Virus record (IMG/VR): IMGVR_UViG_3300017971_000515
Location: 1-37,406 of that record
Strand: one strand, 5' to 3'
From: a virus
Length of the DNA stretch: 37,406 nucleotides
The translations under genes were made by a program, and so were the position numbers. The notes beneath the pieces were generated by a model that did no database searches, had not been told where the DNA came from, and was given only the letters and a program-made list of their open reading frames with translations. Positions 1-37,406 of the stretch are shown here, piece by piece (the stretch's first letter is position 1; every line of letters begins with the position of its first letter).

Positions 1-137
1 AACAATGCCAAAATTCCAACACCTCTCATAAATTCCCCCTTCACCATTATGTCCCATGCATTGATAGATAACCCATCTAATTTCAGCATAATGGTTTTTA
101 ATCCATCTATTACTTGTTGTTGTATTTCTTGGTTCAT
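1..137 (-). CDS. Unknown protein, 3' end cut by the window edge
   Basis: The reading frame opens at an ATG at 137 with a good Shine-Dalgarno (AGGAGAAAATT before ATG) and stays open to the left edge, giving 45 visible residues starting MNQEIQQQVIDGLKTIMLKL. The visible part looks helical and amphipathic. No family is recognised. It is the last visible gene of the leftward block and lies 12 nt after the SWIM-finger gene. The C-terminus is outside the window. Confidence 0.6.
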   Translation of the reverse strand, partial: MNQEIQQQVIDGLKTIMLKLDGLSINAWDIMVKGEFMRGVGILAL

Positions 138-149
138 AATTTTCTCCTC

Positions 150-368
150 TTAAAAAGGTATTTTATCCTCGTTAAATTCTTTTTCCCGTTCTTCCATCGC
201 TTTAAACTTATCCCTGCTCAAAGCAAATGTTTTTAGCAAATCAGACACATGCTTACATCTTCCGTTCTTACTGAATTGAAATGCAGGGCAGTCGCATATA
301 AACTTACCCCCTTCAAATACAATTGTGTAATAAAATTCGTAGGTAGTATCATCAACTTTGCGGAGCAT
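150..368 (-). CDS. Small SWIM-type zinc-finger protein
   Basis: A 72-residue protein. The start is taken at the ATG at 368, because upstream in-frame codons would overlap the lipoprotein gene that ends at 373; a GGAG lies about 14 nt upstream. The core reads FICDCPAF...GRCKHV, which fits the SWIM pattern CxC-x(n)-CxH, here with a short spacer. SWIM fingers bind one zinc and mediate DNA or protein contacts in bacterial and eukaryotic proteins. Little exists outside the finger, so it is either a stand-alone adaptor or an accessory protein. The role is unknown; the domain call is fairly good. Confidence 0.7.
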   Translation of the reverse strand: MLRKVDDTTYEFYYTIVFEGGKFICDCPAFQFSKNGRCKHVSDLLKTFALSRDKFKAMEEREKEFNEDKIPF

Positions 369-372
369 AATA

Positions 373-636
373 TTAATATCCACTCCAATACTCAGCTTTG
401 TCCCAAGTACAGCCGTTGTCCGTACTCGTGCATATGATATAGTGAATATTGTATTTAGCACCATTAGTATACGTAACCTGCTTAAAATCACCGTCCTTAA
501 ACCGCTCTATTTCGTGATAGCCATACGGTATGTCGCAATCAGAACAATCCCCATCGCCATCACATCCACTTAACAAACAAACAATAATAAACAATAAAAT
601 CCAAAGTCCCCATGTTTTTCCCATAAACTTTAACAT
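373..636 (-). CDS. Predicted lipoprotein, 87 aa
   Basis: The N-terminus is a short basic stretch, then a hydrophobic segment (WILLFIIVCLLSG) ending in the lipobox LSGC, with the lipidated Cys at residue 25. The mature part starts with an Asp/Cys-rich stretch (CDGDGDCSDCD) followed by about 55 polar residues. It should be exported and anchored in a membrane. It sits 4 nt after the secreted-protein gene and 4 nt before the SWIM gene, so it is co-transcribed with both. No family is recognised. Phage lipoproteins can block superinfection or act at the cell envelope, but nothing in the sequence decides this. Confidence 0.7.
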   Translation of the reverse strand: MLKFMGKTWGLWILLFIIVCLLSGCDGDGDCSDCDIPYGYHEIERFKDGDFKQVTYTNGAKYNIHYIICTSTDNGCTWDKAEYWSGY

Positions 637-640
637 ACTT

Positions 641-1561
641 TTACTCCTCTTCTTTAAGGATAATTAGGCAATCGCTAACGCCGCCTGTATAATAATCAAA
701 ATCCGTTGTCCCATGCGGGCATACACCTATCGCCACAATATTATTCCCATATTCCAGAGGTAAATCTGCAACACGATAGGTATCTATTTTCTGCCATAAA
801 GGAAAACAAAAATATTGTGGAATTTCAACCGCTACAAACTGCACCCTTTCCGTCCAATCCGGGAAGAAATATACGCCGGAATCGTTCACTATTACAATAT
901 AAATATCCACCAAAGCTGTATTAAAACCGAAATAAAACATGATCCGCATTGTAATCTGCTCGTCTATTTCAACCTTGCTGGGGATGAAACTAATATAAAA
1001 ATAAGCATAGTCGCTAATTATCGGTCTATAGTCATATAGCTGATCCGCCCTGATGCTGTCAACAAAAGCATCGTGATCGCTATTCCATTGCTCTATATAT
1101 ATTTCTACTTTCCCAAGAGAGTATTCCACCGAATCCATTTCAAACTCATCGAAAAAGCTAAATTCGCCCCTAGGATTATATTTCCTGTACGTAACAACAC
1201 CCGTTTTGCTGTAATCGTTCGGGTAATAAAAAGTAAAGTCTGCGTACGCTTCAAAATAATGCAATGCCATGCTGTAAGTTGATTCCCAATGTATCCCGTA
1301 ATTCTGACCACCCGCCCCAAAATCTCTCGACATTACAAGCATATCTTCAGGCTCTTCAGGCTTAACAAAAAATAACGCAAGATCTTCGCCTTCATATTTG
1401 GATTCGCCATAGTAAAACTCAATATTCGGATTCAAATTCCAATCAGTAGACTGGCTTTCGAAGTCCTCAAAGTAATAGTAATATTCCCAATCCGTTGCAT
1501 ATATACTAGATGCAAAGAACAGGGTTAACAAGATTATTAATGTTGTTGTAAGCTTTTTCAT
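641..1561 (-). CDS. Secreted protein of unknown function, 306 aa
   Basis: It begins MKKLTTTLIILLTLFFASSIYA, a textbook Sec signal peptide with a likely SPase I site after SIYA (residue 22-23). The mature 284 residues are rich in Tyr, Phe and Asp, with no further membrane segment, which suggests a beta-rich exported domain. The start has a strong SD (AAAAGGAGTAAATACA before ATG). It lies in the block downstream of the sigma54 site at 2722 and directly ahead of a lipoprotein gene, so the two may act together at the cell surface. No recognised family. Confidence 0.7.
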   Translation of the reverse strand: MKKLTTTLIILLTLFFASSIYATDWEYYYYFEDFESQSTDWNLNPNIEFYYGESKYEGEDLALFFVKPEEPEDMLVMSRDFGAGGQNYGIHWESTYSMALHYFEAYADFTFYYPNDYSKTGVVTYRKYNPRGEFSFFDEFEMDSVEYSLGKVEIYIEQWNSDHDAFVDSIRADQLYDYRPIISDYAYFYISFIPSKVEIDEQITMRIMFYFGFNTALVDIYIVIVNDSGVYFFPDWTERVQFVAVEIPQYFCFPLWQKIDTYRVADLPLEYGNNIVAIGVCPHGTTDFDYYTGGVSDCLIILKEEE

Positions 1562-1591
1562 TGTATTTACTCCTTTTAAATTTTTATTTTA

Positions 1592-2032
1592 CTATTTAAT
1601 TCCTTCTGGCACAGCAGAACAAGTGCAACCTGCTGATATCGGGGAAATGTGAACAGCACATGGTTCTAATAAAACATTAAGAGATGAATCAGATATACCC
1701 TGCCGAGTAGCACCAAAGACCGTATTCAAGCAAGTCTCGTTACCAATACTCTCGGATTCGATAGAACGTTGGGTGTTGCTGTTTAATTTTTCGAATATTT
1801 GACTCGTGAACCCTAAACTTTTATCGTTGACAGTTAAGCTCTGAACGTTAGATCCTTCTGGATTAGCAGTCCAGTTAATATGCTCTGTCTCTCTTGACAG
1901 TTGGTATGTTGGATTTGAACCAACAACATTCTGATTGTCAGTCAGAAGCTCTACCATTGAGCTAATACCATCTTCGATTGATTCTTTGACCCGAATCGGA
2001 GGTTCTTGAATGTTTATGGTTTCCGAATACAT
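1592..2032 (-). CDS. Doubtful ORF, 146 aa, that contains a tRNA gene on the same strand
   Basis: The frame opens at ATG 2032, 15 nt after the preceding gene, with AGAGGATGG upstream as a distant SD, and ends 30 nt before the next gene. Residues about 26-44 (MVELLTDN...VGSNPTYQ) are simply the translation of a tRNA gene; the string VGSNPT is a usual sign of an ORF drawn over a tRNA. The rest has no recognised domain and includes a Cys-rich tail (SAGCTCSAVPEG). Either this is a chance ORF across a spacer holding a tRNA, or a real gene overlaps the tRNA. I lean slightly to the first, but without the ORF about 380 nt would be unexplained. Confidence 0.35.
   Translation of the reverse strand: MYSETINIQEPPIRVKESIEDGISSMVELLTDNQNVVGSNPTYQLSRETEHINWTANPEGSNVQSLTVNDKSLGFTSQIFEKLNSNTQRSIESESIGNETCLNTVFGATRQGISDSSLNVLLEPCAVHISPISAGCTCSAVPEGIK
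1900..1971 (-). tRNA. tRNA-Val, anticodon GAC
   Basis: Read on the minus strand, the segment folds as a full cloverleaf. The D stem is GCTC/GAGC with a loop holding the conserved GG. The anticodon stem is TCTGA/TCAGA with loop CTGACAA, so the anticodon is GAC (Val, GUC/GUU). The T stem is GTTGG/CCAAC with loop TTCAAAT. T8, A14, G18, G19, A21, T33, T54, T55, C56, A58 and C61 are all in place. The acceptor stem pairs at six positions (TGGTAT/ATACCA), but the first pair is an A-A mismatch. No CCA is encoded. The variable loop is 5 nt. The mismatch leaves open a decayed gene or one repaired after processing. Confidence 0.8.
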
Positions 2033-2047
2033 CTGATTACCATCCTC

Positions 2048-2677
2048 TTAATACTCTATGGTTATAGTTGTAGTTGCATTACTTGTCGCCAATACAGTAT
2101 CTACCTTTGTGAAGAAATTGTCAATCTTATTTTTCAATACTTCAATTTTTTCTTTTATGTTTAAAGGATCTAACAATGTATACTTGTATGGTTCCATTGC
2201 TTCGTCCGCAAAATCAATATCTTCCTGTGTTGGTGTTTTTTCGTTTTCGGCTCTTTGTGTTATAATTTTCTGTTTTTCGTTATCTATCCTGAGATTATTT
2301 GCATCAACTTCTCGCTTTTCAGAATCATTATTATTAACCATTCTTTGAAGCAATGCCTTCTCGAAATCAATAGAATTTTTGTATTCTATCGCTTCGGCAA
2401 CAGTCATGGTTTCTCCACCTACGTCTACATTTGTGTTTGCATTGGATTTTACAACAGCCCTCTTGATCGCCATCCTTCTTCTCATCAATCCATTTATAGA
2501 ATCATAAGAAGATTGTATGGATTTTGAACAATCCTCGTCTGTCTTGAATCCCGCAGGTTTCCTTTTCTTGCTTGTTGCCTTAACGAATAATCCTTGTTCT
2601 ATCGCTTCGTCAATCCTTTTCCCCAATATTTTTAATTGGGTTAATGCTTCAGTAATTGTTAATGTTTCTGTTATCAT
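2048..2677 (-). CDS. Probable phage structural or assembly protein, helical, 209 aa
   Basis: The protein is charged and largely helical, with an N-terminal repeat-like start (MITETLTITEALTQLKILGKRIDEAI) and coiled-coil-prone stretches near 80-150 and 175-195. The general form, ITEAL..LK.L.KRI...I at the N-terminus and short helices separated by Thr-rich turns, resembles DIP1984-like phage proteins, though I cannot confirm that. The SD is AAGGAGAAATAC before ATG. It is the first gene after the sigma54 site at 2722-2737, and its leader of about 30 nt fits that promoter. Its place right after terL favours a virion or packaging role. This is inference. Confidence 0.55.
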   Translation of the reverse strand: MITETLTITEALTQLKILGKRIDEAIEQGLFVKATSKKRKPAGFKTDEDCSKSIQSSYDSINGLMRRRMAIKRAVVKSNANTNVDVGGETMTVAEAIEYKNSIDFEKALLQRMVNNNDSEKREVDANNLRIDNEKQKIITQRAENEKTPTQEDIDFADEAMEPYKYTLLDPLNIKEKIEVLKNKIDNFFTKVDTVLATSNATTTITIEY

Positions 2678-2721
2678 GTATTTCTCCTTGAAGGTTAAAT
2701 GTTAAACTCAATATTTTAGTA

Positions 2722-2737
2722 TGCAAAATCTATGCCA
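2722..2737 (-). promoter_or_regulatory. Sigma54 (-24/-12) promoter for the block below terL
   Basis: Minus-strand reading gives TGGCAT-AGATT-TTGCA, matching TGGCAY-N5-TTGCW with exact GG to GC spacing. It lies in the 62-nt gap between the terL stop (2740) and the next gene (2677), so transcription would start near 2711 and run left. It is the only minus-strand member of a set of six such sites here. Confidence 0.75.
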
Positions 2738-2739
2738 AA

Positions 2740-4269
2740 CTATCTTCTTTTTTTCCTTCTCCAAACATCAAATCCACCCTGATTACTGGGATTTATGAGT
2801 TCGTTGGCTAAAGAACTAGCTAATTGTAAACTATCAGGGCAGTCATCATGCTTACACAATGGATGTGTCGCCATTTCAGAAATTAACGAACAATGACCGC
2901 AAGTGCATTTTTCGTTTTCCTTCCCGTCAAAGACATATTCTGGTATCGGGTTTTTATGGCAGTAAAACATAAATCCGTCATTCTTAACCTCAACTGCCAA
3001 TTGCTGAAATCTCGCATACTTCTGCTGAACCTTGCCCTCAATATTGCTAAAAGGCAACGGCTTGGGGGAAAGAACCTGCGTCCACTGAGTCAAAGATTTC
3101 TGGTAAAATGCGTTCTCTACCCTTATCCCCTGACAATTCCACTTATCCTGCAACTCGATTATCTTTGCCCCTGTCTCGGTCGAATCCAGTTTTGCCCTGA
3201 CTATTTCCAAAGGCACTTTGTAATACTTTTCAGGGTGAATACCCAGCACTGTAATAACAGTATAGTCGGCTCTTACAGATTTGGATATGGCAGGATCTAC
3301 TCCCATTACTTTTATCCAGTTATTGCCAACACCAATGTGTTTCGCAATGTCGGTATCCTCATCCGGCAACATTCTCATTGAAGATTTAATTTTAGCAATG
3401 CTAAAAGTAGATTCTTCGTCTGCCAACGGCTCGCAGTGATAACCTCTCGAAAATGCCCCTGATTCTATTATGTTCCTCAGTTCAATCAACTGTTGTCTGC
3501 TAAACTTCTCCTTCCATATAGGAGTAAAGTTGTGGTCGATTGTTCTGATAAAAGGTGCAAACCCCCTTAGATGCGCATTTCTCATTAATTCCATTGTAAG
3601 ATCATCGAAATGAAAAGGTGTCGCAATATATATAAGTTTGCCTTTAGGAGTTAGCAGGTTCACTATTGTGTTTTTAAAGATTGTTTTAATAGATTCTCTT
3701 GCCTTTTCAGACCTCAATGCTTCTTCACAGCAGATATCATCGCATATTATTAAGTCTTTTCTCGCCCCAGTAGTAGCGCTGTAGGCACCGATTGCTGAAA
3801 CGGTAGGGTCTTTTGCGAAACTGTCCCTTTCTATCGTTATAGAAAAAGCACTCCAGTTTGTCTTTGACGGCTTTATATGCGGGAATAAACGCTGGTATCT
3901 TTCGCTTTCAGTAATATATTTTTTAATAGAATCAATACGTTCCTTTGCCGCCCCCTTCTCTTCAGTAAATATCGCAATACGAATATTCGGGTTTTGCCCT
4001 ATTTCATATAAAACTCTTCCAATCGTAACCTGAGACGTCTTTGCATGACCACGAGGACAGACTACAAAATTAAGCCTGTTCTCAGTTATATGATCCTGCA
4101 TTTCATTGTGGAAGGGGGCGTTTACAATGCGTAACGATGGGTTCTCATCGTCTACCATAAAGTATGGTATGGCAAGTTTAGGGTCGTTCCTGATAGTATC
4201 AAGATTGTCCGTATCCTTTTTTATGGTGTCTAAAAAGGAATCTATACCCGTATTACTTATTTGGTTCAT
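2740..4269 (-). CDS. terL: Terminase large subunit (ATPase-nuclease)
   Basis: A 509-residue DNA-packaging motor that pumps and cuts concatemeric DNA at the portal. The N-terminal ATPase has a terminase-type Walker A (CPRGHAKTS, 71-79), Walker B (LIICDD, 173-178) and a coupling motif (IATPFH, 215-220). The C-terminal RNase H-like nuclease shows the first acidic residue in MGVDPAIS (D325), a second acidic site around GIRVENAFYQKS, and a late DDCPDSLQLA with the third. The length is usual for the family and the tail is basic (RRKKRR). A Cys/His cluster (CTCGHC...CKHDDC) sits in the nuclease half, which is less usual. The start overlaps the upstream lipoprotein stop by ATGA. No small subunit lies next to it; candidates are the HTH genes at 6231-7364 and 20898. 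Confidence 0.95.
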   Translation of the reverse strand: MNQISNTGIDSFLDTIKKDTDNLDTIRNDPKLAIPYFMVDDENPSLRIVNAPFHNEMQDHITENRLNFVVCPRGHAKTSQVTIGRVLYEIGQNPNIRIAIFTEEKGAAKERIDSIKKYITESERYQRLFPHIKPSKTNWSAFSITIERDSFAKDPTVSAIGAYSATTGARKDLIICDDICCEEALRSEKARESIKTIFKNTIVNLLTPKGKLIYIATPFHFDDLTMELMRNAHLRGFAPFIRTIDHNFTPIWKEKFSRQQLIELRNIIESGAFSRGYHCEPLADEESTFSIAKIKSSMRMLPDEDTDIAKHIGVGNNWIKVMGVDPAISKSVRADYTVITVLGIHPEKYYKVPLEIVRAKLDSTETGAKIIELQDKWNCQGIRVENAFYQKSLTQWTQVLSPKPLPFSNIEGKVQQKYARFQQLAVEVKNDGFMFYCHKNPIPEYVFDGKENEKCTCGHCSLISEMATHPLCKHDDCPDSLQLASSLANELINPSNQGGFDVWRRKKRR

Positions 4270-4607
4270 ATCTTCTCAATTCCAACAATTTTACCGTCTA
4301 TCATCCATCTGCCTTCTAAGGGCAAATCCACATTATTAAGTTCATGGTCTTCCAGATCATCATAATATATTTTGATGCTTTCTTTTAACGGTATTCTCCA
4401 TCTATTCGGGTTCCAGAATATCTTGCTTTCTCCGTTGTCAAACGCAATAATGTGAATGTTCGTGCCAAGATCAAATACCATCAAGGGGGTTCCCTTGTAA
4501 ATATAGGGCATGATATCAAGAATATGCCCCATAATGTTAAGCATTGTACAGCCGGTCAAGGATATTGCTGTTATTAGAATTAGCGTTGATAGAAATGTTG
4601 TTTTCAT
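4266..4607 (-). CDS. Predicted lipoprotein, 113 aa
   Basis: The N-terminus MKTTFLSTLILITAISLTGC is a lipoprotein signal with lipobox LTGC and Cys at residue 20. The mature part is about 93 residues, with a hydrophobic patch just after the Cys and then a likely beta-rich domain. The gene sits between a capsid-like gene and terL: the stop overlaps the terL start (ATGA), and the start is 4 nt after the capsid-like gene, so it is firmly inside the packaging operon. A lipoprotein in that position is unusual. No family is recognised. Confidence 0.7.
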   Translation of the reverse strand: MKTTFLSTLILITAISLTGCTMLNIMGHILDIMPYIYKGTPLMVFDLGTNIHIIAFDNGESKIFWNPNRWRIPLKESIKIYYDDLEDHELNNVDLPLEGRWMIDGKIVGIEKI

Positions 4608-4610
4608 TTG

Positions 4611-5465
4611 TTATCCCTTTTTATCCTCACGTTCGTAATTTTTGCAATACTGGCATCCCTCTGGCTCAGCATCCATTGACTCTAATTGCAAAGCTGTTAT
4701 ATGTTTTGGATTATCTATCATTAGATATTCTTCACATTCTAGTAAAAAACCAAACTCGGTATCAGACAATTTATCTACATTAAACCTCAATGGATACTTC
4801 TCTACAATCCACAACCTGCTCGTATCAATAAATAACAGCGTTGTGTCATCAGGAGACATGTGATGAGTTGCATATATAGGTATATTATTATACGTTATGT
4901 GTCTGTCCCCATTAATGTTAATTACACCAATAACGATTCCTAGGTTGTGCAAGTGTGCAGTAAACCCTCTTCTGCTTCTATGCGCCATCATAATCATATC
5001 TGGACTGCCAGTATTCAGATCCATCGCTTCGTCTACTTTTTTAATAAAATCAGCAGATCTTTTAGGTGTTTCCCCCTTTACCATACTTGGTATTTCAACT
5101 GAATCTATTAAACCTTTATAGCCGCAATTTTTATCCCCATAAATATAGGATTCCATTTCGCAGTATTTAAAAGATTCAATTTTGTTTTCTACTTCTTCAT
5201 CTATTGAAGTTAAGAGATAATCCAACCTATCAGTTTCGTTTGTTATATTACTTAAATTCACATCGGGTTGTGGGGCAACCCCCATTGCAACTAATCTACG
5301 AATACGAGGTAGCAATGATAATCTTTCTTCTTTTGCGAGTTCATTAATATTTGCTCTTTGGATAGCACGTCTAATTGGGTTATTGCAATTTACCATCTCC
5401 TCTAATTTGTCGTGATATTTATTGATGTGCCTTAAAATATCGTTCTGTGTGTTAGTTAAATTCAT
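4611..5465 (-). CDS. Capsid-protein homologue (shorter paralogue B, 284 aa)
   Basis: The start is taken at ATG 5465, which overlaps the upstream stop by ATGA; the longer frame would run into that gene. It aligns along most of its length with the proteins at 5462-6214 and 12012-12968. The shared blocks are NPIR (29-32), SPDMIMMAHRSRR (154-166), YNNIPIY (192-198) and a C-terminal CEEYLMIDNP. It is about 12 residues shorter than the 318-aa protein between the first two blocks and ends in a private tail with CQYC. I infer a capsid-fold paralogue, perhaps a vertex or minor head protein or a decaying copy. Confidence in the homology is high, in the role low. Confidence 0.75.
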   Translation of the reverse strand: MNLTNTQNDILRHINKYHDKLEEMVNCNNPIRRAIQRANINELAKEERLSLLPRIRRLVAMGVAPQPDVNLSNITNETDRLDYLLTSIDEEVENKIESFKYCEMESYIYGDKNCGYKGLIDSVEIPSMVKGETPKRSADFIKKVDEAMDLNTGSPDMIMMAHRSRRGFTAHLHNLGIVIGVININGDRHITYNNIPIYATHHMSPDDTTLLFIDTSRLWIVEKYPLRFNVDKLSDTEFGFLLECEEYLMIDNPKHITALQLESMDAEPEGCQYCKNYEREDKKG

Positions 5466-6214
5466 TTGCTTTCTCCTTCCACTGTCAGCATAGACAGTTG
5501 TTCGGGGTTTATGATTCTTAAATATTCTTCGCATTGAATTGTGTAATCAAACTTGTTCATAGTCAATTCATGTATTACAAACTCTGTCGGGTACTTCTCT
5601 ATGACGTCAATATTGTCGGTGCTTAAATACAATATCGTGGGATCGTCCGGCTGGATATGGATAGTTACATATATGGGCATACCGTTATATGTGGTAAGGG
5701 TGAAGCCGTTGTAGAGTTCGGTAGACACATAGACGCCTCTTTTTGTGAGCAAATTATTTAAGCTCCTTCTTGATTTTCTGCTCATTATCATCATATTCGG
5801 GCATCCCCCGTTCAAGTCCATAGCGTGATCGATATCCGTTAATCCGTATTCCCAATCTTCATCAACTAATTTTATGTTATTTTCAGGAACGCATTGCTTT
5901 ATGCTTGGGAATCCTGAACCGTTAGCCCCTATGACAAAGGTTCTTTCTTCTATGTCTTTCATCGACACAATTTTATGATCAATATCGTCTTTTATTCGGT
6001 AATCAAACTTTAGTTTGTTATCAGGATTGTTAATTAAAGTCCCCCCTGTTTTAAGGATTTTCATTTCAAAATCTTCCGTTTCGCCTGATTTTTCAAAAGG
6101 TATTCTTTTGAACGCTTTGCGTATCGGGTTCTGGTAGTTCATGTATTCTTCCATGTGTTCAAAATATGGAGATACGGCTTTTAATATTTCGTTGTGCTTA
6201 CGATTAAGTTTCAT
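5462..6214 (-). CDS. Capsid-protein homologue (shorter paralogue A, 250 aa)
   Basis: It shares with the 318-aa capsid-like protein the blocks NPIR (29-32), CPNMMIMSRKSRR (138-150), YNGMPIY (176-182) and CEEYLRIINP near the C-terminus. Between the first two blocks it is about 28 residues shorter, roughly the region where an HK97-fold subunit carries its N-arm and E-loop. The SD is AAGGAGAAGATCA before ATG. It is followed directly by a second shortened copy and lies in the terL operon. Paralogous capsid genes are known in T4 (gp23 hexamer, gp24 vertex), which is the natural comparison. This is inference from alignment by eye. Confidence 0.75.
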   Translation of the reverse strand: MKLNRKHNEILKAVSPYFEHMEEYMNYQNPIRKAFKRIPFEKSGETEDFEMKILKTGGTLINNPDNKLKFDYRIKDDIDHKIVSMKDIEERTFVIGANGSGFPSIKQCVPENNIKLVDEDWEYGLTDIDHAMDLNGGCPNMMIMSRKSRRSLNNLLTKRGVYVSTELYNGFTLTTYNGMPIYVTIHIQPDDPTILYLSTDNIDVIEKYPTEFVIHELTMNKFDYTIQCEEYLRIINPEQLSMLTVEGESK

Positions 6215-6230
6215 TGATCTTCTCCTTAAT

Positions 6231-6566
6231 TTACAAATATGCTAAATAGCTGTTCCAATCGAACAACTCCTTGATTTCTTCCTTATTCATGTTTTCCAAT
6301 TTATCCTTGATTGCCATTACAGCTTCCTGCACCCATGCAACATTATCGTCCCTTATGTCGATTTTAATAGGTACGCTACCAACATTTACAATTTCGGGGT
6401 CTATTCTTATAATCTTCCTGTCATCAAAGAAACGGTAGTGCGGTATCAACCCCTTGACCATCCAGTTGTGTATTGTTTGAGGATCAACACTGATATATTC
6501 CGCAAATTGGTTTATAGTCATAAGTTTCTTCGGATAATTCGGATATATCTTGCTTTTTACTGCCAT
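6231..6566 (-). CDS. Excisionase/MerR-like HTH protein, 111 aa
   Basis: Residues about 15-55 read LMTINQFAEYISVDPQTIHNWMVKGLIPHYRFFDDRKIIRIDPE, a typical winged-helix HTH of the excisionase/HTH_17 type (x-hA-hxhS-xxTIxxWhxxGxIP). The C-terminal half is acidic and helical and may mediate oligomerisation. It starts inside the end of the preceding gene and lacks a clear SD; instead a run of ten A lies just upstream. It is the third of three HTH genes in a row ahead of the capsid-like and terL genes. A small-terminase or regulatory role is possible. Confidence 0.75.
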   Translation of the reverse strand: MAVKSKIYPNYPKKLMTINQFAEYISVDPQTIHNWMVKGLIPHYRFFDDRKIIRIDPEIVNVGSVPIKIDIRDDNVAWVQEAVMAIKDKLENMNKEEIKELFDWNSYLAYL

Positions 6567-7108
6567 AAAGATTTTTTTTTTCGGTGCAGATCCTTATTTA
6601 TATATGTTGCAGGTACAAAACTATCCTTTAACCATTTGTCAAGGTCATAATAAGAGTAACTCCCCGGAAACTTATAATACGGTATAGATCTTGCACGAGT
6701 TCTCCTGTGTATACCAAGAGTTGCTTCATGTATGCCCAACATCCTTGTTACATAATTTGCACTCATTAAAATTTTGCCCTGATATTTTTTACCTTGAGGG
6801 ATATTCTTTTTGTCTCTTGGATCGAGAGGCACAGTCCCCCCGAAATGCTTTGTTGTAGGCATCCTCAATCCTTTTTCTGCACAATAATTTTTTACAGCCA
6901 TGTAAACCTGAGACTTAGACAAATTGAATTTCTTGCCGATCTTCGAGCAGGAATTGTATCTTTTTTTATACATCAAATACATCTGTTCGTCCCGTTCTAT
7001 GTTTGGAATGTTCTTCACTATCTTTTTGGGGATGCGATCTTCAGTCATTTTAGTGTAATAGTAGTATCGTTTTTTCTTGCGCTTTTTCTTTTTTTCTTTT
7101 TCTTCCAT
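6557..7108 (-). CDS. Basic DNA-binding protein with HTH motifs, 183 aa
   Basis: The N-terminus is very basic (EKKKKRKKKR). Residues about 35-75 hold a likely HTH (YKKRYNSCSKIGKKFNLSKSQVYMAV), and the C-terminal half has a second excisionase-like unit (MSANYVTRMLGIHEATLGIHRRT...IPYYKFPGSYSYYDLDKWL). Two DNA-binding units in one small protein suggest recognition of a repeated or bent site. It starts 5 nt after the preceding stop without an evident SD, so coupling is likely; a later ATG at 7048 is an alternative start. It could be a TerS analogue or a regulator. Confidence 0.65.
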   Translation of the reverse strand: MEEKEKKKKRKKKRYYYYTKMTEDRIPKKIVKNIPNIERDEQMYLMYKKRYNSCSKIGKKFNLSKSQVYMAVKNYCAEKGLRMPTTKHFGGTVPLDPRDKKNIPQGKKYQGKILMSANYVTRMLGIHEATLGIHRRTRARSIPYYKFPGSYSYYDLDKWLKDSFVPATYINKDLHRKKKSLWQ

Positions 7109-7112
7109 TAGC

Positions 7113-7364
7113 TTATAACTTTGGATTTTTTAACGGGTTATGCTGGTATTTAGGGGTAGGTTGATCGAGATCGTATTTGGCAGGGGTGTAAAATTCCTGT
7201 AAAGAATCAGGGTCTATGCGTATTGCTCCTCTTTTCCCAATCCTAAAATGCGGTAAAGACCCATCACGTATGTATCTGCCTATCGTGGCTTCAGACAGCC
7301 CTGAATATTTTGCAAACTTCTTTATCGACAATAGTTGTTTCCCATTTTCCGGTTTATTCACCAT
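7113..7364 (-). CDS. Excisionase-family HTH protein, 83 aa
   Basis: Residues 10-55 read LLSIKKFAKYSGLSEATIGRYIRDGSLPHFRIGKRGAIRIDPDSL, a clear HTH_17/excisionase-type DNA-binding domain. The tail is Pro-rich and short. The SD is AAGGAGAATGATAAAAA before ATG. It is the first gene of the leftward operon, about 48 nt downstream of the predicted sigma70 start, and close to the divergent sigma54 promoter, so it is well placed to control both. Its HTH resembles that at 6231-6566, so the two may be paralogues. Confidence 0.8.
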   Translation of the reverse strand: MVNKPENGKQLLSIKKFAKYSGLSEATIGRYIRDGSLPHFRIGKRGAIRIDPDSLQEFYTPAKYDLDQPTPKYQHNPLKNPKL

Positions 7365-7392
7365 TTTTTATCATTCTCCTTTTACTGTAATT

Positions 7393-7408
7393 TGGCATAA
7401 AACTTGCA
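7393..7408 (+). promoter_or_regulatory. Sigma54 promoter for the 7529-9662 block
   Basis: TGGCAT-AAAAC-TTGCA matches the -24/-12 consensus with exact spacing. The predicted start is near 7419, leaving a leader of about 110 nt before the first gene at 7529. The element lies inside the footprint expected for the leftward sigma70 promoter at 7419-7447. Confidence 0.75.
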
Positions 7409-7418
7409 TTTCATTAAT

Positions 7419-7447
7419 AATATATATATGATGATACCAAATGTCAA
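7419..7447 (-). promoter_or_regulatory. Sigma70 promoter of the leftward terL/capsid-homologue operon
   Basis: On the minus strand, TTGACA (7447-7442), a 17-nt spacer and TATATT (7424-7419). The start would be near 7412, giving a leader of about 48 nt to the ATG at 7364. The same two hexamers with the same spacing recur at 21443 and 29972. It interleaves with the rightward sigma54 element. Confidence 0.75.
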
Positions 7448-7528
7448 GAAAAACTATAAAAAAATATGTTTTGACTTGATTTTTCATGTCAGGGATAGTA
7501 TATTTAATTATGTGCAAAAGGAGAAAAT

Positions 7529-7729
7529 ATGGATGATAAAAGATTATGGGAAATCAGGAAGGAACTTTCCAGAAATGGCGGAAAATATTTGTTTATACAG
7601 CCAATATTGCCATATTTAGACGAGATTAAGAAAAATATGCAAAAGACATGGAAGGGAAGGATGAAATTGAAATGGTGGGGATTCCGATTGAGGCTGAATG
7701 ATTGGTTTGAAAAAAATTATTATTATTAA
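7529..7729 (+). CDS. Small basic protein, 66 aa, unknown
   Basis: The start at ATG 7529 has the SD AAGGAG at 8 nt. The protein is basic with several aromatics (LKWWGFRLRLNDWFEKNYYY) at the C-terminus, which could form an amphipathic membrane- or nucleic-acid-binding helix. It is the first gene of the sigma54-driven block. No family is recognised. Confidence 0.6.
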   Translation: MDDKRLWEIRKELSRNGGKYLFIQPILPYLDEIKKNMQKTWKGRMKLKWWGFRLRLNDWFEKNYYY

Positions 7730-7739
7730 GGAGACAAAA

Positions 7740-8009
7740 ATGCCAAAAGCTGGAAAAGCGATAATACCAGATTTACAAGGAAGAATTGTTGAATTAGAAG
7801 AAAAAGTTAAAAGTTTAGAAGAAGAAATTACGGAGTTGAGGAATAATACCATTGTTTATGGTCGAACCTTCCCTCCAAACGATGATATTGTTAGGGATAA
7901 TTATTTAAACATGAATAATTGCACATGCTTTGGTGTTCACCCTTGTGGTGATGGATCGGGGCATGAAGATAATTGTCCTTGCAATCCGATTAATAGGGAA
8001 GAAAAATGA
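7740..8009 (+). CDS. Short coiled-coil protein with Cys-rich tail, 89 aa
   Basis: The start is taken at ATG 7740, which has a strong SD (AAGGAGACAAAA). The first half is a regular heptad coiled coil (IVELEEKVKSLEEEITELRNN), so it probably oligomerises. The second half ends in a Cys/His cluster (NCTCFGVHPCGDGSGHEDNCPC) that may bind metal. The stop overlaps the next start (ATGA). No family is recognised. Confidence 0.65.
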   Translation: MPKAGKAIIPDLQGRIVELEEKVKSLEEEITELRNNTIVYGRTFPPNDDIVRDNYLNMNNCTCFGVHPCGDGSGHEDNCPCNPINREEK

Positions 8010-8272
8010 ATAAATATAAAGCGTTAAATTGGAAAGATGAATTTCAAAAATTAGGGCTTGATTGTGATTTGACATCTACTCCAACTTGGGTTATGTCTGC
8101 TGGTTGCTCTTGTGCGTATCTCTCGCCAGAACATGGCGACTATAAAGACGATGAACTCGACTTTGGTGTAGTTATAGGACAAAGGAATTTCGGTCATATT
8201 AGTGGCATAGCATATTATGACGAAGAAAGTTGTAAATCTGCAATAGAAATATATAGGAGTCGGAATGAGTAA
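8006..8272 (+). CDS. Unknown protein, 88 aa
   Basis: Overlaps both neighbours (ATGA upstream, 8 nt downstream). It is acidic, with a central GCSCAYLSPEHGDYKDDELDFG stretch, and mixed alpha/beta in look. No motif is recognised. The tight coupling to its neighbours is the main support for its being real. Confidence 0.6.
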   Translation: MNKYKALNWKDEFQKLGLDCDLTSTPTWVMSAGCSCAYLSPEHGDYKDDELDFGVVIGQRNFGHISGIAYYDEESCKSAIEIYRSRNE

Positions 8273-8612
8273 AGATTGGATGAAAAACATAAAAAGGTGC
8301 TGGAAGTCGGGCGACCCCGATGTGGTTGCAAAATGCTCTAATTGCAGTGCATTGGATTATGATGGGAAAGAAATAAACTTAAATGACCCTGATGCCATGA
8401 TAAACTTGGAATTTACCAGTAAGATTGGCTTGCCGATCCACTCCCCTTGCATTACAAAAAACAGTCAAGAATGTTGGGAGTGCTACTGCCCGTTTTCAAA
8501 GTATGCATACTGCCTTACAAGAGAACAGGTGGAACAAGTTTTGCAACATGAAAAGCATATTATAGAAAGAATTGAAGAATTTTTAAAGGAAAAAATAAAG
8601 GGCAATGATTAA
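8265..8612 (+). CDS. Cys-rich protein, 115 aa, probable zinc binder
   Basis: Contains CSNC near residue 24 and a later CWECYCPF...YCL cluster, enough Cys for one or two zinc sites, followed by a C-terminal charged helix (EQVLQHEKHIIERIEEFLKEKIKG). It overlaps the flanking genes at both ends. Function unknown. Confidence 0.6.
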   Translation: MSKDWMKNIKRCWKSGDPDVVAKCSNCSALDYDGKEINLNDPDAMINLEFTSKIGLPIHSPCITKNSQECWECYCPFSKYAYCLTREQVEQVLQHEKHIIERIEEFLKEKIKGND

Positions 8613-8880
8613 ATTTAGGGACATGAAGGCAGGGAAAGTAAATGGAACCCCTCAAGAAAAGTGGTATGGTATACGTATTTGCGGAGGATATTTGCATTAT
8701 ACCAATGAAAACCGATGGACTCTTATAAAACATGATATATATAAATGGTTGGCAATTCACTTTCTTGCAAAAGCTGATAAACTTGTAGATAAGATGGTTA
8801 CAGAAGATTGTATAAGAAAAAGGGAAGAAAATTGGGGCAAAGTTTATAAACTGGTTGAAAAAAAGGAGAAACAACAATGA
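8605..8880 (+). CDS. Unknown protein, 91 aa
   Basis: Basic and mixed, with an N-terminal beta-like part (WYGIRICGGYLHYTNENRW) and a Lys-rich helical C-terminus. It overlaps the preceding gene by 8 nt and the next by 4 nt (ATGA). No family is recognised. Confidence 0.6.
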   Translation: MIKFRDMKAGKVNGTPQEKWYGIRICGGYLHYTNENRWTLIKHDIYKWLAIHFLAKADKLVDKMVTEDCIRKREENWGKVYKLVEKKEKQQ

Positions 8881-9248
8881 AAATCGAAATAACAAAACAC
8901 AACATGGTTGATTGGAACAATATTAAAGGGAATTACGAGACGGAAATAAATCTTCCTTTCGAATATATCAAATTAGATAACGAATATTCCATTCCTACAA
9001 ACTTTGAATTTTGCTGTCAAAAAATGGTAGGATTGTTTATGGAATCAAAGGTTAGAGTTGGAACAGATCAAATATTCTTTAACAATGTCCCCCTTACCCA
9101 ATGCCCATACTGTAAATCAAACTTTACTTTTGAAATAAAGGAAAAGGGAATTGTTGTTGAAAAACCAGAAACCGAAAAAGATTACGAAAAATTAGATGAA
9201 GCAATGGAGAAATTACAAAACAGGAAAATAATTGAGGAGGTGAAGTAA
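8877..9248 (+). CDS. Zinc-ribbon-like protein, 123 aa
   Basis: A central FCCQKM and a later CPYCKSNF (about residue 80) provide the two Cys knuckles of a zinc ribbon, with beta-prone sequence between them. The C-terminus is an acidic helix. SD AAAAGGAGAAACAAC. The role is unknown; such small ribbons in phages often contact nucleic acid or host proteins. Confidence 0.6.
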   Translation: MKIEITKHNMVDWNNIKGNYETEINLPFEYIKLDNEYSIPTNFEFCCQKMVGLFMESKVRVGTDQIFFNNVPLTQCPYCKSNFTFEIKEKGIVVEKPETEKDYEKLDEAMEKLQNRKIIEEVK

Positions 9249-9252
9249 CAAT

Positions 9253-9411
9253 ATGTGCATGATATGCCCTGAATGTAAACAGAAAAATAAATTAGCAAAA
9301 TTAGAAAGGCAGAGAGATATTTTATCCCAGATGGAATATTACTACTGCTGGGTATGCAGTAATTATTACGGAACAAATATAAAAAAGAAAGAAGGTGAAG
9401 GAACATGCTGA
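9253..9411 (+). CDS. Tiny zinc-ribbon protein, 52 aa
   Basis: The ATG at 9253 follows a GGAGG sited in the tail of the preceding gene. The translation starts MCMICPECKQKN and ends with YYYCWVCSNYYG plus a Lys-rich tail, so two CxxC knuckles about 29 residues apart could hold one zinc. The stop overlaps the next gene start. No family is recognised beyond that form. Confidence 0.6.
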   Translation: MCMICPECKQKNKLAKLERQRDILSQMEYYYCWVCSNYYGTNIKKKEGEGTC

Positions 9412-9662
9412 AATGGGCTATAATTTTAAACAAAGTTACACAGATCATGCTTATTGCAGAAGATGGCAAGATCGATGACATGGAAGAAGATATTCTTGTG
9501 GAAATGGTTGCCCCTGAATTAGCAAAACTTTACAAGAAAGAAACTGGTGTGCCTGTTGAAAAATGGGGTATAGTAAAAGTTCTGGTTAAAATTGCTCAAA
9601 GAACAATCGAGATAATCAACGCAAGAGATTCTAAAGAGAACGGCTCAATGAGCGAATATTAA
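9405..9662 (+). CDS. Unknown helical protein, 85 aa
   Basis: Starts MLKWAIILNKVTQIMLIAEDGKIDDMEEDILVEMVAPELAK and seems all-helical. The DGKIDDMEEDIL stretch loosely recalls a TerB-like or EF-like acidic turn, but that is not firm. SD GAAGGTGAAGGAAC. It is the last gene of the first sigma54 block. Confidence 0.6.
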   Translation: MLKWAIILNKVTQIMLIAEDGKIDDMEEDILVEMVAPELAKLYKKETGVPVEKWGIVKVLVKIAQRTIEIINARDSKENGSMSEY

Positions 9663-9674
9663 TCTATCTAAAAT

Positions 9675-9696
9675 CTATCCCTAAATTTTGGGATAG
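9675..9696 (+). other. Hairpin just ahead of the 9699 sigma54 promoter
   Basis: CTATCCC-TAAATTTT-GGGATAG, a perfect 7-bp stem with an 8-nt loop. No U-tract follows, so it is not a standard terminator. As DNA it is an inverted repeat that abuts the promoter and could be a regulator site. Confidence 0.5.
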
Positions 9697-9698
9697 GT

Positions 9699-9714
9699 TG
9701 GCATAATACTTGCA
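9699..9714 (+). promoter_or_regulatory. Sigma54 promoter for the 9756-18648 block
   Basis: TGGCAT-AATAC-TTGCA, exact GG-N10-GC spacing, in the 93-nt gap between two genes. The predicted start is near 9725, about 31 nt before the first gene, and the SD (AAGGAG) falls inside that leader. Confidence 0.75.
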
Positions 9715-9755
9715 TATTTAATTTGTAGATTTTTAATAATTTTAAGGAGAATAAA

Positions 9756-9971
9756 TTGAACGAATCTTTAGCAATCAGATACTCCTTCCAATCCTGTATG
9801 CTTTACGGAATCAAAGAGTCAATGGACGGAAATTGCACAGGGGATCTGTTTATTCTTTACGCATATCTATATTTGTTAAACAATAAGGTGCATTTCAATC
9901 TGTTTCAGATTATACATGCGTCCCTAGAGATAAACAAAATTATAAACAACTTTTGGTGGCTGAACAATTGA
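9756..9971 (+). CDS. Unknown protein, 71 aa, TTG start
   Basis: The TTG at 9756 has a strong SD (AAGGAG, 6 nt away), which decides the start. The protein is hydrophobic and helical (LFILYAYLYLLNN...) and may associate with membrane. It overlaps the next TTG-started gene. No family is recognised. Confidence 0.55.
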   Translation: MNESLAIRYSFQSCMLYGIKESMDGNCTGDLFILYAYLYLLNNKVHFNLFQIIHASLEINKIINNFWWLNN

Positions 9972-10126
9972 AAACAAAGCATTGGGATAAATTAACTTGC
10001 GAATACTGCAATACAAGTATCTGGTATGAATATCGGGATCTTGAAAATGCAATAAAACAAATGGAAAAGCATGTTAAAGAAAAACATAAAGAGAAGGAGA
10101 AGGATAATGACGAAGAACAAGATTGA
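9968..10126 (+). CDS. Tiny C2H2-like zinc-finger protein, 52 aa
   Basis: The TTG at 9968 overlaps the preceding stop. The translation includes LTCEYCNTSIWYEYRDLENAIKQMEKHVKEKH in effect: a CxxC knuckle, a linker and two His five residues apart, which fits a C2H2 finger with a long linker. The tail is Lys/Glu-rich and overlaps the next gene by 20 nt. The SD is weak, so expression probably depends on coupling. Confidence 0.5.
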   Translation: MKTKHWDKLTCEYCNTSIWYEYRDLENAIKQMEKHVKEKHKEKEKDNDEEQD

Positions 10127-10379
10127 ATACGACAAGAACAAAATTTTAAAGCCCCTTAAATGTCAAGTATGCGGTAAAGTAATTGCATATAAATATACAT
10201 TTAAGGAAAATATTCTGAAAGATTTGCTTAACGAAGCAAAGATAAAAAATGAAATATTCGAAGAAGATATCGTAGTTTGCTGTCAACCTAAAAGATTAAC
10301 GTGCGTTAAGAAATTTCAGGATATGCTCCTGCCTAAAATCGAAATAGCAAACGAAGAAAGCGGAGTGTGCAAAAAATGA
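10107..10379 (+). CDS. Zinc-knuckle protein, 90 aa
   Basis: The start is taken at ATG 10107, preceded by GAAGGAGAAGGATA. Residues about 18-24 are CQVCGKV, and a second cluster CCQPKRLTC lies near 60-70, which together look like a zinc site. Basic overall. ATGA overlap with the next gene. Function unknown. Confidence 0.6.
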   Translation: MTKNKIEYDKNKILKPLKCQVCGKVIAYKYTFKENILKDLLNEAKIKNEIFEEDIVVCCQPKRLTCVKKFQDMLLPKIEIANEESGVCKK

Positions 10380-10900
10380 ACAATGTTAAAGATCGAGTTT
10401 ACGAATTGTTATGGGAACTTTTTAAGGATGAGTGTTTATATATTCAAAAATTAAAAGAATATTATGAAATCGGAGACAGGGATAAATTAAATTTAAATCA
10501 ATTCATACATGAATTTAGAATTGCCAATAATTTTATGAAATCGGCTGAAATAGCGACCATCCTTTTCGAGATATTGCCTGTGGAAATAATAATAGACAGA
10601 AGAACATACCATGATGGATTTAGAAAGGATGTAATCTTTGGAATAATCAAAGGAGAAAATAGTTTATTTGAAAAAGAAAAGGGGATAAATTTATGTAGAT
10701 CTAACATTGTCACTTGGGAGAAATTACCAGACGGGTTTCAAGAAAAAGTAGCTGCTGCATTAGAAGACCTCCATATTTTTAAGCAAATATATAAAAAAAC
10801 AATAGAATTGTTCGAACAGGAATATCTTGAAAAAAGACAAGAAGCGAGAAATGAATTAGAATCCATCGGGATTAAATTCAGGGAGGAAATGAACAAATGA
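10376..10900 (+). CDS. Unknown helical protein, 174 aa, with a relative at 35979-36392
   Basis: The start is taken at ATG 10376 (ATGA overlap; GGAG 10 nt upstream). The middle holds IATILFEILPVEIIIDRRTYHDGF, which matches PIILFEILPAEIEKGNEFYEM in the protein at 35979-36392; both start with a helix of the form VYELLWELF/VLNNLWGLF. They therefore belong to one family present in both arms. The C-terminal half is a long charged helix. The family has no known function to me. Confidence 0.65.
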   Translation: MNNVKDRVYELLWELFKDECLYIQKLKEYYEIGDRDKLNLNQFIHEFRIANNFMKSAEIATILFEILPVEIIIDRRTYHDGFRKDVIFGIIKGENSLFEKEKGINLCRSNIVTWEKLPDGFQEKVAAALEDLHIFKQIYKKTIELFEQEYLEKRQEARNELESIGIKFREEMNK

Positions 10901-11472
10901 ATAACAAAGAACATAGAATAATGGTAACGGGGACCGGCAGAAGTTTTACATCCCTCCTGATGGCAATCTTTACATATGTTGGATGGGATACTGGATTTAC
11001 CGAAGAAAGTATAAATAAATATCTGGGGGATAAATGTGGATGTGGAATGGAAGATTTCTACCGCAATGCATATATAATTAAGCGCCCAATGAACGATCTT
11101 GTCCCAATCGAAGCTTTTCTGACCCATTTTGAATATGATCTTCTCATAATTCCGATAAGGAATCTATACCACGCATCTCAATCAAGAGTAAGAATACATA
11201 AAATGGGGGAAACTGCCGGAGGATTAACGCATACAAGAGTGCCTGAAGAACAATATAATAATTCTGCAATATTTTTAGGTGAACTTGTATCTACGGCAGT
11301 ATTGATGAATATCCCAATGCTTTTCATTAAAGCCCCGCTGTTTCTGCATGATTTTGAATACTTATGGGAAACAATATATTCCTGCCCACAACTTCATACC
11401 CAGAAGATGGATAAAAAATTGATGCACGAAGCATGGGAAAAACTTGTTGATTTGAAGAAAATACATTTCTGA
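10897..11472 (+). CDS. Sulfotransferase-like P-loop protein, 191 aa
   Basis: The N-terminus reads MVTGTGRSFTSLLMAIFTYVGWDTGF (residues 9-34), resembling the 5'-phosphosulfate-binding loop of PAPS-dependent sulfotransferases (GxGRSGTS-hh). Residues 84-97, IIPIRNLYHASQSR, resemble the 3'-phosphate motif (RDPxxxxxSR). At 191 aa it is shorter than typical sulfotransferases, and the usual Gly after RS is Phe. It could modify a sugar or surface group, or be another P-loop kinase-like enzyme. ATGA overlap upstream. Confidence 0.5.
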   Translation: MNNKEHRIMVTGTGRSFTSLLMAIFTYVGWDTGFTEESINKYLGDKCGCGMEDFYRNAYIIKRPMNDLVPIEAFLTHFEYDLLIIPIRNLYHASQSRVRIHKMGETAGGLTHTRVPEEQYNNSAIFLGELVSTAVLMNIPMLFIKAPLFLHDFEYLWETIYSCPQLHTQKMDKKLMHEAWEKLVDLKKIHF

Positions 11473-11488
11473 TAATAAGAGGATACCA

Positions 11489-11683
11489 ATGAAAAATGAA
11501 ATTTCTATATCTATACACGGATGGGAAGAAAAAATTATTACCCTTCCTAAAGCATGTTCATCTTGCCAATCCCAAAATATAAGAACTTACGTATATGCTA
11601 CTTGCTGGGGCGAATTGAGACTGGAAGTAGGGATGGAATGTCTTGATTGCGGAGAATTAACTGGAATATTTGAATCGCCATAA
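11489..11683 (+). CDS. Zinc-ribbon protein, 64 aa
   Basis: CSSC at residues 23-26 and CLDC near 50-53 frame a beta-rich stretch (IRTYVYATCWGELRLEVGME): a compact zinc ribbon filling nearly the whole protein. The start is set by AGAGGATACCA before ATG. Function unknown. Confidence 0.65.
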   Translation: MKNEISISIHGWEEKIITLPKACSSCQSQNIRTYVYATCWGELRLEVGMECLDCGELTGIFESP

Positions 11684-11701
11684 TAAAAGAAGGAGAATAA
11701 C

Positions 11702-12010
11702 ATGCCAGAAAAACTAAGCCTTAAAAATGCAGTATTCTACAAATCGAAAATTCAGGAACTCCTGCCAAACATGAATGTCACTATTCACTCCCTTACAGAA
11801 GGGAAGGATGAGTTCGGTATCCAAATAGCAAAGCCCCAAAATTACTCCGGTATTAGATTTTTAAATTTAGACTCTCTTGATGCATTCCTCTGGGGTATTA
11901 AGGAGAAAATAGAAAACGATAAATTGGAAATCCAGAAATACGCAAATACAATATGTGTGTGCGATAATACAAACAACTGTTCCAAATTTGAACAAGGAGA
12001 GTTGGGATAA
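11702..12010 (+). CDS. Unknown protein, 102 aa
   Basis: Strong SD (AAGGAGAATAAC before ATG). Alpha/beta in look, with a C-terminal helix and a Cys-bearing tail (CVCDNTNNCSKFEQGE). It lies directly before the capsid-like gene, with only a stop and one base between them, and its end carries that gene's SD (AAGGAGAGTTGGGATAAC). Scaffold or decoration roles are conceivable but unsupported. Confidence 0.6.
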   Translation: MPEKLSLKNAVFYKSKIQELLPNMNVTIHSLTEGKDEFGIQIAKPQNYSGIRFLNLDSLDAFLWGIKEKIENDKLEIQKYANTICVCDNTNNCSKFEQGELG

Positions 12011-12011
12011 C

Positions 12012-12968
12012 ATGACTTATACCGATATTTGGACAGAAGGATTGGCGACTATTCGCAAGGCTTTGACTTCAGCAAATTCAGGGAATGCTCTATTACAGCC
12101 TGTAGTTGATGCAGTTGTACCACTGATGTGTGATTACCAAAACCCTTTGAGACAAAATATCCCCAGAAAATTGGGTAGTGGTCAAGGCTGGACAATAAAC
12201 CGGCGTACTCCGGGATCTACTCCTGCTGAATGGGAGACGGATGTAGATTTCGTAACAGAGGACACAGGCAGCTATGAACAATTCCTATTTCCATATAGAA
12301 CTCTTTTGACAAGAGGCAAGGTGACCCGGAAACTTCAACCGACAGGCGCGTCTTATATTGACGTACTTATGGAGGAGATAGAGGGAAAGATTATCGAATT
12401 CAAGAATTATGAGGATCAAACTTATATAACCGGAGTTTCTTCTGAAACTGATTTTGACGGTTTTCAAAACCTATCTTCTGAGGATCAGATGATAGCAGCA
12501 AATGGTTATTTGTCTTTGGATAAAATAGATGAGGCAATGAACAAGAATATTGGTAATCCGAACATGATGGTTATGGCTCGAAGAACAAGGCGAGAATTAA
12601 ATGCTCTTTTACAAGAGTACCAGCAATTTATCGATGTAACCGAGGTCAAAGGTGGATTCCGTTTGATGAGCTACAATGGTGTTCCGATTTACGTCAGCAC
12701 AAATGTTCCAACCACTCAACTATTTAATGGAGTAACCGAAGGCTCCAATACTGGAGGTTCTTCCAGTTCAATATATTTTATTGACACAGAGCATCTTTGG
12801 GCTGGGGAATTAACACCAGTGAGGATGTTACCTATGGCAAAAACCACCCAGCAATATGACGAGTTCGAAATCTTCTGCGATGAAGTTCTCGTTTTAAGGA
12901 ATCCAATGTGTATATCGAAACTCATCGGGATATGGGAAAGACACTTAATAACTGAAGGGGCGATATGA
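12012..12968 (+). CDS. Major-capsid-like protein, 318 aa
   Basis: The start is taken at ATG 12012. It is the longest of three homologous proteins here and the only one with what looks like a complete N-arm/E-loop region (residues 50-110). Conserved blocks are NPLR (44-47), NPNMMVMARRTRREL (182-196) and YNGVPIY (221-227), then SIYFIDTEHLWAGE, and CDEVLVLRNP near the end. The length, helix-then-beta layout and the P-domain-like NPNMMVM..RTRREL...YNGVPIYVS block fit an HK97-fold major capsid protein. It lies far from terL and on the other strand, under a different promoter class. The fold call is by resemblance only. Confidence 0.7.
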   Translation: MTYTDIWTEGLATIRKALTSANSGNALLQPVVDAVVPLMCDYQNPLRQNIPRKLGSGQGWTINRRTPGSTPAEWETDVDFVTEDTGSYEQFLFPYRTLLTRGKVTRKLQPTGASYIDVLMEEIEGKIIEFKNYEDQTYITGVSSETDFDGFQNLSSEDQMIAANGYLSLDKIDEAMNKNIGNPNMMVMARRTRRELNALLQEYQQFIDVTEVKGGFRLMSYNGVPIYVSTNVPTTQLFNGVTEGSNTGGSSSSIYFIDTEHLWAGELTPVRMLPMAKTTQQYDEFEIFCDEVLVLRNPMCISKLIGIWERHLITEGAI

Positions 12969-14035
12969 TGAAAATAGATTTAGCTGAACTCCAAAAAAGA
13001 ATTGATGAAGGGTTGATCAACAAAAAGAAACACCCGGAACACGATATTTATATCTACAATTATAGCATCGGATGCCAATTCGACAAGAAATGGGACGAAT
13101 ATACCAGAATCTCAAGAGGATTGATTTTAGACCCCTACGGATATGTAATATCCAAACCCTTCGAGAAATTCTTCAACCTCAACGAAATGCCGGAATCATC
13201 CATAGAAAAGATTCTCAAAAAAGGCAAACCTGTAATTACAGAAAAACTCGACGGCAGTCTAGGAATAATGTATTTCCATAAAGGAGATATGGGAATCGCC
13301 ACAAGAGGTAGTTTCGAGGGAGAACAGGCAGTATGGGCAACCAACTGGGCTAAAAACAACATAAATTTACATGAAATAAAGCACTCCTATACATACCTCT
13401 TCGAGATAATATACCCCGAAAATAGAATTGTTGTGGATTATGGGGATAGGGCTGAATTGGTTTTGCTTGCAATGATATCAAAGGTAGACGGCACGGAAGA
13501 AAACTACATTGAAAAACATGCAGAACAAATAGGAGTTAAGTATGTAAAATTTTATGACTTTACCCTATCAGAAGCAATTAAATTGTTGCCAGGATTAAAA
13601 GGGACAGAACAAGAAGGTTTTGTCGCCAAATTTAAAGATGGGTCGAGAGTTAAATTAAAAGCAGACGAGTACTTTTTGTTGCATAAAACACTTAATGCCC
13701 TTTCATCTGTTTCAATATGGGAATGTCTTAAAAACAACATAGAAATTGGTAATCTCGGAATAAATAGATATCCTGAACTTGAATCTTGGGTTAAAGAAGT
13801 TGAGGGTGAATTAAGATATCAATATTTTAGTGTGGAGATTACGGCAAAAAGAATATTTAATGAAATAAAAGATATGGAAACGAGAAAAGAGCAGGCTCTA
13901 TATCTAAAAGAACACGCACCCGATTTATTGGGCATTGTTTTTAACATGATTGACCATAAATCATGGAATAAACTAATCTGGAAGAAAATTAAACCAGAAA
14001 CATCGAAGCTTAAATGGATAGGAGGAGAAAAATGA
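12965..14035 (+). CDS. RNA ligase, T4 Rnl1-like
   Basis: An ATP-dependent RNA ligase that rejoins 5'-phosphate and 3'-OH ends, classically to repair tRNAs cut by host defence nucleases. Nucleotidyltransferase motifs in order: RGLILDPYG (51-59), motif I with lysine TEKLDGSLG (K94), RG in IATRGS, motif III LFEIIYP (145-151), motif IV EGFVAKFKDG (217-226), motif V RVKLKADEY (228-236). The C-terminal 110 residues are helical, as in Rnl1 relatives. 356 aa is near the family length. ATG codons at 12965 and 12968 are both possible; the second has the better distance from GGGG. It is coupled to the capsid-like gene. Confidence 0.88.
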   Translation: MMKIDLAELQKRIDEGLINKKKHPEHDIYIYNYSIGCQFDKKWDEYTRISRGLILDPYGYVISKPFEKFFNLNEMPESSIEKILKKGKPVITEKLDGSLGIMYFHKGDMGIATRGSFEGEQAVWATNWAKNNINLHEIKHSYTYLFEIIYPENRIVVDYGDRAELVLLAMISKVDGTEENYIEKHAEQIGVKYVKFYDFTLSEAIKLLPGLKGTEQEGFVAKFKDGSRVKLKADEYFLLHKTLNALSSVSIWECLKNNIEIGNLGINRYPELESWVKEVEGELRYQYFSVEITAKRIFNEIKDMETRKEQALYLKEHAPDLLGIVFNMIDHKSWNKLIWKKIKPETSKLKWIGGEK

Positions 14036-14391
14036 GCAACAAATGCCCTCTTTGCAACAAAAAATACGGGGAATACAGAGAAGAATTCAAGATAAATAAC
14101 AAAAGTATAGAATTAAGAAACCACAGATTTGAATTTGTATGTGGTATTTGTGGTCAAAAAGCCTGTAGCCTCTGCATGAAATTCTATTACTCCCACGTTA
14201 CTTCCTATGATGATTCGTATATGAGTTCCCAATCATTCTACTGTTGCCCGTCCTGCTGGGAAAAGGGAAGCGATATATACAAACAAATTCTTGGAATAGA
14301 AGATGAAATAGAAAAACTAGACAATAAAATATCCAAATTGGAAAATAAATGGAAGAAAATTTGTAAGGAAGGAACAAAACATGAAATTTAA
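14032..14391 (+). CDS. Zinc-finger protein with C-terminal coiled coil, 119 aa
   Basis: The start is taken at ATG 14032 (SD GGAGGAGAAAA; ATGA overlap with the ligase gene). Knuckles CPLC (4-7), CGIC and CSLC, then CCPSC give at least two treble-clef or RING-like zinc sites in the first 80 residues. Residues 85-115 form a coiled coil (IEDEIEKLDNKISKLENKWKKI), so it likely dimerises. Possibly a partner of the ligase, from position only. Confidence 0.65.
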   Translation: MSNKCPLCNKKYGEYREEFKINNKSIELRNHRFEFVCGICGQKACSLCMKFYYSHVTSYDDSYMSSQSFYCCPSCWEKGSDIYKQILGIEDEIEKLDNKISKLENKWKKICKEGTKHEI

Positions 14392-14650
14392 ACTAAACGA
14401 CGAAGAACAAATTGTATACAACTCTCTAAAAGGTGACCGTTTCGACAACCCAAACGAGGCTATCAGGCTTTCAGTGCTAATAGTTAATCTTTTTGAAAGA
14501 CTAACATGGAAGGATATAAATAACTGCTTTGCAATGAAGAAAAGCACAAAAGACCAAAATGTAAAAATTATAGGTGATTTTCTATCTGATATTCATTTCT
14601 CAGACGAAGACAGAGCACTCGAATATGCCGAAGAAATAAATGGTGCTTAA
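14381..14650 (+). CDS. Unknown acidic helical protein, 89 aa
   Basis: Starts inside the end of the preceding gene, with GGAAGGAACAAAAC as SD. All-helical in appearance and acidic towards the C-terminus. No recognised motif. Confidence 0.6.
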   Translation: MKFKLNDEEQIVYNSLKGDRFDNPNEAIRLSVLIVNLFERLTWKDINNCFAMKKSTKDQNVKIIGDFLSDIHFSDEDRALEYAEEINGA

Positions 14651-14708
14651 AAGAATATTTGGTCAATAAATACAATAGGGATTTGGAAGAAGCATTAGGA
14701 GAAAGGGA

Positions 14709-15023
14709 ATGAACACAATTATTACATATTCAACAATACACAACGCCTGCTTAACAGTATCCCTCTTGTGTCTCTATTGGGTGATTGTTGATTGGGTATT
14801 TGATAGGTTAGCCTCAATCCTAATCGTTCACAAAGACGATAGAAAATCAGGCATGAGATTTACGGATATCCATAAATTAGAACCAGACGACAAGGGAACA
14901 CGTATTATAGTATCTCTAATATCCGAAGGAGAATGGATACTAAAAAAAACAATATGGAATAGAATATACACTAAACCATACAGGTTCATAATAAATGAAT
15001 TAGAAAAAAATAAAGGAGGATAA
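14709..15023 (+). CDS. Small membrane protein, 104 aa
   Basis: One hydrophobic segment at residues about 12-32 (ACLTVSLLCLYWVIVDWVFD), followed by a basic cytoplasm-like tail of about 65 residues. SD AGGAGAAAGGGA. A single-pass inner-membrane protein is likely. The 58-nt gap before it holds no convincing gene. Confidence 0.6.
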   Translation: MNTIITYSTIHNACLTVSLLCLYWVIVDWVFDRLASILIVHKDDRKSGMRFTDIHKLEPDDKGTRIIVSLISEGEWILKKTIWNRIYTKPYRFIINELEKNKGG

Positions 15024-15028
15024 TAACA

Positions 15029-15250
15029 ATGTGTCCAGCTTTTGATTTGAATGACGGAGAAGAAATACAAAGATACATGTTTAAATGTGAAAAATGCCAC
15101 AGATGGTTTAATAATTCAGGGGTGGAATTGTTGCCGTCAGATCAATACCACGGGAAACAAATATATATCGCAGAATATTATAACGGCAATGATATCCGTT
15201 CCCCTTTTATGAAAACTATTTGCAGGGAATGCTTTAAAGGAGATAAATGA
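15029..15250 (+). CDS. Zinc-ribbon protein, 73 aa
   Basis: CEKC (residues 20-23) and CREC near the C-terminus, with a beta-rich middle, match a zinc-ribbon layout. Strong SD (AAAGGAGGATAATAAC). ATGA overlap with the next gene. Function unknown. Confidence 0.65.
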   Translation: MCPAFDLNDGEEIQRYMFKCEKCHRWFNNSGVELLPSDQYHGKQIYIAEYYNGNDIRSPFMKTICRECFKGDK

Positions 15251-15468
15251 TGGAAATTAAAATTAAACACTGCAACGGTTGCCCCGCATTCCACTGCGAT
15301 ATAAATAAAAAAGATTGGTCAAAACTTAATGCTATCTGCCTATCCCCCCATAATAGAAAAATAGAAAAAAGAAGAAATAGCAAAATCAGTACATACACAA
15401 TTATTCAAAAAGATATCGGATGGAATAGCAAAACAAAAATAAATATCCCAGAAAGGAATAAACAATGA
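15247..15468 (+). CDS. Small basic Cys-containing protein, 73 aa
   Basis: The N-terminal part has HCNGCPAFHCD and a later C, then a Lys/Arg-rich tail. Metal binding and nucleic-acid contact are plausible. It is coupled at both ends (ATGA). No family is recognised. Confidence 0.55.
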   Translation: MMEIKIKHCNGCPAFHCDINKKDWSKLNAICLSPHNRKIEKRRNSKISTYTIIQKDIGWNSKTKINIPERNKQ

Positions 15469-15836
15469 ATAAATACACGCCCTTTATCGCAATCACAATC
15501 CTATCAACAATTATCCTTTCCTCCTGCTCAGAATACCACTTCCAATGCTCTCCCCCTACACCCTCCAACACCTTCTTCCACAGCAATACTATAGTAAACG
15601 TCCTCAGACATGAAAATAAAATAATACTAACATTTAATAAAACAGGAATGCACTTCATTTCCTTCTCCATCGACAATATCAGATACAGACACCCAGCATA
15701 CAAAACATGCCCACAATCAATGAGAATAGACGTTAAAAAAATAGGACAACAATCCATCATATACCACAACTTCATCCCCCCACTTATAACTATTAAAATC
15801 CTATACAATAATAAATGGGAAATTAGAGAACTGTGA
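15465..15836 (+). CDS. Predicted lipoprotein, 123 aa
   Basis: MNKYTPFIAITILSTIILSSC gives a lipoprotein signal with lipobox LSSC and Cys at residue 21. The mature part is about 100 residues and beta-rich with two further Cys. Its codon choice is unusually C-rich in stretches (for example 15540-15600), unlike the A/T-rich genes around it, which hints at separate origin. The third lipoprotein in the window. Confidence 0.7.
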   Translation: MNKYTPFIAITILSTIILSSCSEYHFQCSPPTPSNTFFHSNTIVNVLRHENKIILTFNKTGMHFISFSIDNIRYRHPAYKTCPQSMRIDVKKIGQQSIIYHNFIPPLITIKILYNNKWEIREL

Positions 15837-15859
15837 ACAGGCATTATAGGAAATGAAAT

Positions 15860-16213
15860 ATGAATACTTTAAATAAGGAGAAATTAGTAGGGAGAATAAT
15901 TCAAGGAAATGTTCTTGAAGTTTTAAAGACATTCCCGGATGAATTTGTAGACTGCTGTGTAACATCACCTCCCTACTGGGGACTCAGGGATTACGGAACT
16001 GCCACTTGGGTCGGCGGGGATGAGAAATGTGATCATCAATATGCAAAAGGTGGGAGAAATCCCGAAACAGCAGGCAAACAATTAACTAATCACGGAACTT
16101 TATTTAGCCAATATGAACATACCTGCAAAAAGTGTGGAGCAAGGCGGATTGATTCTCAGATAGGATTGGAAGGGAGAAGACTGTCTTATAGACCATTGAT
16201 AGGACATAATTAA
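15860..16213 (+). pseudogene. DNA methyltransferase, N-terminal fragment only
   Basis: Residues 10-45 read GRIIQGNVLEVLKTFPDEFVDCCVTSPPYWGLRDYG, with catalytic motif IV TSPPYW of beta-class N4-C/N6-A methyltransferases. A CDH...CKKCG zinc-like insert follows, common in phage enzymes of this type. The frame then departs from the family after DSQIGLEG and stops at 117 aa, so the target-recognition region and the SAM-binding FxGxG motif are missing. The break lies within about 50 nt of the P63C gene start, as if a new segment replaced the 3' part. It is probably inactive, unless it works with another subunit. Confidence 0.7.
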
Positions 16214-17188
16214 ATGAGCAATAAAGAAAAAAAAGATGATTTACTATCATTATATGGAAAAGAACCTAAAAATGTAATCAATGCTTTTTTAAAGGTTAAG
16301 CCAAGAAATGGAGGGATAAAAAAAGTGAGTGAACATCCAAAAAGGGAACAATTGCCTTTAGCAAAACATAAGGGGAAATTGGTGTTGGGAGACAAGGAAA
16401 TTGATTGTTATGTTTTAGATACCGAAGAAAGAGTCATAAGTTTAAGGGCAGCAGTTACATCTATAACCAAGGTAGAAGGTGGAGCCTTGGAGGATTATCT
16501 TGGGGTTAAAGCCTTAAAATCCTTTATTGACAAGGATTTAGTTCTGGAGGAAACTATAGAATTTAAGCAACCTAAGTTAGATTGGATTACAAAAGGGATT
16601 AAAGCGGAAAACTTTTTAGATATATGCAGGGCTTATGTGAACGCTTATGTAAATGAAAAGCTAACAACATCAAGACAAAAAGAAATAGCTATTCAATGTA
16701 GTATTTTATTAAGTGCTTGTGCAAAAGTAGGTTTAATTGCTCTTATTGATGAAGCAACCGGATACCAATATGAAAGGAATCAAGAAGCCCTCAGAATTAA
16801 ACTTGCCGCATATATTTCAGAAGAGCTAAGAGACTGGGAAAAAACATTTCCAGACGAATTATGGGAAGAATTTGGGAGATTAACAGGATGGAGTTCGACA
16901 AGACTGCACTCAAGACCAAAGTGGTGGGGGAAATTAGTTATGGAGGTTATTTATGATGCTCTCGATCCAGATGTTGCTCAACATTTAAGGGAAAACAAAC
17001 CGCCACCAAGACATAAAATGAATTATCACCAATGGATGACGTCAGATGTTGGATTAAAAGCATTGATACCTCATATAAACCAAATAATAGGTATCGCCAA
17101 AACTTGCGAATCGTTAAGCGAATTTAGGGAGCAAGTTGGTTATCATTTTAAAAAAGAACCATTGCAATTAAGATTACCGAGCAAATAA
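16214..17188 (+). CDS. P63C-domain protein, 324 aa
   Basis: Residues about 175-290 resemble the P63C domain known from phage and bacterial proteins: ALIDEATGYQYERNQEALRIKLAAYI, then EELRDWEKTFPDELWEEFGRLTGW and a WGKLVMEVIYDALDP block. The N-terminal third (GKLVLGDKEIDCYVLDTEERVISLRAA) looks like the KilA/antirepressor-like part often found in front of P63C. It starts on the base after the truncated methyltransferase stop, with AGGA upstream, and its stop overlaps the next start (TAATG). Known relatives act as phage regulators, but no role is established. Confidence 0.7.
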   Translation: MSNKEKKDDLLSLYGKEPKNVINAFLKVKPRNGGIKKVSEHPKREQLPLAKHKGKLVLGDKEIDCYVLDTEERVISLRAAVTSITKVEGGALEDYLGVKALKSFIDKDLVLEETIEFKQPKLDWITKGIKAENFLDICRAYVNAYVNEKLTTSRQKEIAIQCSILLSACAKVGLIALIDEATGYQYERNQEALRIKLAAYISEELRDWEKTFPDELWEEFGRLTGWSSTRLHSRPKWWGKLVMEVIYDALDPDVAQHLRENKPPPRHKMNYHQWMTSDVGLKALIPHINQIIGIAKTCESLSEFREQVGYHFKKEPLQLRLPSK

Positions 17189-18648
17189 TGGAAAACACTC
17201 TTTTTTATGGCGATAATTTAACAATATTAAGAGAACATATAGATGGTGGATCAATTGATTTGATTTATTTAGATCCGCCTTTTAATTCTAAGGCTACTTA
17301 TAACATCTTATATAAAGAGCCAAACGGTTTGGCTTCGAGTGCTCAGGTTACAGCTTTTGAAGATTCATGGCATTGGACTGAAGAAACAGCAAATTCTTTT
17401 GAAGAAATAATTGACGATAAATTGGTATCAACAGATATTAAAGACATGATGTTAGCTTTTAGAAAATTTATTGGCTTAAATGATATGATGGCATATCTCT
17501 CAATGATGTGTATTAGACTTATAGGGCTTCAAAGAGTATTAAAAAATACTGGGTCCATTTATCTCCATTGCGATCCCACCGCAAGTCACTATCTTAAAAT
17601 TGTTATGGATACAATTTTTGGGAAAAGAAATTTTAGAAATGAAATTGCATGGTGTTATACTGGTGCTTCAAGTCCGGGACAAAAACAGTTCCCAAGAAAA
17701 CATGATATTATTTTTTGGTATTCAAATAATACTGATAAATGGATTTTCAATCACGATGATATTAGAATACCTTATAGCGAGTCAACATTAAATCGTATTA
17801 AAGCAGGTGAATTAGGGGGTAAATCTGCTGAATCTGTTTTTCATGGCAAAAGAACAAAGAGAACTATGCACAAACAAGGCAAAATACCTGAAGACTGGTG
17901 GTTAATTCCAGTATTGGGTTCTACCGCCAAGGAAAGGCTTGGATATCCAACCCAAAAACCAGAAAGACTTTTGGAAAGAATAATTAAAGCGTCAACATCA
18001 GAGGGTGATATGGTATTAGACCCTTTTTGTGGATGTGGCACTACGATCATGGTTGCTCAAGGTTTAAGGAGAAAATGGATTGGAATTGATATAACACACC
18101 TTGCAACCACTTTGATAAAAAAGCGTCTTTATGATATGTGGGGTTTGGAAGCTAAAAAAGATTATGACGTTGTTGGAGAACCAACAGATTTAGCCAGTGC
18201 AAAGGAACTTGCATCACAGAACCGTTATCAGTTTGAGTGGTGGGGTCTTTCTTTAATTGGAGCACAGCCCTATAAAGGAAAAATAAAGGGATCAGACAAA
18301 GGAATAGATGGTGTAATATATTTCAAAAACGTTGGTGGGGAAATAAAAAAAGCAATGGTTCAGGTTAAGAGCGGTAATGTTGGCGTTGATAAAGTTAGGG
18401 ATTTATGCCATGTTGTAAATAGAGAAAAAGCAGTCATGGGCTTTTTCATAACTTTACATCAACCTACAAAGGACATGATAAAAGAAGCATTGGGAGAAGG
18501 GTTTTATAAACATAAGGGGAGTAGCTTTCAAAAAATACAAATATTAACTATTGAATCATTATTGTCGGGAACAATGCCTAGTGCACCTTTTTATTATTCG
18601 GGATTAAGACAATCTGGTAAACATATCCCTGATCAATTAACTATTTAA
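17188..18648 (+). CDS. DNA methyltransferase fused to an Mrr-like nuclease domain
   Basis: Residues 1-330 are a beta-class DNA methyltransferase: catalytic motif IV LIYLDPPFNS (DPPF at 29-32) precedes the SAM-binding VLDPFCGCGTT (277-286), with GYPTQKPERLL just before it. Residues about 345-450 look like a PD-(D/E)xK restriction endonuclease of the Mrr type: GSDKGIDGVIYF (D374), then AMVQVKSG (Q392, K394), the QxK variant, and a beta strand AVMGFFITL. The whole could be a single-chain modification-restriction enzyme. It is coupled to the P63C gene. The target is unknown. Confidence 0.8.
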   Translation: MENTLFYGDNLTILREHIDGGSIDLIYLDPPFNSKATYNILYKEPNGLASSAQVTAFEDSWHWTEETANSFEEIIDDKLVSTDIKDMMLAFRKFIGLNDMMAYLSMMCIRLIGLQRVLKNTGSIYLHCDPTASHYLKIVMDTIFGKRNFRNEIAWCYTGASSPGQKQFPRKHDIIFWYSNNTDKWIFNHDDIRIPYSESTLNRIKAGELGGKSAESVFHGKRTKRTMHKQGKIPEDWWLIPVLGSTAKERLGYPTQKPERLLERIIKASTSEGDMVLDPFCGCGTTIMVAQGLRRKWIGIDITHLATTLIKKRLYDMWGLEAKKDYDVVGEPTDLASAKELASQNRYQFEWWGLSLIGAQPYKGKIKGSDKGIDGVIYFKNVGGEIKKAMVQVKSGNVGVDKVRDLCHVVNREKAVMGFFITLHQPTKDMIKEALGEGFYKHKGSSFQKIQILTIESLLSGTMPSAPFYYSGLRQSGKHIPDQLTI

Positions 18649-18822
18649 CCTTGGGTTTCCCAAATATATAATTCCGAAATAAAATAACACTTGAAACAAA
18701 CAATAAATTATCAAACCAAGATATTTTCGGAATCGCAAAGTACTAAGATACACATGCGGAGGCACAAATGCACTTAGCATTAGGAGTGTTCAACATTTGA
18801 ACAGGGTAGGGGGACTGTTGCT

Positions 18823-19081
18823 ATTTGATACACTTTTTATCATGTAAGTTCTATTTTACACTTTTGATTATTCTATTTTACATGTAAGAATAATTATACA
18901 CTTGTAAGGTAAATTCTACACTTTGTAAGTAATTACTTACAAGAACGCTTTTTCTGCTCCCATTTGATACACTTTTTATGGTGGCTTATAAACCATTGAT
19001 TTTATTATACTTTTTAGGTGTCGAATTTTGTGTCTATTCGTTACACTTTTGAATCGGTTACACTTTTAAGAATACACTTTC
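18823..19081 (+). repeat. Eight direct TACACTT repeats
   Basis: TACACTT occurs at 18829, 18857, 18897, 18917, 18968, 19042, 19059 and 19073, usually followed by TT or GTAAG. Two copies sit inside an exact 18-nt repeat, ATTTGATACACTTTTTAT (18823-18840 and 18962-18979). TGTAAG recurs between them. All copies have the same orientation, as in iterons or activator sites; spacing is irregular. Confidence 0.7.
18923..18942. promoter_or_regulatory. Perfect 20-bp palindrome
   Basis: TTGTAAGTAATTACTTACAA is an exact inverted repeat with no spacer, sharing the TGTAAG core with the surrounding repeats. TTACATGTAA at 18878-18887 is a second, shorter one. Likely a dimeric protein-binding site about 215 bp before the sigma54 element. 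Confidence 0.6.
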
Positions 19082-19137
19082 ATATCGTAAATCCTTTAAT
19101 TATACCACCTTACAGGCTTTTATGAAAGTATTTTTTT

Positions 19138-19153
19138 TGGCACAGCACTTGCA
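19138..19153 (+). promoter_or_regulatory. Sigma54 promoter for the 19194-20754 block
   Basis: TGGCAC-AGCAC-TTGCA is the best match of the six, identical to the textbook consensus at all conserved positions. The predicted start is near 19164, 30 nt before the first gene, whose SD (ACAGGAGAG) is in the leader. Confidence 0.8.
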
Positions 19154-19193
19154 TATTATAGTAGTATGATTAACAATTACAGGAGAGAAACCA

Positions 19194-19376
19194 ATGGAAT
19201 TTGATCAAAAAATTATTGAGGTATCAGATTGCATAAAGTGTATAAAAGATACTCATATATGCAACGAAACCACTACTTACAAAGAATTAAAAAAACAAAT
19301 TAAGGATCATTGCAATATATGTACAGAGCAAAAGCTATGTTTGTCAATACTCAATTCAATTGACAAGCTGGCATAA
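19194..19376 (+). CDS. Small Cys-rich protein, 60 aa
   Basis: DCIKCIKDTHIC and HCNICTEQKLC hold six Cys and two His in a helical context, a likely zinc-binding module. SD ACAGGAGAGAAACCA before ATG. First gene of its sigma54 block. Function unknown. Confidence 0.6.
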   Translation: MEFDQKIIEVSDCIKCIKDTHICNETTTYKELKKQIKDHCNICTEQKLCLSILNSIDKLA

Positions 19377-19390
19377 TTAAGACCTTATAG

Positions 19391-19412
19391 ACTCCATTAG
19401 AAATAGTGGAGT
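19391..19412 (+). other. Intergenic hairpin 1
   Basis: ACTCCA-TTAGAAATAG-TGGAGT, followed by TTATTAAGTTTTTAA. It sits between two tiny genes. The same arrangement (hairpin, then ATTAAGTTTTTAA, then ACAGGAG and the next ATG) recurs at 19757. Confidence 0.5.
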
Positions 19413-19454
19413 TTATTAAGTTTTTAATTACAAACAAACAACAGGAGACAAACC

Positions 19455-19640
19455 ATGAAACTAACTGACAAACAAGTAAATGAATTGCAGTCTATATTAG
19501 ACAAATTTGACGATCGGTTTACGATCGATACAAATGGTGTCGTTGTAGACAATTGGCACAAAGAGGACGGCGTCTTTATGAATATGGGACGTGAAGACTT
19601 GTCGTTTAAAGAGATGAAGCGGATTTGCGACAATATTTAA
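19455..19640 (+). CDS. Small acidic protein, 61 aa
   Basis: MKLTDKQVNELQSILDKFDDRFTIDTNGVVVDNWHKEDGVFMNMGRED: an N-terminal helix then a beta-rich part. SD ACAGGAGACAAACC. Unknown function. Confidence 0.55.
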   Translation: MKLTDKQVNELQSILDKFDDRFTIDTNGVVVDNWHKEDGVFMNMGREDLSFKEMKRICDNI

Positions 19641-19678
19641 TGAATAATTTTTAATTATCAATTACAGGAGCTAAGATT

Positions 19679-19744
19679 ATGACATTGAAAGAATTTATCA
19701 GAGTATTATCATCCGATCCTGATTACCGATCAAATAAGTATTGA
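19679..19744 (+). CDS. Mini-ORF, 21 aa
   Basis: The ATG at 19679 has the same ATTACAGGAG leader as its neighbours and encodes MTLKEFIRVLSSDPDYRSNK plus Y before a stop. The shared leader is the only support. It may be a real micropeptide or the N-terminal remnant of a longer gene. Confidence 0.4.
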   Translation: MTLKEFIRVLSSDPDYRSNKY

Positions 19745-19756
19745 TAGGCAATTTGA

Positions 19757-19805
19757 TCTCTTTGAGATACTACAAGCGATATGGTTTGTAGTATCAATTA
19801 AGAGA
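19757..19805 (+). other. Strong two-part intergenic hairpin
   Basis: A perfect 10-bp stem GATACTACAA/TTGTAGTATC (19766-19775, 19786-19795) with a 10-nt loop, enclosed by an outer TCTCTT/AAGAGA stem. TTAAGTTTTTAA follows, so it may be a weak terminator, a processing site or an RNA-stabilising end between tiny genes. Confidence 0.6.
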
Positions 19806-19840
19806 TTAAGTTTTTAACAATAATTTACAGGAGAGAAGAT

Positions 19841-20053
19841 ATGACAAGTTTAAAAAATCAAATTGAATCGGCGGTAACAAGTATTTTATCGTATGCTAAT
19901 TCAAAATTATCTTTGCAAGAAAAAAGAAAAAATATTAAATCTGAATTGGTGAATTTATCTACTTTGATTTGCTTAGAATTTCAAGATACAAATTCTAAAA
20001 AGGAATCAATTAGCGATTTATACTTAAAGATGATAAATCAATTACAGGAGTAA
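19841..20053 (+). CDS. Small helical protein, 70 aa
   Basis: An all-helical, mildly basic protein (MTSLKNQIESAVTSILSYAN...). SD ACAGGAGAGAAGAT. Its stop lies just before the next gene, whose SD (ACAGGAG) overlaps its last codons. No family is recognised. Confidence 0.55.
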   Translation: MTSLKNQIESAVTSILSYANSKLSLQEKRKNIKSELVNLSTLICLEFQDTNSKKESISDLYLKMINQLQE

Positions 20054-20057
20054 GAAT

Positions 20058-20249
20058 ATGGCAGATAACAAATCAGATTATCAAGGATTCCTTAATGCTT
20101 TTTTAAGAAATTGCAAAACTTGCAATATACAAAAACCTTTAAACCAGATGATAAACTTTAATGGTAAGTGGTTTTGCTCTGAAAAATGTCGATTCGAATA
20201 TTTTGAAAGTATAACAGAATATAAAAAAGGAGTAATATCCTATGAATAA
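20058..20249 (+). CDS. Zinc-finger protein, 63 aa
   Basis: NCKTCNIQKPLNQMINFNGKWFCSEKCRFEYF carries CxxC and CxxxC knuckles split by a beta hairpin, like an MYM/treble-clef type finger. SD ACAGGAGTAAGAAT. Overlaps the next gene by 8 nt. Confidence 0.65.
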   Translation: MADNKSDYQGFLNAFLRNCKTCNIQKPLNQMINFNGKWFCSEKCRFEYFESITEYKKGVISYE

Positions 20250-20433
20250 ATATAAAGAAAATCACAAAAGTATGCTGAATCATATCTTTAATCCGTTTAA
20301 AGAAAAGGTAAACGATAAACTCGATAGATTGTATGATCTTAAAAGAGATTATGCACAAAAGATAATACCTGAAAACTATTATCACAAAACTTTTGAAGAA
20401 ATTTACAACGAACTAAAAGCTATGTTTGAATAA
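20242..20433 (+). CDS. Small charged helical protein, 63 aa
   Basis: Helical and charged (KEKVNDKLDRLYDLKRDYAQK...). The SD AAAAAGGAGTAATATCCT lies in the preceding gene. No recognised family. Confidence 0.55.
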   Translation: MNKYKENHKSMLNHIFNPFKEKVNDKLDRLYDLKRDYAQKIIPENYYHKTFEEIYNELKAMFE

Positions 20434-20448
20434 TCAAGGGAAATAACT

Positions 20449-20586
20449 ATGGCAAAGTCAAAGAAAAGAAAAAAGATTTTAATTGAAAAACTACAGGTAA
20501 AAAAATCAAAGCTGCTCAAGCTTGGCTATAGGTATGAAGCAAACCAGGTTGGTTTTGAGATCAAACAACTTAAAGAGGAGATATGA
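20449..20586 (+). CDS. Very basic small protein, 45 aa
   Basis: ATG at 20449 with CAAGGGAAATAACT upstream. The N-terminus MAKSKKRKKILIEKLQVKKSK is Lys-rich, suggesting nucleic-acid binding. Its tail (LKEEI) supplies the SD GAGGAG for the next gene. Confidence 0.5.
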   Translation: MAKSKKRKKILIEKLQVKKSKLLKLGYRYEANQVGFEIKQLKEEI

Positions 20587-20589
20587 GAA

Positions 20590-20754
20590 ATGGATAAATA
20601 TTTAACAAGAAACACGGCAGGTGCAAAAAAAATGTCAAAAAACGGTCAGACCGTACCATTGTGGATGATATGTCAGCATAGTCTTGACTCTTTATGGTGG
20701 TTTATGGTTGGGTACAAACACAATAAAAGGATGAAAGAATACCTTAAAACTTAA
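20590..20754 (+). CDS. Small protein, 54 aa, unknown
   Basis: ATG at 20590 with GAGGAGATATGAGAA upstream. Trp/His-rich middle (LWMICQHSLDSLWWFMVGYKH) may be membrane-associated. It is the last gene before an intrinsic terminator. Confidence 0.5.
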   Translation: MDKYLTRNTAGAKKMSKNGQTVPLWMICQHSLDSLWWFMVGYKHNKRMKEYLKT

Positions 20755-20775
20755 TCTCTCTTATCTCCTGTTATT

Positions 20776-20801
20776 AGCCGGGTGAAAGTCCTGGCTTTTT
20801 T
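20776..20801 (+). terminator. Intrinsic terminator
   Basis: AGCCGGG-TGAAAGT-CCTGGCT, a 7-bp GC-rich stem with one G-U pair, followed by a run of U (TTTTTTATT). It ends the 19194-20754 block. Confidence 0.85.
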
Positions 20802-20897
20802 ATTGTACTAAACTTGAGTCATAGACACTCAACTTATCTATACGACCTATAATAGATCTTAAATTATCTCGCTCATACCTTTTTATAATATCTTGTT

Positions 20898-21407
20898 TTA
20901 TATCTTTTTAATGCTCTTGACTCTCTCATTAAAAATCTCTCTCTCGCTCTCTGAAGCTATCTCGTACAATCTGTAAACTTCTGTCATATGCTCAATCATC
21001 TTGCCCGGTATATCTTTTGAATTAAGAATAAATACATTCTGGTTTGCTTTTAATTTCTCGCTTCCCAAAACCCCCTGAATTTTCAATAAAGTTTCCAGAG
21101 CTGCCCGTTTTTCCTTCTCCGATTTTGCGTGAAATGCCATGTGTACGTAGGCATCAACGGTCTTTTCCACGAGTCCTTTTATCAACAAAGTTTTTCCGTG
21201 AACCTTAATTTCTTGACGTTTAGTTATCTCTTTGATAAAGGCGGGTTCTTTTTTCCAGTTGTAGATCGTAACCTTCGTAACATCTAATTTTTTAGCAATT
21301 TCAGAATCGGAGAAACCGGATGCAACAAGATCGATTGCTTCGAGGATTTTCGTATCTTTTGGTAGTTGAGTTGAATATTTAGTAATTTCTATTGGTTTTC
21401 TGTCCAT
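20898..21407 (-). CDS. TerS-like HTH protein from a leaderless transcript, 169 aa
   Basis: The start is taken at ATG 21407: the predicted sigma70 start falls on or next to this codon, so upstream in-frame ATGs would not be transcribed, and no SD exists. Residues 31-52 (GFSDSEIAKKLDVTKVTIYNWK) form an HTH of the type found in small terminase subunits (phBC6A51-like) and transposase N-termini, followed by EPAFIKEI and a long helical region (EKTVDAYVHMAFHAKSEKEKRAALETLLKIQG) that fits TerS oligomerisation helices. It may be the missing small terminase, or a repressor, since leaderless cI-type regulators are common in phages. It is isolated between rightward blocks. Confidence 0.65.
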   Translation of the reverse strand: MDRKPIEITKYSTQLPKDTKILEAIDLVASGFSDSEIAKKLDVTKVTIYNWKKEPAFIKEITKRQEIKVHGKTLLIKGLVEKTVDAYVHMAFHAKSEKEKRAALETLLKIQGVLGSEKLKANQNVFILNSKDIPGKMIEHMTEVYRLYEIASESEREIFNERVKSIKKI

Positions 21408-21414
21408 GTAATTT

Positions 21415-21443
21415 AATATAGGATTTTTTTTATATATTGTCAA
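21415..21443 (-). promoter_or_regulatory. Sigma70 promoter giving a leaderless mRNA
   Basis: Minus strand: TTGACA (21443-21438), 17 nt, TATATT (21420-21415). The ATG is only 7 nt past the -10 box, so transcription should start at or one base before the A of ATG. A half palindrome TATGCAA begins 6 nt upstream of the -35. Confidence 0.8.
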
Positions 21444-21448
21444 GGTGG

Positions 21449-21625
21449 TATGCAATTTATTTCAGGGAACAAAAGGCGAAAGTCGGGTAATTGGTTGATT
21501 TTAAAGGGATATTTGGTATGCAGAGTTTTGCATAGTGTATGCAATTTTTTGCGTAGTGGAATTATTGTTTATTTTCAATGGTTTGGGTTGATTTTTGGAT
21601 TTTTAGGTATGCAATTTTTTGCATA
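21449..21625. promoter_or_regulatory. Operator-like array of 18-bp palindromes
   Basis: Three sites share TATGCA-N6-TGCATA: 21517-21534, 21538-21555 (one mismatch, GCGTA) and 21608-21625 (TATGCAATTTTTTGCATA). A half site lies at 21449. The first two centres are 21 bp apart, two helical turns. They lie between the leftward leaderless gene and the rightward sigma54 promoter, so one protein could control both. The rest of 21408-21826 holds no gene. Confidence 0.7.
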
Positions 21626-21753
21626 TTTTGTATTTTTATTGTGATAAAATGGGTGTATTTTGCATTGGTATTTATTTTCTTTCATGTTTTACATTGTTTA
21701 TTTATAGGGTTTTATAGGGATTTATGAAAGTTTTAGAAGTGCGTTTTAAAAAG

Positions 21754-21769
21754 TGGTACAGGGATTGCA
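21754..21769 (+). promoter_or_regulatory. Sigma54 promoter for the 21827-23885 block
   Basis: TGGTAC-AGGGA-TTGCA with exact spacing. The predicted start is near 21780, 47 nt before the first gene. The palindromes at 21517-21625 would lie roughly 155-265 bp upstream of the start, within reach of a sigma54 enhancer-binding protein. Confidence 0.7.
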
Positions 21770-21826
21770 TATTATATATGTAGTGAAAAACAAACAACAA
21801 ACAATCTTTAACGGAGGATTTAAACA

Positions 21827-22018
21827 ATGGCAACAAAACATAAATGCAAGGAACATGCGATCCCGGATAATACAAGGGATATTGAGTTTGATATTGATAT
21901 AAATACGGGAGATAATCTTACATCCGATCCCTTTGTTTGTACTGTATGCAAAAAGAAGCTATACAGGGTGTCAAGGGAAGCATACTGGACGGATGAAAAT
22001 TTTAACGTTATTGAATAG
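21827..22018 (+). CDS. Small zinc-knuckle protein, 63 aa (paralogue of 23700-23885)
   Basis: MATKHKCKEH...DPFVCTVCKKKLY has one CxxC plus an N-terminal Cys/His pair. The protein at 23700 has the same plan (MTTKQCKPEDH...DPVVCTHCGLKA). The two are first and last genes of the same sigma54 block. SD ACGGAGGATTTAAACA. Function unknown. Confidence 0.65.
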   Translation: MATKHKCKEHAIPDNTRDIEFDIDINTGDNLTSDPFVCTVCKKKLYRVSREAYWTDENFNVIE

Positions 22019-22032
22019 AGGGGAAATAAACA

Positions 22033-22335
22033 ATGCAAAGTTTAAAGAAAGTAATGCTTTACTTGTTTGAATATGCCGAAAGCATAAAAAGAGATTTTAG
22101 CATTGAATTGCATAACGGAGATTTTTTACATGATAAAGAATCTGTATTTAATTTTATCAAAGGGAATCATCCGGGAACAGATGAGCCATTGGAAAATTAT
22201 CAGTCCTTTACCGATATGGATTCAGTGTATATTATTTATGACGATGAAAGCGAAACCGTGAGAAGTGATCTTTGGGGTGATTCTAATTATGTACAGATTC
22301 AGTGTAACAAACTTTTTCAATTGTACTGGCAATAG
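22033..22335 (+). CDS. Acidic protein, 100 aa, unknown
   Basis: An N-terminal helix then an acidic, aromatic-rich domain (YQSFTDMDSVYIIYDDESETVRSD). The acidity could reflect mimicry of nucleic acid, but nothing specific supports it. SD AGGGGAAATAAACA. Confidence 0.6.
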   Translation: MQSLKKVMLYLFEYAESIKRDFSIELHNGDFLHDKESVFNFIKGNHPGTDEPLENYQSFTDMDSVYIIYDDESETVRSDLWGDSNYVQIQCNKLFQLYWQ

Positions 22336-22350
22336 AAAGGATGTTTAATA

Positions 22351-22542
22351 ATGAAAATTAGAGATAAACTACCTAAATATTACATCAAAGACATTAACGG
22401 TAATTCTTACCAATTCAATAATATCAGGAGTTTAAAAAAACAGGTTAGAGAGTTTGATCCCGAAATAACTCCAGATTATGAATCATTTACTCTTGTAAGT
22501 GGTGTTGGTTATATCGAGATACCAAAAGATTTATTATCTTAA
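22351..22542 (+). CDS. Small protein, 63 aa, unknown
   Basis: Beta-rich looking (YYIKDINGNSYQFNNIRSLKKQVREFDPE...). SD AAAGGATGTTTAATA. The stop is followed by TTAATCTCTCT, also found after the last gene of the preceding block. Confidence 0.55.
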   Translation: MKIRDKLPKYYIKDINGNSYQFNNIRSLKKQVREFDPEITPDYESFTLVSGVGYIEIPKDLLS

Positions 22543-22563
22543 TCTCTCTGTTGATTGTTTCCT

Positions 22564-22593
22564 TGTCCCATTATCTTTCGGGATAGTGGGGCA
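22564..22593 (+). other. 12-bp intergenic hairpin without U-tract
   Basis: TGTCCCATTATC pairs with GATAGTGGGGCA around the loop TTTCGG (two G-U pairs). It is strong but lacks a following U run, so it is probably an attenuator, processing signal or partial terminator between 22542 and 22629. Confidence 0.55.
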
Positions 22594-22628
22594 GGATAAA
22601 CAATTAACTAATATGAGGAGTAAAGATA

Positions 22629-22982
22629 ATGAAAGTTAAAATCAATAAAGAAATGTATATAACGGATGATGTCGAGGGCAATATACATTTATTTGTTATA
22701 AATGGTTATGGGAAGAACCATTTTTGGTTACATACTAAACCAGAGTTTGATAATAACAAATATTTGAAATATGATTTTCAAAACTCAACAAAGTTTATTG
22801 AAGAAAAGATAATTCCTAAAATACAAGAAAAGGACAATGACTCCGCATTATGGGTGCTGTTAGCAAATTGTTATTTGAGGTATCAGGATAAAATAGATCT
22901 GTTTAAAAAGATAATAGAAAAACACGATCCGGTTTTTGGGTTGTGGGTAAATGAAGGGTGTTTTAACAAAGGACATATATAA
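22629..22982 (+). CDS. Unknown protein, 117 aa
   Basis: The N-terminal half looks beta-rich (MYITDDVEGNIHLFVINGYGKNHFWLHTKPE) and the C-terminal half helical with a TPR-like stretch (ALWVLLANCYLRYQDKIDLFKKII). SD TGAGGAGTAAAGATA. No family is assigned. Confidence 0.6.
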   Translation: MKVKINKEMYITDDVEGNIHLFVINGYGKNHFWLHTKPEFDNNKYLKYDFQNSTKFIEEKIIPKIQEKDNDSALWVLLANCYLRYQDKIDLFKKIIEKHDPVFGLWVNEGCFNKGHI

Positions 22983-23004
22983 ACAATTAACAAAGGAGTA
23001 AATC

Positions 23005-23274
23005 ATGAATTTAAAACAAGCATTTAATGTATTTTTGAGAAATGGATATACAATCATTATTGATTGGCATGGCAATATCTGGAAAACAAGGGATGCTATA
23101 AAAGAATTTTGGGATAAAGATATAAATAGACCGGAGGGCTGGGAAAACTGGAGTTTGAGTAATTTTAAAGTAGATGATACTCAAATAATTCAAGATTGTA
23201 AACATACAGAAAATAATGTTTGTTTCCATGCAATCAATAAAGATCCTGATAACCTAAAAAAATTATTCAATTAA
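23005..23274 (+). CDS. Unknown protein, 89 aa
   Basis: Trp-rich (IIDWHGNIWKTRDAIKEFWDKD...GWENWSLSNFKVDD). Strong SD AAAGGAGTAAATC. A similar Trp/Asp pattern (LDWNN...VWSTWDYKRAEHW) occurs in the protein at 27120, so they may be distant relatives. Confidence 0.6.
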   Translation: MNLKQAFNVFLRNGYTIIIDWHGNIWKTRDAIKEFWDKDINRPEGWENWSLSNFKVDDTQIIQDCKHTENNVCFHAINKDPDNLKKLFN

Positions 23275-23286
23275 AAGAGGTAAATC

Positions 23287-23406
23287 ATGACAAACAATAA
23301 AACTAATACAATCCAGCATTGGGAAAACGTAGATTTTATCTTTATCAATGACAATCAAGAGGTTTTAATAGATCTTTTAGATTCCATTGACTATGTGATG
23401 CTTTAA
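23287..23406 (+). CDS. Small protein, 39 aa; possible 5' part of a frameshifted gene
   Basis: ATG at 23287 with AGAGGTAAATC upstream. Translation ends ...VLIDLLDSIDYVML at CTT TAA. The +1 frame reads on from this point without a stop (NIILIDCENPNAIE) straight into the ORF at 23447. See that entry. Confidence 0.5.
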   Translation: MTNNKTNTIQHWENVDFIFINDNQEVLIDLLDSIDYVML

Positions 23407-23446
23407 TATAATCCTCATTGATTGTGAAAATCCTAATGCTATTGAA

Positions 23447-23695
23447 ATGGACGCATTTCTTGATCTGATAGAGGATGCACTTTGTAACGGTTGGCAGATG
23501 GTAGATCCTGAAATTACAGGTGATTTAACTACAAATCCCTTTTGTATATCTGATAATATCTGTTTTAATGACAAGGGATTATTAACCGATATTGATACAT
23601 GCTATTACTATAATCAATATCAAACAACAAATATAATTCAGGATTTAGAAGAACACGGGCATGTAACTTTTCAAAAACATTATTATAAGGAGTAA
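23447..23695 (+). CDS. Unknown protein, 82 aa; may be the 3' part of the preceding gene
   Basis: The first ATG, at 23447, has no SD. In-frame coding-like sequence extends upstream to the stop codon of the 39-aa ORF, where CTT TAA would allow a +1 shift like that of RF2 (CTT TGA). Joined, they make one protein of about 135 aa. Cys-containing, acidic, function unknown. Alternatives are an inactivating frameshift or a sequencing error. Confidence 0.5.
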   Translation: MDAFLDLIEDALCNGWQMVDPEITGDLTTNPFCISDNICFNDKGLLTDIDTCYYYNQYQTTNIIQDLEEHGHVTFQKHYYKE

Positions 23696-23699
23696 CATA

Positions 23700-23885
23700 A
23701 TGACAACAAAACAATGCAAACCGGAAGATCATGAGTTTGAGTTTGACGAAACAAGGCTTCAAGTATTTGACGATGATTGTTATCTTGATCCTGTTGTCTG
23801 TACCCATTGCGGATTAAAGGCACAAGAGATATTCGTTAAAACAAGGATTGTTGATTTATCGGGTAACGAGATAGGAACGTTTTAA
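23700..23885 (+). CDS. Small zinc-knuckle protein, 61 aa (paralogue of 21827-22018)
   Basis: MTTKQCKPEDHEFEFDETR...YLDPVVCTHCGLKAQEIFV, the same layout as the protein at 21827. SD AAGGAGTAACATA. The stop lies 4 nt before the next sigma54 element. Function unknown. Confidence 0.65.
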   Translation: MTTKQCKPEDHEFEFDETRLQVFDDDCYLDPVVCTHCGLKAQEIFVKTRIVDLSGNEIGTF

Positions 23886-23888
23886 CAT

Positions 23889-23904
23889 TGGCATGTATTT
23901 TGCA
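23889..23904 (+). promoter_or_regulatory. Sigma54 promoter for the 23947-29573 block
   Basis: TGGCAT-GTATT-TTGCA, exact spacing, in the 61-nt gap between genes. The predicted start is near 23915, 32 nt before the first ATG. Genes for the clamp, RuvB, ParB-like and radical SAM proteins lie downstream with no other promoter evident. Confidence 0.7.
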
Positions 23905-23946
23905 ATATCTTGTTTTGTATTAACAATCAATTGAGGGAACAAAAAA

Positions 23947-24147
23947 ATGAACAATCTAAAAGAATCAATGAAAAAAGCATATTGTCGAAAGACTGAAATT
24001 GAAACGTTGTTTAATAAAATTAAAACCTCAAATGACGCAATTTCTGCGGTTTGTGAATTAAAGATGTTTGATATTGCTGAAACTATTTACAATAATGCAA
24101 TAAAAGACATTAAATATCTTATTGATACATTTAAATGGGAGGGGTAA
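23947..24147 (+). CDS. Small helical protein, 66 aa
   Basis: All-helical with two Cys (MNNLKESMKKAYCRKTEIETLFNKIK...). SD TTGAGGGAACAAAAAA. First gene after the sigma54 site. No family is recognised. Confidence 0.55.
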   Translation: MNNLKESMKKAYCRKTEIETLFNKIKTSNDAISAVCELKMFDIAETIYNNAIKDIKYLIDTFKWEG

Positions 24148-24172
24148 AACAGTGAACCAAAGGAGAGAAACG

Positions 24173-24466
24173 ATGGAAGAAGATAAATTCAAAAAGATAT
24201 ATTTTGAAGGGTCTGGAACAAGGGGCTCACATGGATGTACTAATTGTGGATACATCCTATCCGAAAAGGGGATTGAATACGACAAAGTAAAAAATAAATA
24301 TTTCATTGTTGGTTTTGTAATTAAGGAATGGGGATGTCGGCATTGTGAAATTGCCGACTATACTATGACCAATAAAGAAATCGAAAATATGAAAACTAAA
24401 GATCACTCAAGACTTTATGGTTTTTACAATCCCGGCTATTATGGGCATGACGGGATTCAATTTTAA
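24173..24466 (+). CDS. Zinc-ribbon protein, 97 aa
   Basis: The start is taken at ATG 24173 with the strong SD AAAGGAGAGAAACG. CTNCGYIL and CRHCEIAD knuckles about 35 residues apart make a zinc ribbon. The C-terminus is Gly/Tyr-rich (YGFYNPGYYGHDGIQF). Function unknown. Confidence 0.65.
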   Translation: MEEDKFKKIYFEGSGTRGSHGCTNCGYILSEKGIEYDKVKNKYFIVGFVIKEWGCRHCEIADYTMTNKEIENMKTKDHSRLYGFYNPGYYGHDGIQF

Positions 24467-24505
24467 ACCATGAAAAATTCCAACCAAACAACAGGAGAAG
24501 GAACG

Positions 24506-24771
24506 ATGTTATTAGGTCAAAAATTAAAAGTATGTGAAAGACTAGGGAATTTAAAATCGAATCAACCGACAAATCAGAGACAATATCTCCTCAACAGCTA
24601 TATAATAAAGTAAAAAAGAGTTTACAAGGTTTAGACATGATGCTTAACTGGGATTTTAGAATATTTAATGGGAGTAAAAATCAACCTACTCAATTGATAG
24701 GAACACCCAAACCTAATATGATGAAAGAGAATGCGATGTATTCTTTTTTTGTTTTAAACTTAACAAATTAA
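24506..24771 (+). CDS. Probable gene read through a -1 frameshift, 88 aa
   Basis: ATG 24506 has the SD ACAGGAGAAGGAACG. Frame 0 gives MLLGQKLKVCERLGNLK and then stops after 35 codons. The -1 frame has no start of its own but is open to 24771 (IESTDKSETISPQQLYNKVK...), ending where the next gene's SD begins. The two frames meet at T TTA AAA, a canonical XXXYYYZ slippery heptamer in phase with frame 0. The joined protein would be 88 aa. It may be programmed, a natural mutation or an error. Confidence 0.5.
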
Positions 24772-24782
24772 AGGAGTAAATT

Positions 24783-25025
24783 ATGCAAGTAATAGAATCA
24801 ACATCTACGAGTTTAAAAAGAGATATTAAGAATAGAAGGCTAACAAGAACACTACGGGACAGATGGGAACTGGAAGGGTATCAAAAAGAATGTTACTTAA
24901 ACGAGGTGCTGGATAATACCGGATATGGGTTTATCTTGTTGGAATTTTATAACAGAATACATACGAATGAGAAGATCACTTCTTTTAAACAAAACTTTAT
25001 GAGGGGGTTAAATTATGAATATTGA
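24783..25025 (+). CDS. Small basic protein, 80 aa
   Basis: SD AAAGGAGTAAATT. Starts with a Ser/Thr/Arg-rich stretch (TSLKRDIKNRRLTRTLRDRW), then helical. Its stop overlaps the clamp gene by 11 nt. Possibly binds DNA or the clamp, by position only. Confidence 0.55.
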   Translation: MQVIESTSTSLKRDIKNRRLTRTLRDRWELEGYQKECYLNEVLDNTGYGFILLEFYNRIHTNEKITSFKQNFMRGLNYEY

Positions 25026-26835
25026 TAGTAACAATATCTTACATGGATTAAATATCGAATCCTTTGATGTATCAAGGTATAAAGAAGAAATAAAAGGATT
25101 TGTAAACAATCTCAGGCTGAAAGCCGAACGGGATTATGATCAATATATCAAAGATGTTACAGGGCTTTTGATTGAAAAGAAGAAAGAGTTTTTGAGTGAA
25201 TTAGAATCCGAAATATCTTGTTTTTTATTTGATCCTGAAGCCGAAGAACATTCTGTTGGACAGGATGAAATTATTAAACCTGAAATAATTGAATATGCCG
25301 ATGAAATTGCAGAAGAAAATGTTTCCGGGATAGATATTAAAAAAGAAATGTCGAATTGCATAGAATACGATGACGAAACGGGTGAATCAATGATCTATAA
25401 TAATGATCCTGAACCAGAAGAAAATGAGATTGATGAAACAGAAGAAATAATCGAGGATTATGAAACTATCGAAGCTGAAGCTGATACAGAAGAAATGTTA
25501 CTTGACGAAAAGGAAGAAATAGAAGAACAAAAAGAAAGCGAAAATATTGATGATATTTCTTGTATTGAAGATCCTATAAAATCAATGCAATGCAGTAAGT
25601 GCTTTTGTACTATAGCAAGTCAATGGAATTGCTGGCAAGTAGATAATGAAAATGTTTGCAAATCTTGTTATTACAGAATGTTTCCCTTGAACATTCCCGA
25701 TTTTAAATTTGAGATAATTGACGTTAAAAAGTTAAGGGATGTTGTGGATTTGCTTGCAAAAGAAAAAATTAACCATTCATATAATATCAATGCAAATGCA
25801 ATAAGATTTAGGATGTTTAATGATTCTATTGAATTAAGCATGAATGATACGTCAGGAACAATAGATAATTGTGTTTTGCATAAAGACACGAACATTCCTT
25901 TTTTTGTTGAATATAAAAAGTTTTCTCAGATATTAAAGCAAGTTAAAAAAGATAGACCTGTATTGTTTGAAAGAAGCAAACTTGGTGGTAAATATTCTTT
26001 GTTGATTAACGGTAAATTTAATATTAGTATGTATTACACCGAATTTGATGATACCGCTTATGATTTTAGAAATGTTACCCCTAAAAAAACAATCGGTAGT
26101 ATTGATGTTAAAAAAATGCAAAAAGCATTGAAGAAATTAGCATGGGCTTGTGCAAAAAATGAATCAAGAGAATCATTAAATGCCGTTAGGGTTACTCCAG
26201 AATTAGCTATTGTTTCAGATGGTAATAAGTTTGCAACTATTAAGAATGATTTTGCTGACATTACTAACCCGGATGAGTTTGGTGGGTTTTCGATACCTTT
26301 TAAATGTTTAGAGATTATGAAAAACAATAAATACAAAGAAGGACATTTAACTGTCCAGATTTTGAATAGTAAGCCTGGCTGTAAGTATTATAGAATTGGA
26401 TTTATCGGTAATTCAATCTCTATTACAGATATTGTTTATCCCGAATATCCTAACTTCGAACCTGTCGAAAAATCTTTTAATCAAAGCAATGCAATACAGG
26501 TGCAAAGAAAAGAATTGTTAAGACAGGCTAAACTCGCTTCTTTGCTTTCAGGAGAAAGACTTAAATATTTAAGGGTTGGTGTTGAGGATAACAAACTAAT
26601 ATTTAAGGGCAATAATCCAAATCAGGGTGAGTCTGAAACATGGATTGATCTTGATGGTGAGATTGATCAGGATTGGGTTATGGGATTAAATTATCAGTAT
26701 ATTAAGCAATGCCTTGATACAATTAATTCGGATATAGTAAACATCAGGGCTGTTGACCACGAACACCCTTTTGTGTTACAGGGTGTTGATGATATTAACT
26801 ACAATGCACTTATTATGCCAATGAGGGTGCAATAA
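25015..26835 (+). CDS. DNA sliding clamp (beta/DnaN type) with an acidic, zinc-bearing N-terminal extension
   Basis: Residues about 231-606 are a beta-clamp: NESRESLNAVRVTPELAIVSDGNKFATIK matches the second-domain signature (DesRxxLxGV...ATDGxR), and the chain ends YNALIMPMRVQ, like the VMPMRL end of E. coli DnaN. It would encircle DNA as a processivity factor for a polymerase not present here. Residues 1-70 are helical, 71-185 almost wholly acidic and low in complexity, and 193-218 carry CSKCFC...CKSCYY, a likely zinc finger. Usual clamps are about 370 aa, so some 230 residues are extra. The acidic tract might regulate loading or mimic DNA. SD GAGGGGGTTAAATT. Confidence 0.85.
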   Translation: MNIDSNNILHGLNIESFDVSRYKEEIKGFVNNLRLKAERDYDQYIKDVTGLLIEKKKEFLSELESEISCFLFDPEAEEHSVGQDEIIKPEIIEYADEIAEENVSGIDIKKEMSNCIEYDDETGESMIYNNDPEPEENEIDETEEIIEDYETIEAEADTEEMLLDEKEEIEEQKESENIDDISCIEDPIKSMQCSKCFCTIASQWNCWQVDNENVCKSCYYRMFPLNIPDFKFEIIDVKKLRDVVDLLAKEKINHSYNINANAIRFRMFNDSIELSMNDTSGTIDNCVLHKDTNIPFFVEYKKFSQILKQVKKDRPVLFERSKLGGKYSLLINGKFNISMYYTEFDDTAYDFRNVTPKKTIGSIDVKKMQKALKKLAWACAKNESRESLNAVRVTPELAIVSDGNKFATIKNDFADITNPDEFGGFSIPFKCLEIMKNNKYKEGHLTVQILNSKPGCKYYRIGFIGNSISITDIVYPEYPNFEPVEKSFNQSNAIQVQRKELLRQAKLASLLSGERLKYLRVGVEDNKLIFKGNNPNQGESETWIDLDGEIDQDWVMGLNYQYIKQCLDTINSDIVNIRAVDHEHPFVLQGVDDINYNALIMPMRVQ

Positions 26836-26850
26836 AGAAGGGAGATAGGA

Positions 26851-27006
26851 ATGAAGAAAACATACTTGTATATAATATCTATTTCCATAGGGGTTGAATC
26901 ATACACTCAGGAAGAAGCTGTAAGTAAGTTTAAACATGTTATTGAAAAGGGAATTAAAGAAGGAACAATTACTTTTGATGTTAAACCTATACATATGGAG
27001 AAATAA
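26851..27006 (+). CDS. Small protein, 51 aa, unknown
   Basis: ATG at 26851 with GAAGGGAGATAGGA upstream. MKKTYLYIISISIGVESYTQEEAVSKFKHVI...: a short beta strand followed by a helix. No family is recognised. Confidence 0.55.
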   Translation: MKKTYLYIISISIGVESYTQEEAVSKFKHVIEKGIKEGTITFDVKPIHMEK

Positions 27007-27108
27007 ATGCAATACACTTATAACACGTCAACTAATAACTTTATCTTGTTTATCTTCGACCTTATTGTCTGGTGCGGGAATATACAGGCTATTATTAAAA
27101 CTATTTAA
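27007..27108 (+). CDS. Mini membrane-like protein, 33 aa
   Basis: ATG directly after the preceding stop, with GGAG 7 nt upstream. The middle NFILFIFDLIVWCGNI is hydrophobic enough to span or lie on a membrane. Kept because SD and spacing are good. Confidence 0.4.
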   Translation: MQYTYNTSTNNFILFIFDLIVWCGNIQAIIKTI

Positions 27109-27119
27109 AAGGAAAACCT

Positions 27120-27347
27120 ATGACTGAAAGACAATTTAAAAAACTAACAAAGAAATATAAAGATATCTTGTCAAGGCATAGTTTGATCGCTGTTTTAGAT
27201 TGGAATAATGTCTTGTCAAGGGTTGTAATTGCCTTCCACGAAGAAGGATCTCTTAAATCTGTGTGGTCAACATGGGATTACAAGAGAGCAGAACATTGGC
27301 TAAAAAACGGGTGCAACCGAAATGCTTTAAGAAATTATGGAGGATAG
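27120..27347 (+). CDS. Unknown protein, 75 aa
   Basis: Basic, Trp-containing (VLDWNNVLSRVV...SVWSTWDYKRAEHWLKNGC). SD AAAAGGAAAACCT. A faint resemblance to the protein at 23005 is noted there. Confidence 0.55.
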   Translation: MTERQFKKLTKKYKDILSRHSLIAVLDWNNVLSRVVIAFHEEGSLKSVWSTWDYKRAEHWLKNGCNRNALRNYGG

Positions 27348-27350
27348 ATA

Positions 27351-27395
27351 ATGAATTATCAGGCTGTGGTAAGTATAAAGGAGAATAAATGCTAA
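27351..27395 (+). CDS. Possible 14-aa leader peptide before ruvB
   Basis: GGAGGATAGATA precedes an ATG encoding MNYQAVVSIKENKC, whose stop overlaps the ruvB start by 7 nt. The strong SD and overlap suggest translational coupling; a chance ORF is also possible. Confidence 0.35.
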   Translation: MNYQAVVSIKENKC

Positions 27396-28354
27396 CTCAA
27401 AACGAAATTAGACCTGATACCTACGAAGGATTTATAGGACAGGAAAAGATAAAGAACAAACTTAAAATGTATATAGCTTCTGCAAAGAAGCAAAACAAAC
27501 CGCTTGATCATATACTCTTGTCGGGACCTCCGGGATTGGGGAAAACTACTCTTGCGCATATAATTGCTAACCAGATGGGGTGTAATATTGTAGAGGTATC
27601 AGCTCCGGCTATAAGCAACGAAATCGACATAATTAAATTCCTTGCAAAGATTCAAAGGAACGATATTTTATTTATTGATGAAATTCATTCCTTAAATAGT
27701 AAGATTGAAGAAATACTGGCAATTGCAATGGAACGGTTCAGTGTTAAAGTAATAGATAATAATGCTGTTCAGTTTTTGACAATGCCACCCTTTACCCTTG
27801 TGGGTGCAACAACGAGATCGGGTAATTTGTCCGCTCCTTTTCTTAGTAGGTTCGGGATAAAGGAATACTTCGAGTATTATGACGTACATTCTCTCGCTCG
27901 TATCGTGCATCGTAGTGCGTCTATTCTAAAAATCAGGCATACAGACATGGCTTGTAAAGAAATCGCAAGGAGGGCAAGAGGAACACCCAGAATTGCTAAC
28001 ACAAATTTAAATAGGGTAAGGGATTATATGATTGTAAACAACTACCCTAAGGTTGATCAAAATATCAGCACGATGGCGCTGGATTATATCGACATCGACC
28101 CAATTGGATTGAATTTTATTGACAAAAAGATCATGAAATTTCTGGTTGAAGATTGCAAAGGTAAGGCTGTTGGACTATCAACAATTGCGGCAACTGTGCA
28201 TGAGACAAAGAAAACTGTTGAAGAAATACATGAACCTTATTTAATGCAGATTGGATTTATAATGATAACACCTTCAGGGAGGAAGGCTACCGACAGGGCT
28301 TTTAAACACTTTAATAAAGAAAGACCGCTTGATGCGTATGGGGGGAAGATATGA
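27389..28354 (+). CDS. ruvB: RuvB-like Holliday-junction branch-migration ATPase
   Basis: AAA+ motor that normally works with RuvA to move Holliday junctions. Motifs: FIGQEKIK at the N-terminus, Walker A GPPGLGKTT (46-54), Walker B ILFIDEIH (93-100), sensor 1 GATTRSG (139-145), arginine finger in FLSRFG (R154), sensor 2 GTPRIAN (R201), then the winged-helix C-domain with GLSTIAATVHE...EPYLMQIGFI..TPSGRKAT. At 321 aa it is near full length and every catalytic motif is present. No RuvA or RuvC gene is visible, so it may borrow host RuvA or act in phage DNA replication or recombination. The SD is AAAGGAGAATAA. Confidence 0.93.
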   Translation: MLTQNEIRPDTYEGFIGQEKIKNKLKMYIASAKKQNKPLDHILLSGPPGLGKTTLAHIIANQMGCNIVEVSAPAISNEIDIIKFLAKIQRNDILFIDEIHSLNSKIEEILAIAMERFSVKVIDNNAVQFLTMPPFTLVGATTRSGNLSAPFLSRFGIKEYFEYYDVHSLARIVHRSASILKIRHTDMACKEIARRARGTPRIANTNLNRVRDYMIVNNYPKVDQNISTMALDYIDIDPIGLNFIDKKIMKFLVEDCKGKAVGLSTIAATVHETKKTVEEIHEPYLMQIGFIMITPSGRKATDRAFKHFNKERPLDAYGGKI

Positions 28355-28608
28355 GATCTATTAAGAAAGTTCCTATCGGTAATGTAATTATAGACAGAAT
28401 ACCTTTATCACGGAAAACATTAAGATACGCCAATTTATTAAAAAATGGAGCTGTGTTCCCACCTATAAAATGTATGAAATTGGGAAATGGTATGTACGCG
28501 ATATGCGATGGAAGACATAGATTTACAGCCCATAAATTAAACAACGTTCCTACGATAACAATAAAAACAAGTGAAAAGATCAATGAATTTAAGGAGATTT
28601 TTGGATGA
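28351..28608 (+). CDS. ParB/sulfiredoxin-like small protein, 85 aa
   Basis: VPIGNVIIDRIPLSRKTLRYANLLKNGAVFPPIK, then GNGMYAICDGRHRFTAHKLN: this is the fold and GxHRxxA-type signature (here DGRHRFTAHK) of ParB N-terminal/Srx nucleases, cut to the core domain. ParB-type domains bind CTP or act as nucleases. It overlaps ruvB (ATGA) and the radical SAM gene (ATGA), so the three are translated together. Confidence 0.8.
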   Translation: MRSIKKVPIGNVIIDRIPLSRKTLRYANLLKNGAVFPPIKCMKLGNGMYAICDGRHRFTAHKLNNVPTITIKTSEKINEFKEIFG

Positions 28609-29573
28609 AATTAGAAGAAATTGGATTTTATACATTAACGGATCATAGGGCACGTATTGCAAATATATACTCCAATCTTCATAGGTGTGAATTGATTCTA
28701 ACGGACAGATGTAATTTTAACTGCACTTATTGCAGAGGAATAGACGAAAAATATTCTTTTACTCCATTAGAAAAAGCCTGCGAAATAGTAAATATGTGGT
28801 CTGAAGATGGGCTAAAAAACATTAGATTTTCAGGGGGGGAACCAACCTTATATGATGGGATCAGCAATTTAATTGCATTGTCTAAAAGCAATGGGATAGA
28901 AAGAATAGCATTGTCAACAAATGGTAGTGCTGATTTTCAATTATATGAATGGCTAATTAGGTTAGGGTTAAACGATATCTCTATATCATTGGATAGCTGT
29001 TGTTCATTAACTTTTAATAAAATGTGTGGGATTGGTGAATCAAATATGTTTGAGAAAGTTTTTGACAACATAAAAAAATTATCTAAATTAACATATGTCA
29101 CTATTGGGATGGTTATAAATGAGAATAATCTCGATTCATTAAATTTATTAATTGGTAGAATGTCCGAAACAAATGTATCGGATATAAGAATCGTCCCTTC
29201 GGCTCAATATTCATCTAAGTTAAACATTATTAAGAGAATAATTCCCAAGTACGTAAAATATCCAATCTTAAAATATAGGATAGAGAATTATTTATCACAA
29301 AGAAATATTAGGGGTATATATAAAGATGACTACAATAAATGCCCTTTAGTGCTGGATGACATGGCTGTCGCAAATGGTTTTCATTTCCCATGTATTATTT
29401 ATTTTAGAGAAGGTGGAAATCCAATAGGGTATTATTACGACAGAGTAAAATCACGCAAAGAAAGATATGATTGGTATAAAAGTCATAATACATCGGAAGA
29501 CTTTATTTGTAAAAACAACTGTTTGGATGTTTGTGTTGACTATAACAATAAATGGAGATGCTTCCAATCTTAA
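28605..29573 (+). CDS. Radical SAM enzyme, 322 aa
   Basis: The 4Fe-4S/SAM motif is CNFNCTYC (C36, C40, C43), followed by FSGGEPTLY (GGEP 77-80) and a TNG strand, typical of the radical SAM barrel in the MoaA/SPASM group. The C-terminal part has further Cys (NKCPLVLDD...FPCIIYF...ICKNNCLDVC) that may hold an auxiliary cluster. Coupled to the ParB-like gene. The substrate is unknown; a modified nucleotide or peptide is possible. Its stop overlaps the convergent FmdB-type gene by 4 nt. Confidence 0.88.
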   Translation: MKLEEIGFYTLTDHRARIANIYSNLHRCELILTDRCNFNCTYCRGIDEKYSFTPLEKACEIVNMWSEDGLKNIRFSGGEPTLYDGISNLIALSKSNGIERIALSTNGSADFQLYEWLIRLGLNDISISLDSCCSLTFNKMCGIGESNMFEKVFDNIKKLSKLTYVTIGMVINENNLDSLNLLIGRMSETNVSDIRIVPSAQYSSKLNIIKRIIPKYVKYPILKYRIENYLSQRNIRGIYKDDYNKCPLVLDDMAVANGFHFPCIIYFREGGNPIGYYYDRVKSRKERYDWYKSHNTSEDFICKNNCLDVCVDYNNKWRCFQS

Positions 29574-29893
29574 ATCCCTGTCCATTTTTTGTTTTTCCTT
29601 TTCTTCCACTTGCCCTTCGCTTTACTGGCTTCTTTTTTGTCCATTGGTCTGCACCCTCTCTGGACTTTAGACGGGTCCTTCTTATACCAAACTTCTTCCG
29701 CATCGTCTATGTCCATACAGTGCCCATCCCTCGACCAACCCAAACCCCTTAGCTCAAAACCAGACTCTCCTATTTTCCTGTCCATCTTTGAACCACACGA
29801 AGGGCATATTTCTTCTCTCTCTATTTCTTTTATACTTTTTATTATTTCTATTTTATAGTTACATTCTGGACAAATATATGGATAAATTGCCAT
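29570..29893 (-). CDS. FmdB-family zinc-ribbon protein, 107 aa
   Basis: MAIYPYICPECNYKIEIIKSIKEIE...CPSCGSKMDRKIGESGFELRGLGW follows the FmdB/CxxC_CxxC_SSSS ribbon closely (CPEC and CPSC, then the GFxLxGxGW tail). The C-terminal 50 residues are Lys-rich (KAKGKWKKRKNKKW) and could bind nucleic acid. It is driven by its own sigma70 promoter (29944-29972), with SD AAGGAGACGATAAATAAA. Confidence 0.8.
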   Translation of the reverse strand: MAIYPYICPECNYKIEIIKSIKEIEREEICPSCGSKMDRKIGESGFELRGLGWSRDGHCMDIDDAEEVWYKKDPSKVQRGCRPMDKKEASKAKGKWKKRKNKKWTGI

Positions 29894-29943
29894 TTTATTT
29901 ATCGTCTCCTTATGGTTTAAATATCTTGATCATACCTATATTT

Positions 29944-29972
29944 AATATATTAATTTTAAAAGGATTTGTCAA
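29944..29972 (-). promoter_or_regulatory. Sigma70 promoter for the FmdB-type gene
   Basis: Minus strand: TTGACA (29972-29967), 17 nt, TATATT (29949-29944). The start would be near 29937, a 44-nt leader. A second GACAAAT lies directly upstream, forming a tandem repeat with the -35. Confidence 0.75.
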
Positions 29973-29978
29973 ATTTGT

Positions 29979-30488
29979 CTAGGATCTATTTTCGATAAAC
30001 ACATTCCCCAATTTTTCCAATACCGTTTTATTGCTATAGATTGTCGGCTCCCCGAAATTTGATATATACTTACCCCTTGATTTTACCACCCAATCTATAA
30101 TTTGTTGCGGAACTGGATGTTCATACTCAGATGTTAAGTATCGTAGCCAAAAGCACCCATAGTCGTAAAACACTTCAGCCTTGTATGTCCATTTATCTTC
30201 AATATCTCCAAACGGAGGTGAATAGGGGATGCCGACAATATCACCACTATAAATCAATTCGTCATTATATCTATCCTTCAATCCCGAAGAATATAAAAAT
30301 ACTATTGCTTCAAATCCTACAATAGTATCTTTTGCAGAATATATCCAGTCCTCACTATCTGGGAATAAATGTAAGTCTTTAGAATCCGGATTTAAGTCAA
30401 TAATTTCATCATTAAAATCTATATTAGATACATTACAAATTATTTTATATTGTTTATGGAACACTTTAATATCTTTTATTTTAAACAT
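29979..30488 (-). CDS. YopX-like phage protein, 169 aa
   Basis: VFLYSSGLKDRYNDELIYSGDIVGIPY matches the YopX-domain signature (xTGLKDKNGxEIYEGDIV), then a beta-rich YKAEVFYDYGCFWLRYL and a closing GEPTIYSNKTVLEKLGNVFIEN resembling the family's IGNIYENPELL. YopX proteins are common in phages of low-GC hosts; their role is not known. SD GAGAAGGGCGAA. Confidence 0.75.
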   Translation of the reverse strand: MFKIKDIKVFHKQYKIICNVSNIDFNDEIIDLNPDSKDLHLFPDSEDWIYSAKDTIVGFEAIVFLYSSGLKDRYNDELIYSGDIVGIPYSPPFGDIEDKWTYKAEVFYDYGCFWLRYLTSEYEHPVPQQIIDWVVKSRGKYISNFGEPTIYSNKTVLEKLGNVFIENRS

Positions 30489-30506
30489 TTCGCCCTTCTC
30501 TTGACT

Positions 30507-30863
30507 TTAAGTTATAATTGATTCGTGTATTTCAGGTTCTTCTTTTATATCTACGTCCTTGACCTTCCAATCATGCCTGCTTTGGAGTATCGCAATTACA
30601 GCTTTATCGGTTATCTGAAAATCACACTTAGGGCAATATGCTACTTGGGGTCTGTATAGAATATCCTTCTGCATTCTTTGACCACAAAACATGCATATCA
30701 AATTTATCCTAACAATATTACCAGTACTTTCCGATTCATATTGAGGTTTGGTTTTCTTTATTAGCTTTTTTAATTGTTCTCCTGCAATAGCTTCCTGTTT
30801 AGCCAATGCCCTTATTTCTTCCACTTCATCGTGGGTATACATTCTTTCTTTAATGTCGTTCAT
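30507..30863 (-). CDS. Zinc-ribbon protein, 118 aa
   Basis: The N-terminal half is a charged helix (MYTHDEVEEIRALAKQEAIAGEQLKKLIKK), then CMFCGQRM and CPKCDFQI knuckles about 22 residues apart make a zinc ribbon, followed by an acidic tail. SD AAAAAGGAGAAACA. Role unknown. Confidence 0.7.
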   Translation of the reverse strand: MNDIKERMYTHDEVEEIRALAKQEAIAGEQLKKLIKKTKPQYESESTGNIVRINLICMFCGQRMQKDILYRPQVAYCPKCDFQITDKAVIAILQSRHDWKVKDVDIKEEPEIHESIIT

Positions 30864-30887
30864 TGTTTCTCCTTTTTGGTTTAAAAT

Positions 30888-31697
30888 TTAGGGCACAGCG
30901 TCCTTTTTCCGGAAGGTTGTAATAATTAACTCAACCGCCTTGTTTGCTAACGCTATAAAGTCTATACCATCAGTATCATAAGCAGCATCACAAGTAACAT
31001 AAATAGCACGAGCAGCAGCAGCATAAGCAGCATAAGCAGCACGAGCAGCAGCAGCATCAGCAGCAGCAGCATAAGCAGCATCATCAGCATCAGCAGCAGC
31101 ATACGCAACATAAGCAGCATCAGCAGCAGCATAAGCAGCATCAGCAGCATAAGCAGCATAAGCAGCAGCATAAGCAGCATAAGCAGCATCAGCAGCAGCA
31201 GCATCAGCAGCATCATCAGCATAAGCAGCATAAGCAGCAACTAAAGCTTCAGAAACTTCCCCTTTTAGATAATCCTTCGCTAATCGGATCGCCTTGTTTG
31301 GTCTATCATCTTTTGGATACTTGTTGTTGTACAAATGAACAACAGACTCTGCACACAGTATTGCAAACTGTACGCAGACTCTATTTCTTATATTATTATC
31401 CCTGTACCAATCTGGTATCGGGATTTCTTTTGTTAGTTTTAATTCATATGTCCCTACTTTGTTATAATCTTCTACAACAATATCTCCTTCTGCTTCAAAA
31501 ATATTTGGATTCTTAATACCTGCATGTATTGGATTTAGCAACAACGCTAAATTTATGTCTTTGTAAGCATGGAAAACTCCATCTGAGCATAGCACAGGTC
31601 TACGCTTTTCTTTCTCAATATAGTAATTCTTGTTTAACACCCACTTGAAATTGCCGTGAGTTATATTGTCTTTATTTGTCAGTTTGTAAAGTTTCAT
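30888..31697 (-). CDS. Phage protein with alanine-rich repeat region, 269 aa
   Basis: The start is taken at ATG 31697 (SD AAAGGGG; ATGA overlap with the gene before). The N-terminus, MKLYKLTNKDNITHGNFKWVLN...PVLCSDGVFHAYKDINLALLLNPIHAGI...EAEGDIVVEDY, is a head domain I recognise from many phage proteins with variable Ala-rich tails. Residues about 150-245 are built from Ala, Tyr and Asp only (AAYAAYAADAA-type units) and should form a long helix. The C-terminus returns to normal sequence (FIALANKAVELIITTFRK). Function unknown. Confidence 0.7.
   Translation of the reverse strand: MKLYKLTNKDNITHGNFKWVLNKNYYIEKEKRRPVLCSDGVFHAYKDINLALLLNPIHAGIKNPNIFEAEGDIVVEDYNKVGTYELKLTKEIPIPDWYRDNNIRNRVCVQFAILCAESVVHLYNNKYPKDDRPNKAIRLAKDYLKGEVSEALVAAYAAYADDAADAAAADAAYAAYAAAYAAYAADAAYAAADAAYVAYAAADADDAAYAAAADAAAARAAYAAYAAAARAIYVTCDAAYDTDGIDFIALANKAVELIITTFRKKDAVP
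30978..31243 (-). repeat. GCA/GCT-type low-complexity repeat
   Basis: The plus strand is an imperfect run of AGCAGCATA/AGCAGCATC units, encoding the Ala-Tyr-Asp tract on the other strand. Units vary only by whole codons, which suggests growth by replication slippage. Confidence 0.75.
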
Positions 31698-31846
31698 TTT
31701 TCCAGCCCCTTTCTTATTAGCCAAAACTCATAGCTATTCTTGTCGATAATCTTTTGCCTTGAAGCTATCTCCGTTGCCACGTGAACAGACAAGGCAACTA
31801 TTACAAGGATTACTAATAGCAAGCCGAATGTTAGTAAGTGGCTCAT
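31694..31846 (-). CDS. Small single-pass membrane protein, 50 aa
   Basis: MSHLLTFGLLLVILVIVALSV is a clear transmembrane segment, followed by a basic tail. It overlaps both neighbours by ATGA (radical SAM stop before, alanine-rich gene after); its SD is GGGAGATGGTAAA. Confidence 0.6.
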   Translation of the reverse strand: MSHLLTFGLLLVILVIVALSVHVATEIASRQKIIDKNSYEFWLIRKGLEK

Positions 31847-32580
31847 TTTACCATCTCCCTTTTTAAATCCTCTTTTATGTAATATTTCTTGCCATACTTT
31901 TCGAGTAATTCAACAGCTTCGTTCCCAAACCGCTTCCAGTCGATTTTCTTTGCTTCAGGGGAGTAATGCCACATGCCGACCTTGTATTCGTCAACGAAAG
32001 TGTGTGTATGTCTTATGAGCTCTAGGGATTCGCTTGGTCTTATAACGGGCTCAAGGCTTACCCATGTATAAATCCCCCATTCATGGCAATGCTTCAAAGC
32101 CAACCACCTATCGTAATTTGAAGCAGCCCTAGGCTCCATCTGAAATTTTACATCCCCACAAGTAAAATACGTCAATGTTGCGCCGTATTTAATCCAATCT
32201 TTTTCATCAATATACTCATCTAAAAAATTAGGATAATTAGATTTAGTAAGAAACCTTACCGATATTGAATTGTTTAAAAATATATTAAGTGCCTGTTCTG
32301 TTATTTTATCAAATTCCTTAATCCCCTGAAACGGATCTGTCGAAAAGCTCATAAATACTTCTTTGCCTTTGTATTTAGGGGCTTCTTTTTTTAGTTGCTC
32401 AATCATGTTCGGCTTTATAATAGGTTTGTCGAACTCATTGCCGTATTTGCTTTTAAAGAAGCGGTTGTGGATTGCACGATTGTAACAATAAATACAATCA
32501 TATCGACACCCGATAAACGGGTTAAAAGCATATTCGCCGTATTCCGCCGCCCTTCCTTTGGGTTTGTATATTAAGCTCAA
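31843..32580 (-). CDS. SplB-like radical SAM protein, 245 aa
   Basis: NPFIGCRYDCIYCYNR carries the CxxxCxxC cluster (C25, C29, C32) in the context typical of the spore-photoproduct-lyase/COG1533 group (GC..DC.YCY). Other family marks are VFMSFSTDPFQ, RFLTKSNY and TWVSLEPVIRPSESLE. It is slightly shorter than bacterial SplB. SPL itself repairs spore photoproduct; phage relatives have unknown substrates, so DNA repair is only a suggestion. SD AAAGGAGGAATACG. Confidence 0.85.
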   Translation of the reverse strand: MSLIYKPKGRAAEYGEYAFNPFIGCRYDCIYCYNRAIHNRFFKSKYGNEFDKPIIKPNMIEQLKKEAPKYKGKEVFMSFSTDPFQGIKEFDKITEQALNIFLNNSISVRFLTKSNYPNFLDEYIDEKDWIKYGATLTYFTCGDVKFQMEPRAASNYDRWLALKHCHEWGIYTWVSLEPVIRPSESLELIRHTHTFVDEYKVGMWHYSPEAKKIDWKRFGNEAVELLEKYGKKYYIKEDLKREMVK

Positions 32581-32595
32581 CGTATTCCTCCTTTA

Positions 32596-32760
32596 TTAAG
32601 GGTTTGAGTTGACATACCCATCTTCCCTAAATGGTGCATACTTAGGAAACAACGGATAAAGATGTTCGTTAATAAAATTTTGATTAAATCTGCACTGGCG
32701 ATAAGTGCAGTTGTTGAAAAATTTACATTCTGTAAAAGGACATGGTTTGTCTTGATTCAT
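32596..32760 (-). CDS. Small Cys-rich protein, 54 aa
   Basis: ATG at 32760 with the repeated leader GAAAGCGAGGAAAGCCC. MNQDKPCPFTECKFFNNCTYRQCRFNQNF has four Cys in 16 residues (C-x4-C-x5-C-x4-C), a likely metal site. The leader and first five codons nearly duplicate those of the mini-gene at 34515-34580. Confidence 0.6.
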   Translation of the reverse strand: MNQDKPCPFTECKFFNNCTYRQCRFNQNFINEHLYPLFPKYAPFREDGYVNSNP

Positions 32761-32939
32761 GGGCTTTCCTCGCTTTCTTTGTGCACCGCAAGGTATTTCT
32801 GCTTAACTTCTTCATATTTGTTTATATCACGTAAGGCGGACTCCATGCCTTCAGCACAACCAGCTATTTCACAGTCATCATACCAATCGTTTATTCTATT
32901 TAGTTCACTCTCTAACCATTCCAAAAACTTATCTTTCAT
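32757..32939 (-). CDS. Small acidic helical protein, 60 aa
   Basis: MKDKFLEWLESELNRINDWYDDCEIAGC...: helical and acidic. Its last codons (HKESEESP) are formed by the next gene's SD element. ATGA overlaps at both ends. Confidence 0.6.
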   Translation of the reverse strand: MKDKFLEWLESELNRINDWYDDCEIAGCAEGMESALRDINKYEEVKQKYLAVHKESEESP

Positions 32940-33199
32940 TCCTCATCCTCACTTTCATTATATTCTTCGTGAAATATACACCCAAAACCTCCATCAAATC
33001 TTAAAATTTGATATTCTTTTGAGTCTTTAATAATAGACCGGATAGCTTCATTTGAAAGCCCATAGCTTGTTTTAAAAAATAGTTCCATCACAGATAAAGA
33101 GACAAGATCGCATACCTTGTCATTGTCACACTTTCCGATAGATCCTCTATTTGTATCAGCCTTCACTCTAAAATATTTACAGGTATTACAGTGTTTCAT
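32936..33199 (-). CDS. Cys-rich protein, 87 aa, probable zinc binder
   Basis: MKHCNTCKYFRV...GSIGKCDNDKVCDLVSL has CxxC and a second Cys pair, like many small phage-encoded metal-binding proteins, then GFGCIFHEEY. SD GCGAGGGAAACG. The acidic end ESEDEE overlaps the next gene's SD. Confidence 0.6.
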   Translation of the reverse strand: MKHCNTCKYFRVKADTNRGSIGKCDNDKVCDLVSLSVMELFFKTSYGLSNEAIRSIIKDSKEYQILRFDGGFGCIFHEEYNESEDEE

Positions 33200-33362
33200 C
33201 GTTTCCCTCGCTTTTGTATTTCTCGCACCTGTTACAGTGCCAAATCATATCCTCAATATTAGTTGCCATTATATATTCCGGCGATAAGATACACTTGTAG
33301 TGAATATTTGCATAGTCGGACACACAGTACATATATTTGCAGGTTAAAGCCTTAATTGCCAT
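33186..33362 (-). CDS. Cys-rich protein, 58 aa
   Basis: The start is taken at ATG 33362 (SD GCGAGGTTGAGG), which avoids a long overlap with the gene before. CKYMYC, C in HYKC and HCNRCEKY provide a zinc-like set. Unknown function. Confidence 0.55.
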   Translation of the reverse strand: MAIKALTCKYMYCVSDYANIHYKCILSPEYIMATNIEDMIWHCNRCEKYKSEGNDETL

Positions 33363-33789
33363 CCTCAACCTCGCTTTCCAATATTTCCTTAACAATATAC
33401 CCATGACAAGGTTCTATGCCATCCAGTTCTTCAACGCACCAGCAGACGAGGTAAATGTCTTTATGTTTTATGAGCAAAGACTTAATACGTAACAATTCCT
33501 CTCTAATCAAATCATTTATATGAATATCAATGCTCATAGTTTCTTTATATAAAACTAAACAATGGTCAATGGAGTCATAAGCCTCGCCAGGTTTATATGG
33601 ATTAGCCAATGGACTTGCTTCCAGTCCATATCTCGGCATAGCCCTGCCGATGTAGATGTATTCAGGGTGCTTTCGTTGGTCATCAGGCAACTTTAAATCA
33701 TTCTGGATTTCATCTGGTAATAATTTAAAACTTGTTACGTGGATCACTCTCTCGCTTTCTTTGTGTGTTTCAAGGTGTATATGTTTCAT
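33352..33789 (-). CDS. DUF4326-like protein, 145 aa
   Basis: EYIYIGRAMPRYGLEASPLANPYKPG, then a helix and IYLVCWCVEELDGIEPCHGYIV match the DUF4326 plan (hhGR...SPLANPF...L.CwC....CHG). The family is common in phages and its biochemical role is unclear; the Cys/His tail suggests metal. The start at 33789 has a very strong SD (GGGGGGAATGAA). A GTG at 33747 also follows a GAAAGCGAGAGA element. Confidence 0.7.
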   Translation of the reverse strand: MKHIHLETHKESERVIHVTSFKLLPDEIQNDLKLPDDQRKHPEYIYIGRAMPRYGLEASPLANPYKPGEAYDSIDHCLVLYKETMSIDIHINDLIREELLRIKSLLIKHKDIYLVCWCVEELDGIEPCHGYIVKEILESEVEDGN

Positions 33790-33790
33790 T

Positions 33791-33877
33791 TCATTCCCCC
33801 CTTATCATCCTGCCGACAAAGCATCCGAACAGAAAGCTGAATATTAAGTAACTGATTGCTATTAGTAAGATTTTCAT
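33791..33877 (-). CDS. Tiny membrane protein, 28 aa (paralogue of 35050-35142)
   Basis: MKILLIAISYLIFSFLFGCF plus a short basic tail. The copy at 35050-35142 begins MKILIILICWLPVSFVFSCI and ends in the same GE. Both start after repeated leaders. Single-span micropeptides, possibly lysis or envelope related, but unproven. Confidence 0.5.
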   Translation of the reverse strand: MKILLIAISYLIFSFLFGCFVGRMIRGE

Positions 33878-33890
33878 GCTTCACCGTCCT

Positions 33891-34154
33891 TCATTCGTTC
33901 ATTTCCTTAAGGATTTGTTCTAAATCACTAATATTTAATTTATCATGGGAATAATGATATAAAAGATCTCGATATTGCTTTATTGCCAATCTCAATATTT
34001 TTTTCGATTCACAATAAAAAAAATGTTTTCCAATATAAACATCTGCATATATGCCATTATGTTTTTCCCCATTTTTAAGTTGTATTACAAGCTCTTTGCA
34101 AGCATCTATTATTTCACTAAATTCTTTTATTCCTTTATCTACCTGATATACCAT
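33891..34154 (-). CDS. Unknown helical protein, 87 aa
   Basis: Start at ATG 34154, overlapping the preceding stop (TGATG), with AAAGAAAGGTGTGAG upstream. Helical throughout, ending KEMNE, followed at once by the repeated leader AAGGACGGTGAAGC of the next gene. No family. Confidence 0.55.
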   Translation of the reverse strand: MVYQVDKGIKEFSEIIDACKELVIQLKNGEKHNGIYADVYIGKHFFYCESKKILRLAIKQYRDLLYHYSHDKLNISDLEQILKEMNE

Positions 34155-34432
34155 CACTCACACCTTTCTTTGTTCATTTCCTTTACAATCTGATAGGCTT
34201 CAAGATACTTGTAAAATGATGGAGGATTCTCCATATTCTTTATTAAATTTTTATTTTGCTCTGAATTTATAACCAATTCAATCGAATCAAAATCTAACGT
34301 CCTTGCATCAATAACTATCGTATTAAGATACCTATTGTGCAGCCATTCTAATGCCTTCTTGAAAGATGGAAATCTCAAAGAAGAAACTTCAGGTTTTAAT
34401 AACACCCAATCAGATACGATTTTATAGCTCAC
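34154..34432 (-). CDS. Unknown protein, 92 aa, GTG start
   Basis: GTG at 34432 with AAAGGGGTGAGTGA upstream. Mixed alpha/beta (MSYKIVSDWVLLKPEVSSLRFPSFKKALEWL). Its end KEMNKERCE parallels the KEMNE end of the next gene, so the two may share ancestry at the C-terminus. Confidence 0.5.
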   Translation of the reverse strand: MSYKIVSDWVLLKPEVSSLRFPSFKKALEWLHNRYLNTIVIDARTLDFDSIELVINSEQNKNLIKNMENPPSFYKYLEAYQIVKEMNKERCE

Positions 34433-34518
34433 TCACTCACCCCTTTCTTTGGGAGGGTAGGGAGCCGATATACAGCAAATCCTTCCCATTTGATACATTC
34501 CCCTCCGTCCTTTCTCAT
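34429..34518 (-). CDS. Mini-gene, 29 aa (related to 36379-36474)
   Basis: ATG at 34518. Its end, FAVYRLPTLPKKGVSE, resembles PFLYSPSSLQRKGCVRE in the mini-gene at 36379-36474. Both sit in similar leader sequence (CTCCCTCC...AAAGAAAGG). They may be remnants of a duplicated unit rather than functional genes. Confidence 0.4.
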   Translation of the reverse strand: MRKDGGECIKWEGFAVYRLPTLPKKGVSE

Positions 34519-34580
34519 GTAAGTAAATTCTTTTTTGGGTGTTGCTTTTCGAATTGTTGTTTAAGTTTATCTTGGTTCAT
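34515..34580 (-). CDS. Mini-gene, 21 aa
   Basis: ATG at 34580 after the leader GAAAGCGAGGAAAGTCC. MNQDKLKQQFEKQHPKKNLL plus T. The leader and the MNQDK start nearly repeat those at 32760. Kept because of that duplication and the ATGA overlap with the next mini-gene. Confidence 0.4.
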   Translation of the reverse strand: MNQDKLKQQFEKQHPKKNLLT

Positions 34581-34611
34581 GGACTTTCCTCGCTTTCTTA
34601 ATTTAATTTCT

Positions 34612-34899
34612 TTATGGTTCGTCACACCAGCAGGCATATTCTCCAATATAATGAACTATATGAGATGTTTCATCTTCTTCGACATCACAATGGCTCAGCT
34701 TAACATTTCTAATTTTCAAATTTATATCCGCCTTCATATCGTCTGTATATCCCATTTCCTGCATTATATAGTCCCTTGCGATATCCTCATTGTGTATGCA
34801 AAGAATTGGCACATAAGAATAACCATCAAGATTAGAAAAGAATGGTTTTAATTTTATAACACCACATTCTTTGCAATAAAATCTAAACTCTGGGTTCAT
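34612..34899 (-). CDS. Zinc-knuckle protein, 95 aa
   Basis: The N-terminus FYCKECGVIKLKPF has one CxxC, and the C-terminus ACWCDEP has another, with a helical acidic middle. SD GCGAGAGAACGA. Overlaps the preceding gene by 17 nt. Unknown function. Confidence 0.6.
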   Translation of the reverse strand: MNPEFRFYCKECGVIKLKPFFSNLDGYSYVPILCIHNEDIARDYIMQEMGYTDDMKADINLKIRNVKLSHCDVEEDETSHIVHYIGEYACWCDEP

Positions 34900-35050
34900 T
34901 CGTTCTCTCGCTTTCTATGGCTTCTATGTCGAGCAAAATTCTATCTAACCCAATCAATATCGCATTATTTATTCGTGATGTCGGGTGCGAATTTACTCGC
35001 AACATCAATTCTTGAATTTCTTGTACGAAAGACTTTTCTTTACTTTGCAT
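34883..35050 (-). CDS. Small helical protein, 55 aa
   Basis: ATG at 35050; SD GGAGAATA in the preceding gene's end. MQSKEKSFVQEIQELMLRVN...ILIGLDRILLDIEAIESERTNEPRV: two helices. Its end contains the GAAAGCGAG element that serves as SD for the next gene. Confidence 0.5.
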   Translation of the reverse strand: MQSKEKSFVQEIQELMLRVNSHPTSRINNAILIGLDRILLDIEAIESERTNEPRV

Positions 35051-35142
35051 TATTCTCCTGCCCCTTTCATAAAAGTTCCTGCAATACAGCTAAATACAAA
35101 GCTGACAGGCAGCCAGCAGATTAAGATAATTAAGATTTTCAT
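35050..35142 (-). CDS. Tiny membrane protein, 30 aa (paralogue of 33791-33877)
   Basis: MKILIILICWLPVSFVFSCI then AGTFMKGAGE: one hydrophobic span and a short polar tail. ATGA overlap with the gene before. Confidence 0.5.
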   Translation of the reverse strand: MKILIILICWLPVSFVFSCIAGTFMKGAGE

Positions 35143-35489
35143 GGTTTCCCATTCTCTTTCATTGATTCAAGTTTTTCCCAATAAGAGTCACTACTCATCT
35201 CATTGGTTATATAATCAAACCCCTTACACTCCCAAAGCATTGTTCTCAATTCTCCGGGAGGGTATGACCCACAGCAATATTCGTCTCCAATAGCTTTGCA
35301 GATTTTACATACTTTCCAATTACTCCATTCCCCATCGTATAAACATGAATAATAGTAATAAGTCTCCCTTTTTTTAATGACTTCACCGCACTCGTAACAT
35401 TTATGCTCTTTGAGCGCTTTCCTTTCCTTGCAATCATATATAGCCGCATAATTACCATCGTCATAGTCACACGAACAACAGTTATTCAT
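35139..35489 (-). CDS. Cys-rich zinc-binding protein, 116 aa
   Basis: CCSCDYDD, CYECGEVI, CKICKAIGDEYCCG and CKGF give about ten Cys arranged as several knuckles: probably two zinc sites. The EHKCYECGEVIKKRETYYYYSCLYDGEW stretch looks like a treble clef known from small phage proteins. SD AAAGGACGGTGAACC. Confidence 0.65.
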   Translation of the reverse strand: MNNCCSCDYDDGNYAAIYDCKERKALKEHKCYECGEVIKKRETYYYYSCLYDGEWSNWKVCKICKAIGDEYCCGSYPPGELRTMLWECKGFDYITNEMSSDSYWEKLESMKENGKP

Positions 35490-35524
35490 GGTTCACCGTC
35501 CTTTCTGGTAGGTGCCCGGAGTCC

Positions 35525-35776
35525 CTATATTGTTTTTGCTATATTAGGTAAATATTTTTTTAAGTATTCTTCTTTTTTATCTAAGAAATCGTCTACAGTT
35601 AAGCCGTCAATGTCAACAACAATATTATACTCATCCGGCAAGTTTTCTAAATCATTAAAAGCTATATTAGGATCTACTTTCCATACTTGTATAAAATTAC
35701 CTAATATCCTATCCATTCCTATTGCCATAGCATACCCGGATTTTTTATCATATATTTCATTTCTCATTTTTACCAT
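35525..35776 (-). CDS. Unknown protein, 83 aa
   Basis: MVKMRNEIYDKKSGYAMAIGMDRILGNFIQVWKVDP...: beta-rich start, acidic helical end. It begins inside the preceding gene (20-nt overlap); the SD is GAGAGGA. ATGs at 35776 and 35767 are both possible. No family. Confidence 0.55.
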   Translation of the reverse strand: MVKMRNEIYDKKSGYAMAIGMDRILGNFIQVWKVDPNIAFNDLENLPDEYNIVVDIDGLTVDDFLDKKEEYLKKYLPNIAKTI

Positions 35777-35933
35777 TCCTCTCTTTTCTTATTGGGCTTT
35801 CAATCTCAATACCTTCCCTTTTTAAAATATCTTTTAAAACGCTATTGCTTTTTTCCAATCTATCTGTTTTATTTTTTGTATCATCAACAGGTCTATTCCC
35901 TAATAATCCTTTATGCCTATAATCAATATCCAT
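35757..35933 (-). CDS. Small basic protein, 58 aa
   Basis: ATG at 35933 with AGGAATGATACCAGT upstream (SD rather far). MDIDYRHKGLLGNRPVDDTKNKTDRLEKSN...: basic and helical. The frame fills a 200-nt gap and overlaps the next gene. Confidence 0.5.
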   Translation of the reverse strand: MDIDYRHKGLLGNRPVDDTKNKTDRLEKSNSVLKDILKREGIEIESPIRKERNGKNEK

Positions 35934-35978
35934 ACTGGTATCATTCCTATGAAAAAAGTATATATGCTAAAGTTTCCA

Positions 35979-36392
35979 TCATTCCCCCCACACGAACTTG
36001 ACATTATCGCCTTCTTTGGCTACAAGCTCTTTGATTGCGAATAATAAAGAATGTAGGGCTTGCCAGATACCATTATTTTCTCCACCCGTAACTAATAATT
36101 CATCAACTTCCGATTGGTAATATATTGTAATGTCATTGTATTTATTTCTTATAAGATACATTTCATAAAATTCATTTCCTTTTTCAATCTCTGCTGGCAA
36201 TATCTCGAAAAGGATGATAGGATATACATCATTCTGTAAAGCCATTTGACAATGAAAATCTGTAATTGTGGTTAATAGACATCCATGCTTTTCCCTTGTC
36301 TCGATAAAATTCCTTATGTATGGGCTATCCTGAAATAAACCCCACAAATTATTTAATACTTCCTGGTAAACTTCCTCTTTAGCCTCGTTCAT
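35979..36392 (-). CDS. Unknown protein, 137 aa, relative of 10376-10900
   Basis: NLWGLFQDSPYIRNFIE at the start and PIILFEILPAEIEKGNEFYEMYLIR in the middle match the protein at 10376-10900, which has a different C-terminus. Both arms of the phage carry this family. SD GAAAGGACGGTGATCG; ATG at 36392. Function unknown. Confidence 0.6.
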   Translation of the reverse strand: MNEAKEEVYQEVLNNLWGLFQDSPYIRNFIETREKHGCLLTTITDFHCQMALQNDVYPIILFEILPAEIEKGNEFYEMYLIRNKYNDITIYYQSEVDELLVTGGENNGIWQALHSLLFAIKELVAKEGDNVKFVWGE

Positions 36393-36474
36393 CGATCACC
36401 GTCCTTTCTCGCACGCATCCCTTTCTTTGGAGGGAGGAGGGCGAATACAGGAAAGGAGGTTTGTCGTTAGTCAT
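36379..36474 (-). CDS. Mini-gene, 31 aa (related to 34429-34518)
   Basis: The start is taken at ATG 36474, with the strong SD GGAGGGCGAA. MTNDKPPFLYSPSSLQRKGC and a short basic end. Overlaps genes on both sides. It may be a remnant of the duplicated leader unit described for 34429. Confidence 0.4.
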   Translation of the reverse strand: MTNDKPPFLYSPSSLQRKGCVRERTVIDERG

Positions 36475-36751
36475 TTCGCCCTCCATTTGGTTTAATTGTG
36501 TTAGGTGTGTCAGCTCGCACCTTTGAGCTGTATTGATAACGACATGACCAGTACATGTCGTCAAGTATATATTTCGTATTCTTTAATATATTTATAGCCC
36601 GGTCCACTTCTGCTTCCTTTTTTTTATTTATCTGTCTCTGTGATTCAATCTCTTTGTTAAGTTTCGCAATATAAGCAAAGTGAAAGACAAAGAACAGCAG
36701 GAATGAAAGAAAGATTGCTGTAAATATTATGTAGGTATGAATTTGATTCAT
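36467..36751 (-). CDS. Membrane-anchored coiled-coil protein, 94 aa
   Basis: TM segment at residues 6-28 (TYIIFTAIFLSFLLFFVFHFAYI), then a coiled coil (LNKEIESQRQINKKKEAEVDRAINIL). The architecture resembles Rz-type spanins or small holin-like proteins, but no lysis genes are nearby, so this is only a thought. SD AATAGGAGGGTAGT. Confidence 0.6.
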   Translation of the reverse strand: MNQIHTYIIFTAIFLSFLLFFVFHFAYIAKLNKEIESQRQINKKKEAEVDRAINILKNTKYILDDMYWSCRYQYSSKVRADTPNTIKPNGGRND

Positions 36752-36837
36752 ACTACCCTCCTATTATTGCAGGCGGTATAAAGTTCAATTTCAACCGGAA
36801 GGACGTAATCAAACTTATACTGTATAAGGTTATTCAT
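36748..36837 (-). CDS. Small protein, 29 aa
   Basis: ATG at 36837 with AAGGGCACGGCA upstream; the stop overlaps the next start (ATGA) and its last codons carry that gene's SD AGGAGGG. MNNLIQYKFDYVLPVEIELY...: unknown. Coupling on both sides supports it. Confidence 0.45.
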   Translation of the reverse strand: MNNLIQYKFDYVLPVEIELYTACNNRRVV

Positions 36838-36847
36838 TGCCGTGCCC

Positions 36848-37406
36848 TTATATCTTTATTTCTAACTCTTTGGCAATAGCCTGCCAGAGTTCGTAAATGT
36901 TTTTTTTTGGCTTGCCCGGTCTCCATAAATTTCTGGACTCTTCAAATCGAAAAAGCCTATTGATTCCACCACCTGAAAAAGGACAACTTCCACCATCAGC
37001 CCATTTTTTCATTTTTTCTTTTCCACATACCAGCGCATCCCACCGCATAAGCTCTAAAGTTAATTCTTCTGATAAATTGACCATATTTGTTTGCAATATC
37101 ATCAATAAATCTATATTAGCAGAGCTAAGGTCAGCTCCATGCAGGTCAGCAGAGCGAAGGTTAGCAGAGCTAAGGTCAGCAGAGCGAAGGTTAGCAGAGC
37201 TAAGGTCAGCTCCACGCAGGTCAGCTCCACGCAGGTCAGCTTCATACAGGTCAGCTTCACGCAGGTCAGCTACACGCAGGTCAGCTTCATGCAGGTCAGC
37301 AGATCGAAGGTCAGCAGAGCGAAAGTTAGCAGAGCTAAGGTCAGCAGAGCGAAGGTTAGCAGAGCTAAGGTCAGCTCCACGCAGGTCAGCTCCACGCAGG
37401 TCAGCT
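36848..37406 (-). CDS. Pentapeptide-repeat protein, 5' end cut by the window edge
   Basis: From the right edge the frame is open and reads ADLRG/ADLSS/ANLRS/ADLHE units, 20 pentapeptides in a row (A[DN]LXX), which form a right-handed quadrilateral beta helix. After ANIDL comes a unique C-terminal domain (LLMILQTNMVNLSEELTLELMRWDALVCGKEKMKKW...) of about 85 residues with a Gly-rich GGSCPFSGGG loop. Some pentapeptide proteins mimic DNA and inhibit gyrase; whether this one does is unknown. The start lies outside the window. Confidence 0.85.
   Translation of the reverse strand, partial: ADLRGADLRGADLSSANLRSADLSSANFRSADLRSADLHEADLRVADLREADLYEADLRGADLRGADLSSANLRSADLSSANLRSADLHGADLSSANIDLLMILQTNMVNLSEELTLELMRWDALVCGKEKMKKWADGGSCPFSGGGINRLFRFEESRNLWRPGKPKKNIYELWQAIAKELEIKI
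37114..37406 (-). repeat. 15-bp DNA repeats encoding the pentapeptides
   Basis: Plus-strand units such as AGGTCAGCTCCACGC, AGGTCAGCAGAGCGA and AGGTTAGCAGAGCTA alternate. Several units are identical at DNA level, so recent duplication or gene conversion is likely. Confidence 0.8.

Follow-up and report, generated by a model that had tools for sequence, protein, structure and literature searches.

Repeated start leaders before small genes in the right arm of a phage genome

In lambdoid phages, 'linkers', short stretches of shared DNA at gene junctions, are proposed sites for modular exchange. Repeats placed at gene starts have been described for Cluster K mycobacteriophages, whose Start Associated Sequences (SAS) have the 13-bp consensus GGGATAGGAGCCC, occur in 11-19 copies per genome, have at about half of their sites an extended form (ESAS) with imperfect inverted repeats of 17 bp, and recur in related genomes at genes of the same families (PMC3203893). 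A SAS-like motif, GGGAAAGGACCCC, is reported in ten copies from Cluster EF Microbacterium phages and has been linked to ESAS (PMC7302621). The interlinked nin genes of lambdoid phages are tightly packed with ATGA stop/start overlaps (Kroger and Hobom 1982, via PMC8022706), and conserved gene-boundary sequences have been proposed as recombination targets (PMC3974807).

We analysed the whole 37,406-nucleotide stretch of IMG/VR virus record IMGVR_UViG_3300017971_000515, from an uncultured phage and referred to here as the window, with genes called by a simple scheme of our own instead of a published caller. A preliminary description had reported two repeated elements before minus-strand starts of the right arm, and the analysis confirms them. 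With no more than one mismatch, element A (GAAAGCGAG) precedes 6 of 19 right-arm starts; element B (AAGGACGGTGA) precedes 3 of 19, as against none of the 139 other starts of the phage in either case. The copies of element A in the right arm are as follows.

32769..32777, minus strand: element A, precedes the start at 32760, within the 35-nt copy 32745-32779
32948..32956, minus strand: element A with one mismatch, GAAAGTGAG, precedes the start at 32939
33207..33215, minus strand: element A with one mismatch, AAAAGCGAG, precedes the start at 33199
33370..33378, minus strand: element A, precedes the start at 33362
33751..33759, minus strand: element A, within ORF 33352-33789, 14 codons in
34565..34599, minus strand: second copy of the 35-nt leader and first codons, contains element A at 34589-34597 and opens ORF 34515-34580
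34515-34580, minus strand: tiny ORF of 21 aa, starting at 34580 behind element A
34907..34915, minus strand: element A, precedes the start at 34899

The five exact copies (32769-32777, 33370-33378, 33751-33759, 34589-34597 and 34907-34915), all on the minus strand, compare with 0.14 expected, and none of 100 shuffles reached five. When one mismatch was allowed, the whole window gave 15 matches against 4.6 expected; eight of the 15 fall outside the right arm, none of them in a called leader, while the seven within it are all on the minus strand and six of these precede starts. The sites listed earlier were found as exact copies before 32760, 33362, 34580 and 34899 and as a degenerate one before 32939, but the copy before 33199, given as exact, carries one mismatch. 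Two further copies had been overlooked, element A at 33751-33759 and a variant of element B at 34502-34514. The surroundings of 33751-33759 match those of 32769-32777 in a repeat-family comparison, and the GTG at 33747, just after it, is possibly an alternative start or a former one. The leaders and first codons of 32760 (32745-32779) and 34580 (34565-34599), described before as nearly the same, are identical at 32 of 35 nt (blastn E 1.8e-7). Element B and the longer leaders are distributed as follows.

33881..33893, minus strand: element B, TGAAGGACGGTGA, precedes the start at 33877
34150..34173, minus strand: third copy of the CAAAGAAAGG-GTGAGTG leader, start at 34154, score 16 with 34432
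34429..34479, minus strand: longer leader, upstream of the GTG start at 34432, aligns with 36407-36454
34502..34514, minus strand: element B variant, GAAAGGACGGAGG, precedes a 21-aa ORF starting at 34498
35493..35505, minus strand: element B, precedes the start at 35489
36396..36408, minus strand: element B, precedes the start at 36392
36407..36454, minus strand: longer leader, upstream of the start at 36392, aligns with 34429-34479

The 13-nt form of element B, GAAAGGACGGTGA, has exact copies at 35493-35505 and 36396-36408, as had been noted, and the copy before 33877, reported as shortened, has two mismatches (33881-33893). Two mismatches are also found at 34502-34514 and at 488-500 in the left arm, giving five matches at this threshold against 0.5 expected. 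The left-arm match lies inside a gene and not before a start; all four right-arm copies precede starts. The longer leaders 36407-36454 and 34429-34479 align with a local score of 26, the best of 300 shuffles being 21. Elsewhere in the phage another type of leader, CAATTACAGGAG, occurs three times at 19.2-20.1 kb.

These elements resemble SAS in being short, asymmetric repeats at the ribosome-binding position of many small, non-structural genes, in one orientation; in joining a Shine-Dalgarno core to conserved positions without pairing to 16S rRNA; in being common to unrelated genes; and in sometimes containing the upstream stop codon (PMC3203893). Yet they fail to match SAS as described there in consensus, copy number and extended inverted repeats. 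In contrast to GGGATAGGAGCCC, neither A (GAAAGCGAG) nor B (GAAAGGACGGTGA) has GGG...CCC ends; copies are fewer (A 7, B 4 versus 11-19); several leader types are clustered locally in different arms; and some copies extend into the coding DNA upstream, with no inverted-repeat extension found here (PMC3203893). The Cluster EF motif is likewise a repeat at the ribosome-binding position, and its core AAAGGAC resembles element B (AAAGGACGG), but it is one motif in Microbacterium phages and the comparison is by motif alone (PMC7302621). Stop/start overlaps like those of the nin genes occur at 32757-32760 and 32936-32939 (PMC8022706), whereas lambda has no excess of similar near leaders in the neighbour test given below. 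As with the proposed boundary sequences, short DNA is common to gene junctions, but the copies described here belong to a single genome and contain the ribosome-binding site (PMC3974807).

The likeness to SAS raises the reading of a start-associated regulatory element under selection, in which a factor of the phage or of the host, either a protein or an RNA, would recognise A and B and co-regulate the small genes. The conserved base without rRNA pairing, the single orientation and the confinement to one arm are consistent with it, and similar arguments have been advanced for SAS (PMC3203893). We nevertheless regard it as unlikely, since two unlike elements in one arm, together with other types elsewhere (CAATTACAGGAG), make a single factor unlikely, and neither local inverted repeats nor, in four leaders, a folding signal was found. 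A search of 29500-37406 for inverted repeats of at least 16 nt with arms less than 540 nt apart found none (exact seed of 9, so that poor arms could escape); the closest of the 22 inverted pairs in this region has 540 nt between its arms. A hairpin or attenuator at the leaders was rejected, as four leaders folded no better than mononucleotide shuffles (z -0.63 to 0.63).

Each element is an extended Shine-Dalgarno sequence that carries a single additional C, and in neither does this C pair. Predicted pairing energies are -12.2 kcal/mol for A and -17.6 kcal/mol for B, calculated with an assumed anti-Shine-Dalgarno tail, which may differ from that of the host. Because the extra C weakens the predicted pairing by 3.8 kcal/mol in each, selection for tight binding does not by itself account for A and B. 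Element B is also found before starts, once each, in 12 viral contigs, whose compared stretches gave one weak match to window proteins, in one locus; B-like sequences can thus arise independently, which counts against leader copying. Simple convergence towards strong Shine-Dalgarno sites in a genome rich in purines, with no common origin, would fit the good pairing and these 12 contigs. We disfavour it as improbable: the other leaders of the phage have short AGGAG-type sites, with A or B in none of 139; the likeness extends past the Shine-Dalgarno sequence, over 35 nt here and 38 nt on a partner contig; and models that retain position-specific Shine-Dalgarno content fail to reproduce it.

Likeness no greater than among the Shine-Dalgarno leaders of this genome had been named beforehand as the outcome that would refute the copying, and the leaders exceed it. 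Among 20 right-arm starts, one of which (33877) was placed 2 nt off, 11 of 190 leader pairs scored at least 12, against 3.2 expected under a position-specific model derived from these leaders, a count reached in 0.2% of 500 simulations. Ten nine-mers are common to at least three of the 19 right-arm leaders, as against at most five in any of 121 series of 19 successive other leaders; the largest number of right-arm leaders with one common nine-mer, four, was equalled or exceeded in 14% of these series. A neighbour test over the whole phage, comparing same-strand leaders within 2.5 kb, gave 21 of 654 pairs scoring at least 12 versus 6.5 by permutation, and none of 2000 permutations was as high. 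Without the right arm the excess persisted (17 versus 6.2, p 0.0005). It is located at -30..0 and -45..-15 (8 versus 2.0 expected), overall at about -45 to 0, and at this score was absent from the other intervals tried, -120..-30 and 0..+180. Bases 0 to +30 gave five near pairs against 3.8 expected, so the excess ends at the start codon. At lower scores and in the mean score, small near excesses appear outside the leaders too (e.g. 7 versus 2.5 at score 11, -90..-60), hence regional composition contributes a little.

The partner contig (G001) holds no exact A or B pattern, and its own neighbour test was not significant (6 versus 3.2, p 0.107). Between -34 and +4 its leaders at 47563 and 46994 agree at 35 of 38 nt, and this copy supplies, in two different reading frames, the tails of upstream genes unrelated to each other, ILTKTEI* and FNKNEDAGE*. 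The end of the excess at the start codon and this two-frame copy indicate that the copied unit is mostly leader, not gene. Among 12 comparison phages, one other (G007) showed the neighbour effect. Lambda gave 0 near-leader pairs versus 0.2 expected. TM4, the positive control, stayed below significance (6 versus 3.4, p 0.12), so the test responds to copying between neighbours and not to start repeats spread over a whole genome. Controls G004-G011 are eight of the 14 contigs from the element pattern scans, each chosen for one A- or B-like leader; G004, G006, G007, G008 and G011 (40 to 80 kb), SPbeta (40001-90000), T4 (1-40000) and TM4 (1-49999) were scanned in part.

The genes that these leaders open or overlap are small.

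32596..32760, minus strand: small gene, 54 aa, behind element A; no Pfam or PHROG match
32757..32939, minus strand: gene, 60 aa, tail HKESEESP from element A; stop overlaps the next ATG
32936..33199, minus strand: gene, 87 aa, tail NESEDEE from element A
33186..33362, minus strand: gene, 58 aa, tail KSEGNDETL from element A
33352..33789, minus strand: DUF4326 gene, 145 aa, tail LESEVEDGN from element A
33791..33877, minus strand: tiny hydrophobic ORF, 28 aa, paralogue of 35050-35142
34612..34899, minus strand: gene, 95 aa, behind element A
34883..35050, minus strand: gene, 55 aa, tail IESERTNEPRV from element A
35050..35142, minus strand: tiny hydrophobic ORF, 30 aa, paralogue of 33791-33877
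35139..35489, minus strand: gene, 116 aa, behind element B
35979..36392, minus strand: gene, 137 aa, behind element B; weak relative of 10376-10900

The similar acidic tails attributed earlier to overlapping elements are seen in the translations. They arise because leader DNA overlapping the preceding gene also encodes its last codons. Under the codon use of the phage, ESE has a probability of 0.026 of taking the spelling GAAAGCGAG, yet four of the five element-coinciding ESE tripeptides in called genes are so spelled and the fifth differs by one base. A protein-level cause alone was rejected for the tails, the codon choice being too uniform. All overlapping A copies are in one frame, which also fits selection on the tails and counts against leader copying.

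The preliminary description took the repeats to arise by copying a small gene together with its start signal. Copying of the start signal agrees with our results, but a duplicated gene was found only for the tiny ORFs 33791-33877 and 35050-35142 (E about 3e-4), the sole clear duplicate pair, which have no element A or full B in common. Tandem duplication of whole small genes with their leaders, the coding parts having diverged beyond recognition, could draw on this pair, as each member is followed by a gene with element A in its tail, and on the weak pair 35979-36392 / 10376-10900. Paralogy of A-led or B-led proteins was rejected, since no significant mutual similarity was detected (1530 pairs scored, top 60 shuffle-tested). 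With leaders 91-92% identical and coding parts without detectable likeness, leader conservation far above protein conservation would be needed, and the excess ends at the ATG; we hold whole-gene duplication to be highly improbable.

Searches with the radical-SAM protein, TerL, capsid-like proteins, the clamp and the protein 35139-35489 gave no relative spanning the right arm, returning only contigs of the same phage and one remote capsid match of 22% identity (L028). A search of genome contigs for right-arm relatives gave none, and DNA 32500-36900 had one 36-nt match in the phage collection (E 0.009). The sister contig (G003) covers window 1-22079 only. No genome was seen in which a gene between two elements is missing while another genome has it, which counts against the copying account. 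As no right-arm relative was found, gene turnover is inferred.

We lean, with some reserve, towards A and B being start-leader repeats that bracket small genes and were copied by recombination during gene turnover. They would act as extended ribosome-binding leaders for small genes that follow one another in a chain and often overlap. Between neighbouring genes, the leader DNA copied would span about -35 to +5, in some cases up to +15, and in most cases the gene that follows would not be copied with it. Such copies may have been made by recombination involving a phage exonuclease and a Holliday-junction resolvase; the partner contig encodes a RecE/Cas4-like exonuclease and a Holliday-junction resolvase. 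Small genes gained, lost or swapped between the copies would then come to be bracketed by direct leader repeats.

A bolder form, put forward tentatively and as doubtful, is that start leaders are units that spread alone between neighbours, overwriting the end of the upstream gene and giving it a new tail in any frame, that the small genes left bracketed by direct repeats can be swapped, and that each arm has its own leader lineage. If this is true, leader type is a record of gene-insertion history. The neighbour-leader test is cheap and applicable to any phage genome. It bears on the way in which phages gain small accessory genes while their overlapping operons stay intact. Leaders with their own ribosome site, able to overwrite the end of the preceding gene, would let new genes enter already expressed, and such overwriting would explain similar tails on unrelated proteins.

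Two sequences recur in the leaders of the right arm, the chain of small minus-strand genes at the far end of the window. Element A (GAAAGCGAG) occurs in five exact copies between 32.7 and 34.9 kb, on the minus strand only, and in two more right-arm copies with one mismatch; element B (GAAAGGACGGTGA) occurs in two exact copies and in two right-arm copies with two mismatches. The repeats listed in the preliminary description are present, but the copy at 33199 carries one mismatch, and an A copy at 33751–33759 and a B copy at 34502–34514 had been omitted. The leaders of 32760 and 34580 agree at 32 of 35 nt and differ by C/T at each of the other three, and those of 36392 and 34432 form a longer pair, whose alignment of ≈50 nt scores 26, against a maximum of 21 in 300 shuffles. 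A further local leader type (CAATTACAGGAG) was seen in the middle arm, with three copies inside 0.9 kb (window 19174, 19659 and 20039, plus strand).

Short AGGAG-type sites are usual in the rest of the phage, and it had been allowed that the similarity might be no greater than that of ordinary Shine-Dalgarno (SD) leaders. It is greater: element A (at most one mismatch) is present in 6 of 19 right-arm leaders versus 0 of 139 other leaders, and element B (as an 11-mer) in 3 of 19 versus 0 of 139. Alike right-arm leader pairs (score at least 12) numbered 11 out of 190 with 3.2 expected, a count matched in 0.2% of simulations from position-specific models of the same leaders, and more 9-mers are shared than such models yield. 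A and B each consist of the anti-SD complement plus one extra C, placed differently in the two. This C costs 3.8 kcal/mol of pairing in both, calculated with an assumed anti-SD tail, from which that of the host may differ.

The window covers part of the genome of a tailed phage and is catalogued as a virus record. The sister contig G003 matches window 1–22079 at 99.99–100% identity and extends 2,220 bases past window base 1, and the distal end of this extension has a 123-base exact overlap with another contig, G001 (53.7 kb). A 15-bp tandem repeat closes the window and opens G001; it encodes a pentapeptide-repeat protein, whose gene is broken at the junction:

Window 36848–37406 plus L021:1–419 (on G001), pentapeptide-repeat gene, N-terminus on G001 and C-terminus in the window

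The split gene and the overlap at the opposite end link the two contigs, which are most likely two parts of a single phage genome of ≈93 kb. G001 was taken as additional sequence of the window's phage. The exact A and B patterns are absent from G001. It carries 108 bp (L022:14608–14715), within a large gene (L022, 13267–18444), that are missing from the otherwise near-identical contig G002.

Four genes in what looks like one phage genome encode proteins homologous to a major head protein (PHROG 212); two share 68% identity, and the other two are diverged and adjacent:

Window 12012–12968, plus strand, PHROG 212 homologue
Window 5462–6214, minus strand, PHROG 212 homologue
Window 4611–5465, minus strand, PHROG 212 homologue
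L023:9288–10241, minus strand, PHROG 212 homologue

Elsewhere in the window, an Mrr-type restriction domain is fused with a DNA methylase domain (17188–18648, plus strand), and 30888–31697 (minus strand; PHROG 38757, function unknown) encodes a long Ala/Tyr-rich repeat (AAYAAYA) that is tandem in the DNA. Close-by HTH-type paralogues lie at 6231–6566, which has HTH_17, and 7113–7364 (minus strand; blastp 7e-10). The called ORF 1592–2032 is doubtful because a tRNA-Val (gac) lies inside it (1899–1972, minus strand).

Alike leader pairs among near (within 2.5 kb) same-strand starts were counted against permutations for the 154 called starts of the window and G001. At a score of at least 12 there were 21 among 654 near pairs versus 6.5 by permutation, with 0 of 2000 permutations as high, and 51 among 5982 far pairs; without the right arm, 17 near pairs remained versus 6.2 expected (p 0.0005). 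In a sliding 30-nt window the excess is restricted to −45 to 0, with 5 versus 3.8 expected at 0 to +30 and 0 or 1 further downstream. Mild excesses at some other offsets, seen at score 11 and by mean score, are taken as regional composition. The window by itself gave 14 near pairs versus 4.7 (p 0.001) and G001 by itself 6 versus 3.2 (p 0.107). Among 12 comparison phages the effect was found in one, G007 (28 versus 12.5), and the count does not reach p 0.05 in the remaining 11. G007 (L035–L038) is an 82-kb phage contig, possibly unrelated to the window's phage.

The most clear-cut example comes from G001, where starts 47563 and 46994 have 35 of 38 nt in common from −34 to +4, while the genes downstream begin differently. 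The first copy encodes the upstream gene's ...ILTKTEI* and the second, in another frame, the next gene's ...FNKNEDAGE*; the unit copied at this site is DNA, not protein. Wherever an A copy in the window overlaps an upstream gene, it is read in one and the same frame (GAA AGC GAG, ESE), so that selection on the tail and joint copying of tail and leader look alike there; from codon use, the probability of GAAAGCGAG given ESE is 0.026.

The preliminary description proposed that a small gene was copied together with its start signal. Pairwise comparison of the right-arm proteins, also against the rest of the window (1530 pairs, top 60 shuffle-tested), bears this out for one pair, the tiny hydrophobic ORFs 33791–33877 and 35050–35142 (E about 3e-4), and gave no other convincing pair. 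The next gene after each bears element A in its tail, and a block may therefore have been duplicated here with its middle gene replaced. The weak relatives 35979–36392 and 10376–10900 (blastp 0.006; shuffling-test E about 0.5) have 21 identical bases, at window 36196–36216 (minus) and about 10558–10578 (plus), in what looks like a short exchanged patch.

The main rival reading is a start-associated regulatory site maintained by selection. The closest known kind is the Start Associated Sequences (SAS) of Cluster K mycobacteriophages (PMC3203893), and Microbacterium phages (PMC7302621) provide another example. A and B agree with SAS in position, orientation and a non-pairing base but differ in consensus, copy number and inverted repeats, and are therefore not classed as SAS. 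In function they may well resemble what was proposed for SAS, acting at translation starts. A literature search, largely confined to openly available papers, returned no report of several kinds of locally copied leaders within one phage genome.

The phage has genes for a RecE/Cas4-like exonuclease and a Holliday-junction resolvase. Most likely, A and B are ribosome-binding leaders copied by recombination during the turnover of small genes: the leaders would bind the ribosome, recombination would produce their copies, and small genes would be gained or lost between them.
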